A DNA stretch of 64,000 nucleotides, from NCBI RefSeq assembly GCF_014243395.1, contig NZ_JACLCP010000001.1, forward strand, positions 1,054,001-1,118,000, given 5' to 3'. The notes below the pieces were generated by a model that was not told the DNA's origin, made no database searches, and was given only the letters and a program-made list of their open reading frames with translations. Position numbers and translations under genes: made by a program. The stretch's first letter is position 1, and the number at the start of each line of letters is the position of its first letter. This document shows, one piece after another, positions 1 to 64,000 of the stretch. The stretch comes from Winogradskyella flava (GTDB taxonomy: Bacteria > Bacteroidota > Bacteroidia > Flavobacteriales > Flavobacteriaceae).

Positions 1-412
1 GCGAACCTCCTTGTAAATTGATGTGATCATCAATAAGCATTAGCTCCCCTTTCTTGAAGTCTAAATTAATAGCTCCTGCCGCATTAGATACCAAAAGTGT
101 TTTGATACCGAGTTTCTCCATAATTCTTACCGGAAAAGTGACATCTTGTAGCGTATAACCTTCATACACATGAAAACGACCTTGCATCACAACCACTTTC
201 TTTCCACCTAAGTTTCCATAAATCAACTTGCCTTTATGAAACTCTACTGTAGCTGTTGGGAAATTAGGAATGTGATTATAACTCGCCTCGGCAACAATAT
301 CAATTTCATTTATCAGTTGACCGAGTCCTGTTCCAAGAATAATACCAACTTCGGGCTTTTCAAAACCTTTGGATTGAAGGTATTCAGTACTTTCAGTAAT
401 ATATTTAATCAT
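1..412 (-). CDS. Purine nucleoside phosphorylase (partial, C-terminus beyond window edge)
   Basis: The enzyme would split purine nucleosides with phosphate into the free base and (deoxy)ribose-1-phosphate in the cytoplasm. About 137 residues of an expected ~270 are present. Visible family motifs are the phosphate-binding GTGLG (residues 27-31), [11 protein letters not shown] (76-86) and SNAAG (109-113), typical of the trimeric PNP family. The start is the ATG at 412, which overlaps the stop of the preceding glycosyltransferase gene by 8 bp, so the two are translationally coupled. The position next to ArsS suggests a role in removing adenine from an arsenic-containing nucleoside. It could equally feed guanine to the guanine deaminase and xanthine dehydrogenase further along. 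The family call is secure; the physiological substrate is inference. Confidence 0.93.
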
Positions 413-1034
413 TAAGTTGCTGTATTTTTTCTTGTAATTTTAAGTTGCTTCTATAGAAGTCTGAAGCAATTAAATCTTCATAAGTGTCAATGTCGTTTAA
501 AGTTTCTAAGGTAGTTACACTAACATTAGTATTGTGTAACTCTTGTAACGTTATCTCTAAAAGATTTGGTTGACTCCAAGGTTTGTTTATAAAGATGGCT
601 TCTTCGAGTTTTGATAAACCAATCAAGTAATAACCTCCATCTTCAGCAGGACCAAAAACGACATCATTTTTATCTAAGGCTTTAATTCCGTTTTCAATAT
701 GCGTCGAATTAATTTCAGGTAGGTCGGAGCCAATCAGCACAATTCTTTTATAACCAGCTTCAAAGCCATCTTTAAAAGCATTAAGCATACGCTCTCCCAA
801 ATCCACACCTTGTTGAACCGCTTTAAATTCATTCGGCCATTTGGTATCGACAACAGCATTAGAGAAATAAATGCGTTTATCAATATTTAATTCAGTTGTA
901 GCGTTTTCGGTAATTTTCACTAATTCTGAGTAAACTTCAAAAGCGCCATAATCGCCTATGGTCTTAGCTAATCTTGTTTTTACAGTTCCTAACTTTATGT
1001 TTTTTACAAAAACAATTACAAGGGCATCAGTCAT
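405..1034 (-). CDS. TIGR04282/DUF2064-type glycosyltransferase of the arsenosugar cluster
   Basis: A 209-residue GT-A-like nucleotidyl/glycosyltransferase of the DUF2064 family. The N-terminus has the K-x-G-x-VKTRLA nucleotide-binding signature (residues 15-23), and an acidic GSDLPEI segment near residue 102 is the expected metal/sugar-nucleotide site. Members of this family are repeatedly found beside the radical SAM protein ArsS and are named for arsenosugar biosynthesis, presumably glycosylating or transferring the sugar moiety; the exact reaction is not established from sequence. It overlaps both neighbours by 8 bp (PNP start at 412, rhodanese stop at 1027), so it is part of one tight minus-strand operon. 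No signal peptide is visible, so it is cytoplasmic. Confidence 0.85.
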
Positions 1035-1521
1035 ATATTTTAATTCCTTTTAAGAGCCACTTAGACCATTCTTTGGAAAATGTATGAACATTTTCCGTTG
1101 GCTCATTGGCGTTATCATAAACTGTGAAGTCGTTATTCTTCCACTCAAAAATACCACCAAATAAGTTGTAAACATTTGTGTAACCAGCTTCTTTAAGCTT
1201 TTCACCTACATCTTCTGAACGAATACCAACAGAACAATAAACAACTATGGTTTTTGATTTATCAGTAATCTGTTCTTCAACGGTTTCTATGCTAAAATTA
1301 TCATAACCAACTTGAATGGCATTTTTAATATGGCTGACTTCATATTCTTTTATTTCCCTTGAGTCTAGAATAATAGCTTCTGAATCTGGCATTGCTAATT
1401 CTTGTACTGAGATATAAGGAATACTTTCGGTATTGTGTTTCTTAAGTAATTTTGAAATGCTTTTCTGAGCAAATCCAATACTCGAAAAAAGTATAACGAT
1501 ATATAAGATATTTTTTTTCAT
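1027..1521 (-). CDS. Exported rhodanese-like domain protein
   Basis: A 164-residue protein with a signal peptide (hydrophobic residues 4-17, cleavage probably after AQ at 18-19) followed by a single rhodanese domain. The active-site loop CSVGIRS has its catalytic cysteine at residue 96, and the LDSRE and GGIFEWKN landmarks are present. Such domains carry a persulfide or bind oxyanions, arsenate included, so a periplasmic sulfur-transfer or thiol role is plausible. It lies between ArsS (4 bp away) and the glycosyltransferase (8 bp overlap), so it is co-transcribed with the arsenosugar genes. Its specific role there is unknown. Confidence 0.87.
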   Translation of the reverse strand: MKKNILYIVILFSSIGFAQKSISKLLKKHNTESIPYISVQELAMPDSEAIILDSREIKEYEVSHIKNAIQVGYDNFSIETVEEQITDKSKTIVVYCSVGIRSEDVGEKLKEAGYTNVYNLFGGIFEWKNNDFTVYDNANEPTENVHTFSKEWSKWLLKGIKIYD

Positions 1522-1525
1522 AATA

Positions 1526-2581
1526 TTAAGCTACTGAACCTTGGCAACTACTTCCTGCACCAGCCGTACAACCATAGCAATGTTGTGATATGACAATGTT
1601 TCGACCTTCAAGTAGTTCTTCATTATATTCTGAAATGTGTTTCACTTTGCTATTTACAGGTAATTCCAACATCTGATTAAAATCACAATCATACAAGTAA
1701 CCATCCCAACTTACGGAAAGCGTGTTTGTACACATCACATTGGTAACCGCCGCAGGGTTATAAGCCTCAACTAATTGGTACATATAATCTTCATAGTTTT
1801 CCGAAGCAATGAGATAATCCAAGAATCGGCTAATTGGTAAATTAGTTATGGCAAACAAATTGTGAAAGTGAATTCCAAAATCTTCCATTAAGGCTTTTTT
1901 AAAATCCTTTTCCATAGAGGCTTGGTCGCCAGGCAAAAATGCACCTGACGGATTGTAAACCAAATCCAATCTTAAATCACTATCTGGCATGCCATAACCA
2001 ACAGCATTCAATTCCTGAAGCGCTTTGATAGACTTATCAAAAACACCATCACCACGTTGTTTATCTGTTTTTCCTCGTGTCCAATGCGGCATGGAGCTTA
2101 CAACGTGCACATTATGCTTTTTAAAGAACTCTGGTAAGTCGTAATATTTTTTGTTGGCTCTAATGATTGTTAGATTAGAACGGACAATAAAATCTTTAAT
2201 TCCAGCTTTAGCTGCTTCTTCAACAAACCATCTAAAATCGGGATTCATTTCTGGCGCTCCACCAGTTAAATCTAAAGTATGTGCACCTGTATTTTTAATA
2301 ACATCTAAGCATTGCTGCATAGTATCTCTCGTCATAATTTCTTTTCGGTCAGGACCAGCATCAACATGGCAATGATCACAAACCTGATTGCACATATAAC
2401 CCACGTTAATTTGAAGAATCTCTAACTTTTTAGCTTTTAAAGGAAACTGATTGGTTTCAGAAATCTTAGCTTTAAACGTAGGTAATTCACCATTTTGAAA
2501 AATACCGTTAGATAGAATTTCTAATTGTCTATTGCTTTGTGCTAAATCGCTTTCGCGTTTATGTAGGGACTTTGTTGCCAT
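1526..2581 (-). CDS. arsS: Arsenosugar biosynthesis radical SAM protein ArsS
   Basis: A radical SAM enzyme of 351 residues. The [4Fe-4S] motif is CNQVCDHC with cysteines 64, 68 and 71, preceded by LEILQINVGYM and followed by HVDAGP, as in the ArsS family. LDLTGGAPEMNP matches the SAM-binding GGE-like motif. The C-terminal half carries additional cysteines (around 283 and 298, then 335, 338 and 346 in HCYGCTAGAGSSC), the family's Cys-rich tail. ArsS proteins are known to join the 5'-deoxyadenosyl group of SAM to dimethylarsenite, giving the nucleoside precursor of arsenosugars. Neighbouring PNP and glycosyltransferase genes fit the later steps. The methyltransferase ArsM, which makes the substrate, is not inside the window. 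Confidence 0.92.
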   Translation of the reverse strand: MATKSLHKRESDLAQSNRQLEILSNGIFQNGELPTFKAKISETNQFPLKAKKLEILQINVGYMCNQVCDHCHVDAGPDRKEIMTRDTMQQCLDVIKNTGAHTLDLTGGAPEMNPDFRWFVEEAAKAGIKDFIVRSNLTIIRANKKYYDLPEFFKKHNVHVVSSMPHWTRGKTDKQRGDGVFDKSIKALQELNAVGYGMPDSDLRLDLVYNPSGAFLPGDQASMEKDFKKALMEDFGIHFHNLFAITNLPISRFLDYLIASENYEDYMYQLVEAYNPAAVTNVMCTNTLSVSWDGYLYDCDFNQMLELPVNSKVKHISEYNEELLEGRNIVISQHCYGCTAGAGSSCQGSVA

Positions 2582-2607
2582 TAATTAAGGGTAAAGTTTT
2601 TAAAGTT

Positions 2608-2671
2608 GTTGGCTGAGGCTCTCTAAGCCAACAAAATTTGATCACCGGTCACTTCGAGAACCTCAGTGACC
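2608..2671. repeat. Two inverted repeats in the gap between the AhpD-like gene and arsS
   Basis: The 95-bp gap holds two perfect 7-bp stems. GTTGGCT (2608-2614) pairs with AGCCAAC (2626-2632), and GGTCACT (2647-2653) pairs with AGTGACC (2665-2671). The second contains GTCACTTCGAG, the opening of the palindromic repeat family also seen near 10161, 42336 and 44356. On the minus strand the first stem is followed by an A/T-rich tract, so it could attenuate transcription into arsS. Confidence 0.6.
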
Positions 2672-2676
2672 GAATG

Positions 2677-3012
2677 TTATCCATCTAATTTATTCACCTT
2701 GTTCATCATTTGTACACCATGTACAAGTGTTGCACCACTTTTTATAGCCGCACCAACATGTATGGCTTCCATCATTTCTTCTTTAGTAACGCCACGTTGA
2801 AGAGTATCTTTTGTATAAGCATCAATACAATAGGGACATTGTTCGGTATGCGAAACGGCTAGGGCAATAAGTGCTTTTTCACGAGCAGTAAGTGCACCGT
2901 CTTCAAATACTTTACCGTAATACTCAAAAAACTTGTTGCCAAGTTCTTCATCCCATTCTGTTATATTTCCAAATTTTCTTAGATCTGCTGGATCATAATA
3001 GGTCTTCGACAT
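2677..3012 (-). CDS. AhpD-like arsenosugar biosynthesis-associated peroxidase-like protein
   Basis: A 111-residue carboxymuconolactone decarboxylase/AhpD-fold protein. The redox CxxC is EQCPYCIDAY with cysteines 59 and 62, followed by the conserved helix with histidine in IHVGAAIKSGATLVHG. Its length and the DPADLRKFGNI N-terminus match the family named for co-occurrence with ArsS (TIGR04169). By family it is a small alkylhydroperoxidase-like redox protein; the substrate is not known. It is the first gene of the minus-strand arsenosugar operon, 95 bp before arsS, and diverges from xdhC. Starting ATG at 3012. Confidence 0.86.
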   Translation of the reverse strand: MSKTYYDPADLRKFGNITEWDEELGNKFFEYYGKVFEDGALTAREKALIALAVSHTEQCPYCIDAYTKDTLQRGVTKEEMMEAIHVGAAIKSGATLVHGVQMMNKVNKLDG

Positions 3013-3145
3013 GTATTTCTATTTATAAATTCTACCAAAAATCAATATAGCACTTTTTGTCGAAGTTAAATCTTAAAGATTACAGAAAATATGAAAAATA
3101 ATTCTGCTTAAAAAGCCTTACTTTTAAATTCGCTTTTTTGCTACT

Positions 3146-3937
3146 ATGAAGAATTGGATAGAACTTTTATCAGAGTTTAAAGAAAAACGTCAGCCTGTGG
3201 CTTTGGTTACAGTTACCAAATGTTCAGGATCGGCACCTTGTGTGGTATCTTCTCGCATGATAGTCACCGAGGATAAATCTATCTATGGTACTATAGGAGG
3301 CGGTAAGCTCGAGTATAAAGCTATTGATGAGTCCATCTTGGCTTTAAAGGAAAATAGAATTATTGAATCATCATACACCTTAGGGCCAGACTTTGCACAG
3401 TGCTGTGGTGGTGTGGTAGAATTTATAATAGAACCCATGAATCAATCTCCAGAATTGCATCTTTTTGGTGCTGGACATATAGGTACAGAAATTGCCAATT
3501 TATTAGTGAATACACCTTTTAAAGTTAAGCTTATTGATTCGAGACCTCATTGGTTTTCGGAATTTGATATTCATGAAAGTATCGAGCAATGCCAAGTCAA
3601 GGAAAACGATTTTAAAACCTTTAGGGATGCTGTAACTTGGGGAAAGAATTGCTATGTTTTAGTGCTCACTCATAATCATGCTATTGATTTTGATATTATT
3701 GCCATGGCGCTTGAAAATGAAACCAAATATTTAGGACTCATAGGCAGTAAAACCAAAAAAGCCCGTTTTAATAATATGCTCATAAAAGAGATGAACATTA
3801 AAGAGGGCATGGACAATGTTGTTTGCCCAATAGGTTTACCAATAGGCGGTGATACGCCAAAAGAAATTGCCATTAGTGTTGTAGCACAATTACTCCAAGT
3901 GCATTATAATTCTACAGTTTCTGCTGATGAGGAATAA
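3146..3937 (+). CDS. xdhC: XdhC family molybdenum enzyme maturation factor
   Basis: A 263-residue XdhC/CoxI protein. The N-terminal XdhC domain has CSGSAPC near residue 26 and QCCGG at 85-89; the C-terminal Rossmann domain starts with LHLFGAGHIG (104-113) and ends with the PIGLPIGGDTPKEIA signature. XdhC proteins bind sulfurated molybdenum cofactor and insert it into xanthine dehydrogenase; here xdhAB lie close by on the other strand (6374-10118). It is the first gene of a three-gene plus-strand operon, its end overlapping the next gene by 11 bp. Molybdenum cofactor synthesis genes themselves are not in the window. Confidence 0.93.
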   Translation: MKNWIELLSEFKEKRQPVALVTVTKCSGSAPCVVSSRMIVTEDKSIYGTIGGGKLEYKAIDESILALKENRIIESSYTLGPDFAQCCGGVVEFIIEPMNQSPELHLFGAGHIGTEIANLLVNTPFKVKLIDSRPHWFSEFDIHESIEQCQVKENDFKTFRDAVTWGKNCYVLVLTHNHAIDFDIIAMALENETKYLGLIGSKTKKARFNNMLIKEMNIKEGMDNVVCPIGLPIGGDTPKEIAISVVAQLLQVHYNSTVSADEE

Positions 3938-4934
3938 TAGATTTATCATTGATAGATTAACTGCGCTTTGGGCTTTAAACGAATCTGGTTTAGGTGGTTT
4001 TTTACATGTATTTAATACACCTTTTACAGGATTGATTGTAGGTGGTATTGCCATCTTATTAATAAGCTTAATCGCCTATTATGCTGAAAATAAATGGCAA
4101 GCAATATTAAAAGCGCTTTTTATTGTGCTCATTATAAAAATGGCAGTAAGTCCGTATTCACCTTTTGGAGCATATGTGGCTGTAAGTTTCCAGGCTATTT
4201 TTGGGGCGCTTTTGTTTTCAAAATTTTCATGGAAAGGGATAACTATAATGGTGTTAGGTATGGTGACGTTTTTAGAATCGGCACTTCAAAAACTATTGAT
4301 ATTGACCATTGTTTACGGAACAGAACTTTGGGAAGCTATTAATCTTTATGGGCTTTGGGTTCAGAAAAAGTTGAATTTCATTTCTGATACATCGACATCC
4401 ACATTTTTGATTTCGCTGTATTTAGCGGTTTATGGAGTTTGTGGTTTGTTGGCAGGTATTTTTATTAAGAACATGATTAAAATTATTTCCGAAAAAGAGG
4501 AGGTTGATTTTTATTTAGAGTCCAATGTAAATGCGATTGAACGAGAAAATAACAAAACAGCTTTTAAGACTAAAGTCATTTGGATATGGTTGATTACGGT
4601 GACAATAATCGTTTTAGCATTTTCAGTTTTTGGAGGGAATTTATTTGGATGGCAAAAAGGTATTTACATCTTGTTAAGAAGCTTTTTGATATTGATGCTC
4701 TGGTATTTGGTTTTAGGACCATTTTTATTAAAATTGGTCCGTAACTATCTAAGCAAGAGAGAATCGCAGTACAAGGAAGATATCACCAATGCCATGGACT
4801 TATTTCCATATTTTAGAAGGATTCTATCCCACACTTGGCAAGATACAAAGCAGCTAAAAGGCTACACGCGTTTTAAGTATTTTATGGCAAATAGTATTTC
4901 TAATTGTATTCATTTTAAGTTGAAGTCTGAGTGA
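3927..4934 (+). CDS. Unidentified multi-pass membrane protein in the XdhC operon
   Basis: A 335-residue integral membrane protein that I do not recognise. About seven hydrophobic segments are visible, roughly residues 33-52, 60-78, 82-98, 103-128, 158-180, 215-238 and 245-270. A charged cytosolic loop lies near 180-215 and a soluble basic tail from about 275. It overlaps xdhC by 11 bp and the next gene by 4 bp (GTGA), so the three proteins are made together. The glycine-rich fourth segment faintly recalls substrate-binding subunits of vitamin transporters, but that is a guess. A role in molybdate, cofactor or purine transport for the xanthine dehydrogenase system is inferred from context only. 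Confidence 0.72.
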   Translation: MRNNRFIIDRLTALWALNESGLGGFLHVFNTPFTGLIVGGIAILLISLIAYYAENKWQAILKALFIVLIIKMAVSPYSPFGAYVAVSFQAIFGALLFSKFSWKGITIMVLGMVTFLESALQKLLILTIVYGTELWEAINLYGLWVQKKLNFISDTSTSTFLISLYLAVYGVCGLLAGIFIKNMIKIISEKEEVDFYLESNVNAIERENNKTAFKTKVIWIWLITVTIIVLAFSVFGGNLFGWQKGIYILLRSFLILMLWYLVLGPFLLKLVRNYLSKRESQYKEDITNAMDLFPYFRRILSHTWQDTKQLKGYTRFKYFMANSISNCIHFKLKSE

Positions 4935-5440
4935 TCTATATTCTAACTGGAGACATACGAACAGGTAAGACCACAGCGCTTTTAAATTGGGTTAACACTT
5001 CGGCAATGCGCAGTGGAACAGGAAGAAAAGATGTTGATGGCTTACTATGTCCAGATGGTGAAAATGGAAAACGTTATTTTCTGAAAATAAAATCTCAAAA
5101 GGAAATTGAACTTGAGGTTGCATTAGAATCTGAAAAAGTGATATCGGTAGGTCCTTTTTACTTTTTGGAATCAGCTTTTGAAACTGCAAATAACTATTTG
5201 ATAGAGACTGCTAGGGAAAAAGACTTTCAATATATGATTATTGATGAATTAGGAAAACTTGAATTGAAAAATAAAGGACTTCATGATGCGGCTAAAACCT
5301 CGATTGCTCAGTTTATGTTTAATGAAAATAAGCATCTGATTTTAGTGGTCCGTGAATCTTTGTTTGAGGATATTATTAATCATTATACGATTTCTGAATA
5401 TTCTGTTTTGGGAATAGAGGACTTGGAAAACTTAAAGTAA
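4931..5440 (+). CDS. THEP1-type nucleoside-triphosphatase (NTPase_1 family)
   Basis: A 169-residue P-loop NTPase. Walker A is GDIRTGKTT (residues 7-15) and Walker B is MIIDELGKLE (about 106-115), the arrangement of the THEP1/DUF265 family, whose members hydrolyse NTPs slowly and have no firmly known role. The start is a GTG that overlaps the stop of the membrane protein gene (GTGA), a translational-coupling arrangement. Co-occurrence with xdhC suggests a function in molybdenum cofactor or purine metabolism; this is inference. The gene converges on the minus-strand gene ending at 5445 with only 4 bp between them. Confidence 0.85.
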   Translation: MIYILTGDIRTGKTTALLNWVNTSAMRSGTGRKDVDGLLCPDGENGKRYFLKIKSQKEIELEVALESEKVISVGPFYFLESAFETANNYLIETAREKDFQYMIIDELGKLELKNKGLHDAAKTSIAQFMFNENKHLILVVRESLFEDIINHYTISEYSVLGIEDLENLK

Positions 5441-5444
5441 GTTT

Positions 5445-5825
5445 TTACCCAAAAAATGTCTCACTCAACGCATAATAAATTGCCATTAAAGCAGAAAAAA
5501 TGGCGCTTCCCAAAAAGCGCCATTTCAGTTTGAAACGATTTTGAATAATGTAATTCGCAATAAACGAAATCAAAATATTGGCCAGAAATGACCAGAATGC
5601 AATCACCAATAGATTCCAACCAATAGCTTCAAACTGACCAGAAAATAATTTGATAAATAACAAGTGCCTGGCTATCCAAAGCGGATTAAAATAGAGTATG
5701 GCCAATATAGTTTTGGCCAATGTTGCTCGAATACCTTTTAAGAATTGCGTCTTTTTAACGATCCAGTCAAAATAATTAGGTATTTCAAAAGCATAAATAG
5801 TAGCGCCAACGATCACCATCCCCAA
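5445..5825 (-). CDS. Small membrane protein of unknown function, start uncertain
   Basis: With the TTG start at 5825 this is a 126-residue hydrophobic protein with about four membrane segments and no family I can name with certainty. The same frame stays open upstream to 5939 and adds a protein-like stretch (…ILRGALIYSAGDTIAALLL…) that completes a first membrane helix, so the real protein is probably about 150-164 residues. That extension contains no ATG or GTG; ATT at 5904-5906 and ATC at 5931-5933 are the only near-cognate starts. The order GD-x-IA, YF-x-WI-x-KK and the later NYIIQN…WRFL pattern is faintly like Mpv17/PMP22 proteins. A perfect 11-bp hairpin lies inside the gene at 5498-5525. 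Confidence 0.62.
   Translation of the reverse strand: MGMVIVGATIYAFEIPNYFDWIVKKTQFLKGIRATLAKTILAILYFNPLWIARHLLFIKLFSGQFEAIGWNLLVIAFWSFLANILISFIANYIIQNRFKLKWRFLGSAIFSALMAIYYALSETFFG
5498..5525. repeat. Perfect 11-bp inverted repeat inside a coding region
   Basis: AAATGGCGCTT (5498-5508) and AAGCGCCATTT (5515-5525) form a perfect stem with a 6-nt loop. It is GC-rich for the region and lies in the 3' part of the minus-strand membrane protein gene, about 60 bp beyond the stop of the converging NTPase gene. It may limit read-through of plus-strand transcripts, but there is no T-run after it. Confidence 0.6.
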
Positions 5826-5939
5826 TAATCGTGTCCAGGAAAACTCATGAAGTAAAAGTGCGGCAATAGTATCGCCAGCACTATAAATTAGCGCACCTCT
5901 GAGAATGTTTTGTGTTTTGTAGTGTAGTGCGATAAAACT

Positions 5940-6359
5940 TTATTTGTTGTATAATTCTTCAATTATGGAGTAATTTCCATTGACAAAATGTTCTAAATAC
6001 TTTAAGGCCTTATCGAAATTAATAGACCAAACATCATCAACTACCATTTTTTCTTTTTCGCCTAATAATCCAAATAGTACGTTAACACGTTTGGGTCGAT
6101 TATACCACAATGAGAATTCTAGTGCTTTGTTTTTATCATAATTTGCAGTAAAGCAAAAACTTTTTTTATTCTCAAGACAAGTGAAATCTAATGATGGACT
6201 ATAATAAATAACATCTTGATTCATTGAGTCTAAAAATTCCAACTTTTCAATCCAAGGATAATCTTTAGCGATTTTTAAAACTTCATCACCAGAAATGGGA
6301 TTATTTCTGTATTCAATATTTGGTTTATCAGGATGGCAAATAGAATATTTAAATGTCAT
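5940..6359 (-). CDS. Hypothetical protein, 139 residues
   Basis: I do not recognise this protein. It has no signal peptide or membrane segment and looks like a small soluble cytoplasmic protein. It is rich in aromatic and charged residues, with two cysteines near 61 and 69. It lies 14 bp downstream of xdhB in the same direction and probably shares its transcript. Its stop codon (5940-5942) is directly followed, in the same frame, by the open extension of the next membrane protein gene, an unusual junction. Confidence 0.7.
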   Translation of the reverse strand: MTFKYSICHPDKPNIEYRNNPISGDEVLKIAKDYPWIEKLEFLDSMNQDVIYYSPSLDFTCLENKKSFCFTANYDKNKALEFSLWYNRPKRVNVLFGLLGEKEKMVVDDVWSINFDKALKYLEHFVNGNYSIIEELYNK

Positions 6360-6373
6360 TATTTGGTTCGATT

Positions 6374-8716
6374 TTAATGTTGTGATGTATTTGGATTTTC
6401 ATACAAACCCATTAAAACCTTTTCTGGAGTCATTGGCGCATGAAACTTTAAATCATAATTTGAGTTAAAGGCTTTAATGGCATTCTGAATCGCAAAATAG
6501 GCACCAATACCATACATTAATGGTGGTTCGCCAACGGCTTTAGATTTTAAAATCGCTAGCTCATGACCTTGAGTTTCCACAGGAATCACTTCAACCTCTT
6601 TTGGAACAGAAAATATATCAGGAATCTTATAAGTTGATAGAGCATTCGATAGTAAGCGACCTTCATCATTATAAGCAATCTCTTCCATGGTCATCCAACC
6701 AATACCTTGTGCTAAAGCACCTTCAACCTGACCTAGATCAATGCCCTCACTCATACTTTTGCCGTAATCGTGAACTATCTTAACCGAATCAAATTCATAA
6801 GTGCCGCGCATGCAATCAACCGTTGCAGTAATAATGGCTGTTCCGTATACATGATAGGCAAAAGGATGTCCTTTTTCCTTGGTTTTATCAAAGTGAATTT
6901 CTGGTGTGGCGTAATGTGCATTTTCCGTTAAGGCAACACGTTCTAGCATTGCCATGCTTATGAGTTGCGTCCATTCGAACTTGGATTTTTTATCTTCAAT
7001 ATATACAAATTCGTCTTTCAGTGTAATTTGTTCTGCAGTCACCTTAAGATAAGTGGCAGCCACAGTTTTCAACCGTTTTAATAAAACCTTGCAAGCTTTT
7101 AAAGTTGCTTTCCCATTTAAATCAGCCGTAGAACTTGCGGCAGAAGGAGAGGTGTTGGCAACTCTTGTTGTATTGGTAGTTTCAATCTTGATTTTTTCAA
7201 TAGGAATCGAAAATACATCGGCTGCAATCTGCATCATTTTGGTATTCACACCTTGGCCCATTTCAACTGCTGCCGTACTAATTCCTATACTACCATCTAA
7301 ATAAATATGTACTAAAGCACGTGCATGATTCATGGGTGTATTGGTAAATGAGATACCAAAACAAATGGGCATAAGGGCAAGTCCTTTTTTAAATGCTGAA
7401 TTTGAAGCATTAAAATCTTCAACCTCTTTTTCTAAAGCTGCGATATTAAAAGTCGCCGTTGCAGACTTCCAAGTGTTTTTAGCTTCTACTTTTGTAGCAA
7501 TTTGCCCATAGGAAAACACGTCGTTGTCATCTAAAAGATTCGCTTCTTGGATCCGTCTTGTAGGTATGCCAATTTCATGGGCCGCTTTAGCAATTGCAGC
7601 TTCAATAACAAACATGCCTTGTGGCCCTCCAAAGCCTCTAAACGCTGTGTTTGGTGGTAAATTCGTTTTGCAACTGGCTACAGCGACTTCTACATTCGGT
7701 ATATAATAACTATTAGTGGCATGGAATAGTGTACGTTCGGCAACGGCTGGTGACAAGTCGGCTGCTGCCCCAGCATTTTGAAGAAACTCAGCTTCGTAAG
7801 CTAAGATCTTCAAGTCTTTGGATAAGCCAATTTTATAAGAACTTTCATAAGGATGCCGTTTGCCTGTCATTCGTAAGTCGTCATGACGATTTAAAATCAA
7901 CTTCACGGATTGATTTAAATGATAAGCTGCTAAAGCCGCCATAACTGCCCAAGGGGTTGCTTGGTCTTCTTTACCACCAAATCCACCGCCAAGACGTGTT
8001 ACATCCACTTCGATTTTATGCATAGCAATACCCAAAACCTGCGCTACTGTTTTCTGCACGGCTGTTGGACCTTGAGTGGATGATGTAATTTTTATATTAC
8101 CATTTTCTAGTGGTTCGGCATAAGCACCTTGTGCTTCGATGTATAAATGTTCTTGTCCGTTTGAAAAGGTTTCACCTTCAAACACATAATCACAGTCCGC
8201 AAAGGCTTTCTCTGCATCTCCTAAAGAAAATGAACGCGGTTTGGTAATTAAACTATCGTTCTCCTTAGCTTGTTTAGCCGTAGTTATAATTGGAAGTTCT
8301 TCAATGTCTATTTTAACTAGACCTCTTGCTTTTCTGGCTATAAATTCAGATTCAGCAACAATCAATGCAATGGGCATACCCCAAAAATGAACCTCGCGTT
8401 CAGCAAATAAAGGTTCGTCTTTAATGATACCTCCAATCTCGTTTTCACCAGGAATATCTTTATAGGTAAAAATACGCTCAACACCTTCTAAGGCTTGTGC
8501 TTCAGAATAGTCGATAGATTTTATTTTGCCATGTGCTTTTGATGAATCAAAAACAACAGCATGAAACGTACCTTGTCTAACATTTACATCATCTACATAT
8601 AACGATTCACCACGAACATGTGTATAAGAATCCATGTTCTTAATACTCTGTTTTATAGACATGGACACAGCATCTAATTTAGAACCTAAATTGTTATTTG
8701 ATTTGTGCTTATGCAT
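6374..8716 (-). CDS. xdhB: Xanthine dehydrogenase, molybdopterin-binding large subunit
   Basis: A 780-residue molybdenum subunit of the xanthine dehydrogenase family (Rhodobacter-type split enzyme). Visible landmarks are the N-terminal hammerhead domain (about 25-135), GGGFGGKEDQA for cofactor binding, AFRGFGGPQG with the substrate arginine, MGQGVNTKM, and the catalytic glutamate in AVGEPPLMYG at residue 730. With XdhA it would oxidise hypoxanthine and xanthine to urate, passing electrons through FeS and FAD. The ATG at 8716 overlaps the xdhA stop by 8 bp. Other molybdenum hydroxylases share this fold, but adjacency to guanine deaminase and xdhC strongly favours a purine substrate. Confidence 0.93.
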   Translation of the reverse strand: MHKHKSNNNLGSKLDAVSMSIKQSIKNMDSYTHVRGESLYVDDVNVRQGTFHAVVFDSSKAHGKIKSIDYSEAQALEGVERIFTYKDIPGENEIGGIIKDEPLFAEREVHFWGMPIALIVAESEFIARKARGLVKIDIEELPIITTAKQAKENDSLITKPRSFSLGDAEKAFADCDYVFEGETFSNGQEHLYIEAQGAYAEPLENGNIKITSSTQGPTAVQKTVAQVLGIAMHKIEVDVTRLGGGFGGKEDQATPWAVMAALAAYHLNQSVKLILNRHDDLRMTGKRHPYESSYKIGLSKDLKILAYEAEFLQNAGAAADLSPAVAERTLFHATNSYYIPNVEVAVASCKTNLPPNTAFRGFGGPQGMFVIEAAIAKAAHEIGIPTRRIQEANLLDDNDVFSYGQIATKVEAKNTWKSATATFNIAALEKEVEDFNASNSAFKKGLALMPICFGISFTNTPMNHARALVHIYLDGSIGISTAAVEMGQGVNTKMMQIAADVFSIPIEKIKIETTNTTRVANTSPSAASSTADLNGKATLKACKVLLKRLKTVAATYLKVTAEQITLKDEFVYIEDKKSKFEWTQLISMAMLERVALTENAHYATPEIHFDKTKEKGHPFAYHVYGTAIITATVDCMRGTYEFDSVKIVHDYGKSMSEGIDLGQVEGALAQGIGWMTMEEIAYNDEGRLLSNALSTYKIPDIFSVPKEVEVIPVETQGHELAILKSKAVGEPPLMYGIGAYFAIQNAIKAFNSNYDLKFHAPMTPEKVLMGLYENPNTSQH

Positions 8717-10118
8717 GTTCTATGAACTCGTTTAAGGTGAATTGTTTTGGAAATAATTCGGTGAAATGTGCAAAGAACAATTGTCTACCTAATAGACGTT
8801 TGTAATCACTTGTGCCACGAACATCACTAATAGGTAAAATTTCATTTTGAAGCACCTCTTGAGCCTCAAGAATGGTCTTTGAAGTCAAAGGTTTTCCTGT
8901 TAAAAAAGCAGACGTATCTTGTAGATATTTCGGAATAGCAGCTACACCGCCAATAGCGACGTGCGCTTCGGAAATAATATTGTTTTCAACTGAAATACTT
9001 GCGGCTGAATTAACACTTGCAATATCTAGATGCGTACGTTTACAGACTTTTTCGAAATTGAAATAGGTGTTTTGTTTAGGTAGTTTAAGCTGTATATCTT
9101 TCAATAATTCACCATCCTTTAAATCAAAGGTTTTATAACCTTGATAGAAATTCTTGAGAGGTAGATTGCGGTCTTTACCGCCCTGTGTTGTTATACCAAT
9201 ATCACTATTGAGTGCTAAAAAGAAAATGGTCATATCTCCAATAGGTGAGGCATTTACAAAATTGCCACCTAAGGATGCCATATTTCTTATCTGCTCTGAG
9301 GATACTAATTTCAGATGTTTTTTAAGATTAGGAAATATGGTGTTTAGTTCTTTGTGATTCCATAGATCCGAAACCGTGGAGTTAGTACCTATAGTACATA
9401 TTCCATTTTTTATGTTGATACCTTTTAAATAGTCTTTTTCGGCAATAAGATGCACATCATTATCTGCTAAATGATCAGGTTGCTGCACATACAAATCGGT
9501 TCCACCAGAAACGTATTTGCCCTTGGGTTGATCTCTGTCTTTAGTTTCTAATTCCCGAAGTCGTTTAGGTATTGTCGAAAAGTACTCAGGGATAAATTCA
9601 TTTGCAATTAACCAATCGAAAGATCGTTTTTCTTTATTATTTAATTTTTCAACTACTTGATTTGCTGCTTTTTCAATGGCTTTGTAGCCCGTACATCTGC
9701 AGATATTGCCACTAATGGCATCGAGGGCATTGTCGTAGTTTTTATGTGAACTTGATAACGTAAAACCAGTAAGTGCGACCACAAAACCTGGCGTGCAAAA
9801 GCCGCACTGTGTAGCGTAATTCGCTTTCATCGCTTCTTGGATAACGGTTAATTTGTTTTGAAGATTGGTACCTTCAACCGTAACAATATGTTTGCCATGT
9901 GCATTACCTAGAGGTGAAATACAAGAGGTAATACTTTGATACTCGATATAGCCACTCTCTAAAGTACCAACCAAAACTGTACATGCGCCACAATCGCCTT
10001 CACGACATCCTATTTTAGTGCCTGTAAGTCGTTGCTCATAACGTACAAAATCCAATAAGGTCATCCCAGAATGTTCTGAGGTGGTGATGGTTTTGTTATT
10101 TAGGATAAAGGTTATCAA
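8709..10118 (-). CDS. xdhA: Xanthine dehydrogenase, [2Fe-2S]/FAD small subunit
   Basis: A 469-residue subunit. The N-terminal plant-type [2Fe-2S] domain has C38, C43, C46 and C66. The second helical [2Fe-2S] domain has QCGFC (C105, C108) and NICRC (C140, C142). A FAD-binding domain follows, with SGGTDLYV near 204 and NMASLGGNFVNASPIGD near 281, then the CO-dehydrogenase-flavoprotein C-terminal domain. It passes electrons from the molybdenum subunit to NAD or another acceptor. The only usable start is TTG at 10118; the frame closes at a stop 6 bp upstream, so no ATG is possible without losing the domain. It overlaps xdhB by 8 bp and is separated from guaD by a palindromic repeat. Confidence 0.92.
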   Translation of the reverse strand: MITFILNNKTITTSEHSGMTLLDFVRYEQRLTGTKIGCREGDCGACTVLVGTLESGYIEYQSITSCISPLGNAHGKHIVTVEGTNLQNKLTVIQEAMKANYATQCGFCTPGFVVALTGFTLSSSHKNYDNALDAISGNICRCTGYKAIEKAANQVVEKLNNKEKRSFDWLIANEFIPEYFSTIPKRLRELETKDRDQPKGKYVSGGTDLYVQQPDHLADNDVHLIAEKDYLKGINIKNGICTIGTNSTVSDLWNHKELNTIFPNLKKHLKLVSSEQIRNMASLGGNFVNASPIGDMTIFFLALNSDIGITTQGGKDRNLPLKNFYQGYKTFDLKDGELLKDIQLKLPKQNTYFNFEKVCKRTHLDIASVNSAASISVENNIISEAHVAIGGVAAIPKYLQDTSAFLTGKPLTSKTILEAQEVLQNEILPISDVRGTSDYKRLLGRQLFFAHFTELFPKQFTLNEFIEHA

Positions 10119-10160
10119 TAGTAATTAATATATTCTTTTATTTCTAAATTTTTAAAAATT

Positions 10161-10272
10161 TGTCACTTCGAGTGAAATTCCTTTTTTTTTGGAATTTTGT
10201 ATCGAGAAGCTTTTAACCTAAGAGAAGGTTCTCGATACATTTCTCGCTCACTCGAAACACTCGAACTGACAT
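10161..10272. repeat. Dispersed palindromic repeat between guaD and xdhA
   Basis: This 112-bp element occupies most of the gap. It opens with TGTCACTTCGAGTG, continues with TATCGAGAAGC, then the complementary arms GGTTCTCGATACA and CACTCGAACTGACAT. A nested GGAATT/GAATTCC-like stem lies inside. Related elements are at 42336-42501, 44356-44411 and, as a fragment, 2647-2671. It can fold on either strand and could modulate the guaD to xdhA transcript ratio. Confidence 0.75.
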
Positions 10273-10276
10273 ACAT

Positions 10277-10750
10277 TTAATACTCTGTCTTATCTTCTTT
10301 CTTAGTCCATTCGTTAAATGGTTCTAAAGCAATCTCACGAGCTAGTTGCTCGAAAGGAATACTTCGTTTCTCATAAGGTAATGGAATTTCTTTATAGATA
10401 AATTCATCATCGAAACCAATGTTGGCGGCATCAGTTTGGTCGCTTCCATAATACACTTTATTTGGTCGTGCCCAATAAATAGCACCTAAACACATTGGAC
10501 AAGGTTCACAAGACGTATAAATTTCACAACCGTCTAATTGAAATGAATCTAAATTTTTACACGCGTCCCTTATTGCTGTGACTTCAGCATGTGCTGTTGG
10601 ATCATTGGTTGAGGTCACTTTGTTATTACCACGACCTACGATTTTTCCGTCTTTGACGACCACGCATCCAAAAGGCCCTCCTTCATTATTATTCATGCCT
10701 TTTAAAGCTACGTTAACAGCTTCTTTCATGAATTGTTCTTTATCAGTCAT
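10277..10750 (-). CDS. guaD: Guanine deaminase (small cytidine-deaminase-fold type)
   Basis: A 157-residue zinc deaminase closely resembling Bacillus subtilis GuaD along its whole length. The zinc ligands are H54 in TAHAEV with catalytic E56, and C84 and C87 in CEPCPMC. The DDEFIYKEI segment and the C-terminal PFxxW…EY tail typical of GuaD are both present, whereas TadA-type tRNA deaminases lack them. It converts guanine to xanthine, the substrate of the xanthine dehydrogenase encoded immediately downstream on the same strand. ATG at 10750. Confidence 0.93.
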   Translation of the reverse strand: MTDKEQFMKEAVNVALKGMNNNEGGPFGCVVVKDGKIVGRGNNKVTSTNDPTAHAEVTAIRDACKNLDSFQLDGCEIYTSCEPCPMCLGAIYWARPNKVYYGSDQTDAANIGFDDEFIYKEIPLPYEKRSIPFEQLAREIALEPFNEWTKKEDKTEY

Positions 10751-10845
10751 AAGGTATTATAGTTGTTTTTATGTTTTACGTGTAGTTATTGCAATTTAGT
10801 TAATTTAAAGTTTTTGAAGAATTACTTTTTTATTTATAAAATAAA

Positions 10846-10866
10846 AAGCCACCTAAAAGGCGGCTT
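10846..10866 (-). terminator. Second, imperfect terminator downstream of the secreted-protein gene
   Basis: Read on the minus strand, AAGCCGCC-TTTTA-GGTGGCTT forms an 8-bp stem with one mismatch, followed by TTTATTTT. It backs up the stronger terminator at 11037-11063 and insulates guaD. The remaining DNA between the two (10867-11036) is AT-rich with no gene or strong signal that I can see. Confidence 0.65.
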
Positions 10867-11036
10867 GTAAAAAATACATATAATATTACTAACTTAAATT
10901 TATGTATTTACATCTAAATAATATCATTGCTCTTAAGTAGTAGCACTATCAGAAGCGTGTAGAACAGAAAAATAAAAATCTCTAGTTTTTTATGTTTTAA
11001 GTATTTCACATGCTTGTATTTTTTTTTAATAAAGGT

Positions 11037-11063
11037 AAAAGCCATCCGAAGATGGCTTTTTTT
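11037..11063 (-). terminator. Intrinsic terminator with UUCG tetraloop
   Basis: On the minus strand AAAAGCCATC-TTCG-GATGGCTTTT forms a stable hairpin closed by a C(UUCG)G tetraloop, with T-rich sequence after it. It ends the gene at 11082-13697, whose stop is about 20 bp upstream. Confidence 0.88.
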
Positions 11064-11081
11064 GCAACAATTACTACTAAA

Positions 11082-13697
11082 TTATTGCTTAATCACTCGA
11101 ATTGTTTTGGTGATGCTATTAACAGTTACCTTAACAAAATAAGTTCCGCTTTGTAGATGGGACATATCTAGTTTGCTATTTAAGCTATGAGGAGTAGTTG
11201 ATAATACGTTTTGCCCTAACATATTATACATGACTACGGTATCAATATTTTGCTTTGCGTTTAATGTTAAGGTGTTTTTTACAGGGTTTGGGTAGTAAGT
11301 AAATGCTGAATTACTAAACTCATCAATAGATAAGGTAGCACAACTTACTATAGCCTCCCAACCTGTTTCCTGAACTGAACCATCAGAATCAAATACTATA
11401 GTTAAAGCACCCGAGGGATCCGTAGAAGTAAAAGTATCACCAACGCTAAGTATACTAGATGTTACTGGTGTTACATCACCACTACCACTTTCTTCTCCGC
11501 AGAGTGTTTGGGCTAAAACAGGAAAGGTGTTATCTGGGCCATCATATATGGTTAAAAAATCCCAACATCCATCTTGTCCACTTCCACTAGTACTTACCTC
11601 AATATCTACATATGTAAAAGTTATAGAGACGAATTGTCCTGGTGAGTCTGGCAAAATGGTCGTAGAATAGAATTCATTGATAGAATAGTTTCCTGAGCTT
11701 CCGCCAGTGTCTAAAAATATACCGCCACATTCTGGTGGTGTTGGTAAAGTACTAAAAGAGAAAGGCCCTACCCAAGCAGATGTACCATCAGTATCACAAT
11801 CTGCCTGTACAAAAAACTGGTATTGATTGTTGGGTGCTAAACCCGTTGCTGAAAATGATGGCGTTGTAAGCCCTGTAGCAGAGGGTGTTCCTGTTGCGGT
11901 TTCACCAGCTGTAATATCTAGAAATTCTATATTATATAATGTAGCAGAGTCGTTTTCTATCCAATTTAGATCTGCTGAAGTATCCGTAATATTTGATGCG
12001 GATAGATTTGATGGTCGAGGACAAGTTTCTAAAGTCTTAAATGAAATAGGTCCTGACCAAACCGATATATCACCGCCACAATTTGCTCTTACAAAAAAAG
12101 CATAATCATTATCTTGGGTTAGACCAGTAGCTGAGAATGAAGGATTAGTTAAACCAGACGCTGTTGGTATACCTGTTGCTGTTTCACCAGCAGTGATATT
12201 AAGTAATTCTATATCCCATAGAGCAGCAGTTCCATTTTCTGTCCAGCTTAAGTCTGCTTGCAGATCAGTAATGTTATTTGCGGCTAAATCGCTTGGTGGC
12301 AGACAAGATGGTAATTCATCAAAGGCCACATTATCAATAGCGATATCGCCTTCAAACTGGCCTGCACTCGTGCCTCTAAAGGTTATAGAAATGGTTTGAC
12401 CTGCATAAGCAGACAAATCGATCACAGCGAATTCCCAACCTATAGTTGCACTAGTTTGTTGTTCACCAGATAATGAAAACACGTTATCCGTATCATTAAC
12501 CAAAACATCTAAAGTACCTATATCACTGCCAAACATATGGTAATTAAAAGTTAAACTAGGTGAAGTTAAATTGCTTAAATCTACTAGTGGCGAAACTAAA
12601 TCCGTAATGTCTCCAGCAACACCAGCAGAAGCTTCAGTGTAGAAGTAATTACCAGTAGTTATAGATGGGTCTGGACCTGTATCGCTTGATCCAGTATCTG
12701 TACCTGGTGCTGCTTCCCAAAAATAATCGCCACCAGAAGCAGACCAACAATTTCCTTCTGTAAAAGCATTATTTGCTGTTGTAAAGGTTTCAAAATCTTC
12801 ACTGTAGGGTGCTGTAAAAGCCGCACAAAACGTCGTAAAGTTAAAAGGTCCTGCCCAGTCCGATACACCGTCTGTACCACAATCTGCTCTTACCAAAAAC
12901 GCATAGTCGTTATCTTGATTTAAACCAATAGCAGAGAATGATGGATTGTTTAAACCAGTCGTAGTTGGTGTTCCTGTTGCAGTTTCACCATTAGTAATAT
13001 CTAATAGTTCTATGTCCCAAAGTATAGCCGTTCCATTTTCTGTCCAAGTTAAATCTGCTGAAGTTTCTGTAATATTTAATGCCGATAAATTACTTGGTGG
13101 AAAACATGCTGTTTCTGTAATTGAGTTAAAACCTATCCAACCTGCATCTGTGTAGGCTTGAGCTGTGCCCACTGGGATAAATAAATCCACAGCGTTAAAG
13201 CTGCTTCCAAAAGTAGTTGTTCCTATGGTAGCTGGTGTGGTACCTACGGCTATAACTGTTGCCAAAGGATTCGCTCCAAAGCCACTCTGTCCTATAGATA
13301 TCATAGTGCTTGGAATGGTAATATCTGTTAGGCTATTAAATCTAAAAGCTCTTTGAGCAATAGTTTCTAAACCTTCTGGAAGGTCAATAGTGGTGAGTTG
13401 ATTTTGATCAAAAGCAAAGTCGCCAATGCTTTTTATCGTTGAAGGAAGGTCAACACTTGTAAGATTTGCAATATTAAAAGCATTGTTTCCAATAGAAACT
13501 ACAGTGAATGTATCTGTGCCATCTGTAGCCGTTTCGGGAATCACTAAGTCCGACGAGACACTAGTACCACCTGTAATTTGTACTTCATTAGGATTAGTGG
13601 ACGTAATTGTGTAATCAAGTCCATTATCCGTGAAGGTTTGCGCAAAACTTATTGTAATGCATAGAAAAGTTAATAAAGTAAGTAGTTTTGTTTTCAT
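11082..13697 (-). CDS. Large secreted multidomain protein with type IX secretion sorting domain
   Basis: An 871-residue exported protein. A signal peptide (1-20, SFAQ) is followed by a BspA-like leucine-rich repeat region (about 60-180), a fibronectin type III domain (198-290), a MAM-like domain (298-460), two more FN3 domains (466-555 and 560-650), a CUB-like domain (657-787) and a C-terminal type A sorting domain. The last starts at YYPNPV (801), contains MLGQNV and ends in IRVIKQ. The architecture is that of a cell-surface adhesin or matrix protein; no catalytic motif is visible. The three FN3 copies are near repeats at the DNA level. The promoter region carries three copies of the motif that also precedes the operon at 15817, so it is probably controlled by the adjacent AraC-type regulator. 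Confidence 0.88.
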   Translation of the reverse strand: MKTKLLTLLTFLCITISFAQTFTDNGLDYTITSTNPNEVQITGGTSVSSDLVIPETATDGTDTFTVVSIGNNAFNIANLTSVDLPSTIKSIGDFAFDQNQLTTIDLPEGLETIAQRAFRFNSLTDITIPSTMISIGQSGFGANPLATVIAVGTTPATIGTTTFGSSFNAVDLFIPVGTAQAYTDAGWIGFNSITETACFPPSNLSALNITETSADLTWTENGTAILWDIELLDITNGETATGTPTTTGLNNPSFSAIGLNQDNDYAFLVRADCGTDGVSDWAGPFNFTTFCAAFTAPYSEDFETFTTANNAFTEGNCWSASGGDYFWEAAPGTDTGSSDTGPDPSITTGNYFYTEASAGVAGDITDLVSPLVDLSNLTSPSLTFNYHMFGSDIGTLDVLVNDTDNVFSLSGEQQTSATIGWEFAVIDLSAYAGQTISITFRGTSAGQFEGDIAIDNVAFDELPSCLPPSDLAANNITDLQADLSWTENGTAALWDIELLNITAGETATGIPTASGLTNPSFSATGLTQDNDYAFFVRANCGGDISVWSGPISFKTLETCPRPSNLSASNITDTSADLNWIENDSATLYNIEFLDITAGETATGTPSATGLTTPSFSATGLAPNNQYQFFVQADCDTDGTSAWVGPFSFSTLPTPPECGGIFLDTGGSSGNYSINEFYSTTILPDSPGQFVSITFTYVDIEVSTSGSGQDGCWDFLTIYDGPDNTFPVLAQTLCGEESGSGDVTPVTSSILSVGDTFTSTDPSGALTIVFDSDGSVQETGWEAIVSCATLSIDEFSNSAFTYYPNPVKNTLTLNAKQNIDTVVMYNMLGQNVLSTTPHSLNSKLDMSHLQSGTYFVKVTVNSITKTIRVIKQ

Positions 13698-13711
13698 TGT
13701 AGATTTTTTAT

Positions 13712-13734
13712 CAATTATATAATTGACAAAATTA
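13712..13734 (-). promoter_or_regulatory. Probable promoter of the secreted-protein gene
   Basis: On the minus strand the -7 box TAATTTTG (13734-13727) matches the Bacteroidota TAnnTTTG consensus exactly and lies 29 bp before the ATG. Immediately downstream is a perfect 14-bp palindrome CAATTATATAATTG (13712-13725), at or just past the expected transcription start. I see no good -33 TTG, as expected for an activator-dependent promoter. Confidence 0.6.
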
Positions 13735-13778
13735 GAATTGACGGCTATTGAGAGTTAAGATTAATACGGCAATATCTT

Positions 13779-13836
13779 GTACTTTTCCGAAATTAGATGT
13801 TACTTTTCCGTCACGGATATTAATTTTCCGACATCA
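13779..13836 (-). promoter_or_regulatory. Array of three putative regulator-binding sites
   Basis: Read on the minus strand, three related sites follow each other at exactly 20-bp spacing: TGATGTCGGAAAATTAAT (13836-13819), CCGTGACGGAAAAGTAAC (13816-13799) and CTAATTTCGGAAAAGTAC (13796-13779). The shared core is (T/A)CGGAAAA followed by GTA(A)C. The same motif recurs on the plus strand at 15643-15723. The array sits upstream of the promoter at 13712-13734 and between the secreted-protein gene and the divergent AraC-type regulator, so regulation of both is plausible. Binding by that regulator is inference. Confidence 0.7.
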
Positions 13837-13965
13837 TAAAAAATCATTGTATGTATATCTTGTAAGCTATTTTACTTTTTATTTTTAATTTCTTGTGGTA
13901 TTTTTAAAGGATATATTGCTGCTAAATTGTTTAATTAGTAATAAAGCATTTAAGCTATACTTTTT

Positions 13966-15627
13966 ATGAAACCCAATACTAAATACGCAAAAAGCGGAGA
14001 GGTGAATATTGCATACCAAGTTTTTGGTTCTGGTGCGATTGATTTGGTATATATCCCTGGATGGATTTCTAATATCGATTTAATGTGGGCTTGCCCAGAG
14101 TTAGTCAATTTTTTAAATGAGTTAGGAAAAATAGCAAGAGTTATTCTATTCGATAAGCGAGGCACAGGTTTGTCTGATCGTGTTTTGGGCTTTCCTACAC
14201 TTGAAGAACGCATGGATGACATCAGAGCAGTAATGGATGCAGTAAATTCGGAAAAAGCAGTTTTGTTTGGGCATTCTGAAGGAGGCTCTGTATCTGCATT
14301 GTTTGCGGCAACGTACCCCAATAGAACCATATCCCTTATTGCTTTTGGAATTTTTGCCAAGCGTATTTATTCTCCTAATTACCCTTGGGCACCAACGAAC
14401 GAAGAACGCCAAAAGGTGTATGACATGATTGAAAAAAGTTGGGGAAGTGGTGATATGAATCTAGAATCATTGGCGCCTTCAAAGGCTAATGATAAGGTAT
14501 TTATGGATTGGCTAGCTAATTATTTTCGCTCTGGAGCTAGTCCTAGTGCCGCGCTAACACTAACAAAAATGAATACCCAAGTAGATATCATTGATATACT
14601 GGGTTCTATAAAAGTACCTACTTTAATACTACAGCGTACCAATGATATTGATGTAAAAATCGAAGAAGGGCGTTTTATAGCAGAGCGTATTCAGGGAGCA
14701 AAACTTGTTGAGCTTGAGGGTAACGACCACTTGTTTTGGGCTGGCAATACCCAAGAGGTTCTAGAGGAGATGAAATCCTTTATTCTTAATGTAAGACCAA
14801 AATTAGTTTATGAAAAACAACTATTTACCATAATTGTTGGACGTTTAATCTCCTTAGAAGCCAATTCTGCATCTTTGCGAAAACATATTAATGCTTGTGT
14901 AAAACGGTTTAGTGGTAACGCAGTTCAATATAACGAGGAAACATTTACTGTTACCTTTAATGGGCCAAGTAAAGCCGTACTTTGTAGCATTGATTTAGTG
15001 GAGATGATTCATAGTTTAAATGGAAAACTAAATATTGGGATACACATTAGAGAGTGTTATGCAGATCATTGTATAAGTAAGGAGACAGAGAATTTAGCGA
15101 CATCAATCCTTAAACAATCTCAGCCTAACCAAGTGCTGTTAACACAAACTGTGAAAAACTTATTGATAGGTGTGAACTTGAATTTTGCAATTTTTAATAC
15201 AATTTTTGATGTGGTATCTGGAGACTCTATTTTATTATTTACGGTGAGTAAAAAACATAAACCGAATAAACTTCTCAATGGTGTCGAAAATGATAAAATC
15301 GTCCAATACGATTCGTTCTTAGAAATCGTAGTCCAAGTGATTAACAAGAATTTAAGCAATGAAGAATTTGGTGTGGTAAGCCTTTGTCAAGACATTGGTG
15401 TTAGTGAGAGACAGTTACAACGTAAGCTAAAGGAAATTACTCAAAAGTCTCCTAATCAATTAATTTCATCAATTAGATTAAACCATGCAAAAGAACTTTT
15501 ATTAAGTACCTCTTACACGATTTCTGAAATTGCTTTCAAAACTGGGTTTTCTAATCCTTCTTACTTTTCTAAGTGCTTTAAAAAAGAGTTTAGCATCAAC
15601 CCATCGGACTTAAAACTCAAACAATAG
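13966..15627 (+). CDS. Hybrid regulator: alpha/beta hydrolase, degenerate class III cyclase domain, AraC-type DNA-binding domain
   Basis: A 553-residue protein with three parts. Residues 1-280 are an alpha/beta hydrolase with nucleophile S104 in GHSEGG, probable acid D227 and histidine H255 in NDHLFW, so the triad looks intact. Residues 282-428 match the class III adenylate cyclase fold as usually found behind this hydrolase (FT-x-IVG, FNGPSKAV, GIHIRE, NQVLLTQTVKNLL). The metal-binding aspartates are lost, however: FTDIVGS has become FTIIVGRL, and the GDGF position reads NEET, so it should not make cAMP. Residues 445-553 are an AraC/XylS double helix-turn-helix. The protein probably senses a small molecule and activates the flanking promoters. 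The gene is monocistronic and flanked on both sides by arrays of one motif. Confidence 0.88.
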   Translation: MKPNTKYAKSGEVNIAYQVFGSGAIDLVYIPGWISNIDLMWACPELVNFLNELGKIARVILFDKRGTGLSDRVLGFPTLEERMDDIRAVMDAVNSEKAVLFGHSEGGSVSALFAATYPNRTISLIAFGIFAKRIYSPNYPWAPTNEERQKVYDMIEKSWGSGDMNLESLAPSKANDKVFMDWLANYFRSGASPSAALTLTKMNTQVDIIDILGSIKVPTLILQRTNDIDVKIEEGRFIAERIQGAKLVELEGNDHLFWAGNTQEVLEEMKSFILNVRPKLVYEKQLFTIIVGRLISLEANSASLRKHINACVKRFSGNAVQYNEETFTVTFNGPSKAVLCSIDLVEMIHSLNGKLNIGIHIRECYADHCISKETENLATSILKQSQPNQVLLTQTVKNLLIGVNLNFAIFNTIFDVVSGDSILLFTVSKKHKPNKLLNGVENDKIVQYDSFLEIVVQVINKNLSNEEFGVVSLCQDIGVSERQLQRKLKEITQKSPNQLISSIRLNHAKELLLSTSYTISEIAFKTGFSNPSYFSKCFKKEFSINPSDLKLKQ

Positions 15628-15642
15628 TTCCATTTTTTTTAT

Positions 15643-15723
15643 CTAATGTCGGAATAGTTACAGTGTAGCTCTTTTAAGCTTTTCTAATGTCGGAAACTTT
15701 CAAGCTTTTGGCGCAATAGTTAC
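15643..15723 (+). promoter_or_regulatory. Second array of putative regulator-binding sites
   Basis: Plus-strand copies of the motif seen at 13779-13836: CTAATGTCGGAATAGTTAC (15643-15661), CTAATGTCGGAAACTTTCA (15684-15702) and the weaker CTTTTGGCGCAATAGTTAC (15705-15723). Spacings are 41 and 21 bp, in step with two helical turns per site; the position between the first two has only a very poor match. The array points toward the promoter at 15747 and the five-gene operon starting at 15817. Confidence 0.7.
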
Positions 15724-15746
15724 AGGTCTGTGGTAAGTACGCACAT

Positions 15747-15754
15747 TATATTTG
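15747..15754 (+). promoter_or_regulatory. Probable -7 promoter box of the cytochrome operon
   Basis: TATATTTG matches the Bacteroidota TAnnTTTG consensus. It starts 24 bp after the last putative operator site and 63 bp before the ATG at 15817 (box end 15754). No convincing -33 TTG is present, so activation by the bound regulator is likely. Confidence 0.55.
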
Positions 15755-15816
15755 TCTCTAGATTTATACGCAAGTATTTAAGCTTGTAGCATTGTCAAAA
15801 TTTTTAAAAAACAAAA

Positions 15817-16185
15817 ATGAAAGCAGGTAAATTAATTATAACAGCATTATTTGCGATTTGTATATATAGTTGCAGTTACGATAGTGAAAGTGACTTAATA
15901 GATGCCGTTGATCCTATTGATCCCGATATCATAGTTACTTATGTCGATAATGTCGAAGCAATAATCCAAAGTGCTTGTATTGGTTGTCATTCTGATCCTC
16001 CAGTAAACGGTGCGCCAGTTCCTTGGGTAACTTATGATCAGGTCAATCAGAGAGCAAATGATATTTTAAATAGAATGAGTCGGCAAAGTGGAGCGCCAGG
16101 GGCAATGCCACCTTCAGGACGATTGCCTCAGTCTACTATAGATATTATGGAGCAGTGGATTGATGATGGAAAACTAGAAAATTGA
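15817..16185 (+). CDS. c-type cytochrome-like lipoprotein
   Basis: A 122-residue exported protein. The signal sequence ends in a lipobox-like IYSC, giving C19 as lipid anchor and predicting an outer- or inner-membrane lipoprotein. A single haem c motif, CIGCH, has C54, C57 and H58; M97 in GAMPPSG is a likely sixth ligand. The compact C-terminal helix (IDIMEQWIDDG) is typical of small class I-type cytochromes. It would carry electrons in the periplasm. It is the first gene of the five-gene operon and follows the operator array and promoter directly. The partner oxidoreductase is not evident in the window. Confidence 0.87.
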   Translation: MKAGKLIITALFAICIYSCSYDSESDLIDAVDPIDPDIIVTYVDNVEAIIQSACIGCHSDPPVNGAPVPWVTYDQVNQRANDILNRMSRQSGAPGAMPPSGRLPQSTIDIMEQWIDDGKLEN

Positions 16186-16210
16186 TAACATTTAGATTAA
16201 AATAATTGAT

Positions 16211-16783
16211 ATGAAGATTATGAAAAAAAATATTAAGCAATTCGTATTGTCCTTAATTGTATTGCTTAGTGCGTCAAGTTTATTGAGCGCTCAAGGCAAA
16301 TACATCGATAAAAAGGGAAAGATCACTTTTGAGGCTTCGGAAGAACTTTTTGAACCTGTAAAGGCAACTAATGCTTCAGTAACGGCAATATTTAATTCTG
16401 AAACAGGCGAAATAGCTGCCCTAGCGCTTATGAAAGGGTTTAGGTTCAAAAATTCTTTAATGGAAGAGCATTTTAACGAGAATTATATTGAATCTGAGAC
16501 TTATCCGAAAGCCACTTTTAAAGGCAAATTAAAAGATTTTGATTTCTCGAAAATAACTGAAAATAATACCGAAGTAATTGTAAATGGGAAAATAGAATTA
16601 CGTGGAAAAGAAAAAGAAGTAAGCACAACTTTAATAGTTAAAAAGTTTGAGGGGTCAATAATCATTCAGGGGTCATTTAAGGTGACTCCTGCTGATTTTG
16701 ATATTGAGATTCCAAGTGTCGTAAAAAATAAAATAGCGAAAGAAATAATTGTTACAGTAGATTTTAATCTCAGTCAAAAATGA
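16211..16783 (+). CDS. YceI family protein
   Basis: A 190-residue exported protein with a signal peptide (to about residue 28, SAQ) and one YceI lipocalin-like domain. The hallmark pattern is visible: F-x-A…LFEPVKATN, the FKNSLMEEHFNENYIESETYPKA segment, then a C-terminal beta strand with VTPADFDIEIP. YceI proteins bind polyisoprenoids or similar lipids in the periplasm and often accompany b- and c-type cytochromes. ATG at 16211 is used; ATG at 16220 is an equally good start. Follows the cytochrome gene by 25 bp and overlaps the next gene by 4 bp. Confidence 0.87.
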   Translation: MKIMKKNIKQFVLSLIVLLSASSLLSAQGKYIDKKGKITFEASEELFEPVKATNASVTAIFNSETGEIAALALMKGFRFKNSLMEEHFNENYIESETYPKATFKGKLKDFDFSKITENNTEVIVNGKIELRGKEKEVSTTLIVKKFEGSIIIQGSFKVTPADFDIEIPSVVKNKIAKEIIVTVDFNLSQK

Positions 16784-17178
16784 AAAGAAAAAAAATAATA
16801 GCATTACTATCTATTTTCGTCCTTATCCTAGTGGCCTTTTTTGTTTATGATTATACCTTTAATAGTAAGCATAGAGATATTGCCAATGAAGAGGCTACTG
16901 TGGTATTATCAGCTGTAAATTTATTTAATGATTTTCAAAAAGATGAAGCTGTAGCTACGACCAAATATCTAGATAAAGTAATAGAAATAAAAGGCTCTGT
17001 AAGTGCAATTGAAGACAATGCCATTGTCTTAAATAATCAAATTCAGGTAGGTTTTAATATTGGAGAAACTCCGAAATTAACAAATGGTACTGCATTGACC
17101 ATTAAAGGAAGATGTGTGGGCTATGATGAGTTACTGGAAATGGTAAAAATTGATCAAGCAACAGTAATAAATAAGTAA
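16780..17178 (+). CDS. OB-fold (tRNA_anti-like) membrane-anchored protein
   Basis: A 132-residue protein with an N-terminal membrane anchor (about 6-24) and a periplasmic OB-fold domain of the tRNA_anti-like family (residues 35-130). Recognisable pieces are KYLDKVIEIKGSVSAIE and TALTIKGRCVGYDELLEMVKID. Members are common in Bacteroidota and have no established function. It overlaps yceI by 4 bp (ATGA) and lies 2 bp before the next gene, so it is tightly co-translated. Confidence 0.8.
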   Translation: MKRKKIIALLSIFVLILVAFFVYDYTFNSKHRDIANEEATVVLSAVNLFNDFQKDEAVATTKYLDKVIEIKGSVSAIEDNAIVLNNQIQVGFNIGETPKLTNGTALTIKGRCVGYDELLEMVKIDQATVINK

Positions 17179-17180
17179 TA

Positions 17181-18026
17181 ATGAAATACATATATCTATT
17201 AATTTTTGTAATTCCAACATTGGTTTTTTCACAAGACGATTTGTTCTCTGAAATAGATGTTACTGTAGAGGAAGACTATAAAAGCGCTGCTTTTAAAGGA
17301 TTAAAAATTGTGAACTTTGAATCCACCAAAATGATATCCAAGAAAGAGCTCTATTTTGTGGTGTCGCATAGATTTGGTTCTATAGAAACAGGTTTCAAAG
17401 ATTTCTTTGGACTGGATCAGGCGGTAACTCGACTAAATTTACTTTATGGGATTACGGATGCTATTAATATAGGTGTGTCAAGAAGTTCGTTTAGGCAAAT
17501 TTATGAGTCTTCTTTAAAGATAAGATTATTAAGAGAGAAAAAAGGAGGTTCGCCATTTACTATCGTTAGCTCTAGTAATATTTTAATTAATACATCTTTG
17601 GATGAGGATATACTACCTGGTTTGGAGTTTAAGAATAGATTGGGTTATACTACGCAGTTATTGATCTCCAAAAAGTTTAACGAGAACTTCTCATTACAAT
17701 TAATGCCTACATTTTTTCATGATAATTATGTAGATGTGGACGAACAGCATAATTCCCAATACGTTATTGGTTTTGGAGGGAGACATAAATTGACAAAGCG
17801 TCTATCTTTTAATTTTGATTATGGATTGCACTTAAACAGAGCAGAAAGTTCTCCATTTGTAAATCCACTTTCTATTGGTGTGGATATTGAAACAGGAGGA
17901 CATGTATTTCAGTTGCATTTTACCAATGCGCAACCGATGAATACTAATGGGTTCTTGGGACAAGGTACAGGTGACTGGAGCGATGGTAATATTTTCTTTG
18001 GATTTAATTTGTCGAGAGTATTTTAA
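17181..18026 (+). CDS. DUF5777 family outer-membrane beta-barrel protein
   Basis: A 281-residue exported protein with a signal peptide (1-18, VFSQ). The rest is alternating beta-strand sequence ending in FFGFNLSRVF, a C-terminal aromatic as expected for an outer-membrane barrel. FKGLKIVNFESTKMISKKELYFVVSHRFG and GLDQAVTRLNLLYGITDAINIG match DUF5777 proteins, which recur beside YceI and small c-type cytochromes in Bacteroidota. The function is unknown; it may be the outer-membrane partner of this operon. Its stop overlaps the next start in TAATG. Confidence 0.84.
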   Translation: MKYIYLLIFVIPTLVFSQDDLFSEIDVTVEEDYKSAAFKGLKIVNFESTKMISKKELYFVVSHRFGSIETGFKDFFGLDQAVTRLNLLYGITDAINIGVSRSSFRQIYESSLKIRLLREKKGGSPFTIVSSSNILINTSLDEDILPGLEFKNRLGYTTQLLISKKFNENFSLQLMPTFFHDNYVDVDEQHNSQYVIGFGGRHKLTKRLSFNFDYGLHLNRAESSPFVNPLSIGVDIETGGHVFQLHFTNAQPMNTNGFLGQGTGDWSDGNIFFGFNLSRVF

Positions 18027-18301
18027 TGAATTTAAAAGAACAAATAATTTCAAACGCCAGAATAGAGGTACAACAAAGCTTTTGTGATTTTTGCTCAATA
18101 GATATTAAAAAGGCACTTCAAGAAATTGAGGCAATAAAGAACATTAGATTATACCCAAAGGACTCAATTGTAACGTTTAATTTTACTAGTCCGCACAAAC
18201 TATCCACGGCCTTAAATACTTTGTCGGCTATAGGCTATTGTGAGAAAGGTGAAGTCGTGGATAACAAAAATGTAGACATAAGATATTGTAATTGTAAATA
18301 A
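18026..18301 (+). CDS. Small HMA-like metal-binding protein
   Basis: A 91-residue protein following the beta-alpha-beta-beta-alpha-beta pattern of heavy-metal-associated domains. A CDFC pair (C20, C23) occupies the loop before the first helix, LSAIGY the second helix end, and there is a further C72 and a terminal CNC (C88, C90). The usual GM before the CxxC is replaced by SF, so it is a divergent member. It probably binds copper or another thiophilic metal in the cytoplasm. The ATG overlaps the previous stop (TAATG). Last gene of the operon, followed by a terminator. Confidence 0.72.
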   Translation: MNLKEQIISNARIEVQQSFCDFCSIDIKKALQEIEAIKNIRLYPKDSIVTFNFTSPHKLSTALNTLSAIGYCEKGEVVDNKNVDIRYCNCK

Positions 18302-18335
18302 GAATATTAGTTTAGTTTTTAATAGTTGATTAATG

Positions 18336-18368
18336 AAAAAAAAGGAGTTTTAAGGGACTCCTTTTTTT
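18336..18368. terminator. Bidirectional intrinsic terminator
   Basis: AAAAGGAGT and ACTCCTTTTT form a hairpin with an 8-nt loop, flanked by an A-run on the left and a T-run on the right. It can end both the plus-strand cytochrome operon (stop at 18301) and the minus-strand dipeptidase gene (stop at 18423). Confidence 0.85.
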
Positions 18369-18422
18369 ATTTTAATCGATGTGCCATTGTTTGTTAAGGA
18401 TGTCGAAGTATTTCTATTGGTA

Positions 18423-19877
18423 TTATTTGAAATTACTTTTCAAAAATTCGTCTATATTTTTAACTAGTAGTCTATCTATAATTTCTGAAGCAGAAATCTG
18501 ATTTTGAATTTGTAGGTTCGAACCATTTTCTTTTAAATAGTTCTCAGCTTTCTCTATCAGATAAGGTTTCACATCATTAATGTTCTCGGCCGTCCAAAGA
18601 CCTTTGATAGGATTCACGATACCATCGAAATCAGAGCCAATAGCGACTGTTTCCCAACAAAAAAGTCCATTTTTATCTAGAAGTTCTGCAATATGCTGCA
18701 TCTGATTCCAGATTAATTCTGTTTTGTTTCCATAGCGTCGCTCTTTACTTGGCCAATAAATTCTAGAGTTTCTGATAGCGCGTTTGCTACCAATACGTCT
18801 TTCATCCAATTGTAGTCCGAAAATTCCTTTTGATTTTGCTATCCTCAGAATTTCAGAATCGTAGAAGTTAATATCTGTATCATTAAATTCCCTGCTTAGT
18901 TTTGAATCTGAAACATTCCATTCCACAATAGAACGCTTGCCATTTAAAGCGCCATGGCTTACTATAATTGGAATATTTTCATTGGCATATTTGGTTTCCA
19001 ACAGGTTATAATAAGTTTTTCGAGAGGCTGTACTCATGTGTTTTACATCTATAAGTATGCGCCTACCATCAGAATTATCCAGTAACTTATCTATGACCTT
19101 AAAGCCTAGTTCTGAAATATCGACATCCAATCCTCGGCTTTGCTGTTTTTTTATCAATCCAATACTAATACTTCTGGCATGACCGCATATTTCGTTATAA
19201 AAATGATGCGCTAATGTGACGAAAAAAGGTTTGTGTTCCCAGTTTTTAACAGTTTCTATATTTCGCAGAACACTAGCCTCATCCGCTATGTTTTTATCCC
19301 TGTCCAAACCTGTTTCAAAAGCATGTGCACCCTCAATGGAATTAACCAAGCTGATTATTCTTCTGTCATTCGAAGAGGTGTTAATGTTATTTCTGATATC
19401 TGTATACGAGTTGACGAGTCGGTAAGTGAAAGTAATATCATCAATAATTTGAGCTCTATTATCTAGCTGTAAATAATAGTTGTATTCATCTTTTAAATCC
19501 TGAAAATAGCTACTATGATTTCGAAGATTATCAATGCGTTTTTGGCTAACTCCTGCCGCTAGATTTACTAATATGTCTGGAATGAACTTAAAGCCTAACA
19601 TCTTTTCTTTTAAAAAATGCTTTTCAAAAGGATAAAGTGATATTACCACAACATTGCAGTTGGCTTTTGCCAAAGTAGTCATATCAGTTTGTGTGAATTT
19701 AGTTAAGGTTAGTAATCTACTGACTTGACGCTCTAAAAAATTGGGAGGACTATAATGCCATATCGAATTTTTCCTACCACTATTCAATCTATTTTGTTTT
19801 TGTGGCTTATACTTAAAACTCTTTCCGTAGGGCTTTAAGGAGGGGTGGCAATGTAGATCGATATAGGACGGCTTCAT
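18423..19877 (-). CDS. M19-like (membrane/renal dipeptidase family) metallopeptidase
   Basis: A 484-residue amidohydrolase-fold protein. Metal-binding landmarks are DLHCHP (H9, H11), NSIEGAHAFE with the bridging glutamate, LAHHFYNEICGH, IVSHGALNG and IGSDFDGI with the catalytic aspartate. This is the M19 dipeptidase order. It is longer than the usual ~350-400 residues owing to N-terminal insertions. No signal peptide is visible, so it is probably cytoplasmic. It would hydrolyse dipeptides or a related amide. It appears monocistronic, between two terminators. The family is fairly sure; the substrate is unknown. Confidence 0.82.
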   Translation of the reverse strand: MKPSYIDLHCHPSLKPYGKSFKYKPQKQNRLNSGRKNSIWHYSPPNFLERQVSRLLTLTKFTQTDMTTLAKANCNVVVISLYPFEKHFLKEKMLGFKFIPDILVNLAAGVSQKRIDNLRNHSSYFQDLKDEYNYYLQLDNRAQIIDDITFTYRLVNSYTDIRNNINTSSNDRRIISLVNSIEGAHAFETGLDRDKNIADEASVLRNIETVKNWEHKPFFVTLAHHFYNEICGHARSISIGLIKKQQSRGLDVDISELGFKVIDKLLDNSDGRRILIDVKHMSTASRKTYYNLLETKYANENIPIIVSHGALNGKRSIVEWNVSDSKLSREFNDTDINFYDSEILRIAKSKGIFGLQLDERRIGSKRAIRNSRIYWPSKERRYGNKTELIWNQMQHIAELLDKNGLFCWETVAIGSDFDGIVNPIKGLWTAENINDVKPYLIEKAENYLKENGSNLQIQNQISASEIIDRLLVKNIDEFLKSNFK

Positions 19878-19921
19878 ACTTCTAAAATACGGAATATTAT
19901 AGAATACTAGGATATCACTAA

Positions 19922-19956
19922 AAAAAAGCCCGGTTCAATAGAACTGGGCTTTTCAA
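19922..19956 (-). terminator. Intrinsic terminator downstream of metX
   Basis: GCCCGGTTC and GAACTGGGC form a 9-bp stem with one G-T pair and a 4-nt loop, flanked by A-run and T-run, so it works in both directions. It ends the metY-osmC-metX transcript just past the metX stop at 19975. Confidence 0.87.
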
Positions 19957-19974
19957 GATTAATAGCACATTAAC

Positions 19975-20982
19975 TTAGGCGCAATACTTGGATATGGGAA
20001 CAAATGCATCACAGTTAACTTTAAAGATCGGTTTCAAGAACCTTGCCAATTGATCAAATTCTATTAAAAAAGCGTCATGACCATGGATGGATTTAATTTC
20101 ATAAATGGTAACATTGTCTTTCACACTCTTTAATTCCACATATGTATTCCAGTTTTCTTCGGGTTTGAAAAATAAATCCGAATTAATAGTTACTAGATGT
20201 ATGGACGACGATATCTTGGTGGCGACTTCCAAAAAATCACCTCGGTCTGCGGTAATATCAATTGTTCTCAAAACTTGATTCATCATTTTATATGCCGATA
20301 TATTGAAACGATTGGTCAAGGTCTCACCATGATAGTTTAACCACGATTCAATATTAAAAAGCGTTGTATCCTTTTTTGTTCTCCCAAACTTTTGAGTCAA
20401 GGATTCTGGAGTTCGATACAAGGTCATAGCATGCATTCTGGCATCAGCTAAGGCATTTTTCGAGTGGTTTAAAATTGAATCTTGAATATGGCAATTGGCA
20501 ATTAACCAGTCCGTGGATTTCCAATCGGTTGCAATAGGAATCAAGTGCTCGATTAAATTTGGTCGCAACGCAGCCAATTCCCATGCAAGACCTCCTCCTA
20601 CAGAGCCACCAATAGCAGCATAAAGAGCATCAATCTTTAACTCCGTTAATCCTAATGAAAATATTTTGGCGATATCTCTAGCGCTAAAGTCCTTGTAATT
20701 TTTTATTAAATGGTCACTGTTATTGTCGAAGCCATTTCCAGGAATATTAAAAGCGAGGATCGTATAGTCATTGGTGTCTATACACTTATTATCGCCAATT
20801 AAATCATTCCACCAGCCATGCTCTCCAATTATAGTTGAATTGCCTGTAAGTGCGTGTATCACTAAAATTATAGGTGCTTCGCCAAGAGCAACGCCAAAGG
20901 TTTGGTAGGACAACGAAATATCGTTTGTCCTACCAGTTTTGGTTTTATAATCTGAAATGGTAATGTGCTTTAAATTACTCAT
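19975..20982 (-). CDS. metX: Homoserine O-acetyltransferase (MetX-like)
   Basis: A 335-residue alpha/beta-hydrolase acyltransferase. The nucleophile is S127 in IGGSVGG, with D269 (INSDLFF) and H302 (IHGHDAFL) completing the triad. The oxyanion segment HALTGNS (43-49), GWWNDLIGDNKCIDTNDY and PGNGFD are typical of MetX. It transfers acetyl (or, in some homologues, succinyl) to homoserine, making the substrate of MetY encoded upstream. The protein is slightly short for the family. It lies 9 bp after osmC and is the last gene behind the SAM riboswitch. Confidence 0.9.
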   Translation of the reverse strand: MSNLKHITISDYKTKTGRTNDISLSYQTFGVALGEAPIILVIHALTGNSTIIGEHGWWNDLIGDNKCIDTNDYTILAFNIPGNGFDNNSDHLIKNYKDFSARDIAKIFSLGLTELKIDALYAAIGGSVGGGLAWELAALRPNLIEHLIPIATDWKSTDWLIANCHIQDSILNHSKNALADARMHAMTLYRTPESLTQKFGRTKKDTTLFNIESWLNYHGETLTNRFNISAYKMMNQVLRTIDITADRGDFLEVATKISSSIHLVTINSDLFFKPEENWNTYVELKSVKDNVTIYEIKSIHGHDAFLIEFDQLARFLKPIFKVNCDAFVPISKYCA

Positions 20983-20991
20983 TTTAATAAA

Positions 20992-21444
20992 TCATAAGGT
21001 TCTATACTCTTTCTCTACAGCGATAGAGACTGGTGTATTGTTTTGAAGGTTGTCTCTTACTGGGCAACGATCTTCAACAATTTGCAACCATTGGGTCAAA
21101 GTCTCAATACTGGCATCGGTATCTGGAATTAGATGTAGTTTAATGTTTTGAAATCCTGCTCGCTCTTTGTTTGACGTTCCCAAGAAACGATTTGGATTCA
21201 ACTCACCATTGACTTCAATTTTTAGGCTATTTATCTTAAAGCCTAATTCCTTTGCCACAGTATGTCCTACAACATTAATACATCCCGCAAAACCTGCAAG
21301 AATGTACTCAACAGGATTAGGATAATCATCTGTGCCGCCCAACGCTTCAGGCTCATCCACAGTTAATGTGAATTGCCTTGTGCTTCCTATGAATTTTGTT
21401 TCAGAAGAACTTTCTCCTGAAACACTAAATGTTAAATTACTCAT
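20992..21444 (-). CDS. OsmC family protein
   Basis: A 150-residue OsmC/Ohr-fold protein. The two redox cysteines are in GFAGCIN (C55) and DRCPVRDN (near 127), in the usual spacing. Ohr/OsmC proteins reduce organic hydroperoxides with thiols. Its place between metY and metX, behind the SAM riboswitch, suggests a link to sulfur flux, perhaps consuming thiols or protecting the PLP enzyme, but this is inference. It lies 83 bp downstream of metY; that gap contains an imperfect inverted repeat (AAACAGATGCC at 21472-21482 against GACACCTGTTT at 21495-21505). Confidence 0.88.
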   Translation of the reverse strand: MSNLTFSVSGESSSETKFIGSTRQFTLTVDEPEALGGTDDYPNPVEYILAGFAGCINVVGHTVAKELGFKINSLKIEVNGELNPNRFLGTSNKERAGFQNIKLHLIPDTDASIETLTQWLQIVEDRCPVRDNLQNNTPVSIAVEKEYRTL

Positions 21445-21527
21445 CTTTCTGTTTTTTTATTTGAAGATTATAAACAGATGCCTCCTGTAAAAAAGACACC
21501 TGTTTTACTAAACAACATGTTTAAAGG

Positions 21528-22826
21528 CTAATTTTGAACTGCTTTCTGCTGTCTAACAACAGCAAAGGCTTCTTTTAAATCGGCTTTTAAATCTTCAATG
21601 TTTTCAATTCCTACGGAAAGACGAATTAAATCTTTTGTTACCCCTGTGCTTTCTTGCGCTTCGTCACTCAATTGCTGATGTGTCGTACTTGCAGGATGTA
21701 TGATTAGTGATTTGGTATCCCCAATATTAGCTAACAATGAAAATAACTTAGTGGTATCTGCAATGGTTTTTGCAGCATCATAGCCACCATCAACACCAAA
21801 CGTAACGATACCACTTTGACCATTTGGTAAATATTTATTTGCGAGATCTTTGTATTTACTCGTTTCCAACCCAGGATAGTTTACCCAATTAACTTCTGGC
21901 TGCTCTTGCAGCCATTTAGCCAAGTTTAGGGCATTTTCACTATGCTTTTTAATACGTAGTTCTAAAGTTTCTAGACCTTGAATAATCTGGAATGCATTAA
22001 ACGGACTCAATGCACCTCCATAATCCCTAAGGCCTTCAATTCTGACTTTAGCAATAAAGGCAGCCGCTTCTAATGCTTCGCTATAGACTAAACCATGATA
22101 TCCGGCAGAAGGTTCCGTGAATTCTGGGAATTTTCCATTGGTCCAGTCAAAAGTACCAGCATCAATAATAACGCCGCCTAGTGCTGTTCCATTGCCATTG
22201 ATGTATTTTGTTAATGAGTGGATGACGATATTAGCACCATGCTCAATAGGATTCAGCAGGTAAGGCGTAGCTACTGTATTATCTACGATGAGCGGTACCT
22301 TATAAGCTTTCGCTTCTCTAGAAATAGCTTCAATGTCTAGGACGTCTAGTTTTGGATTTCCTAAAGACTCAATAAAGAATGCTCTTGTGTTTTCCTGAGC
22401 TGCTTTATTAAAGTTTTCTGGATTTGAGGGGTCTACAAAAGTGGTGGTAATACCATGTCTAGGCAAGGTAACACTCAAGAGATTGTAAGTACCCCCATAC
22501 AAACTGCTCGACGCTACAATATGATCACCTGCTTTAAGCAATGTCAATAAAGACGTCGCTATCGCTGAGGTACCAGAAGCGGTAACTACAGCTGCAATAC
22601 CACCCTCTAAAGCAGCTAAACGCTGTTCTAGAACGTCGTTTGTTGGGTTGTTGATTCTTGTGTAAATGTTACCAGTTTCTGCCAACGCAAAAAGATTGGC
22701 AGCATGGTCAGAATCGTTAAAGACATAAGCCGTCGATTGATAAATTGGGACTGCTCTTGTTCCTCCATTGTTTTGGACATCATGTCCTGCGTGCAACGCT
22801 TTTGTTGCAAATTTTTGTGTACTCAT
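21528..22826 (-). CDS. metY: O-acetylhomoserine sulfhydrylase (aminocarboxypropyltransferase)
   Basis: A 432-residue PLP enzyme of the Cys/Met metabolism family, long form as in O-acetylhomoserine sulfhydrylases. The PLP lysine is K207 in HSLTKYINGNG; N-terminal LHAGHD and YTRINNPT and the SGTSAIATSLL phosphate-binding region are present. It makes homocysteine from O-acetylhomoserine and sulfide in the cytoplasm. It is the first gene after the SAM-I riboswitch, with osmC and metX downstream. Confidence 0.94.
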   Translation of the reverse strand: MSTQKFATKALHAGHDVQNNGGTRAVPIYQSTAYVFNDSDHAANLFALAETGNIYTRINNPTNDVLEQRLAALEGGIAAVVTASGTSAIATSLLTLLKAGDHIVASSSLYGGTYNLLSVTLPRHGITTTFVDPSNPENFNKAAQENTRAFFIESLGNPKLDVLDIEAISREAKAYKVPLIVDNTVATPYLLNPIEHGANIVIHSLTKYINGNGTALGGVIIDAGTFDWTNGKFPEFTEPSAGYHGLVYSEALEAAAFIAKVRIEGLRDYGGALSPFNAFQIIQGLETLELRIKKHSENALNLAKWLQEQPEVNWVNYPGLETSKYKDLANKYLPNGQSGIVTFGVDGGYDAAKTIADTTKLFSLLANIGDTKSLIIHPASTTHQQLSDEAQESTGVTKDLIRLSVGIENIEDLKADLKEAFAVVRQQKAVQN

Positions 22827-22905
22827 TTTTCTAAGTTTTTTGAGTTAAAATAAATTAAACCAAAAGCCAAATAAGCTTCGTGAGAAGCGTACCTAATAGA
22901 AAAAT

Positions 22906-22942
22906 GTTAAAAAGAAAATGCTAATTACAGATGGGTAATTAG
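22906..22942 (-). terminator. Riboswitch expression-platform terminator
   Basis: On the minus strand CTAATTA-CCCATCTG-TAATTAG is followed by CATTTTCTTTTTAAC, a hairpin with a T-rich tail 80 bp before the metY ATG and immediately after the SAM-I aptamer. This indicates control by premature termination when SAM is high. Confidence 0.72.
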
Positions 22943-22948
22943 TCTTTG

Positions 22949-23069
22949 GTTATCTATCCGAATTTGCGAAAAATGACTCGCGCACTCAAGTAGAATTTAG
23001 CACCTACTTAGTAAATCTAAGGGTTGCTAAGGCTTCATAGGGTCTATTCCCTCCACCTTTCTTGATAAC
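22949..23069 (-). promoter_or_regulatory. SAM-I (S-box) riboswitch aptamer
   Basis: Read on the minus strand, the leader has P1 arms GTTATCAAG (23069-23061) and GATAGATAAC (22958-22949). The signature S-box sequence lies between them: AGGTGGAGGGAATAGACCC, then TATGAAGCCTTAGCAACC, then AAGTAGGTGCTAAATTCTAC. These are the conserved K-turn and SAM-binding core elements. It controls metY-osmC-metX. A TAAATTTG box at 23136-23129 is a possible -7 promoter element, about 60 bp upstream of the aptamer. Confidence 0.95.
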
Positions 23070-23173
23070 ATTTCAGTAAGTTTTTGAACTTTGTGAATAC
23101 AAATATTGCATCACAAAAAATTAAAAACCAAATTTATTTTAATTTTTATGCTTTTTTTATGAAATCCGAAAAA

Positions 23174-24724
23174 TTAGTTCGCATATTTTGTCAAATACTT
23201 AGTTTTTATGATTTCGCCAACGGATTTGTTTTCAATTTTGCTTTCTAGCCACGAGATGACGTCTAGATAAAGAAAGGCGCGTCGCTCGAAAGGGTGGTCT
23301 TCGTAAACCTTAAGTCTTTCCAGTAAGTCTTTAAAAGCATTTTTTAAGTCATGTGGATAAATATCTTGTAATCCACGAATGAATTTTATCATTTCTTTCT
23401 GCACTTCGTGCAAGTCATTCATTTTGATCAAAAACTTGTAGGTACTTCGTAAAAGTGTCTCTAAATGGTAATCTAATCCTGCTTCATAGTGTGCAACAAG
23501 ATTTAGGACTCTAGAGAAACACAATAAATCTTCGCGCATGGATAGCGATTTGTTTGAAATGATTTTATCTAAATATTGAATGCATGCCTTGTTATTTCCA
23601 GCACCAAAATGCAAACTTGCAAATTTATAGTAAAATACCATTTGATGGTGAGGGTCTATACGATTTTCAAATAAAACAAGTTCTTTTTCAATGTGAGGGA
23701 TAAGAGCTAAGCCATCTTCAAAACTACCATCTATAAAATATTGATTGATGCTATGGAAATTGGTGTAAAGAAAAACTAAGGCTGATACATTTTCGTCTTT
23801 TATAAATTTAGAATTATCAACTGTGGCTTTCAAATCCGCAAGCTTCTTTACAAATTTAGGTTTGTTTCTTATAAAGTAAATGGCTTCTAAAAGATAGTTG
23901 TTGCCTTTTAAAAAGAAAACGGGATTTACATTGATCATTTTTGGATTTTGATAAAAAAGATCTACCCATTTTGAGGCATACCTATAGCAATTCAAAAAAT
24001 CCTGAAGTAAAAAATTATACCATAAATGTGCCTTGTAATACCAGAGTTTTTCTCTAAATCCTATTTTTTTGTTCTTGATTTTAGGAAGTCTGTCGTTAAA
24101 ATATTTCGTGACGATTGCTCCTTCTTCTTCATTTTTAACATAACCAGTTTTAAGGATGATGCTATAGAGTTGAAGTGACAAATTTGAAAGCTTGCTAGCT
24201 ATAAGGTTCTGTGCACTCAAATCACGAGCTTGTATTGCCAATTCATCAGCTCGTGTGCTAATACTTCTGGTTATATATTGAGATTCAATAATCTTCTCTA
24301 GTTCAACGATTTCAAAGGCGAGATTTTTTTCTTCATTGGTAATGGCTAATTCTTTCGCTTTGTCTAAGATTTTCAGACTCTGTTTGTAAAGCCCTTTGTG
24401 ATATAAAATGGATGCAAAATCAAGCTGTTCCCTTATCTGTGAGCGTACGTTCTGGTGAGATGGATTTAACTTTAAACTTATAAGAATTTGCTTGTACAAA
24501 TGGGCCTTTACATTAGCAAGTTGTTGTTTTTTTACAATACCACTTTTTATAATTGAGGCTTCATTATAGGTTTTCGCCTTGTCCAGTAAGTTAAATAGGT
24601 TTAAAAATTTAGAGTCAGTATTCACGCCCAGCCTTCCAACATAAAGCTTGAATTGTCTTTTCTCGGATTTTGTCAATGATTTAACAAGCGAAAATAAGTT
24701 GTCTTTTTGGTCCTTAGTTATCAA
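23174..24724 (-). CDS. Helical protein of unknown function, 516 residues
   Basis: I do not recognise a named family. The sequence is almost entirely alpha-helical, lysine- and leucine-rich, with paired helices resembling degenerate tetratricopeptide repeats over about residues 90-460 (for example YHKGLYKQSLKILDKAKELA near 110). There is no signal peptide or membrane segment. Similar large helical proteins are widespread in Flavobacteria. The start is TTG at 24724: the frame closes at a stop 15 bp upstream with no ATG between, and the next internal ATG would remove many helices. The gene is divergent from leuA and probably monocistronic. Confidence 0.75.
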   Translation of the reverse strand: MITKDQKDNLFSLVKSLTKSEKRQFKLYVGRLGVNTDSKFLNLFNLLDKAKTYNEASIIKSGIVKKQQLANVKAHLYKQILISLKLNPSHQNVRSQIREQLDFASILYHKGLYKQSLKILDKAKELAITNEEKNLAFEIVELEKIIESQYITRSISTRADELAIQARDLSAQNLIASKLSNLSLQLYSIILKTGYVKNEEEGAIVTKYFNDRLPKIKNKKIGFREKLWYYKAHLWYNFLLQDFLNCYRYASKWVDLFYQNPKMINVNPVFFLKGNNYLLEAIYFIRNKPKFVKKLADLKATVDNSKFIKDENVSALVFLYTNFHSINQYFIDGSFEDGLALIPHIEKELVLFENRIDPHHQMVFYYKFASLHFGAGNNKACIQYLDKIISNKSLSMREDLLCFSRVLNLVAHYEAGLDYHLETLLRSTYKFLIKMNDLHEVQKEMIKFIRGLQDIYPHDLKNAFKDLLERLKVYEDHPFERRAFLYLDVISWLESKIENKSVGEIIKTKYLTKYAN

Positions 24725-24868
24725 GGGAAAATAATTTTATTAGTCTGAAAATCAATTAATTATTATGTAAAATTAAGGTTGAACATCGTAATTCTATAAT
24801 TAAAGGCAATGATGTAAAGAATGTGAAAACCTAACTTCGTTAGACAATACTAATCTTTATTTTGTTAA

Positions 24869-26044
24869 ATGTCAAATAACACTATTCAAATATTCGATAC
24901 AACATTGCGTGATGGTGAGCAAGTTCCAGGCTGCAAACTAGATACCAAGCAAAAAGTTCTCATTGCTGAGCAATTGGATACACTAGGTGTAGATATTATC
25001 GAGGCAGGTTTTCCGGTATCGAGTCCAGGTGATTTTAAATCGGTAGAGGCTATTTCAAAAATAGTCAAAAATGCCACAGTTTGTGGTTTGACACGTTCAG
25101 TGGAAAATGACATTAAGGTGGCTTCCCAAGCATTAAGGTTTGCAAAAAGACCAAGAATACATACTGGTATTGGTACGTCGGAATCTCACATTAAGCATAA
25201 GTTTAAGACTACGAAAGAAGATATTCTTGAACGGGCTTATGCCGCCGTAAAATATGCAAAATCATTTGTTGAAGATGTAGAGTTTTATGCAGAGGATGCA
25301 GGTAGAACGGATAACGAATATTTGGCAAGAGTTTGTGAGGTAGCAATAAAAGCTGGAGCTACTGTTTTAAATATTCCTGATACTACGGGCTATTGTCTCC
25401 CGAGTGAATATGGTGCAAAAATTAAGTACTTAAAAGAAAATGTAAAAGGTATAGAAAAAGCCATTTTATCATGTCATTGCCATAACGATTTGGGCTTAGC
25501 TACTGCAAATTCTATCGAAGGCGTTATTAATGGTGCTAGACAAATTGAATGTACCATCAATGGTATTGGTGAACGAGCAGGTAATACGGCATTAGAGGAA
25601 GTTGTCATGGTGTTAAAACAGCATCCATATCTCAATTTAGATACTAACGTAAATACATCCATGCTCTATGGAATGAGTCAATTGGTAAGTGATAGTATGG
25701 GTATTTATACGCAACCAAACAAAGCCATTGTTGGAGCCAATGCATTTGCGCACAGCTCAGGTATTCATCAAGATGGTGTAATTAAGAATAGGGAAACTTA
25801 TGAAATTATAGATCCCAAGGATGTTGGTGTCACTGAATCTGCTATCGTTTTAACTGCAAGAAGCGGAAGAGCAGCTTTGGCATATCGAGCTAAAAAGGTA
25901 GGTTATGAGTTAACGAAACTTCAGTTAGACGATGTTTATGCTAATTTTTTGACGTTTGCCGATAGAAAGAAAGAGATTGATGATAATGATATTCATCAAA
26001 TTATCGAAACCAGTAAAGTATATCAACAAATAATTTCAGCTTAG
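24869..26044 (+). CDS. leuA: 2-isopropylmalate synthase, short form without regulatory domain
   Basis: A 391-residue protein that condenses acetyl-CoA with 2-oxoisovalerate. The HMGL-like TIM barrel starts with [15 protein letters not shown] (8-22), has the metal-binding HCHNDLGLA (about 202-210) and the [10 protein letters not shown] motif. It ends shortly after the linker subdomain, lacking the ~110-residue leucine-sensing domain of ordinary LeuA (500+ residues), so leucine feedback at the protein level is probably absent or different. It is followed immediately by leuC (stop and start adjacent). Homocitrate or citramalate synthase activity cannot be excluded from sequence, but leuCDB context supports LeuA. 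Confidence 0.88.
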
Positions 26045-27430
26045 ATGTCAAAAAGAACATTGTTTGATAAGGTCTGGGATTCTCATGTAGTGAGCACTAT
26101 AGAAAACGGCCCTCAGATTTTATATATAGATAAACATTTGATCCACGAAGTTACAAGTCCGCAAGCTTTTAATGAATTAGAAGATCGCGGAATTCCTATT
26201 TTTAGGCCAGATCAAATTGTGGCTACTGCAGACCACAATACGCCTACATTGAATCAAGATCAACCGGTTAAGGACGCGTTGTCCAGAAAACAGTTAGAAC
26301 AATTATCAGAAAACTGCCAAAAAAACAATATTACATTATTTGAGTTAGGACATGAATATAATGGTATTGTGCATGTAATGGCTCCAGAGTTAGGAGTGAC
26401 CCAACCAGGTATAACCATGGTCTGTGGGGATAGTCACACCTCAACACATGGTGCTTTCGGAGCCATTGCATTTGGCATAGGCACAAGTCAGGTAGCTCAA
26501 GTTTTTGCAAGTCAGTGCTTATTATTGACTAAGCCAAAGAGTTTGAGAGTCAATGTTAACGGAAAGCTCCAGAAAGGCGTATTGCCTAAAGATGTCATTC
26601 TTTACATTATTTCAAAGCTCGGTACCAATTCTGGAACAGGATATTTCTGCGAATATGCAGGGAATGTGTTTGAGGATATGAGTATGGAGGGTCGTATGAC
26701 AGTTTGTAACATGAGTATCGAAATGGGAGCACGTGGCGGCATGATCGCACCAGATGAAACTACCTTTGAATATGTTAAAGGACGAGAGTTTGCGCCTAAG
26801 GGAGAAGCTTTTGAAGAGAAAGTAGCCTACTGGAAAACACTACCAACTGACGAAGGTGCTGTGTTTGATAAAGAATATCATTTTAATGCAGAAGATATAG
26901 AGCCAATGGTCACTTATGGCACTAATCCTGGTATGGGAATTAAAATTTCTGAAACTATACCTGTTGAAGACAATCCGTCATTCAAAAAGTCATTAGCTTA
27001 TATGAATTTTGAAGCTGGAGAAAGCTTAATTAATAAACCAATAAACTTTGTCTTTATCGGAAGCTGCACGAATTCTAGAATTGAAGATTTTAGAGTTGCG
27101 GCTGATTTTATAAAGGGAAAGAAGAAAGCGGATAACGTTACGGCTTGGTTGGTGCCAGGAAGCAAACAGGTAGAAGCTCAAATAATAGAGGAAGGTTTGA
27201 AAACTGTTTTTGATGAGGCAGGATTCGAACTACGTCAACCAGGTTGTTCAGCCTGTTTGGCTATGAACGATGACAAAATTCCGCAAGGCGAATATTGCGT
27301 GTCAACCTCTAACAGGAATTTTGAAGGTAGACAAGGTCAAGGGTCGAGAACAATTTTGGCAAGTCCTCTGGTCGCTGCCGCCACTGCCGTAGAAGGTAAA
27401 ATCATTGATATTACAAAACATTTAAATTAA
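26045..27430 (+). CDS. leuC: 3-isopropylmalate dehydratase large subunit
   Basis: A 461-residue aconitase-family subunit. The [4Fe-4S] cysteines are in [12 protein letters not shown] and GCSACLAMN; the substrate/cluster motif [12 protein letters not shown] lies near residue 129. With LeuD it isomerises 2-isopropylmalate to 3-isopropylmalate. The ATG follows the leuA stop with no gap and the stop overlaps the leuD ATG (TAATG). Confidence 0.96.
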
Positions 27431-28020
27431 TGGAAAAGTTTATGACATTGCGATCGACTGCCATTCCTTTAAATATTGAGAATGTAGATACAGATCAAAT
27501 CATACCAGCGCGCTTTTTAAAGGCTACTGATAAAAAAGGATTTGGAGATAATGTTTTTAGGGATTGGAGGTACAATAAAGATGGTAAGGAAAATTCAGAA
27601 TTTATTTTAAACAAGCCAGAATATTCAGGCAGTATTTTAGTCGCTGGAAATAATTTTGGTTGTGGATCTAGTAGGGAACATGCGGCTTGGGCAATAGTAG
27701 GTTATGGCTTTAAAGTTGTGGTATCCAGTTTTTTTGCAGATATCTTTAAGGGTAATGCATTAAACAATGGACTGTTACCCGTTCAAGTTTCAGAAAGGTT
27801 TTTGAGTGACTTAATGCAGAGAATTGCGTCCAATCCACAGACGGTATTGGAAGTGGATCTTCAAAAGCAAACAATTTCCGTAGTAAATTCGGATCTTTCT
27901 GAGCACTTCGAAATAGATGCTTACAAAAAAACCTGTATGATCAATGGATATGACGACATTGATTATCTTATAAATAATAAAGAGTTAATTGAAGCTTTTG
28001 AAGCTCAGAAAATATATTGA
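27430..28020 (+). CDS. leuD: 3-isopropylmalate dehydratase small subunit
   Basis: A 196-residue swivelling-domain subunit, normal length. [14 protein letters not shown] (19-32) and [14 protein letters not shown] (74-87) are the family signatures. It forms the heterodimer with LeuC. Start overlaps the leuC stop; leuB follows after 8 bp. Confidence 0.96.
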
Positions 28021-28028
28021 TAGAGTAG

Positions 28029-29147
28029 ATGGAATTAAATATAGCAGTTTTATCTGGAGATGGTATTGGTCCCGAAGTGACCAATCAAGCAATAAAAGCT
28101 TTAAACGCTATTGCGCTAGAGTTTAATCATAATTTTAAGTTCAAAACTGCCGATGTAGGTGCGGTTGCCATTGATAATTGTAATGACCCTTTGCCCAAAG
28201 ACACCTTGAGTTTGTGTAAAACTAGCGATGCTATTTTATTTGGGGCTATTGGTCATCCGAAGTATGATAATAATCCATCCGCGAAAGTTCGTCCAGAGCA
28301 AGGTCTTCTAAAGCTACGAAAAGAGCTTGGTTTATATGCTAATATAAGACCAGTAAAAGCATATCAAACCCTATTGGACAAATCGCCATTGAAAAAGCAT
28401 ATTATTGAAGGAACAGATATCAGTATCTACAGGGAATTAACTGGTGGTATCTATTTTGGAGAAAAGTACTTAAGTGAAGATGAAAATGTAGCTTCTGATC
28501 TGTGCATGTACTCACGCGAAGAAATAGAACGTATAACACATTTAGCTTTTAAAGCAGCTCAAAATAGAAGGCGTAAAGTAACGTTGGTCGATAAGGCAAA
28601 TGTTTTGGAGAGTTCTAGGCTTTGGAGGAAAGTAGTTACAGAAGTTGCTAAAGATTACAAAGATGTCGAATTGGACTTTTTGTTTGTGGACAATGCGGCT
28701 ATGCAGATGATTTTAAACCCCAAACAGTTCGATGTTGTTTTAACTGAAAATATGTTCGGCGATATTATTAGTGATGAAGCCAGTGTCATTGGAGGATCAA
28801 TAGGGCTGTTGGCTTCGGCATCAGTTGGTGATAAATATGCCATGTTCGAACCTATTCATGGTTCTTTTCCTCAAGCTACAGGAAAAGACATTGCCAATCC
28901 CATAGCATCAATTTTGTCTGCGGCAATGTTATTAGAACATTTTGAATTATTCAATGAGGCGAAACTGATAAGAATGGCTGTAGAGAAATCCTTAAAATTG
29001 GATATTACTACGCCAGATATCAATACTAAATACGATAATATAACTACAAGTAGAGTTGGTGAATTTATTGAGGATTTTATTCTTAATCCTAATGACACGA
29101 ACATGAATTTCACAAACATCCATTTAGGGCAATCTACAATCATATAA
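28029..29147 (+). CDS. leuB: 3-isopropylmalate dehydrogenase
   Basis: A 372-residue NAD-dependent beta-decarboxylating dehydrogenase. LSGDGIGPEV at the N-terminus, RPEQGLLKLRKELGLYANIRP for substrate binding, the metal-binding aspartates in NMFGDIISDEAS and the NAD-binding HGSFPQATGKDIANP are all visible. It makes 2-oxoisocaproate. Fourth gene of leuACDB, 5 bp before ppc. Confidence 0.96.
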   Translation: MELNIAVLSGDGIGPEVTNQAIKALNAIALEFNHNFKFKTADVGAVAIDNCNDPLPKDTLSLCKTSDAILFGAIGHPKYDNNPSAKVRPEQGLLKLRKELGLYANIRPVKAYQTLLDKSPLKKHIIEGTDISIYRELTGGIYFGEKYLSEDENVASDLCMYSREEIERITHLAFKAAQNRRRKVTLVDKANVLESSRLWRKVVTEVAKDYKDVELDFLFVDNAAMQMILNPKQFDVVLTENMFGDIISDEASVIGGSIGLLASASVGDKYAMFEPIHGSFPQATGKDIANPIASILSAAMLLEHFELFNEAKLIRMAVEKSLKLDITTPDINTKYDNITTSRVGEFIEDFILNPNDTNMNFTNIHLGQSTII

Positions 29148-29152
29148 TTTAA

Positions 29153-31735
29153 ATGCCAACACAACCAAAACTTACAAGATTCAATCAAAACGTATTATCA
29201 AAGTATCAGATATACAATAGCATCTTTGTAACATTGCCTTTTGATACTATAACACGAACAGGTACCTTATTGCCACTTTTTCATGCAACATGCGAGAAAG
29301 GATATGCCAATAAAAATGACCCAACAGCGATAGTTGAAACCTTCTTTAAAAAGTATCAAGCACGACGATCACCTCAGAGTCAGATTGATTTGTTGTTTCG
29401 TTTTATTCAATATATAGAGAGACAGGTGGTGTTGTTTGATGCCATTGAAGATGCTGCTTTTCCAGTTGTCAATAATATGGATGGTATCGGTACGCTCAGA
29501 AGTTTAAAAGAGTCTGTTACCAAGGAAAAAAAAATAGACACCTTAAGGCAGTACTTGGAAGAGTTTAAAGTTCGTATTGTGCTAACAGCACATCCAACAC
29601 AATTTTATCCAGGTTCAGTGTTAGGTATTATTACAGATTTAACGGAAGCGATTCGAGCTAATGATTTGGTTAAAATAACTGATTTATTAGCGCAATTGGG
29701 TAAAACCCCATTCTTCAAGGACAAGAAACCATCTCCATATGATGAAGCCGTAAGCCTAATCTGGTATTTGGAAAATGTATTTTATAAATCCTTTGGAACT
29801 ATTTACGATTACATTCAGCAAAATATATTTGATGGTGAGCAGATTGAAAATGATATTATAAATATTGGATTTTGGCCAGGAGGTGATCGTGACGGAAACC
29901 CATTTGTTACGCCAGAGATTACGCTCAATGTTGCTAAAAGACTAAGAGCAACAGTTATCAAAAATTATTACAGGGATGCACGTCGATTAAGACGAAAGTT
30001 AACATTTGAGGGTGTTGAAGAACGTATTGTGGTTTTAGAGACTGAGCTTTGGAAAATTATTACGAATCAAAACTCGAACTTAACAGCAGAAAATTTTGCC
30101 TCTGAATTAGAGGTGATCAAAAACGTACTCATTAAAGAACATCAGTCTTTATACTTATCTGAAGTCAATAGTTTATTGAATAAAGTTCATTTATTCGGAT
30201 TCCATTTTGCCAACTTGGATATCCGTCAAGATAGTCGAAAGCATGCTCAGTTTTTTAATGATATGGTCGATGCTCTATTAGAGAGCGGAAGTGATATTTT
30301 TCCTAAGAATTATCACGATTTATCAGACGAAGAGCAAGTAAAATTGTTGTCTAAAATTAAAGGAGAAGTTGACTTATCACTAATTAAAGATGAAGAAACC
30401 TTAAAGGCGCTAAATACCATGAAAGCTATTAGAACTATTCAAGGTACTAATGGCGAGAAAGCGGCAAATAGATATATAATTAGCAACAACCAGACAGCTC
30501 TAAATGTTATGCAGCTTTTTGCAATGCTGAAACTGGTTGCGTTTCATGATAAGTTAACTGTAGACATTGGACCTTTGTTTGAAACAATTACCGATTTGGA
30601 AAATGCGCCTGCAGTTATGGAAGAGTTATACACTAATCCTGAATATGCTAAGCATTTAAAATCTCGTGGTAATAAACAGACGATAATGCTAGGTTTTAGC
30701 GATGGTACTAAGGATGGAGGTTATTTAATGGCGAATTGGGCAATCTATAAAGCCAAAGAAGCTTTAACAGCTGTATCCAGAAAGTTCGATATTAAGGTTA
30801 TTTTCTTTGATGGACGTGGTGGTCCACCGGCTAGAGGAGGCGGTAAGACACATAATTTCTATGCATCTCTTGGTCCAACGATTGAAGATAAAGAAGTGCA
30901 ATTGACTATACAAGGCCAAACGATTAGTTCTAATTTTGGAACTTTAGAATCTTCCCAGTACAACTTAGAACAATTAATTAGTTCTGGTATTCACAATAGT
31001 ATCAGTGATAGGGATTTGAGCATGACTTCAGAAAACAGAGAGGTAATGACCGATTTGGCAGAACGAAGTTATAAAACCTATTCAGATTTTAAGGCGCATC
31101 CAAAATTCATTTCATATTTGGAGCATATGAGTACGCTGAAGTATTATGCCAAGACAAATATTGGAAGTCGTCCATCTAAACGTGGAAAAGCTCAAGGTTT
31201 AGTATTCGAGGATTTAAGGGCTATTCCTTTCGTGGGATCTTGGAGTCAATTAAAGCAAAATGTACCTGGATTTTATGGTGTAGGTACGGCTTTAAAGCAC
31301 TACGAGGATTCAGGGGAATTTGACAAGGTTAGAAATCTCTACAATACGTCAGATTTCTTTAAAACATTAATAGAGAATAGTATGATGTCATTATCAAAGT
31401 CATTTTTTGATTTGACGAGATATATGTCCGAAGATCCTCAATACGGCGAATTTTGGACCATTATTTATAACGAATATGAAACTTCAAAACGGCTTATACT
31501 CAAACTTACTGGTTACAAGGAATTAATGGAAGAAGAACCAGCGGGTAAAGCATCTATTGCCGTAAGGGAGTCAATAGTCTTACCGTTGCTGACCATTCAG
31601 CAATATGCATTAAAGAAAATTCAAGAACTTGAAAAAGCAGGTGTGAAACCGGACGATGAGGAAATGAAAGTTTATGCAAGCATGGTAACACGCTCTTTAT
31701 TTGGTAATATTAATGCAAGTCGTAACTCGGCATAA
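29153..31735 (+). CDS. ppc: Phosphoenolpyruvate carboxylase
   Basis: An 860-residue cytoplasmic enzyme that makes oxaloacetate from PEP and bicarbonate. Catalytic signatures are VLTAHPTQ (H147), GGDRDGNPFVT and FFDGRGGPPARGGGKTH. It is of bacterial length and ends near NINASRNSA instead of the usual NTG, so the allosteric C-terminus is somewhat altered. It begins 5 bp after leuB and has no promoter space of its own, so it is probably the last gene of the leucine operon; a terminator follows at 31761. Oxaloacetate feeds aspartate, the precursor for the thr/ile genes elsewhere in the window. Confidence 0.95.
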   Translation: MPTQPKLTRFNQNVLSKYQIYNSIFVTLPFDTITRTGTLLPLFHATCEKGYANKNDPTAIVETFFKKYQARRSPQSQIDLLFRFIQYIERQVVLFDAIEDAAFPVVNNMDGIGTLRSLKESVTKEKKIDTLRQYLEEFKVRIVLTAHPTQFYPGSVLGIITDLTEAIRANDLVKITDLLAQLGKTPFFKDKKPSPYDEAVSLIWYLENVFYKSFGTIYDYIQQNIFDGEQIENDIINIGFWPGGDRDGNPFVTPEITLNVAKRLRATVIKNYYRDARRLRRKLTFEGVEERIVVLETELWKIITNQNSNLTAENFASELEVIKNVLIKEHQSLYLSEVNSLLNKVHLFGFHFANLDIRQDSRKHAQFFNDMVDALLESGSDIFPKNYHDLSDEEQVKLLSKIKGEVDLSLIKDEETLKALNTMKAIRTIQGTNGEKAANRYIISNNQTALNVMQLFAMLKLVAFHDKLTVDIGPLFETITDLENAPAVMEELYTNPEYAKHLKSRGNKQTIMLGFSDGTKDGGYLMANWAIYKAKEALTAVSRKFDIKVIFFDGRGGPPARGGGKTHNFYASLGPTIEDKEVQLTIQGQTISSNFGTLESSQYNLEQLISSGIHNSISDRDLSMTSENREVMTDLAERSYKTYSDFKAHPKFISYLEHMSTLKYYAKTNIGSRPSKRGKAQGLVFEDLRAIPFVGSWSQLKQNVPGFYGVGTALKHYEDSGEFDKVRNLYNTSDFFKTLIENSMMSLSKSFFDLTRYMSEDPQYGEFWTIIYNEYETSKRLILKLTGYKELMEEEPAGKASIAVRESIVLPLLTIQQYALKKIQELEKAGVKPDDEEMKVYASMVTRSLFGNINASRNSA

Positions 31736-31760
31736 GCATATATTTTAAATTCTATAAATC

Positions 31761-31797
31761 AAAAACCCTCTAAGCAATAGACTTAGAGGGTTTTTTA
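31761..31797. terminator. Bidirectional intrinsic terminator between ppc and amt
   Basis: CCCTCTAAG and CTTAGAGGG form a perfect 9-bp stem with a 7-nt loop, flanked by AAAAA and TTTTTT. It can serve both converging operons. Confidence 0.92.
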
Positions 31798-31839
31798 CTA
31801 ACAAAAGGATTTAACTAATAGGTCAAATTCATAGCAATA

Positions 31840-33135
31840 TTAATGCTCATTGAGTCTAAAATCTGGATAGGCATCCATACCATGCTCATGGGCATCAAGA
31901 CCTTCTAATTCTTCGCGTTCAGAAACTCTTATACCAATGGTTTTCTTAAGGACAAAAATGATTAGAAATGATGATACTATACATATGGCAGCATAGGCTA
32001 AGACGCCATAGAGTTGAGGTAAAAACGATAAGCTGTTAGCCGCTTCAGATACCGTGGCGACCACCTCGCCATTAGCGTTTAAGAATTCACCTGCATCATT
32101 AGTGGTGGCGCTAAATCCAAATATACCAACGGCCAGTGTTCCCCAAATACCGCAAACTAGATGTACGGCAATAGCGCCTACAGGATCATCTAATCTTAAT
32201 CTATCTATAAAACTAACAGCAAAAACAATAAGCGCACCAGCTATGGCCCCAATTATAATGGCATCAGTTACTGACATGACATCAGCACCAGCTGTAATGC
32301 CAACTAAACCTCCGAGGATACCGTTTAAAAACATGGTAAGATCCAGATTTTTAAACATTACACCAGAAACAAGAGCCGAAACAACACCGCCTGCCGCTGC
32401 AGCCAAGCATGTAGTTACTAATGTCAATGACGTCAATCCAGGATCGGCAGATAAAACAGAACCTCCATTAAAACCAAACCATCCTAACCAAAGTATTAAT
32501 ACTCCAGCCGTTGCCAGAGGTATATTATGTCCAGGTATGGCTTGAGGTTTCCCATCTTTGAATTTACCAATTCTCGAACCTAGTAACCATACTGCAATCA
32601 AAGCTGCCCATCCACCTACTGAATGCACTAATGTAGATCCTGCAAAATCATAAAATCCGAGTTGGTCTAAGAAACCGCCTCCCCATTTCCAGGAACCTGC
32701 AATTGGATAGATTAATCCAACATAGATGACCGTAAAAATCATAAATGGACCAATTTTCATGCGTTCAGCGACAGCTCCAGATACAATGGTTGCAGCTGTA
32801 GCGGCAAACATACCTTGGAACAAGAAATCTGTCCAGTAGGTATAACCTCCATTATAATCTAGATCTAATGTTCCGGCTTCAGTAAGTGGAGAATCTAATC
32901 CGAATCCAGCAAAACCTAAAAAGCCATTAAACTCTCCAGGATACATTAGGTTGAATCCCACTAGGCAATACAATAAAAGACCTACCGTAATGATAAAAAT
33001 ATTTTTGAATAATATGTTAATTGTATTTTTTTGACGTGTCAAACCGATTTCTAAAAATGCAAAACCTAGGTGCATAAAGAAAACCAGTGCTGTACAGATC
33101 ATCATCCATACGTTATTTGTAGTTAGTAATTCCAT
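31840..33135 (-). CDS. amt: Ammonium transporter
   Basis: A 431-residue Amt family channel with about 11 membrane segments. The pore histidines are recognisable in STLVHSVGGW and IAVHLVCGIWG; the FAATAATIVSGAVAERM segment contains a gate region. The N-terminus reads NVWMMICTALVFFMHLGFAFLEIGL as in the family. It conducts ammonium across the inner membrane and is blocked by P-II proteins; the glnK gene lies 6 bp upstream in the same operon. Confidence 0.96.
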   Translation of the reverse strand: MELLTTNNVWMMICTALVFFMHLGFAFLEIGLTRQKNTINILFKNIFIITVGLLLYCLVGFNLMYPGEFNGFLGFAGFGLDSPLTEAGTLDLDYNGGYTYWTDFLFQGMFAATAATIVSGAVAERMKIGPFMIFTVIYVGLIYPIAGSWKWGGGFLDQLGFYDFAGSTLVHSVGGWAALIAVWLLGSRIGKFKDGKPQAIPGHNIPLATAGVLILWLGWFGFNGGSVLSADPGLTSLTLVTTCLAAAAGGVVSALVSGVMFKNLDLTMFLNGILGGLVGITAGADVMSVTDAIIIGAIAGALIVFAVSFIDRLRLDDPVGAIAVHLVCGIWGTLAVGIFGFSATTNDAGEFLNANGEVVATVSEAANSLSFLPQLYGVLAYAAICIVSSFLIIFVLKKTIGIRVSEREELEGLDAHEHGMDAYPDFRLNEH

Positions 33136-33141
33136 AGTTGA

Positions 33142-33480
33142 TTATTTTAAAGTATTTCCTCCTTTTTCTCCTGTTCGTATTCTGTAAACTTCCTCAATGT
33201 GCGAGACGAATATTTTTCCATCACCAACATCTCCTGTGGCACCAGCATCTAGGATGGCTTTAATGGTCACTTCTTCGAAATCGTCATTAACTACTATTGA
33301 TAAGTAGCGCCTTTGGATATCGCTCGTACTATAGGAAACACCTCTGTAAACATGTCCCTCTTTTTCGTTGCCAAGACCTGTGACATCCCAGTAAGAGAAA
33401 AAATTAACACCAACTTCATGCAGTGCTGTCTTGACTGCAGAAAATTTGGATTTTCTGATAATCGCTTCAACTTTTTTCAT
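33142..33480 (-). CDS. glnK: P-II family nitrogen regulatory protein
   Basis: A 112-residue signal protein. The T-loop contains YRGVSY with Y50 at the position of the uridylylation tyrosine, and the B-loop TGDVGDGKIFV binds ATP/2-oxoglutarate. It senses nitrogen status and would gate the Amt channel encoded just downstream. The T-loop sequence around the tyrosine (VSYSTSDIQRR) departs from the enterobacterial form. The porin gene lies 21 bp upstream in the same direction. Confidence 0.93.
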   Translation of the reverse strand: MKKVEAIIRKSKFSAVKTALHEVGVNFFSYWDVTGLGNEKEGHVYRGVSYSTSDIQRRYLSIVVNDDFEEVTIKAILDAGATGDVGDGKIFVSHIEEVYRIRTGEKGGNTLK

Positions 33481-33501
33481 TGTATTTATTATTAGTATTA
33501 G

Positions 33502-34512
33502 TTAGAAAGTAAAAATAGCAGCTAAAGTAAATGCAGCTAAGTTATCTGTTGCTTCACCATCATTATCTAAATAAGGTTCGTTATTACTCCAGGTATCTAA
33601 TCTTATTTCTGGTTTAATAATAAGATTATTTACAGTGTAACTTCCAGTTAAAGTGGTAGCAAAAACACTCGGTAGGTCATCACCATCTCCGTGTAACGAA
33701 AAGTATTCTCCTCTTAAGCCAATAGCGAAAGATTCGGATGTTGTATATTGGGGATATAGTGCTGCGCCGTAAAAACCTTCGCCATCATTATCGTTATAAG
33801 CCGCATTAATGCCTAAGAAGAAATCTTCAGAGAGATCAAAGCCTCCGGTATAGTCTATTTCAAATCCTAATCCTCCATTATTGCCACTGTCATAATATAA
33901 ATTTAAGTATTGGTCTTTATAGCCTAATTGCGCACCATAGGCATACTCACCAGTAGTAGAAGTGTCGTTAGTGTCCCAAGGGTTGGTAATAGCTAACATT
34001 AAGCTAAGATCGTCCGAAAGAGCGAAATCAGCTTTTAAACCGAGGTGAGAAAATGGACCACTAGAAAATAGGTAAGATGTGCTGTAGTTAAAATTAGCGG
34101 CAGGAGCGATGACTTCATAGCCTAAAAATGTGTTCCATCTACCAAAAGTTAAGGTCGTATTCTCAGATACATTCCAGTAGGCATAAGCTTGGTTGACAAT
34201 ACCATCGACAATGTCAGAGTTAAAGGTAGCGCCTTCACCTCTTGGTCCGGTTACTAAATCTAATACCGCACCTACTTTCTCCCCTTCATAACTAAAAATA
34301 AGATTTCCCATACCTAGTGCAAATCCTGTCTGGTCTGCAAAAGCAGTTCCAAAAGTTGGCTGTGTATCATCTGGTGATGTGATAAATGTTTGAAAGTATG
34401 CATCAACACTTCCGCTTATCGTGAGTTTCTTTTCTTTTTCTTCCTCTTGTGCATATAATCCAAATGCAACAAAGAGTATTGATAACGTCATAATTTTTTT
34501 CATAAGTTCCAA
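33502..34512 (-). CDS. Outer-membrane porin-like beta-barrel protein of the amt operon
   Basis: A 336-residue exported protein with a signal peptide (about 1-21, LYAQ) and amphipathic beta strands throughout, ending in AAFTLAAIFTF, a C-terminal phenylalanine typical of outer-membrane barrels. GRWNTFLGYEV and PSGPFSHLGLKADF-like stretches fit the BBP2/porin families of Bacteroidota. It is the first gene of the porin-glnK-amt operon, so it may admit ammonium or small nitrogen compounds through the outer membrane when nitrogen is short. ATG at 34503 is an alternative start giving a better signal peptide. Confidence 0.82.
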   Translation of the reverse strand: MELMKKIMTLSILFVAFGLYAQEEEKEKKLTISGSVDAYFQTFITSPDDTQPTFGTAFADQTGFALGMGNLIFSYEGEKVGAVLDLVTGPRGEGATFNSDIVDGIVNQAYAYWNVSENTTLTFGRWNTFLGYEVIAPAANFNYSTSYLFSSGPFSHLGLKADFALSDDLSLMLAITNPWDTNDTSTTGEYAYGAQLGYKDQYLNLYYDSGNNGGLGFEIDYTGGFDLSEDFFLGINAAYNDNDGEGFYGAALYPQYTTSESFAIGLRGEYFSLHGDGDDLPSVFATTLTGSYTVNNLIIKPEIRLDTWSNNEPYLDNDGEATDNLAAFTLAAIFTF

Positions 34513-34949
34513 AGTTTTTAAATAGTTAGTTCGGGTATAAAACTATACTTTTTTGATATATACCCATTAAAAAATAGGGCATAACAATTAACTTTTATCA
34601 ATATTTTATTTTTACCCCTTAAAATTTTAGGGTTGATTCTTTTTTTTGTTATTTTTTGTGAAATTGATAATTCAAAAATTCAAGATTTATCAAAGAAAAG
34701 GTGGTATTAATGGTGATTTTTTATTCAAAAGCCATTTCCGAAAACGTTTTCGTAATATTTAACACTTTTTAATAAAAAATTTTCTGTTGCTGTATCGTTA
34801 ATTTATAGGGCAAAAATTGCCATTTTTCTATTTAAATAGCCCTTTATTATCAATTTGGAAAAAGTGTTTTGACTTTTTTTTTAATCGAATTCTTGATTCT
34901 ATATTAGGGTTATAATGTGGTATGAAAAACCCTCGAAAATTTTTGAATT
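34513..34949. promoter_or_regulatory. Divergent regulatory region between the amt operon and gltBD
   Basis: This 437-bp gap is very AT-rich and has no gene. It holds several symmetric elements: GGGTAT (34533-34538) opposite ATACCC (34560-34565) just upstream of the porin; ACCC…GGGT around 34614-34633 with an AT-only centre; and a perfect 14-bp palindrome CGAAAACGTTTTCG (34739-34752) resembling LacI/GalR-type operators. They are candidate nitrogen-control sites; no regulator is encoded nearby. Confidence 0.5.
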
Positions 34950-37900
34950 ATGCTGAAGAAACAAGGATTGTATTTGCCAGAATTTGAACACGATAATTGT
35001 GGTGCTGGTTTTATATGTAGCCTGACAGGAAAACGATCAAATGACATTATCCACAAAGCTCTAGAAATCTTAGTAAAATTGGAACATCGTGGTGCGGTAA
35101 GCTCTGATGGCGTTACAGGTGATGGTGCAGGAATATTAATTGATATTCCACATAAATTCTTCAAGATTTTTTGTGATTTTGAATTGCCTGAAGCCGGGCA
35201 ATATGCGGTTAGTAATGTGTTCCTTCCAAGAAAGGACAATCAACGTCAGTTTTGCATTGATGTTTTTGAAAAGGAAATTGAAAATCAAGACTTAAGATTA
35301 ATTGGTTGGAGAGACGTTCCTGTAAATTCAGAAATACTGGGCGACATCGCCAAGGTTACGGAGCCTTTTGTGAAGCAGATTTTTATTGGGAAGTCACATG
35401 ATGAGCAGACCGATAGGGAATTTAACTTAAAATTATTTGCCGCACGAAAGATAGCAGAGCATAAAATATACAATTCAAAATTATCAGAATCGCAATTCTT
35501 TTACTTACCAAGTTTATCAACTAAAATTATCATATTTAAAGGTCTGCTAAAGCCAGAGCATATTAATGAGTACTATTTGGATTTGTTCAATTCAGCTTTG
35601 GACACACGTTTAGCTTTGGTGCATCAGCGTTTCTCAACAAATACATTTCCAACTTGGGATTTGGCACAGCCTTTCAGATATATCTGTCATAACGGAGAGA
35701 TTAATACATTAAGAGGAAATGTATCACGGATGTTTTCACGTGAGGAAATCATGAAAAGTGATGCTTTTGGTGATGATATAAAAAAGATACTACCTACCAT
35801 ATTAAAAGGTAAATCGGATTCCGCAACACTGGACATGGTTGTAGAATTATTGCTCATGACTGGTCGTTCATTGCCAGAGGCAATGATGATGCTAGTACCA
35901 GAGGCTTGGGAGAAAAACCCAAATATGTCTGATGCTAAAAAAGCGTTTTACGAGTATAACTCTTGTCTAATGGAGCCTTGGGATGGACCAGCTTCCATAC
36001 CGTTTACGGATGGTAATTATATAGGTGCTGTATTAGATCGTAATGGTTTACGGCCATCGCGCTATACGGTAACTAAAAACGGCAATGTCATCATGTCTTC
36101 AGAGACTGGAGTTGTGGATATAAGGCCAGAAAATGTAGAATATCATGGCCGTTTAGAGCCTGGGAAAATGTTCTTGGTGAATATGAATGAAGGACGTATC
36201 GTCAATGACGAAGAAATTAAAGAGAAAATCGCCACGAAACATCCTTACAGAAAATGGCTCAATGATAATTTGGTACATCTTAGAGATCTTTCAGCAAAAA
36301 AAGGACCTATTAATTATGATGAAATAGAATTAAAGAAACGAGAAATTGTTTTTGGTTACACTCAGGAAGATTTAAATACCATTATTCGTCCAATGGCTCA
36401 GTTAGCAAAAGAACCCATTGGTTCTATGGGAAGCGATGCGCCTATTGCTGTCTTGTCCGAACGTCCGCAATTGGTGTATAATTATTTTAAGCAATTGTTT
36501 GCTCAGGTTACAAACCCGCCTTTAGATGGTATTAGGGAAGAATTGATTACGGATATTAGTCTAACATTAGGTAGCGATGTTAACCTTTTTGATATCAGTC
36601 CAGAGCATTGTAAAAAGCTAAAAATTCAAAATCCTGTTATTTCAAAACACGATTTAGACAAAATTCGAAACTACGATTCTAATCCAGATTTTAAGATAGA
36701 ATCCATTTCTATGCTTTATGAGGTGAATCGTGGTTTGAATGAATTAGAAGTTGCTCTTGAAAATTTAGTAACTAAGGCTTCAAAAGCTATAGACGAAGGG
36801 GCGAATATTATCATTCTTTCTGATAGATATGTCGATGAGAATCATGCGCCAATACCCGCACTTCTCGCTTGTTCTTATTTGAATCACGCCTTACATAAGT
36901 TAAAAAAACGATCTAAAATCAGCCTGATTATAGAGTCGGCAGAACCAAGAGAGGTACATCACTTTGCCTTGTTGTTTGGTTTTGGTGCAAGTGCAGTGAA
37001 TCCTTACATCGTAAATGAGATCGTTCAAGAGCAAATACATAATAAGGATGTTACTGATTTAGAATATCTCACTGCCATTAAGAATTATAATAAGGCCATT
37101 GGTAAGGGTATTTTAAAGGTGATGAATAAGATTGGAATTTCAACTTTAAACTCCTATCGTGGCTCACAGTTATTTGAATGTATTGGGATTAACAAAGCTA
37201 CGGTCGAAAAGTATTTCCCTAATACACCAACACGTATTGAAGGTATAGGATTAAGAGAGATAGAACAAGAAATTGTAAAGCGTCACAAAAAAGCATTTCA
37301 AATCAATGATACCAATATTGATATTGAAGTAGGTGGCGATTACAGATGGCGAAGAGGGCAGGAAAAACATATGTTTAATCCATTGACGGTTGCTAAACTT
37401 CAAGAATCTGTAAGAACGAATAAGGCTTCAACCTTTAAGGAATATTCAGAATTGGTAAATAACCAATCTAAAAACCTAATGACCTTAAGAGGCATGTTTG
37501 AGTTCGATCAGTTTGATCCAATTCCATTGGAGGAAGTTGAGCCTTGGACGGAAATAGTGAAGCGTTTTAAAACGGGAGCCATGTCTTATGGGTCTATTAG
37601 TAAAGAGGCTCACGAAAACTTAGCCATTGCCATGAACAGAATAGGTGGTAAATCCAACTCAGGAGAAGGTGGAGAAGATCAAGAGCGCTTTTATAAGAGC
37701 TCGCAAGGCGATTGGCGAAATTCGGCAATAAAGCAAGTGGCTTCAGGACGCTTTGGAGTAACGTCGAATTATTTGACCAATGCCAACGAAATTCAAATTA
37801 AGATCGCACAAGGCGCAAAACCAGGAGAAGGAGGTCAATTACCAGGAGCGAAAGTAAATCCTGAAATTGCCAAAACAAGAAATTCGACACCTTATGTAGG

Positions 37901-39449
37901 TTTAATTTCGCCGCCACCACATCATGATATCTATTCCATTGAAGATTTATCACAACTTATTTATGATGTGAAATCTGCGAACCGAGAAGCACGTATTAAT
38001 GTAAAGTTGGTGTCTGAAGTTGGTGTAGGAACCGTAGCGGCAGGTGTGGCAAAAGCCAAGGCAGATGTGATTCTAGTATCTGGTTTTGATGGTGGTACAG
38101 GAGCATCACCTTTAACATCCTTACGTCATGCAGGTTTACCTTGGGAATTAGGTATTGCTGAGGCCCAGCAGACTTTGGTGATGAACGATTTGAGAAACCG
38201 CGTGGTCTTGGAGTGTGATGGTCAGTTAAAGACGGGGCGAGACGTAGCGATTGCTTGTTTGTTAGGTGCCGAAGAGTTTGGTTTCGCAACAGCACCATTA
38301 GTAGCTTCAGGCTGCATCATGATGCGCGTATGTCATTTAAACACCTGTCCAGTTGGTATTGCGACTCAAAATCCAGAATTACGAAAGAAGTTCAAGGGTA
38401 AGCCAGAGCATGTGGTTAATTATATGTATTTCGTTGCACAGGAGTTGCGAGAAATTATGGCGAAACTTGGATTTAGAACGGTCAACGAGATGGTTGGTCA
38501 AGCACAGAAGCTCAACCGAAATAAGGCGATTGAGCATTATAAAGCTTCTGGTATAGACCTAACACCTATTCTTCATAAAGTCGATGTGACAGAAGATGTA
38601 AAGCTCTATAATACAGAGCAGCAAGATCATAACTTGGAGACGCATTTAGATTTTAAAATTATAAAGCAAGCGCACCAAGCATTATTCCGAAGACAACAAA
38701 CACATTTAGAGTTACCAATTACAAATATTGATAGGGCGGTAGGTGCTATTGTTAGCAATGAGATCTCAAAAATTTATGGTGCTCAAGGCTTGCCAGAAGA
38801 TACCATTAATATAGATTTTAGTGGTTCGGCAGGTCAAAGTTTTGGCGCATTTACTACGAAAGGCGTAAGCATGACGGTTCATGGAAATACTAATGATTAT
38901 TTAGGAAAGGGCTTATCTGGCGGAAAATTAATTATCAAAGTCCCATCAGAAAGTACCATCGTTCCTGAAGATAATATCATCACAGGAAACGTGACCCTTT
39001 ATGGCGCAACTGCTGGTGAAGTCTATATTAATGGAAAGGCCGGAGAGCGTTTTTGTGTAAGAAATTCTGGTGCCATGGCTGTTGTAGAAGGTATTGGTGA
39101 CCACGGTTGTGAGTATATGACTGGTGGTGTTGCCGTGATTTTAGGTAAAGTAGGACGAAATTTTGGAGCAGGAATGAGTGGTGGCATTGCCTACGTTTTT
39201 GATGCTGATAATACCTTTGAGCAATACTGTAATGGATCGGATTTAAATATCGATCCAATGAAAGATGTTGAAGATCAAGTACAACTGGAACAATTAGTTG
39301 AAAATCACTTTCTAGCAACAGGAAGTCCATTGGCAAGACGACTTTTGGATGATTGGAAAAATAATCTTCCAAAATTCAAAAAAGTACTTCCAGAAGAGTA
39401 CAGACAGGCCTTATTAAGATTAGAACAAGAACAATTAGAAATAGCTTAG
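34950..39449 (+). CDS. gltB: Glutamate synthase large subunit
   Basis: A 1499-residue enzyme. The class II amidotransferase domain is N-terminal, with C17 (DNCGAGF) as the nucleophile after removal of a 16-residue propeptide. A central domain and the FMN-binding synthase barrel follow ([23 protein letters not shown]), then the 3Fe-4S cysteines in [15 protein letters not shown] and the C-terminal beta-helix (GXXGXXXG-type repeats). With GltD it makes two glutamates from glutamine and 2-oxoglutarate. It is 3 bp upstream of gltD. A 21-codon upstream frame (ATG at 34922) overlaps its start. Confidence 0.97.
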
Positions 39450-39452
39450 ATT

Positions 39453-40919
39453 ATGGGAAAGACAACAGGGTTTTTAGAGTATAAGAGAGAGGACGAAAGC
39501 TATGTAGCACCAAAGAAGCGTATTGGAAATTATGAGGAATTTACAATTCCGCTGAAAGAACAAAAGTTAAAGGATCAAGGTGCGAGATGTATGGATTGTG
39601 GTATTCCTTTTTGCCATAGTGGTTGTCCACTAGGTAATTTTATACCAGACTTTAATGATAAAGTGTATAAAGGGAAGTGGGAAGAGGCTATCGACATCTT
39701 ACATAAGACGAATAACTTTCCAGAATTTACGGGTAGATTATGTCCAGCACCATGTGAAGAAGCCTGTGTGCTTGGGATTAACGAGGATCCCGTAACCATT
39801 GAGAACATTGAAAAAAATATCGTTGAGACCGCCTTTAAAAATGGATGGATTACGGCCAATCCTCCAAAACTAAGAACCGATAAAACAGTTGCAGTTATAG
39901 GATCTGGTCCGGCTGGTTTGGCAGCTGCACAACAATTAAATAGAGCAGGACATACGGTTACTGTTTTTGAACGTGATGAAAAAGTTGGTGGACTATTACG
40001 ATATGGTATTCCGGATTTTAAGATGGAAAAGCACGTTATTGATAGACGTGTTAAAGTATTAGAGGAAGAGGGTATTGTATTTAAAACGAATGCGCATGTA
40101 GGTGAAAATGTCGATGCCAACAAACTAAAAGACGAATTTGATGCTATTGTGTTATGTGGTGGTGCTACAGTAAGGCGACATATTCCTATTCCTGGTGCTG
40201 ATTTAAACGGTGTAGTACAGGCTATGGATTTCTTGAAAAAGAATAATGAGTATGTAGATGGATTAAAAGATTTCGATGAGATTATCTCTGCAAAAGGTAA
40301 AAATGTGATTGTCATTGGAGGAGGCGATACGGGAAGTGATTGCATAGGTACGTCCAATCGTCATGGTGCAACATCAGTGACTAATTTTGAAATTTTGAGT
40401 AAACCCACAGAGGGTCGTCCAGCACATCAACCTTGGCCTTATTGGCCTATGAAGTTGAAAACAACATCATCGCATCAAGAAGGTGTGGAGCGTTTTTTTA
40501 GTATTTCTACCAAGGAATTTATTGGAGACAAAGATGGAAATCTAAAAGCCTTGAAAACCGTTGAGGTGGAGTGGATTTTTAAACCTGGCGAACGTCCACA
40601 ACTCAAAGAGATTGAAGGCACGGAAAAAGAATGGAAATGCGAATTGACACTGTTGGCCCTCGGCTTTACAGGTGCAGAAATGACCTTGGCTGAGCAATTT
40701 GGTCTCAATATGGACTTTAGAACGAATATTGACGCTTCTACCAAGAACTATGCAACGAATGTTCCTGGTATTTTTGCGGCTGGTGATATGCGTCGCGGAC
40801 AGTCGCTGATTGTTTGGGCCATATCAGAAGGACGTCAAGCCGCGCATCATGTAGATGCCTATTTAATGGGCGAATCCCATTTACCACTTAAAGATGATAG
40901 TGATCTGCCGAGAGTATAA
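39453..40919 (+). CDS. gltD: Glutamate synthase small subunit
   Basis: A 488-residue NADPH-linked flavoprotein. The N-terminal [4Fe-4S] motifs are CMDCGIPFCHSGCPLGN and CPAPCEEACVLGI; the FAD-binding GSGPAGLAAAQQL is near residue 150 and the NADPH-binding GGGDTGSDC near 288. It delivers electrons to GltB. Immediately downstream of gltB; the operon ends at the terminator at 40976-41004. Confidence 0.97.
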   Translation: MGKTTGFLEYKREDESYVAPKKRIGNYEEFTIPLKEQKLKDQGARCMDCGIPFCHSGCPLGNFIPDFNDKVYKGKWEEAIDILHKTNNFPEFTGRLCPAPCEEACVLGINEDPVTIENIEKNIVETAFKNGWITANPPKLRTDKTVAVIGSGPAGLAAAQQLNRAGHTVTVFERDEKVGGLLRYGIPDFKMEKHVIDRRVKVLEEEGIVFKTNAHVGENVDANKLKDEFDAIVLCGGATVRRHIPIPGADLNGVVQAMDFLKKNNEYVDGLKDFDEIISAKGKNVIVIGGGDTGSDCIGTSNRHGATSVTNFEILSKPTEGRPAHQPWPYWPMKLKTTSSHQEGVERFFSISTKEFIGDKDGNLKALKTVEVEWIFKPGERPQLKEIEGTEKEWKCELTLLALGFTGAEMTLAEQFGLNMDFRTNIDASTKNYATNVPGIFAAGDMRRGQSLIVWAISEGRQAAHHVDAYLMGESHLPLKDDSDLPRV

Positions 40920-40975
40920 TTATAAGTGTTCTACTTCTATAATTCTAAAGGGATAACTAGTGTTAGAGTAGGCAC

Positions 40976-41004
40976 AAAGGCACCTGATTTCAGGTGCTTT
41001 TATT
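40976..41004. terminator. Bidirectional intrinsic terminator between gltD and argH
   Basis: GCACCTG (40980-40986) and CAGGTGC (40991-40997) form a hairpin with loop ATTT, followed by TTTTATTATTT on the plus strand. It overlaps the argH stop codon and may serve both converging operons. Confidence 0.88.
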
Positions 41005-42277
41005 ATTTAGGAAACTTGGTGCGAATCGCATCTAAACATAAATTATGAATACTTCCAATATGCGAATGTTCTTTACCTAAATTAGGTTGATAGGTATCGT
41101 TTTGAACTTGGCTACCAATGTGTTGATATGCTTCCCTAAACGACATGCCATCAACCACCAAGTTATTAATACTATCTACCGTAAACAGGTATTTGTATTT
41201 GTCATCGTTAAGGTCAACATCTTTCACTATAATTTGTTGAATAGCATAATCGAAAATGTCTAAAATAGCTTCTATATCGATAATGGCAGCAATCATGTTT
41301 TCTTTTAATAGTTGAAAATCCCTATGGTAGCCACTAGGCAGATTATTGGTAATTAACACCATTTCATGATGTAACGCTTGAATTTTATTGCACTTGCCAC
41401 GTATCAATTCAAAAACATCTGGATTCTTTTTATGTGGCATAATGCTGCTTCCTGTGGTCAGCTCTTCAGGAAAGGATATAAACCCAAAATTTTGACTCAT
41501 ATATAAACAAATATCCATAGCAAAACGCGCTAAGGTATTTCCTAAACTTCCTAAAGCTAAGGCAATGGTACGTTCACTTTTTCCTCGGCTCATTTGTGCA
41601 GCAACTACATTATATTTTAATGTTGAAAAACCGAGTGCTTTGGTGGTGATATCTCTATCAATAGGGAACGAACTGCCATAGCCTGCGGCAGAACCCAAAG
41701 GATTTTGATCAACGGTTTTAGTGGCAGCATCCAATAAATAAACATCATCAATTAATACTTCCGCGTAGGCTGAAAACCATAATCCAAAGGACGATGGCAT
41801 AGCAACCTGCAAATGAGTATAACCCGGAAGCAAACTGCTTTTATGCGTTTCCGCTAATTTTAAAAGGGTCTCAAAAAAGGTTTTGGTTTTAATTTTAATA
41901 TCACCTAACTGTGCTTTGTAAAATAGATGTAAAGCCACTAAAACCTGATCGTTTCTAGAACGTGCCGTATGTATTTTTTTACCAACCTCTCCTAAAGTCT
42001 TGGTGAGTTCGAATTCAATTTTAGAATGCACATCCTCAAATTGGGATTCGATAGTAAAAGTTCCGTTTTCTATTTGAGTCGCTAAATCGGCCAAGCCACT
42101 TTCTAGCTGTTCTAATTCTTCAGCAGTTAAAATGCCAATTGTTTGCAACATTTTGGCGTGAGCTACTGAAGCTTCGATATCATATTTGGCAATATGAAAG
42201 TCAATTTCTCGGTCATTGCCTACAGTGAAATGCTCTATTTTTTTATCTATGCTTGTACCTTTATCCCAGAGTTTCAT
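41003..42277 (-). CDS. argH: Argininosuccinate lyase
   Basis: A 424-residue fumarase/aspartase-superfamily enzyme that releases arginine and fumarate. The signature GSSIMPHKKNPD and the THLQ and SRNDQV motifs are present. It is somewhat short of the 450-460 residues common in the family. It is the last gene of the arginine operon, 231 bp after the deacylase gene, with a palindromic repeat in that gap. Confidence 0.95.
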   Translation of the reverse strand: MKLWDKGTSIDKKIEHFTVGNDREIDFHIAKYDIEASVAHAKMLQTIGILTAEELEQLESGLADLATQIENGTFTIESQFEDVHSKIEFELTKTLGEVGKKIHTARSRNDQVLVALHLFYKAQLGDIKIKTKTFFETLLKLAETHKSSLLPGYTHLQVAMPSSFGLWFSAYAEVLIDDVYLLDAATKTVDQNPLGSAAGYGSSFPIDRDITTKALGFSTLKYNVVAAQMSRGKSERTIALALGSLGNTLARFAMDICLYMSQNFGFISFPEELTTGSSIMPHKKNPDVFELIRGKCNKIQALHHEMVLITNNLPSGYHRDFQLLKENMIAAIIDIEAILDIFDYAIQQIIVKDVDLNDDKYKYLFTVDSINNLVVDGMSFREAYQHIGSQVQNDTYQPNLGKEHSHIGSIHNLCLDAIRTKFPK

Positions 42278-42335
42278 CTTGTTATTGCGAAAGCAGGAAT
42301 TCCTACGTTCTTTTTTAGTTAAACTTTATGTTTTT

Positions 42336-42501
42336 TGTCACTTCGAGTATCCTGAACTTGTTTCAGGATTTATCGAGAAGCTATTTCTGTTTTTTGACTG
42401 TCACTTCGAGTGATTCTGATGCAATCAGAATTGTATCGAGAAGTTAATTATTTTCTTGTTTTCGATACATTCCGACTATAAGTCGGAACACTCAAACTGA
42501 C
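42336..42501. repeat. Compound dispersed palindromic repeat between the arg deacylase gene and argH
   Basis: Two successive left arms (TGTCACTTCGAG at 42336 and again at 42399) each run on to TATCGAGAAG and are followed by one right arm (TTCGATACATTCC…ACACTCAAACTGACG). Small nested stems are present: TCCTGAAC/GTTTCAGGA, ATTCTGAT/ATCAGAAT and TCCGACT/AGTCGGA. The element fills most of the 231-bp gap and belongs to the same family as 10161-10272. Confidence 0.78.
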
Positions 42502-42508
42502 GAAAATT

Positions 42509-43570
42509 TCATAACACACGTTCTAATAATTCAATATAAATTTTAATGCCCTTTTCAATTTCATTTAAATAAATAAACTCATCAGCACTATGCGATCGAG
42601 TACTATCGCCTGGTCCTAGCTTTAAAGATGGACAACTTAAAATAGCTTGATCGGATAGTGTAGGCGATCCATAAGTACTCCTGCCAATTTCCACACCTGC
42701 AATCACCAATGGATGATCGATGGGAATGGATGACGAATTTAATTTAGTACTTCTAGGAATGATGCTGTCGCATGGTGCTTCTTTTTTTAGAATCTCTACA
42801 ATCTCTTGGTTGGAGTATTTATCATTAACACGGACATCTACCACCAATTTCACATCTGCCGGAACTGCATTATGCTGTTTTCCAGCATTGATTTGTGTCA
42901 CTGTCATTTTTACCTCACCCAAAACTTCCGATGATTTTTCAAACCTATAATTTTTAAACCATTCCAATACCGAGATGGTATTATATATGGCATTATTATC
43001 ATTAGGATGTGCGGCATGACTCGGCGTGCCTTTTACGACAGCATCAAATACTACTAGGCCTTTTTCGGCAACTGCTAAATTCATCAGTGTGGGCTCTCCT
43101 ACAATAGCAACATCTACTTTTGGAATAATAGACAACATACTATTTAAACCCTTGTCGCCACTGCTTTCTTCTTCGGCAGAAGCAACTATGACTAGATTGT
43201 AATTCAAGTCTTTTTTATTATGAAAATAGGCAAACGTAGCCAACAAAGAAACTAAGCATCCACCGGCATCATTACTGCCAAGACCATATAATTTTCCATC
43301 GTCAACAATGGCCTTGAAAGGATCTTTGGTGTAACCATTATTGGGTTTAACCGTATCGTGATGTGAGTTTAATAATAATGTCGGTTTAGATTCGTCAAAA
43401 TGGGTATTGATGGACCAAACATTATTGTTAGTGCGTTTATAAGGTATATTTTCATTTTGAAACCATTGCTCAATATGCATCGCTGTTTGGTCTTCTTCAG
43501 ACGAAAATGATGGTGTTTCTATGAGTGTTTTTAGAAGCTGTATAGCTTCCGTTGTAAGTCTTTCTATCAT
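42509..43570 (-). CDS. argE: M20 family N-acyl-citrulline/N-acylornithine deacylase (ArgE-like)
   Basis: A 353-residue zinc amidohydrolase of the M20 family. Metal ligands lie in NSHHDTVKPN, GLGSNDAGG and SAEEESSGDKG, with the dimerisation insert between. It removes the N-acyl group late in arginine synthesis. Because the operon encodes an acyl-ornithine-type carbamoyltransferase, the natural substrate is more probably N-acylcitrulline than N-acetylornithine; that is inference from context. Its ATG overlaps the argB stop by 4 bp. Confidence 0.87.
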   Translation of the reverse strand: MIERLTTEAIQLLKTLIETPSFSSEEDQTAMHIEQWFQNENIPYKRTNNNVWSINTHFDESKPTLLLNSHHDTVKPNNGYTKDPFKAIVDDGKLYGLGSNDAGGCLVSLLATFAYFHNKKDLNYNLVIVASAEEESSGDKGLNSMLSIIPKVDVAIVGEPTLMNLAVAEKGLVVFDAVVKGTPSHAAHPNDNNAIYNTISVLEWFKNYRFEKSSEVLGEVKMTVTQINAGKQHNAVPADVKLVVDVRVNDKYSNQEIVEILKKEAPCDSIIPRSTKLNSSSIPIDHPLVIAGVEIGRSTYGSPTLSDQAILSCPSLKLGPGDSTRSHSADEFIYLNEIEKGIKIYIELLERVL

Positions 43571-44343
43571 TTGCTAATCGTTGTATGTTTGGTGTTAGAA
43601 TCAAAAAGCATACTTGGTTTGCCAATACAAACTTTTTGGACATGGTTAGATACAGCATGTATACAGTTATTAACTTTTGGTAACATACCGTCTGAAATTA
43701 TACCATCACTAATCAATGCTTTTACGTTTTCAGTAGTGATGGAGGTTATTACTGAATTGTCATCGTCTATGGATTTTAAAACCCCATTCTTTTCGAAACA
43801 GTAATATAATTCGGTTTTAAATAGTTTTGATAAACCAATGGCTAATTCCGATGCAATAGTATCTGCATTTGTGTTAAGTAATTGTCCGTTAGTATCATGT
43901 GTAATCGCGCAGAATACTGGCGCAATGGCATTGTTTAGAAGTACTTCCAAAGCTTCTGTATTGACTTGTTTGACATCACCAACAAAGCCATAATCAATAG
44001 TATTTATAGGTCTTTTGTCAGAAACAATAGTATTACCATCTGCACCTGAAAATCCAATAGCATTACAATTGTGGGCTTGTAAACTCGCAACAATATGCTT
44101 GTTTATTTTGCCAGCGTAAACCATAGTGATGATGTCCAAGGTGTCGACATCAGTAATGCGTCTGCCCTCAATCATCTTTACTTCAACTTGCATTTGATTA
44201 GCAAGTTTTGTGGCTAATTTCCCACCGCCATGAACTAGGATCTTAGGAGCCTTTATAGTTGCGAAATCTTTTAAAAATTGTTGTAATGCATCATCGTTAT
44301 CGATAATGTTTCCACCTATTTTTATGACTTTTAGTGTTTGCAT
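43567..44343 (-). CDS. argB: N-acetylglutamate kinase
   Basis: A 258-residue amino acid kinase family protein. KIGGNIID (7-14), the glycine-rich HGGGKLATKLA (39-49) and the NTNADTIASELA segment, with the substrate and ATP sites, are visible. It phosphorylates N-acylglutamate. Short form without the N-terminal helix that mediates arginine inhibition in hexameric kinases, so feedback is probably weak. Preceded by a repeat-containing 73-bp gap after argF'. Confidence 0.94.
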   Translation of the reverse strand: MQTLKVIKIGGNIIDNDDALQQFLKDFATIKAPKILVHGGGKLATKLANQMQVEVKMIEGRRITDVDTLDIITMVYAGKINKHIVASLQAHNCNAIGFSGADGNTIVSDKRPINTIDYGFVGDVKQVNTEALEVLLNNAIAPVFCAITHDTNGQLLNTNADTIASELAIGLSKLFKTELYYCFEKNGVLKSIDDDNSVITSITTENVKALISDGIISDGMLPKVNNCIHAVSNHVQKVCIGKPSMLFDSNTKHTTISK

Positions 44344-44355
44344 ATTTAATATTTC

Positions 44356-44411
44356 TGTCTCCTCGAGTGGAGTCGAGACGTTATTAAGGTCTCGACTGCG
44401 CTCGACCGGAC
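44356..44411. repeat. Palindromic repeat between argF' and argB
   Basis: AGTCGAGAC (44371-44379) and GTCTCGACT (44389-44397) form a perfect 9-bp stem that extends with two mismatches to 16 bp (CGAGTGGAG… against …CTGCGCTCG). Outer parts (TGTCTCCTCGAG, CTCGACCGGACA) relate it to the TGTCACTTCGAG family. It sits in the middle of the arg operon. Confidence 0.75.
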
Positions 44412-44416
44412 AAAAT

Positions 44417-45352
44417 TTATAATTTTTCTAATATCTGTTTCAAAACTACTTGAGCGGCATAGGTTCTATTATTTGCTTGTTGAATGACCACGGAACTATC
44501 GCCATCTAAAACCGAATCTTCAACCACAACATTTCGTCTCACAGGTAAGCAATGCATAAATTTTGCATCACCTAACTTTTCTTTGGTAATCATCCAATTT
44601 TTATCGTGATGAATGACTTTGCCGTAATCACTATAACTACTCCAGTTTTTTGCATAAACAAAGTCGGCATTTTTAAATGCTTTCTCTTGATTGTAATTTA
44701 TTGGTGTGTTTTTAGTGATCTCTGGATTCAAATCGTAACCTTTAGGATGGGTAATTGTTAAATCAACATCCATTTGTTGCATAACTTCAACAAAAGAATT
44801 GGCTACAGCTTGTGGTAAAGCTTTAGGATGTGGTGCCCATGATAACACTACTTTTGGCCTTGCCTTTTCCGCTAATTCTGAAACGGTGATTGCGTCAGTT
44901 AATGCTTGCAACGGATGTCCAGTCGCACTTTCCATATTCACTATTGGTACTGTTGCGTATTTAATAAAACTGTTCATCACAAATTCCGACTTATCTTTTT
45001 CTTTGTCTGTTAAGCTTGGAAATGCTCTAACTGCAATGATATCTGCATATTGTGAGATGACTTGTGCCGCTTCCTTAATGTGTTCTGAAGTATTGGTATT
45101 CATAATCGTTCCATCTTCGAATTCTAAATTCCAAGCATCATTGACGTTTAAAACCATAACGTTCATGCCTAAGTTTTTTGCTGCTTTTTCAGTGCTTAAA
45201 CGTGTGCGTAAGCTCGAATTAAAAAATAGCATCATCAGGGTTTTATGTTTTCCTAAATCTTGAAATTCAAAAGGCGTCATTTTTAATAATATGGCTTCCT
45301 TTATTGTTTCTGATAGATTTGAAATGTCCTGTATTTCGGTATACTTTTTCAT
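44417..45352 (-). CDS. argF': N-acylornithine carbamoyltransferase (acetyl- or succinylornithine type)
   Basis: A 311-residue transcarbamylase. The carbamoyl-phosphate motif is FFNSSLRTRLS (43-53), not the STRTR of ordinary ornithine carbamoyltransferase. ATGHPLQALTD and FMHCLPVRRN follow, as in the Bacteroides succinylornithine and Xanthomonas acetylornithine enzymes. It makes N-acylcitrulline. The residue at the known specificity position (Pro90 in Bacteroides, Glu92 in Xanthomonas, by alignment from memory) is S89 here, so the acyl group used cannot be read off. It lies 1 bp after argD. Confidence 0.92.
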   Translation of the reverse strand: MKKYTEIQDISNLSETIKEAILLKMTPFEFQDLGKHKTLMMLFFNSSLRTRLSTEKAAKNLGMNVMVLNVNDAWNLEFEDGTIMNTNTSEHIKEAAQVISQYADIIAVRAFPSLTDKEKDKSEFVMNSFIKYATVPIVNMESATGHPLQALTDAITVSELAEKARPKVVLSWAPHPKALPQAVANSFVEVMQQMDVDLTITHPKGYDLNPEITKNTPINYNQEKAFKNADFVYAKNWSSYSDYGKVIHHDKNWMITKEKLGDAKFMHCLPVRRNVVVEDSVLDGDSSVVIQQANNRTYAAQVVLKQILEKL

Positions 45353-45353
45353 C

Positions 45354-46478
45354 CTACAACTCTTGTTTTAGTGCGTCAAAGAAAGCATTTATGTGCTTTA
45401 TTTGTATGGTTAAAGGAGGAAGAATCCTCAGTAAATTAGGGTTTTTTGAACTTCCTGTAAATATGTGATGTTTATGAATGAGTATTCGTCGTAATTCTGA
45501 AATTGGGAAATCAAACTCCAACCCAAGCATTAAGCCTCGTCCTTTAATTGTCTTAATTTGAGGAATTGATTGTGCCTTTTCCATAAAATGCGCTGATATC
45601 ATTTTAGCATTATCCATCAAATTTTCTGATGCTATAACTTCCAATACTGTAAGCGAAGCCGCACAGGCCAAATGATTACCGCCAAAGGTTGTTCCCAACA
45701 TTCCGAAGGTGGCTTTTATATTCTGGTGAATCAAAATACCGCCAACAGGGAAACCATTACCCATGCCTTTAGCAATAGAAATAATATCTGGTGTGATGTT
45801 GTGTTTCTGAAATGCGAAGAAATCACCCGTTCTTCCGAAACCAGATTGTACCTCGTCTGCGATTAAAGCTGTATTGTATTTTTTACAAAGAACTTCTAAA
45901 CCTTGATAAAATTCGGTGGTGCTTTCATCCAATCCTCCAACACCTTGAATACATTCGATAATGACCGCGCAAGTTTCGTTTTGTTTTAAGATATTCTCAA
46001 CAGCAATCAAATCACCTAATGCCGCAAAATCTACATCTTGTTGGGCATTTAGAGGTGCAACGACTTTAGGGTTGTCGGTTGCAGCAACGGCTGCGGAGGT
46101 GCGACCATGAAATGAATTATGGAAAGCTAAAACCTTATGCTTTTCATTATGAAAAGAGGCCAGTTTAAGTGCGTTTTCGTTGGCTTCTGCTCCAGAATTG
46201 CACAAAAACAACTGATAATCTTTACAGCCAGAAAGCACTTTTAGTTTATTTGCCAATTGTAGTTGTAGTGGATTTTGAATAGAGTTGCTATAAAAACCTA
46301 ATTCGGATACCTGATTGGAAATAGCAGACACATATTGTGGATGAGAGTGTCCAATGGATATCACGGCATGGCCACCATATAAATCCAGATATTCGGTACC
46401 AATGTCGTCATAAACAAAGACATCCTTAGCCTTTACAGGTGTAATATCAAATAATGGGTAGACATTAAACAAACTCAT
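45354..46478 (-). CDS. argD: N-acetylornithine (N-acylornithine) aminotransferase
   Basis: A 374-residue class III PLP aminotransferase. GGHAVISIGHSHP near the N-terminus, the pyrophosphate-binding SGAEANENALKLA, ADEVQSGFGRTG and the PLP lysine in SIAKGMGNGFPVG are present. It transaminates N-acylglutamate semialdehyde with glutamate. Start overlaps the proC stop by 4 bp. Confidence 0.95.
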   Translation of the reverse strand: MSLFNVYPLFDITPVKAKDVFVYDDIGTEYLDLYGGHAVISIGHSHPQYVSAISNQVSELGFYSNSIQNPLQLQLANKLKVLSGCKDYQLFLCNSGAEANENALKLASFHNEKHKVLAFHNSFHGRTSAAVAATDNPKVVAPLNAQQDVDFAALGDLIAVENILKQNETCAVIIECIQGVGGLDESTTEFYQGLEVLCKKYNTALIADEVQSGFGRTGDFFAFQKHNITPDIISIAKGMGNGFPVGGILIHQNIKATFGMLGTTFGGNHLACAASLTVLEVIASENLMDNAKMISAHFMEKAQSIPQIKTIKGRGLMLGLEFDFPISELRRILIHKHHIFTGSSKNPNLLRILPPLTIQIKHINAFFDALKQEL

Positions 46479-47275
46479 ATCTGTTCCTCTTTTATAGCAT
46501 TGATTTTATTGAATGAGGCTACCATACCTTGAATCAAGGAAGAACTTAATCCTTTATGTTCCATCTGGTTTAAACCTGTAATTGTGCAGCCCATAGGTGT
46601 AGTCACGCGATCAATCTCTTCTTCAGGATGATTTCCATTGGTGATTAACAGATGTGCTGCACCCTCACTCGTGTACATGGCTAATTCTTGCGCTTCTTTG
46701 GCATCAAATCCTAGCTGAATGGCAGCTTGTGTCGTGGCTCTTATAAGTCGCATCCAAAAGGCTATACCACTTGCACAAACTACAGTTGCAGCTTGCATTT
46801 GTGATTCTGGAATTGACAAAGTATGACCTAATCCGTTAAAAATAGCTTCTGCAATTTTAATACGTTTTTCGCCTTGGGTGTTACAGCATAGACAGGTCAT
46901 AGATTTACCAACGGCAATCGCTGTGTTGGGCATGGCTCTAATAATGAATCTATCGGTACCAACTTGATTTTCAATATTTTGAATGCCATAACCTGTGATG
47001 GTAGAGATTAACACATGCTTTTCCGTGAGATACAGTTTAATAGTGTTCAATATAGCTTCAAAATGCGCTGGTTGAACAGCGAAGATTAAAATATCCGATT
47101 GTTTCACCGCTTCTATATTGTCAGTGGTCAACACGACATTTTTATAACCATCAAATTCCTGAACATCCTGTAAGTGTCTTCTGGTTAAGTATAAACTCGT
47201 TATCGTATTGTTGGTTATTAGGCCTTTGGCAATGGATTTGCCTAAATTTCCTGTTCCTATGATTGCTATTTTCAT
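46475..47275 (-). CDS. proC: Pyrroline-5-carboxylate reductase
   Basis: A 266-residue NAD(P)H enzyme. The Rossmann motif is AIIGTGNLGKSIAKGL (3-18); the C-terminal dimerisation domain carries MPNTAIAVGKSMT and GATTPMG-like VTTPMGCTITGLNQME. It makes proline from pyrroline-5-carboxylate. Unusually it is embedded between argC and argD while proA and proB are not in the window. It overlaps argD by 4 bp, so it is translated with the arg genes. Confidence 0.94.
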   Translation of the reverse strand: MKIAIIGTGNLGKSIAKGLITNNTITSLYLTRRHLQDVQEFDGYKNVVLTTDNIEAVKQSDILIFAVQPAHFEAILNTIKLYLTEKHVLISTITGYGIQNIENQVGTDRFIIRAMPNTAIAVGKSMTCLCCNTQGEKRIKIAEAIFNGLGHTLSIPESQMQAATVVCASGIAFWMRLIRATTQAAIQLGFDAKEAQELAMYTSEGAAHLLITNGNHPEEEIDRVTTPMGCTITGLNQMEHKGLSSSLIQGMVASFNKINAIKEEQI

Positions 47276-47324
47276 GTTATAGTCGTTAGTTGTTAGTGGA
47301 TAGTAATTAGTACTTACTCAGAAT

Positions 47325-48299
47325 TTAAAAATATGTTGCTTTCAACTTTAACCCTTCGGTTTCTTCAAAATCAAACATGAGATTCATGTTTTGCACAGCT
47401 TGCCCTGATGCACCTTTTAATAAATTATCAATGATGCTTGTTACCAATAATTTGCCCTCATGTTTATGTAAATGGAGTATACATTTGTTGGTGTTTACCA
47501 CTTGTTTTAAATGGATGTTGTCTTCTGAAGTTACTACGAATCTGGCATCCTTATAAAATTCTGAATACAGTTTTTGAGCATCGTCTAAACTGCCATTAAA
47601 TTTGGTGTATAGTGTAGCAAAGATGCCTCGTGAAAAATTCCCGCGATTCGGCATAAAATTGATATCCGAATCAAAATTAGACTGCAATAGTTTCACCGAT
47701 TGATTAATCTCGCCAAGATGCTGATGCGTAAATGGTTTGTAATATGAAAAATTATTATCGCGCCAAGTGAAATGCGTTGTTGCAGATAGCGATGTTCCTG
47801 CTCCTGTTGCTCCTGTTGCTGCGTTGATGTGCACATCATTATTCAATAATTTCGCATCGGCCAGTGGTAATAATCCTAATTGAATGGCTGTAGCAAAACA
47901 ACCTGGATTGGCAATACAGTCAGCGCTTTTAATTGCTACCTTATTTAACTCTGGTAAACCATAAACAAAGGTTTTATTGTTAAATATCTTGTCTTTTTCT
48001 AATCTAAAATCATTACTCAAATCAATGATTTTAGTCGTTTGCGAAAATGTATGTTGTTCTAGAAATGATTTTGAATTACCATGCCCTAAGCACAAGAAGA
48101 GCACATCAACATTTGGGTTGATTTCACTGGAAAATGCTATGTTCTCACCGATTAAGTCTTGATGCACTTTTCCAATAGCATTTCCAGCATTTGAGGTGCT
48201 GTAAATAAAATTGATTTCTGCCTTTGAGTGGTTAATTAAAATTCTGATCAATTCACCAGCAGTATAACCTGCACCACCAACTATTCCTACTTGTATCAT
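47325..48299 (-). CDS. argC: N-acetyl-gamma-glutamyl-phosphate reductase
   Basis: A 324-residue NADPH dehydrogenase. GIVGGAGYTAGELIR at the N-terminus, the catalytic cysteine in ANPGCFATA and the substrate histidine region FTHQHLGEI are visible. It reduces N-acylglutamyl phosphate. Its ATG overlaps the argG stop by 4 bp. Confidence 0.96.
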   Translation of the reverse strand: MIQVGIVGGAGYTAGELIRILINHSKAEINFIYSTSNAGNAIGKVHQDLIGENIAFSSEINPNVDVLFLCLGHGNSKSFLEQHTFSQTTKIIDLSNDFRLEKDKIFNNKTFVYGLPELNKVAIKSADCIANPGCFATAIQLGLLPLADAKLLNNDVHINAATGATGAGTSLSATTHFTWRDNNFSYYKPFTHQHLGEINQSVKLLQSNFDSDINFMPNRGNFSRGIFATLYTKFNGSLDDAQKLYSEFYKDARFVVTSEDNIHLKQVVNTNKCILHLHKHEGKLLVTSIIDNLLKGASGQAVQNMNLMFDFEETEGLKLKATYF

Positions 48300-49480
48300 G
48301 AGTTGTTATTTACTTGTTGATAGATTTTGTTCTGGTTGCCAACGATTTTGATGAATCCTTTAGCTTCTTCTGCCGTCCAACCTTTATTTTCTTCACCATA
48401 GCTTCCAAATTTGGTACTCATTAAATCGTGTTTAGAGGAAATGCCATCCAAATTAAAATGATAAGGTTTCAAAGTCACTACGACATCACCAGTTACTTTC
48501 TCTTGGCTACTTTCTAGAAAGGCTTCCATATCTCTCATGACAGGATCCAAATATTGACCCTCATGCAGGTGCATACCGTAGAAATTGGATAAATAATCCT
48601 TATGCTGTAATTGCCATTTGGTAAGTGTATGTTTTTCTAATAAGTGATGTGCTTTAACTATAATTAATGCTGCTGCAGCTTCAAAACCAACACGTCCTTT
48701 AATACCAACTATGGTATCGCCAACATGGATATCCCTACCAATGGCATAAGCCGAAGCTAGGTCATTAAGTGTTTCAATATTGACATCAGGTGCCTTTTTA
48801 ATACCATTTATGGCAATCAATTCTCCCTTTAAAAAAGTTAGAGCTACCTTTTCTTCACCATCTTTTTTTAATTGTGAAGGGTATGCCGATTCAGGTAGAG
48901 GTTGCTCAGAAGTTAAGGTTTCTGCACCACCAACACTTGTGCCCCAAAGTCCTTTGTTTATAGAATATTGTGCTTTTTCCCAGGACAGGTCTATACCATT
49001 TGCTTTTAAGTATTCGATTTCTTCTTGTCTGGATAATTGCTGATCTCTAATAGGTGTAATAATTTCTATATCTGGAGCTAGTGTTTGAAAAATCATATCA
49101 AAACGCACTTGATCGTTTCCAGCTCCTGTACTACCATGAGCAATATATTTTGCGTTAATACTTTTAGCATATTCAATAATTTCAATCGCTTGAATGATAC
49201 GTTCTGCACTTACGGATAGCGGATAAGTATTATTCTTCAATACGTTTCCAAAGATTAAATATTTAATGACCTTTTGGTAATATGAAGTAACAGCATCAAT
49301 ATTCTTATAGGTGGATACACCCATTTTGTAAGCATTACTTTCTATGGTTTTGATTTCTTCTTTAGTAAAACCTCCGGTATTTACGCTTATAGCATGAACT
49401 TCGTAACCAGCTTTTGATAAGCTGACTGCACAATACGATGTGTCTAATCCACCGCTATAGGCTATGACTAATTTTTTCAT
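48296..49480 (-). CDS. argG: Argininosuccinate synthase
   Basis: A 394-residue ATP-dependent ligase. The PP-loop is AYSGGLDTSYC (8-18), and the HGSTGAGNDQVRF aspartate/citrulline site follows. It joins citrulline with aspartate. It overlaps both neighbours by 4 bp, and is second in the arg operon. Confidence 0.97.
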   Translation of the reverse strand: MKKLVIAYSGGLDTSYCAVSLSKAGYEVHAISVNTGGFTKEEIKTIESNAYKMGVSTYKNIDAVTSYYQKVIKYLIFGNVLKNNTYPLSVSAERIIQAIEIIEYAKSINAKYIAHGSTGAGNDQVRFDMIFQTLAPDIEIITPIRDQQLSRQEEIEYLKANGIDLSWEKAQYSINKGLWGTSVGGAETLTSEQPLPESAYPSQLKKDGEEKVALTFLKGELIAINGIKKAPDVNIETLNDLASAYAIGRDIHVGDTIVGIKGRVGFEAAAALIIVKAHHLLEKHTLTKWQLQHKDYLSNFYGMHLHEGQYLDPVMRDMEAFLESSQEKVTGDVVVTLKPYHFNLDGISSKHDLMSTKFGSYGEENKGWTAEEAKGFIKIVGNQNKIYQQVNNNS

Positions 49481-50100
49481 TTCTTATCTTTTTTTAAGAA
49501 CATGGATTGTTTGATATTTTTCAATCTTGTCCATACTTTTTTATCAATATCCTTTTCTTTTGTATTAATTTCTTTAGCTTTTAAAGGATCGTATAGCATG
49601 CCAGTACATAAACACATACTTTGGTTGGTGCGCTGTAGAACATCATAATTTTTGCAAGTTTGGCAACCATTCCAAAAGGTTTGGTCATCTGTTAATTCTG
49701 AAAATGTTACGGGTTTGTAACCGAGTTCACTGTTCATTTTCATCACAGCCAAACCCGTAGTGATACTAAAGACTTTAGAATCTGGAAATTTGGTTCTTGA
49801 ATGCTCAAAAATCACTTTTTTGATTTTTTTAGCTAGACCTTGATTTCTGTAGTTTGGATGTACAATCAGGCCAGAATTAGCAACAAATTTGCCGTGACTC
49901 CACGCTTCGATGTAACAAAAACCAGCAAATGCGTCACCATCTAGAGCAATGACTGCATTTCCATTTTCCATTTTAGAAATCACATATTCTGGTTGTCGCT
50001 TAGCTATTCCAGTACCTCTTACTTGAGCCGCTTCTTCTATAGTTTTGCAGATAATATCTGCATAGATAATATGGGATTTATTAGCAATGACAATTTCCAT
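49477..50100 (-). CDS. GNAT acetyltransferase with C-terminal cysteine motif, probable N-acylglutamate synthase
   Basis: A 207-residue GNAT-fold protein. The acetyl-CoA site is LIVHPNYRNQGLAKKI (78-93). Unlike most GNAT proteins it carries C146-x2-C149 and C163-x-C165 (FWNGCQTCKNY…CLCTG), a possible metal or redox site. It heads the arginine operon, overlapping argG by 4 bp, and the operon has no classical argA or argJ. It is therefore the best candidate for the first step, acylation of glutamate; this is inference from position, not from close similarity to ArgA. Confidence 0.84.
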   Translation of the reverse strand: MEIVIANKSHIIYADIICKTIEEAAQVRGTGIAKRQPEYVISKMENGNAVIALDGDAFAGFCYIEAWSHGKFVANSGLIVHPNYRNQGLAKKIKKVIFEHSRTKFPDSKVFSITTGLAVMKMNSELGYKPVTFSELTDDQTFWNGCQTCKNYDVLQRTNQSMCLCTGMLYDPLKAKEINTKEKDIDKKVWTRLKNIKQSMFLKKDKK

Positions 50101-50527
50101 TGTAATTGTATTAAGATTTAAAATTTGTACTGATATTGTCGTTTGGAAACAGAGCTGGACTCACCTAAGCTCTAAAAATAGAAGTTCACCCTTACGGGCG
50201 ACGCAGAAAAAAGCGACGCAATACCTTGCTATTATCTGAAGTGATAATTAAGGATTGAACCTGATATTTGAAAGTTGAGTTATACACGATGAAAGTTGAA
50301 AAATTAATATAGAGTTTGTTACTAATAGTAGAATTAGCGGCGGCGTTTTGCCAAGTTTAGACCTGTGGGTCTGGGTGCTCTATACTTGTGTCTCAGTGTA
50401 AACATAGAGCTAAACTACATATTAAATTTCTATTTGCAATAGATGTTATGCGGTTTCTTCAAAAATTTATGACATTCTAAATAAATAACTTTTAAATTAT
50501 AAATATCTCATTTATAGATAGTTTAAT
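50101..50527 (-). promoter_or_regulatory. Leader region of the arginine operon with several hairpins
   Basis: This 427-bp gap has no gene. It contains a cluster of stems: GGC/GCC (50342-50352), AGACC/GGTCT (50359-50372) and GCTCTAT (50377-50383) with ATAGAGC (50404-50410), locally richer in G+C than its surroundings. Nearer argG's operon start it holds a direct repeat GCGACGCA (50198-50205, 50213-50220) and AGAGCT/AGCTCT around 50150-50175. An AT-only stem TATAAAT/ATTTATA (50498-50516) follows gapN and could be a weak terminator. A structured leader or small RNA is possible. Confidence 0.45.
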
Positions 50528-52117
50528 TTAAAGAATATAATCTGTGCTCACAAAGTTGGAAGCTCGGGAGTCTAGTAGATCCTTTAAAATAGCATTGTTA
50601 TAATCATTGTCTTTTGAGGCAACAAAAGTTCTAATTGAAAACGAACGTAAGGCATCATGAACACTTAAGGTAGCAACAGCCGAATCCTTACGACCTGTAA
50701 AAGGATATACGTCGGGTCCTCTTTGGCAAGAGCTATTAAGATTAACCCGACAAACCAAATTTACCAAGGTATCAATTAATGGTGCTAGGGTTTTTACGTC
50801 TTTTCCAAATAAACTTACTTGTTGACCGTAATTAGATTCTGCCATGTCGTTTAATGGTTCTTCAATGTCACTAAATGGTACAACAGGAATCACTGGCCCA
50901 AATTGTTCTTCTTGAAAAACTCTCATGTCTTTTGAAACAGGATATAATACTGCTGGAAAAATATAATTTTCTGTTGTTTTACCGCCTTTTTTATTAATTA
51001 CTAAGGCGCCTTTAGCAGTCGCATCGTCAATTAACTCTTGAATATATGAAGGTTTATCTGGTTCAGGTAGGGGTGTTAATTTTGCGCCATCTTCCCATGG
51101 ATTGCCAAACTTGAGGGTATCGACTTTTTCAGAAAAACGTTTGTTAAATTCTTCAATAATAGCTTCGTGGACATATAAAACTTTCAGAGCAGTACAACGC
51201 TGACCATTAAAAGAGGTTGTGCCAGCAATACATTCTGATATTGCCAGATCTAAATCCGCATCTGGCAATACAATGGCGGGATTTTTTGCTTCCAACCCGA
51301 GAACTAAACGTAGTCTATTACTTTTTGGATGTTGATTTTGTAAGGCATTTGCAGATTTACTGTTTCCTATGAGAGCCAAAACGTCAACTTTGCCAGTTTG
51401 CATAATTGGTGCAGCGACGGTTCTACCTCTTCCATAGATAATATTAACAACACCTTTTGGGAAGCTATTCTGAAATGCCTCAATTAATGGAGATAGGAGT
51501 AATACACCAAATTTTGCAGGTTTAAAAATGGTCGTATTACCCATGATTATGGCAGGAATCAGCAATGCAAATGTTTCATTTAACGGATAGTTGTAAGGCC
51601 CTAAGCATAGTACAACACCAAGAGGCCCTCTTCTAATGTGTGCATGGACACCATCATGTTTCTGAAATTTGGCACTATTGCGATCCATGTCTTTATAATC
51701 TTCGATAGTATCGTAGATATATTCTACAGTTCTGTCAAATTCCTTTTGCGAATCAGGTAAATTTTTCCCTATTTCCCACATTAAAAGCTTTACGACTTCA
51801 TCACGTTTGGTTTTCATTTGTTCCACAAACTTTTCCATGCAAGCAATACGATCAACCACCTTCATGGTTGGCCATAAGCCTTGGCCTTTGTCATAGGCTT
51901 CTACTGCGGCATCAAGCGCACTGATGGCTTCTTTCTTTCCTAAAGTAGGAATAGTGCCTAAATATGTTGGTTGATAAGCTTCAGTTGAAGATATCGTGGA
52001 ATAAATATCAGATGTTTGACCTCGCCATGTTTTCAGTTCTCCACCGACTAGATAGGTGTTTTGATTCAAGATTTCTTTAATCTGAAATTGCTCTGGAATG
52101 TCATTTTTTGAAGTCAT
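50528..52117 (-). CDS. gapN: NADP-dependent non-phosphorylating glyceraldehyde-3-phosphate dehydrogenase-like aldehyde dehydrogenase
   Basis: A 529-residue aldehyde dehydrogenase. The catalytic cysteine is in [10 protein letters not shown], the general base glutamate in [11 protein letters not shown] and the nucleotide-binding [12 protein letters not shown] precedes them. The long N-terminus and [20 protein letters not shown] resemble GapN. It would oxidise glyceraldehyde-3-phosphate to 3-phosphoglycerate with NADP. I chose the ATG at 52117 (protein starting [10 protein letters not shown]), 10 bp after thrC; an upstream ATG at 52189 would overlap thrC by 62 bp. It is the last gene of the ilv-thr operon, where it could supply NADPH for the dehydrogenases. 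Confidence 0.84.
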
Positions 52118-52127
52118 AGTACTTTTT

Positions 52128-53426
52128 TTATTGAAGTAGGTATGTTTTGAGTTGATCGTAGTTGGAAATCTTAAGACTATGTTTTTCACGATCTATAATA
52201 GCCTCGATTTGTGGTGGCATTGTTATGGATTCTTTAATCGCTTTTGGTAATACTGGTAAAAATTTGATTGGGTGCGCTGTTTCCAAAAACACCCCTTGTG
52301 CATCATATGTTGTTTCTAAATACTTCTTTAGTGACAAATAGCCAATAGCACCATGCGGATCTGCAATATAATTATGCTTATCTTTTAGATGGTTAATGGC
52401 TTCAATAGTTTGTTCATCTGTATAACTATAACCTGATAAATTGGTTTTTAAAGCATTAAAATCATGATGATGTAATTCTTCAATACGGATGAAATTACTT
52501 GGGGCTCCAACATCCATAGCGTTGGATATGGTTTGTACGGAAGATTTTGTTGTATAGGTGCCCGTTTTCAGATATTCGGGCACAATATTATTCGCATTTG
52601 TTCCAGTTACAAAATGATGAATAGGAAGTCCTAATCTTTGGGCCATCATCCCGGCACAAATGTTACCGTAATTACCACTTGGTACGGAAAAAACTAATTT
52701 TTTATTGTTCCTTTTTAATGCTTTATAAGCGAAAAAGAAATAAAACATTTGTGGTAGCCAACGTGCTATATTGATAGAGTTGGCCGAAGTGAGCTTGTGT
52801 TTTGTTTTTAAGTCCTCATCCAAAAATGCTTTTTTTACCATGTCTTGACAATCGTCAAAAACGCCATTGACTTCTAGAGCCGTAATATTTTGACCAAGGG
52901 TTGTCAATTGTTTCTCTTGAATATCACTCACTTTACCACTAGGATAAAGAATGACAACTTCGACGCCATCAACACCTAAAAATCCACTTGCCACGGCGCC
53001 ACCGGTATCTCCCGAAGTGGCTACCAATACTGTAACGTCTTCTTTGATGTCTTTCTGTTTATTAAAATAGCCTAAACATCTAGCCATGAATCGTGCACCA
53101 ACATCCTTGAACGCCATTGTTGGTCCATGGTATAACTCCAAGGCAGATATATTTTCTTCAACGGACACAATAGGAAAATCAAAACTTAAAACATCCTTTA
53201 AAATCTCTTTTAAATCTTTTTCAGGTATTTCGTCACCAACAAATTGCTTAATGGCTTCGTAAGCTATAGTTACATGATCTAATGTGTCGATAGTTTCAAA
53301 AAAAGACGTTGGAAGTTTATGAATCTCTTTCGGAAAGTACAAACCTTTGTCTGGTGCCAAACCTTTGACGACAGCGTCTTGGAATGATACTTCCGGTGCT
53401 TTATGGTTTAAACTAAAATATTTCAT
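52128..53426 (-). CDS. thrC: Threonine synthase
   Basis: A 432-residue PLP enzyme of the short threonine synthase group. The PLP lysine is K107 in [13 protein letters not shown], and the phosphate-binding loop is [16 protein letters not shown]. It converts O-phosphohomoserine to threonine. Its ATG overlaps the thrB stop by 4 bp. Confidence 0.96.
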
Positions 53427-54343
53427 ATGATACGTGCTCCTGCTTTGCTAATATTAGAGACATAAATGCTATAATCGATACCTGAATTTTTATAAACCGT
53501 ATTCATGGCTTCGGCTACTTTATTGGCGGTTTGTTTTCCTTTGCTCAATGCAAAAATGGAAGGTCCAGAACCAGAAATGCCTGCGCCTAAAGCACCGTTT
53601 GAAATGGCGGCTTCTTTAACTTCATCAAAATATGGAATAAGTTTTTTTCTGTTTGGTTCTGCTACTAAATCCACCAAAGAGCGTCCAATAAGATCAAAAT
53701 CCTCAGCATATAAGCCACTTACTAATCCACCAACATTGGCCCATTGCGAAATAGCTGTTTTAACAGGGATGTTTTGAGGCACTACTTTTCTCGCTGCTTC
53801 GGTTTTAATTTCAATTTGCGGATGAATCACAGTTGCTACCAATTTTGATGGTGTCGGAATACCGATAATGTCCAAAGGTTCATAACTTCTCACTAAAATA
53901 AAACCGCCATAAATGGCAGCAGCAACATTATCGGCAATCGCTGATCCGCAAGCTGTGACTTCGCCTTGCATGGCGAACTTGGTCAATTCTAGATTAGAAT
54001 ATTTTCCATTCAATAATGTATTGATCGCAAACGCAGTTCCGGAAGCACTTGCAGCAGAGCTACCCAATCCACTTCCAGGTTTAAATTTTTTAAAAATTTG
54101 AATATCTAGTCCAAAGTCGGCTTTACTGTCATTAAGCATATGTTGTGCAACCACACCAACAACATTCTTGTTGGCTTCAAAAGGTAAGTCGGCGCCTTCA
54201 ATTTTAGAGATGATGACGGATTTCTCTTTTGTTTTTGTAAATATCATTTCGTCGCCTAAAGCTTCCATGGAGAAACCCATAGCATCATATCCACAAGAGA
54301 CATTGGCTACTGTTGCTGGCGAAAAAATCTTGATACTATTCAT
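53423..54343 (-). CDS. thrB: Homoserine kinase
   Basis: A 306-residue GHMP kinase. The ATP-binding PGSGLGSSAASASG is near residues 91-104 and the C-terminal GAGISGSGPSIFAL motif is present. It phosphorylates homoserine. 3 bp downstream of thrA. Confidence 0.96.
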   Translation of the reverse strand: MNSIKIFSPATVANVSCGYDAMGFSMEALGDEMIFTKTKEKSVIISKIEGADLPFEANKNVVGVVAQHMLNDSKADFGLDIQIFKKFKPGSGLGSSAASASGTAFAINTLLNGKYSNLELTKFAMQGEVTACGSAIADNVAAAIYGGFILVRSYEPLDIIGIPTPSKLVATVIHPQIEIKTEAARKVVPQNIPVKTAISQWANVGGLVSGLYAEDFDLIGRSLVDLVAEPNRKKLIPYFDEVKEAAISNGALGAGISGSGPSIFALSKGKQTANKVAEAMNTVYKNSGIDYSIYVSNISKAGARII

Positions 54344-54346
54344 CTT

Positions 54347-56794
54347 TTAATTTCTACCTAAAGTAATGATATCTGCGAATAAGCCAGAAGCTGTAACTTC
54401 TGCACCAGCACCAGCGCCTTTTATAATAAGTGGCTGCTCTGGATATCTTGTTGTATAGAAAAGCACAATATTGTCCTTGCCTTGAAGGTTATAAAAAGGA
54501 TGCGTACTATTCACTTCCTTTAGACCAACTTTAGCTTTACCGTTGTTGAATTCTGCTACGTACTTCAATTGGCAGTCATTTTCTTTTGCTGAAGCATAAA
54601 TGGCTTCAAAATGTGAAGCGTATGTTTTGAGAGTCTTGTAAAAATCTGCAACGGATTTTGCTTTTAGGCTATCTTTTGGTAGAAATGAATCGTTAGTTAT
54701 GTGTTTCAAATCTATTTTAAAACCTGCTTCTCGAGCTAAAATCAAAATTTTTCTGGCTACATCTACACCACTTAAATCTATGCGAGGGTCTGGTTCTGTA
54801 TAGCCTTCTTCCTGTGCTTGTTTTACCACATCATAAAAGCTTGTTTTTTCATTGAAATTATTAAAAATGAAGTTCAAACTTCCAGACAATACTGCTTGAA
54901 TCGATGTGATTTTATCTCCGGAATTGATTAAGTTATTCAAGGTGTAAATAACAGGTAATCCTGCTCCCACATTGGTTTCAAATAGAAAGGAAGCGTTATA
55001 CTTTCTCGATAGTTCTTTAAGTTCAAGATAATCTGAATATTTTGAAGAACAAGCTATCTTATTACACGCAATGACCGAAATACTTTCTTTGAGGTAATCC
55101 CTGTAGGTTTTGGCAACATCTTCATTTGCTGTAACATCAATAAAGATGCTATTGCTTAAGTTAAAGTCTTTTACGACCTTAAAAAATGTTTGGTGCGTTC
55201 TTGGTTTCCCTTTCTTGATCTTTTCGCTCCAGGTAGTAAGGTCAATGCCATTTTCATTGAATATCATTTTTTTGGAGTTACTTATTCCGACGACTTTGAT
55301 ATTCAATAATAAATTTTCATTTAAATAGGCCTGTTGTTGTTTAATTTGATTCAACAGGATAGCGCCTACATTTCCCACACCAACAATAAATAGATTGAGC
55401 GTTTTAATTTGTTTTTCGAAGAATGTATTATGCAGGGTTACGAGTGCCTTTTTAATATCTTTATGAGCAATGACCGCAGAAATATTGCGTTCTGAAGCAC
55501 CTTGCGCAATGGCTCTAACGTTAACATTATTTTGACCTAACGATCTAAACATCCTACCGCTAATGCCTTGATGACTTTTCATATTGTCCCCAACTACTGC
55601 GATAACAGCTAAACCAGCTTCAACTAGAAGTGGTTTAATTTTTTTCAGGGAAATCTCGTATGCAAATTCTTTGTCTACTACAGCTTTTGCCATTTTTGCA
55701 TCGTTACTGTAAACACCAACACAGATTGAATGTTCTGAGGATGCTTGTGTGATGAGTACCACATTGATTTTGCTTCTGGACAATGCAGAAAATAAACGCT
55801 TTGAAAATCCAGGAACACCAATCATTCCATTACCTTCTAGTGTGAGCAATGCAATATTTTCAATATGGCTAATTCCTTTTACTGGCCCATTCTTACTTTT
55901 AGATTTTTTAGTAATTAAGGTGCCTTCTGCTTCGGGATCAAATGTGTTCTTTATATAAATAGGAATATTTTTCTGTAGGGCAGGCTGAACAGTTGGTGGA
56001 TACAATACTTTGGCTCCAAAATGAGAAAGCTCCATGGCTTCTTGATAAGAAATTTGCGCTATGGAAAAGGCTTGTTTTACCAATTTAGGATTCGCAGTAT
56101 ACATACCACTAACGTCTGTCCAAATTTCTAGAACGGATGCTTTGACAGCTGCAGCGATCAGAGCAGCCGTATAATCAGATCCTCCGCGTCCAAGTGTAGT
56201 TGTGTTGCCCTCTTTATCCCTAGATACAAACCCAGGCAGTACTACGATCTTGTCTTTATTCGATTTGAAGAACTTAGAAATAGCCGTTGTGGTTTCTTTA
56301 CTTTTTACATTGGCATTAGTATGTGCGGAATCTGTTACAATTATTTCTCTGCTGTCTTTGAGAGCCGATTTTTTAACGGTCTGTTGCAGTGCTTCCGAGA
56401 TAATGTAAGAAGATAACAACTCACCAAAACTTACAATCTTATCTCTTGTTTTATCTGAAAATTCATTAATTAAATAAACACCTTGAAGAATTTGTTTAAG
56501 TGCCTCGAGTTTACCATCGATTTGCCTTAAAACGGTTCTTTTTTTAGGGCCTTTAATTAATTGTTGAACGGCTTCTTGGTGCCGCTTGGAAATATGTTGA
56601 AATACCTTTAAGTAGTCATTATTTTTTTTTGTAGCGAGTTCTCCAGCTTCAATCAATAAATCCGTGGTGCCGCCAAGTGCTGAGACGACAACGGCTATTT
56701 TATTCTTTTTGGCTTCTCGCTCTAGAATCGAAATGACTTTTGAAATATTTTCTGCATTGGCAACTGATGTGCCTCCAAACTTAAGTACTTTCAC
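54347..56794 (-). CDS. thrA: Bifunctional aspartokinase / homoserine dehydrogenase
   Basis: An 815-residue fusion. The aspartokinase domain starts with KFGGTSVANAENI (5-17), has GRGGSDYTAALIAAA, and is followed by two ACT domains (about 310-450). The homoserine dehydrogenase domain begins with FIVGVGNVGAILLNQI near 465, and carries ETNVGAGLPVI and EEGYTEPDPRIDLSGVD. It catalyses the first and third steps from aspartate toward threonine and methionine, with threonine feedback expected through the ACT domains. The homoserine made here also feeds metX. It lies 19 bp after ilvA. Confidence 0.96.
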   Translation of the reverse strand: MKVLKFGGTSVANAENISKVISILEREAKKNKIAVVVSALGGTTDLLIEAGELATKKNNDYLKVFQHISKRHQEAVQQLIKGPKKRTVLRQIDGKLEALKQILQGVYLINEFSDKTRDKIVSFGELLSSYIISEALQQTVKKSALKDSREIIVTDSAHTNANVKSKETTTAISKFFKSNKDKIVVLPGFVSRDKEGNTTTLGRGGSDYTAALIAAAVKASVLEIWTDVSGMYTANPKLVKQAFSIAQISYQEAMELSHFGAKVLYPPTVQPALQKNIPIYIKNTFDPEAEGTLITKKSKSKNGPVKGISHIENIALLTLEGNGMIGVPGFSKRLFSALSRSKINVVLITQASSEHSICVGVYSNDAKMAKAVVDKEFAYEISLKKIKPLLVEAGLAVIAVVGDNMKSHQGISGRMFRSLGQNNVNVRAIAQGASERNISAVIAHKDIKKALVTLHNTFFEKQIKTLNLFIVGVGNVGAILLNQIKQQQAYLNENLLLNIKVVGISNSKKMIFNENGIDLTTWSEKIKKGKPRTHQTFFKVVKDFNLSNSIFIDVTANEDVAKTYRDYLKESISVIACNKIACSSKYSDYLELKELSRKYNASFLFETNVGAGLPVIYTLNNLINSGDKITSIQAVLSGSLNFIFNNFNEKTSFYDVVKQAQEEGYTEPDPRIDLSGVDVARKILILAREAGFKIDLKHITNDSFLPKDSLKAKSVADFYKTLKTYASHFEAIYASAKENDCQLKYVAEFNNGKAKVGLKEVNSTHPFYNLQGKDNIVLFYTTRYPEQPLIIKGAGAGAEVTASGLFADIITLGRN

Positions 56795-56813
56795 TTAATT
56801 TTTCTTTTAGCAA

Positions 56814-58082
56814 TTATATTAAAAATTGAAACAAATCTGGCTTATCATTTAGGTAATCTCCAAAAAAGTTATGAAGTTTCATTTTAGTGATTAAAGGGTC
56901 TAAATCACTAGGGTGTTTCAGCTCTAAACCTACAACGGCAACATCATTTTCTCGATTTACTTTTTTAGTGTATTCAAAATGTGTAATGTCATCTGTTGGA
57001 CCTAATATTTCAACAACGAACTCACGTAATGCTCCGGCACGCTGAGGAAACTTAATGATAAAGTAATGTTTTAGATTCGCATAGAGTAGAGCACGTTCCT
57101 TGATTTCTGGAGTACGTGTAATATCATTATTGCTTCCGCTAATCACACAAACCACATTTTTACCTTTTATATCGTCGGCATATTGTTCAAGTGCAGAAAG
57201 GCTTAATGCACCAGCAGGTTCTACAACAATAGCATCTTTATTATACAACTCTAAGATAGTCTGACAAATTTTACCTTCGGCTACAGTAGCTACATCGTGT
57301 AGGTTTTCTTTGCATATCGCAAAGTTTAAATCGCCTACACGTTTTACAGCTGCACCATCCACAAAGTTCTCTATGGATTTTAATGTTGTATTTCTATTGT
57401 TTTTAATTGAAGTCTGCATGGAAGGTGCACCTTTAGGCTCTACACCAATAATTCTTGTTTGTGGCGATAACACTTTAAAAACACTTGATAATCCAGCGGA
57501 TAATCCACCTCCTCCAATTGGTACAAAAACATAATCAATAGGATGTGCTTTCGTTTGGTCTATGATTTCCAAACCAACAGTAGCCTGACCCTCAATAACC
57601 TTTTCGTCATCAAAAGGATGGATGAATGTTTTGCTAAGACGTTCGCATTCTGTCATAGCTGCATAGTAAGCATCGTCAAAAGTATCTCCAACCAATACCA
57701 CGTCAATATAATCTTCGCCAAACATTTTTACCTGCTCAATTTTTTGGTTAGGTGTTGGCGATGGCATAAAAATCGTGCCTTTTATTTTTAAAAGCTTGCA
57801 TGAAATAGCGACACCTTGAGCGTGATTACCTGCACTAGCGCATACAATCTCATTTTCAATTTGAGTTGGACTCAATGATGAGATTTTATTATATGCACCG
57901 CGAATTTTATAAGAACGTACCTCTTGAAGGTCTTCTCTTTTAAAATATATATTGGCACCAAATTGCTTTGAGTATTGCGAATTTTTTATCAAAGGCGTTA
58001 CGGAAGCAACACCTTTAAGTTTTTCGGCAGCATCTTCAACAGCTTGCAGTGTTGGCTTATATGTTGTTGTGGTATTTTCCAT
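56814..58082 (-). CDS. ilvA: Threonine deaminase
   Basis: A 422-residue PLP enzyme making 2-oxobutyrate for isoleucine. The PLP lysine is K59 in VRSYKIRGAYN; SAGNHAQGVA and the PIGGGGLSAGL phosphate loop are present. The C-terminal part (about 325-422) is one short ACT-like domain (KFPQRAGALREFV), the shorter type of biosynthetic deaminase, so isoleucine control is likely. It lies between ilvC (40 bp) and thrA (19 bp) and links the two pathways. Confidence 0.95.
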   Translation of the reverse strand: MENTTTTYKPTLQAVEDAAEKLKGVASVTPLIKNSQYSKQFGANIYFKREDLQEVRSYKIRGAYNKISSLSPTQIENEIVCASAGNHAQGVAISCKLLKIKGTIFMPSPTPNQKIEQVKMFGEDYIDVVLVGDTFDDAYYAAMTECERLSKTFIHPFDDEKVIEGQATVGLEIIDQTKAHPIDYVFVPIGGGGLSAGLSSVFKVLSPQTRIIGVEPKGAPSMQTSIKNNRNTTLKSIENFVDGAAVKRVGDLNFAICKENLHDVATVAEGKICQTILELYNKDAIVVEPAGALSLSALEQYADDIKGKNVVCVISGSNNDITRTPEIKERALLYANLKHYFIIKFPQRAGALREFVVEILGPTDDITHFEYTKKVNRENDVAVVGLELKHPSDLDPLITKMKLHNFFGDYLNDKPDLFQFLI

Positions 58083-58122
58083 GCGGTTATGTCCTAAATC
58101 AAATTCAGGATAAAATTCTTAT

Positions 58123-59622
58123 TTAAGCCAAAACAGTATCTTCCACTTTAGCTGTTTTAATAACTTTCATGGCTGTCATTGCAGCACGTAAACGCTGACC
58201 AACATCTTCAATTGGATGATTTCTAATGGCATCATTTACGGCAATCAGTTCTATATTATCAACACCATTGGATGTATTGTATGGTTTTCCGATGATAGAT
58301 GTATCTACAGTTTTCATAAAATCTTTAAGCAATGGTTTACAGGCATGATCAAATAAATAACAACCATATTCTGCAGTATCAGAAATAACACGATTCATTT
58401 CGAATAATTTCTTTCTAGCAATAGTATTGGCGATTAATGGCAATTCATGTAAAGATTCATAGTACGCCGAATCTTCTATTATACCTGCACTTACCATAGT
58501 TTCGAATGCTAATTCAACGCCAGATTTTACAAAAGCAACTAATAAAACACCATGATCGAAATATTCTTGTCCTGAGATGTGGTCTGTAGTTAGTGCTGTT
58601 TTTTCAAAAGCAGTTTCGCCCGTTGCAGCTCGCCATTGTAATAGGTTAACATCGTCATTTACCCAATCTTCCATCATAGTTTTCGAAAAATGACCTGAGA
58701 TGATATCATCCATGTGCTTTTCGAATAGTGGACGCATAATAGATTTCAATTCTTCCGATAATTCAAAGGCCTTAATTTTTGCAGGATTAGAAAGTCTATC
58801 CATCATATTAGTAATGCCGCCATGCTTTAAAGCTTCGGTAATAGTTTCCCAACCAAACTGAATTAACTTAGCTGCATAGGCAGGTTCTATACCTTCTTCA
58901 ACCATTTTGTCAAATGACAGAATAGCTCCTGTTTGCAATAAGCCACAAAGAATGGTTTGTTCTCCCATTAAGTCAGACTTTACCTCTGCTATAAAAGAAG
59001 ATTCCAATACACCTGCGCGATGTCCGCCAGTGGCAACGGCATACGCTTTTGCTTGCGCCCAACCCTTGTTTTCTGGGTCATTTTCTGGATGAACTGCTAT
59101 TAAAGTTGGCACACCAAATCCACGTTTATATTCTTCTCTAACTTCCGTTCCAGGGCATTTAGGTGCTACCATGATTACTGTTAAGTCTTCACGAATTTTA
59201 GTACCTTCTTCAACAATATTAAAACCATGAGAGTAACTTAAAGTCGCACCTTGCTTCATTAATGGCATAACTGCTTTAACGACATTAGAATGTTGCTTGT
59301 CTGGTGTTAAGTTTAAAACTAGATCTGCAGTTGGAATTAATTCCTCGTAGGTTCCAACATTAAAATCATTTTCTGAAGCATTAATGAACGAAGCACGTTT
59401 TTCATCAATTGCTGCTTGACGAAGCGCATAAGAAATATCCAATCCCGAATCTCTCATGTTTAGTCCTTGATTGAGACCTTGTGCACCACAACCAATAATA
59501 ACAATTTTCTTTCCTTTTAATGCGTTTACGCCATCTTCAAATTCTGAAGCTTCCATAAAACGGCATTTTCCTAATTGGTCTAATTGTTCTCTAAGTGGTA
59601 ATGTGTTGAAATAATTTGACAT
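58123..59622 (-). CDS. ilvC: Ketol-acid reductoisomerase, long (class II) form
   Basis: A 499-residue NADPH enzyme. [19 protein letters not shown] is the Rossmann motif (about 37-55), and [14 protein letters not shown] is a class II landmark. The duplicated C-terminal knotted domain accounts for its length compared with ~330 in class I. It acts after acetohydroxyacid synthase for valine, leucine and isoleucine. It lies 11 bp after ilvN. Confidence 0.96.
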
Positions 59623-59633
59623 TTTTTTATAAT

Positions 59634-60164
59634 TTAATGTTGAAATGCTTCTAGCATTGTTGATATTTTCATTTCATCTTTGGTCACTGCAATGCGCCCT
59701 GAACGCGTAAATTGCATAATTCCAAAGACACTTAATTCTCTATGTAATAAATCGATTTCCTCTTTTCTTCCTGATTTTTCAAGAACAAAGAATTCCCTAT
59801 TGACGGTAACGATTCGCGCATTACTTTCTTTGATGATATTCTGAATCTGACGCTCTTCGAACAGTAAATCCGATTTTATTTTAAATATGGCAGAAATTTG
59901 ATAGATGGTTTCTTCGTCAGTGTGGTAATAAGCCTTAATAACTTCAACCTGTCGTTCTAACTGACCAATGATTTTTTTCATTTGGTCTTCTGCAATATTC
60001 ACCACAAGAGTGAATCTAGAAACACCATCAATTTCTGATCTTGAGGTATTTAAACTCTCTATGTTGATATGTCTGCGTTGGAAAATTGCGGAAATCCTGT
60101 TCAATAATCCAATGTTGTTCTCCGTATAAATTGATACTGTAAAATGTTTTATTTCTTTATCCAT
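59634..60164 (-). CDS. ilvN: Acetolactate synthase small (regulatory) subunit
   Basis: A 176-residue protein with an N-terminal ACT domain ([27 protein letters not shown]-type, first motif at about 12-38) and the ALS small-subunit C-terminal domain ([15 protein letters not shown]). It binds IlvB and gives valine feedback. It lies 2 bp after ilvB. Confidence 0.95.
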
Positions 60165-60166
60165 AA

Positions 60167-61903
60167 TTATTCTAGTCTTATATCTGAAACTGTTGCACCT
60201 GATGGAATCATAGGAAAAACATTATCTTCTTTTTCTACGCATACTTCTAGGAAATACGGTTCTTTACTTGCTATCATTTCTTCTACTGCTGCAGCCAATT
60301 CTTCACGCTTTGTAACACGTTTCGCATTGAGGTAATAGCCCTTTGCAATTGCTACAAAATCTGGATTTGTCATCTCAGTTGAAGCGTAGCGTTTGTCAAA
60401 AAATAGTTGTTGCCATTGTCTAACCATGCCTAAAAAGTCATTGTTAAGGACAACTATTTTTACAGCAGCTTTTTGCTGAAAAATAGTACCCAATTCTTGT
60501 ATGGTCATTTGGTAACCACCATCACCACAGATAGAAATCACTTCTCTTTCTGGAGCAGCCATTTTTGCACCAATTGCAGCAGGTAAGCCAAAGCCCATAG
60601 TTCCTAAACCACCAGAGGTAATGTTACTTTTTGTTTTATTAAATTCGGCATAGCGACAAGCGATCATCTGATGTTGTCCTACATCAGTTACGATGGCTGC
60701 ATCCCCTTGAGTTTGTTTGTTGATTTCTTTTAAAACTTCACCCATAGTAAGACCTTCCTTGGTTGGGTGAAGATCATTTTTGATGACTTTTTCGTATTCT
60801 ATGCTATATAAATCTTTAAACTTTTGATGCCACTCATTATGTGAGTTTGGATTCAATAACGGCAATAGAGCTTTTAAACTTGTTTTCGCATTTCCAAGAA
60901 CAGCAATATCAGTTTTTACGTTTTTATCAACTTCGGCAGGGTCGATTTCAAAATGAATAATCTTAGCTTGCTTAGCGTAGGTCTCTAAATTACCTGTAAC
61001 CCTATCATCGAAACGCATTCCTATGGCAATCAATACATCACACTCATTGGTTAACACATTTGGTGCGTAGTTACCGTGCATGCCAACCATACCTACATTT
61101 AAAGTATGAGATGTTGGGATTGCGGATACACCTAAGATGGTCCATGCAGATGGTATTCCTGCTTTTTCAACAACGGCCTTAAACTCTTCTTCAGCTTCTC
61201 CTAAAATAACACCTTGTCCCCAAACAATTAGAGGTTTTTTTGCGTTATTGATGAGTTCTGCTGCCGCTTTTAATGAATTTTCATCTGTTGGTGGGACAGG
61301 CTTATAACTTCTAACACCATGACATTTTTCGTACTTGAAATCAAATTCTTCAAATTGAGCATCTTTGGTAATATCAATTAAGACAGGACCTGGTCGTCCA
61401 CTTTTAGCAATATAAAATGCTTTGGCTAAGACTTCTGGAATTTCTGAAGCTTTGGTGATTTGATGATTCCATTTCGTTACAGGTGTGGAAATACCTACAA
61501 TATCGGTTTCTTGAAAAGCATCACTACCCAACAAGTGCGATGCTACTTGTCCTGTAATACAAACCATTGGTGTGGAATCTATTTGAGCATCTGCAATTCC
61601 AGTAATTAGGTTTGTTGCTCCTGGTCCGGATGTGGCGATAGCTACGCCAACTTTCCCAGAAATACGAGCATAGCCTTGTGCTGCATGCGTTGCGCCTTGT
61701 TCGTGACGTGTTAAGACATGATGAATCTTATCTTGATATTTGTACAATTCATCATAAACTGGCATAATCGCTCCACCAGGATAGCCATATAATATATCGA
61801 CACCTTCTGCTAATAAACATTTTATAATGGCTTCGCTTCCTGAAATGCGTTCAGTAGTTTGCAAACTTTTTACTTGATTTTGTATGGTTTGAGTTTCTTT
61901 CAT
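60167..61903 (-). CDS. ilvB: Acetolactate synthase large subunit
   Basis: A 578-residue thiamine-diphosphate enzyme. The catalytic glutamate lies in LTRHEQGATHAAQGYAR (near residue 62), and the ThDP-binding GDGGYQMTIQEL…NNDFLGMV near 460-490. It forms acetolactate or acetohydroxybutyrate. It lies 11 bp after ilvD and 2 bp before ilvN. Confidence 0.97.
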   Translation of the reverse strand: MKETQTIQNQVKSLQTTERISGSEAIIKCLLAEGVDILYGYPGGAIMPVYDELYKYQDKIHHVLTRHEQGATHAAQGYARISGKVGVAIATSGPGATNLITGIADAQIDSTPMVCITGQVASHLLGSDAFQETDIVGISTPVTKWNHQITKASEIPEVLAKAFYIAKSGRPGPVLIDITKDAQFEEFDFKYEKCHGVRSYKPVPPTDENSLKAAAELINNAKKPLIVWGQGVILGEAEEEFKAVVEKAGIPSAWTILGVSAIPTSHTLNVGMVGMHGNYAPNVLTNECDVLIAIGMRFDDRVTGNLETYAKQAKIIHFEIDPAEVDKNVKTDIAVLGNAKTSLKALLPLLNPNSHNEWHQKFKDLYSIEYEKVIKNDLHPTKEGLTMGEVLKEINKQTQGDAAIVTDVGQHQMIACRYAEFNKTKSNITSGGLGTMGFGLPAAIGAKMAAPEREVISICGDGGYQMTIQELGTIFQQKAAVKIVVLNNDFLGMVRQWQQLFFDKRYASTEMTNPDFVAIAKGYYLNAKRVTKREELAAAVEEMIASKEPYFLEVCVEKEDNVFPMIPSGATVSDIRLE

Positions 61904-61914
61904 CAGCTGGTTCT

Positions 61915-63594
61915 TTAAAATTCATCTGTTACACAGCCTTTTGATGCTGATGATACAGTTTTTGCATATTTATAGAGTACACCACGTTCAAACTTTAAGT
62001 CTGGTGCTTTCCATTTGGCTCGTCTTTGTTGTAGTTCTACCTCAGAAACTTCTAGTGATATTGAATTGGTTTCTGCGTCTATAGTAATGATGTCTCCATC
62101 TTTTACTACAGCAATGGTGCCGCCTTCTTGTGCTTCTGGCGTAATGTGTCCAACAACAAAACCATGAGTTCCCCCGGAGAATCTTCCATCAGTTATTAGT
62201 GCTACATCTTTCCCTAGGCCAGCTCCCATTATTGCGGCAGTAGGTTTTAACATTTCTGGCATTCCAGGACCGCCTTTGGGACCTTCATAACGAATAACAA
62301 CGACGTCTCCTTTTTCAACTTTGCCATCTCTGATGCCATCATTAGCTGCATATTCCCCTTCAAAGACTTTGGCTTCTCCTCTAAAGCACAAACCTTCTTT
62401 TCCAGTTATTTTTGCTACGCTGCCTTCTGTGGCTAGATTACCGTAAAGCATTCTTAAATGTCCAGAAATTTTGATAGGTTTTTCGATTGGTTTTATGACG
62501 TCTTGCCCTTCTGTTAGATCTTGGACATCCAATAAATTTTCTGCAATTGTTTTGCCAGTTACAGTTAAACAATCGCCATGAATCAATCCTTTTTTGAGTA
62601 AATATTTCATCACTGCAGGAATACCACCTACCGCATGTACATCTTCCATGAGGTATTTACCGCTAGGTTTTAAATCTGCTAAAAATGGTGTGTTATCACT
62701 TATATCTTGAAAATCTTTAAGTGTGAAATCTATTTGAGCAGCTCTTGCAATGGCTAAAAAGTGGAGCACTGCATTTGTGGAGCCACCAAGTATGGTGACT
62801 AATCTCACAGCATTTTCTAAAGATTTTCGAGTGATTATGTCTGAAGGTTTAATATCTTTCTCAAGTAACACTCTCATCGCTTCTCCCGCACGAATGGATT
62901 CTTGTTTCTTTTCGTTACTTAACGCAGGGTTTGAAGAATTAAAAGGTAGCGCCATACCTAGGGCTTCAATGGACGAGGCCATAGTGTTCGCTGTATACAT
63001 ACCACCACAGGCACCTGCTCCTGGACAAGCTTTTTCGACGATATTTTGGTATTCATTTTCAGACATTGTACCAGCTACTTTGCTGCCCCATGCCTCAAAT
63101 GCAGAAACTACGTCAAGCTTTTTACCATCATGACAACCAGAATCAATCGTTCCACCATAGACCAAAATAGATGGTCGGTTTAAACGGATCATAGCCATTA
63201 AGGCGCCTGGCATGTTTTTGTCGCAACCTACGACCGTGACTAAACCATCATAGCTCATCGCTTGTACTACAGTTTCCATAGAATCTGCAATAATATCCCT
63301 TGACGGCAAAGAGTAACGCATGCCTGGTGTTCCCATGGAAATACCATCACTAACACCAATGGTATTGAAAATTAATCCAACTATATCCTCATTTTTAGTA
63401 CCTTCTTTAACAAGTTTCGCCAAATCGTTAAGGTGCATATTGCAAGGATTACCTTCGTAACCTGTGCTTGCAATACCTATTATGGGTTTAAAAAAATCTT
63501 CCTTTGTTAATCCTATAGCATGCAGCATAGCTTGTGCTGCTGGTTGCGTAGAATCTTGTGTAACGGTTTTACTGTATTTGTTTAATTGACTCAT
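61915..63594 (-). CDS. ilvD: Dihydroxyacid dehydratase
   Basis: A 559-residue FeS dehydratase. Cluster ligands are in [21 protein letters not shown] and [31 protein letters not shown] is the C-terminal signature. It makes the 2-oxo acids for valine and isoleucine. It is the first gene of the ilvDBNCA-thrABC-gapN operon, with a leader of about 210 bp containing a 10-bp inverted repeat. Confidence 0.97.
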
Positions 63595-63704
63595 GCGTTT
63601 TTGTGCGGCAATTTTTATTTAAAGTCTAAATTAGTTGATAGCGCATCTATTTACTGTAACATCGGAAGTGTTAATCTAAACTCAATTATGTGAAGAGTAT
63701 TTTA

Positions 63705-63740
63705 AATTATTCATTTTCAATGACTTGCGCATGAATAATT
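63705..63740. promoter_or_regulatory. Perfect 10-bp inverted repeat in the ilvD leader
   Basis: AATTATTCAT (63705-63714) and ATGAATAATT (63731-63740) form a perfect stem with a 16-nt loop, 111-146 bp upstream of the ilvD start. No T-run follows on the minus strand, so an operator is more likely than a terminator. A 16-codon open frame beginning in the loop region on the minus strand is not rich in branched-chain codons, so classical attenuation is not supported. Confidence 0.5.
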
Positions 63741-63807
63741 ATGATGTTCAAAGAATATTATTTTTTGGTTTTTTTGTTGAAAATATATGTAGTGCTACGT
63801 GAAAAAG

Positions 63808-63842
63808 AAAAAGGCATGTTTTTTTTAAAACATGCCTTTAAT
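63808..63842 (-). terminator. Intrinsic terminator of the gene at the right edge
   Basis: AAAGGCATGTTTT and AAACATGCCTTT pair into a strong stem; on the minus strand it is followed by TTCTTTTTC. It separates the gene ending at 63863 from the ilv operon. Confidence 0.88.
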
Positions 63843-63862
63843 AACGATATAAGATTTAAGAA

Positions 63863-64000
63863 TTAACCTCCCGTTGTTTCAACAGGACATAATTGTCCAC
63901 CAGATAATGTGGTTCCTGAAACAATTTCTAAACCGGGAATAAATAATCCAGGACCGATAACTTCGGAACAGTCCGTCGCTAGTATATCTACTTGTTCACC
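63863..64000 (-). CDS. C-terminal end of an unidentified protein (partial)
   Basis: The last 45 codons of a minus-strand gene enter the window, ending with the TAA at 63863-63865. The fragment reads with a GPGLFIPGLEIVSG segment, two cysteines and the tail LCPVETTGG. It has no type IX sorting motif and no recognisable domain, so the function cannot be assigned. The following terminator supports that this is a genuine 3' end. Confidence 0.6.
   Translation of the reverse strand, partial: GEQVDILATDCSEVIGPGLFIPGLEIVSGTTLSGGQLCPVETTGG

Follow-up and report, generated by a model that had tools for sequence, protein, structure and literature searches.

A gene of Winogradskyella flava encodes an α/β-hydrolase, a cyclase-like domain and an AraC/XylS DNA-binding domain in one chain, which raises the question of whether a second-messenger enzyme has here become a regulator that passes its signal straight to DNA. 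The gene lies in a window of 64,000 nucleotides, the whole stretch of DNA that was analysed. The evidence assembled below favours, with a probability of about three in four, a one-component transcription activator that senses through its hydrolase domain and derives from a hydrolase–cyclase of the LipJ type.

Domain architecture of the regulator

The open reading frame list and its translation give a protein of 553 residues with an ATG start, exactly the three-part protein of the preliminary description.

13966..15627, + strand, regulator gene encoding three domains (open reading frame, Pfam, NCBIfam)
13966..14790, + strand, α/β-hydrolase domain, residues 1–275, triad S104-D227-H255 (Pfam, alignment)
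14812..15252, + strand, degenerate class III nucleotide cyclase domain, residues 283–429, with R293 and E325 at the metal aspartate positions D1 and D2 and S380 at the transition-state arginine position (alignment, PDB search, model)
15310..15615, + strand, AraC/XylS DNA-binding domain, residues 449–550 (Pfam, NCBIfam, sequence search)

Pfam assigns residues 27–255 to Abhydrolase_1 (E 9.6e-13) and residues 473–549 to HTH_18 (E 1.5e-23), so that the protein ends, as had been proposed, in the C-terminal double helix-turn-helix (HTH) of the AraC/XylS family. The NCBIfam model of the LipJ lipase/adenylate cyclase (NF058673) covers residues 3–407 (E 1.4e-72), with a score of 244.9 bits that falls far short of its equivalog cut-off of 800 bits. 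The first two domains thus resemble Rv1900c/LipJ (PDB entries 1ybt and 1ybu) and stand in the same order, whereas the LipJ model, of 449 positions, contains no DNA-binding part. An AlphaFold2 model of the full protein, based on an alignment of 64 sequences, has a mean pLDDT of 83.7. A chance reading frame or a misjoining of genes is ruled out by the identical domain order of 64 further sequences, all complete except L039, which is cut at its contig edge. No description of the three-domain architecture was found in the literature searched, the coverage of which was partial.

These homologues come from the 80 top-ranking of 552 relatives, which lie in 78 loci (numbered with the prefix L); the counts given here therefore describe the nearer part of the family. 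Sixty-two loci are full-length, the excluded ones being fragments (L069, L071–L074) or matches to the AraC region (L076–L086). Adding the window's sequence and a second copy from each of L031 and L050 gives a set of 65 sequences, which without L039 becomes the alignment of 64, mostly from Bacteroidota. Two members from assemblies labelled Thalassovita (L016) and Rickettsiales (L025) nest among the Bacteroidota in the tree, which points to mis-binned contigs or transfer. Three of the excluded loci were viewed separately (L079:4587-5747, L081:4617-5804 and L084:2497-3603); their proteins consist of an SCO4226-like domain (PF14026), a middle stretch and an AraC domain, and perhaps represent another sensor on a similar cassette. 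The middle stretch of L079 has a weak match to the cyclase family (13.9 bits, below the cut-off).

The hydrolase domain

The preliminary description had offered S104, D227 and H255 as candidates for the catalytic triad, and every one of the 64 aligned sequences, that of the window protein included, has all three residues. They are also kept in L087 and L088, two relatives without a cyclase domain, and in L134–L136, which carry intact cyclases. Across the alignment, 93 of the residues 1–273 are invariant, and 66, 76 and 69 of these positions are shared with L134, L135 and L136, respectively. The fold is that of an α/β-hydrolase (Foldseek TM of ~0.8, normalised by target), with the triad complete and in order. 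Its neighbours by sequence and fold include RsbQ and strigolactone-type receptors, although bromoperoxidases and esterases rank above these in the fold search.

RsbQ, KAI2 and D14 likewise use a hydrolase fold with a complete triad in signalling, and they act on separate partner proteins; the output of the window protein is instead fused to the hydrolase. KAI2 and RsbQ are treated as α/β-hydrolase signal proteins in PMC3548789.

A class III cyclase fold without its active site

A Pfam search of the middle domain of the window protein returned no cyclase match, the only weak hit, ALS_ss_C, lying below the cut-off and being taken as chance. Searched alone against PDB sequences, the domain matches 1ybt (E 6.6e-8). 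Its AlphaFold2 model, built for the domain alone, has a mean pLDDT of 87.7, and Foldseek places 1ybt and 1ybu, both structures of Rv1900c, at the top (best E 9.4e-13). VIA-align, applied to the middle-domain model only, superposes it on Ma1120 and Rv1900c with Z ~20 and r.m.s.d. ~2.5 over ~148 residues. On the strength of these structural matches to 1ybt, 1ybu and Ma1120, the modelled domain is of the class III cyclase fold. A domain unrelated to cyclases is ruled out by the same matches, by the sequence match to 1ybt and by the homologue L061, whose middle domain exceeds the Pfam cyclase cut-off (45.7 versus 21.9 bits). The preliminary description had aligned the domain with the cyclase that follows hydrolases of this type and had made its case depend on a structural match to class III cyclases; both the LipJ model match (residues 3–407) and the structural searches bear it out.

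Alignment with intact cyclases puts R293 at the position of the first metal aspartate (LFTIIVGR in place of LxTVLFTD). The counterpart of GDGF is E324-E325-T326-F327, with E325 at the second aspartate, and S380 occupies the position of the transition-state arginine. The two metal aspartates and the transition-state arginine that characterize class III enzymes are thus all absent, and the metal ligands of this domain are lost. That loss had been claimed before and stands; the residues named for it do not, since the aspartate position lies outside the proposed 'FTIIVG' and the proposed 'NEET' is off by one residue. By comparison, the hydrolase–cyclases L134 (from a genome of the phylum), L135 (Sinorhizobium) and L136 (Paraburkholderia) keep D, GDG and R. 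L134 and the two annotated plasmid relatives L135 and L136 have, unlike the window protein, no HTH after the cyclase; mis-binning of L134 is possible because its genome is only 74% complete. The other cyclase-like proteins of Bacteroidetes treated in PMC4886424 retain their metal aspartates. A cyclase-only frame of 300 residues was seen at L122.

Among the 64 aligned sequences, aspartate occurs at the first site in three and at the second in six, and the pair is missing in 63. The exception is L061, from a Chitinophagales assembly, which keeps FTDIADST and GDGF and has lysine for the transition-state arginine. L062 (Saprospiraceae) retains the first aspartate and the arginine, its GDG being gone. 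The segment aligned with residues 293–317 is 37 residues long in L061 and L062, 32 in two others and 23–27 in 60 of the 64. The degenerate domain of the window protein would accordingly be expected from its sequence to have no catalytic activity.

Conservation differs among the three domains, with a mean majority-residue frequency (65 sequences) of 0.84 in the hydrolase, 0.74 in the AraC domain and 0.50 in the cyclase. Where computable (25 of 31 pairs printed), dN/dS is 0.02–0.09 in the hydrolase, 0.04–0.26 in the cyclase and 0.02–0.09 in the AraC domain. By these measures, constraint on the cyclase domain is relaxed, yet the domain is not in decay and remains under purifying selection. Thirteen of its positions are conserved in at least 58 of 64 sequences; because eight of them are identical in L061 and L134–L136, the conserved positions look like a retained scaffold.

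Distribution and order of events

A survey of Bacteroidota for the three-domain order, suggested in the preliminary description, was made with the LipJ model at E 1e-30; it gave matches in seven of 296 genomes of the phylum, five of which have open frames long enough for three domains. When 296 genomes of the window's order were searched with the protein, the only full-length match among those listed was that of the window itself; two genomes had matches without a cyclase. One genome (G079) has two cyclase-less copies of equal score and identity, 8.6 kb apart.

In a tree of the hydrolase domain with L134–L136 as outgroups, L061 branches first and L062 second, followed by the other 62 sequences. 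The forks setting off L061 and L062 have support of 93/79 and 99/99, in a tree whose outgroup branches are long and meet, whose bootstrap had not quite settled and whose root is drawn at the midpoint; both L061 and L062 are metagenome-assembled. L061 already possesses the AraC domain and, downstream, two strong units of the probable operator described below (24.1 and 21.4 bits), so the AraC fusion likely preceded a stepwise loss of the cyclase site. Two loci of the window's own family, L087 and L088, encode a hydrolase (60 and 57% identical) joined directly to AraC. Their proteins fall outside the 64 in the hydrolase tree, with weak support (90/24), and may either have lost the cyclase domain or have arisen by a separate fusion.

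A parallel conversion has likely taken place in Alphaproteobacteria, as judged from the sequence of L137 (Phyllobacterium plasmid, 1486-3048), in which a related hydrolase is followed by a degenerate cyclase (R, PEK and H at the catalytic positions) and a DNA-binding domain. Its output domain is of the LuxR/GerE type and its triad serine is replaced by alanine, whereas the window protein has an AraC domain and a complete triad. L146 (Rhizobium, H30) is a second LuxR-type candidate, whose annotated protein ends early.

Probable tandem operator units

Words containing TGTCGGA are strongly enriched directly 3′ of the regulator genes, and TGTCGGAA occurs in 17 of 65 downstream 300-bp regions, against 0.5 expected. 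A 21-bp weight matrix trained on the downstream regions (consensus ATTTGTCGGAATTGTTATAGT) finds units of the form TGTCGGAATTGTTATAGT in 40 of 65 downstream 400-bp regions, with 101 sites in the gene direction and three in the opposite one; the upstream 400 bp contain nine. Site density per kb per strand is 2.0 downstream, 0.23 in the rest of the loci and 0.15 in shuffles. Adjacent units are most often spaced by 21 bp (30 cases), and arrays usually comprise two to four units. The other 25 downstream regions, that of L062 included, have no site within 400 bp. In the window, the units lie on both sides of the regulator gene.

15644..15664, + strand, probable operator unit TAATGTCGGAATAGTTACAGT, 22.1 bits (weight matrix)
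15685..15705, + strand, probable operator unit TAATGTCGGAAACTTTCAAGC, 16.3 bits (weight matrix)
15706..15726, + strand, probable operator unit TTTTGGCGCAATAGTTACAGG, 16.2 bits, with a −7 box 20 bp further on (weight matrix)
13816..13836, − strand, probable operator unit TGATGTCGGAAAATTAATATC, 14.8 bits, directed towards the divergent gene (weight matrix)
13796..13816, − strand, probable operator unit CCGTGACGGAAAAGTAACATC, 13.6 bits (weight matrix)
13775..13795, − strand, probable operator unit TAATTTCGGAAAAGTACAAGA, 13.8 bits (weight matrix)
13754..13774, − strand, fourth unit TATTGCCGTATTAATCTTAAC, weak (5.3 bits, under the scan threshold), in the 21-bp register, 19 bp before a −7 box (sequence inspection)

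Matrices trained on random halves of the set and applied to the other halves (ten times, 12 bits) gave 344 forward and two reverse sites, with 188 of 330 region tests positive; the controls gave four and 19 sites upstream and two in reversed sequence, in a test that is not fully independent because random halves contain close relatives. Of four non-window three-domain loci scanned, L118 is identical to L046, and L119 to L045, so neither was taken as a new case; the other two, L117 and L120, are from species outside the training set and both carry operator units.

Across the 10 contigs of the 3.85-Mb genome, a compound pattern made from the window's sites has no occurrence other than those flanking the regulator on its two sides, with zero and one matches in the reversed control; as the pattern was designed on these very sites, only its absence elsewhere is informative. 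A genome-wide regulon sought with a loose two-unit pattern (up to two mismatches) was rejected: the 58 and 51 matches were outnumbered by 109 and 108 in the reversed control, so only the single exact match, at the window locus, was used. Lone units of at least 11.5 bits in the window (+ strand, 125, 52587 and 59885; − strand, 53912, 50755 and 11730) are isolated and were taken as chance.

The 21-bp arrays are the probable operator of the regulator. A direct-repeat operator beside a promoter is a mark of the AraC/XylS family that is present here by sequence evidence only. The arrangement resembles that of XylS at Pm in having a direct-repeat operator, two boxes per unit and a C-terminal double HTH; direct repeats of two boxes have been reported at Pm (PMC5481539). 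The two systems differ in the sensor, an effector-binding N-terminal domain in XylS and a hydrolase with pseudocyclase here, where the units are of 21 bp.

Upstream of the regulator, several Aquimarina loci (L019, L020 and L065 among them) have a repeated motif like GTCTACATAATGTATAC ... CGTATACACTTTGTA. This motif was set aside as a candidate for the regulator's operator, since L017 has a similar one in addition to a downstream TGTCGG array; GTCTACATAATGTATAC may belong to the TPR protein encoded upstream. A TPR family protein is found nearby in 24 of 63 loci, and that of L015 has a weak C-terminal HTH match.

Predicted promoters at a fixed distance

The −7 consensus of flavobacteria is given as TAnnTTTG in PMC9723704, and it was not used in building the operator matrix. 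Of 42 arrays, 18 have an exact −7 box 19 or 20 bp past their last unit; in shuffles, the number with such a box anywhere at 15–30 bp averages 0.42 and never exceeds 3. Boxes matching five of six positions at 18–21 bp (all at 19 or 20) are found in 32 of 40 arrays, compared with 0–3 of 40 at eight shifted offsets. Both flanks of the window's regulator follow this layout.

15747..15754, + strand, predicted −7 box TATATTTG of the downstream genes (TAnnTTTG match, 20 bp after the last unit)
13727..13734, − strand, predicted −7 box TAATTTTG of the divergent gene (TAnnTTTG match, 19 bp after the weak fourth unit)

As predicted from these positions, the unit-to-box layout is that expected of an activator placed against the −33 region. 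Because the units stand at fixed spacing against the promoter, we infer activation rather than repression.

Genes behind the probable operator

The operator arrays and −7 boxes in the window face both flanking transcription units.

11082..13697, − strand, predicted target 1, an 871-residue BspA-type leucine-rich repeat (LRR)/MAM/fn3 protein with a type IX secretion sorting domain (domain search)
15817..18301, + strand, predicted target 2, five same-direction genes (open reading frames, Pfam)

The second unit encodes a cytochrome-like lipoprotein (Pfam match below the cut-off, CxxCH seen by eye), YceI, a tRNA_anti-like protein, a DUF5777 β-barrel and an HMA protein. The targets at this locus would be the divergent gene for the LRR surface protein and the downstream cytochrome, YceI and DUF5777 genes. 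Elsewhere in the window, at 3146-10750, a purine-oxidation-like cluster was seen by eye (XdhC-like, molybdenum hydroxylase subunits and guanine-deaminase-like).

Thirty-six of the 40 loci with operator units have the following listed gene on the same strand, and three (L017, L037 and L070) have it on the opposite one; L061 ends there with no next gene listed. YceI and DUF5777 families are near the regulator in 13 of 63 loci, mostly downstream, and LRR proteins occur at the window locus and L056. A Pvc16-type gene is present in L011, L036, L038 and L042–L044 (Pvc16_N in a Pfam run on L044), and in L042–L044 the contractile-injection-system-like genes are preceded by an operator unit with an exact −7 box 19 bp after it. 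Sheath- and tube-like genes follow the Pvc16-type gene in L036 and L042–L044, by eye. CsgE and CsgG, of curli-type export, are encoded downstream in L018, and glutamine synthetase and a glutaminase that carries EF-hand and ankyrin repeats stand behind the operator in L026 and L063 (Pfam on L026). A protein resembling an ammonium transporter was also seen by eye in both. The targets vary so much from species to species that no shared physiological role emerges; a single sensor seems to be wired to different local targets.

Mechanism and alternative readings

In the proposed mechanism, the hydrolase domain would bind, and perhaps hydrolyse, a small ester- or lactone-like signal. The degenerate cyclase, presumed no longer to make cAMP, would serve as a scaffold or dimer interface, as its fold and conserved scaffold residues suggest. 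The AraC domain would bind the tandem 21-bp units against the neighbouring promoters and recruit RNA polymerase. The tree and its intermediates point to an origin in a LipJ-type hydrolase–cyclase that gained an AraC domain and then lost the cyclase active site stepwise. The earlier proposal of a second-messenger enzyme turned one-component regulator thus gains support from the branching order of L061, L062 and the inactive-site members, and from the operator and promoter arrays.

The sensor might instead be the pseudocyclase, with a retained nucleotide pocket reading ATP, GTP or a cyclic nucleotide and the hydrolase as an accessory. The kept fold and purifying selection are consistent with such a role, as are other matches in the host genome, two for the class III cyclase family and six for the cNMP-binding family. 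We nevertheless regard it as unlikely: this is the least conserved of the three domains, eight of its 13 conserved positions are the scaffold-like ones shared with L061 and L134–L136, and L087 and L088 combine hydrolase and AraC without it. Far less probable again is that a cyclic nucleotide is still made through a non-canonical site, the AraC part being secondary. The FTDIADST and GDGF of L061 are in keeping with residual cyclase activity, and are opposed by arginine, glutamate and serine at the three catalytic positions of the window protein, by the missing aspartate pair in 63 of 64 sequences and by the stretch after D1, which measures 37 residues in L061 and L062 and 23–27 in 60 of the 64.

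The activator reading is compatible with a working hydrolase whose substrate is the signal and whose hydrolysis drives or ends the switch, as has been proposed for strigolactone- and karrikin-type receptors. The presence of the triad in every aligned sequence and in L087, L088 and L134–L136 argues for it, as do RsbQ and the strigolactone-type receptors among the neighbours; the higher rank of bromoperoxidases and esterases in the fold search and the alanine in L137, by which one protein of the wider group dispenses with catalysis, argue against it, and we hold it to be somewhat short of an even chance. A bolder picture, which we consider rather doubtful, is that of a hormone-receptor-like switch, in which a catalytically competent hydrolase would perceive by hydrolysis one conserved ester or lactone signal shared across Bacteroidota and relay it through a fossil cyclase dimer to DNA; L061 would then be a living intermediate, cyclase and transcription factor in one chain.

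Implications

In relatives, the operator is followed by genes for contractile injection systems, curli-type export, adhesin-like surface proteins and glutamine metabolism, among others. The hydrolase sensor is strongly conserved, and the operator arrays could serve directly as reporters in a search for its ligand. The series of intact, half-lost and lost active sites may record a second-messenger enzyme becoming a direct transcription factor, and because this series is readable and probable operators and promoters have been identified, each step of the conversion is testable.
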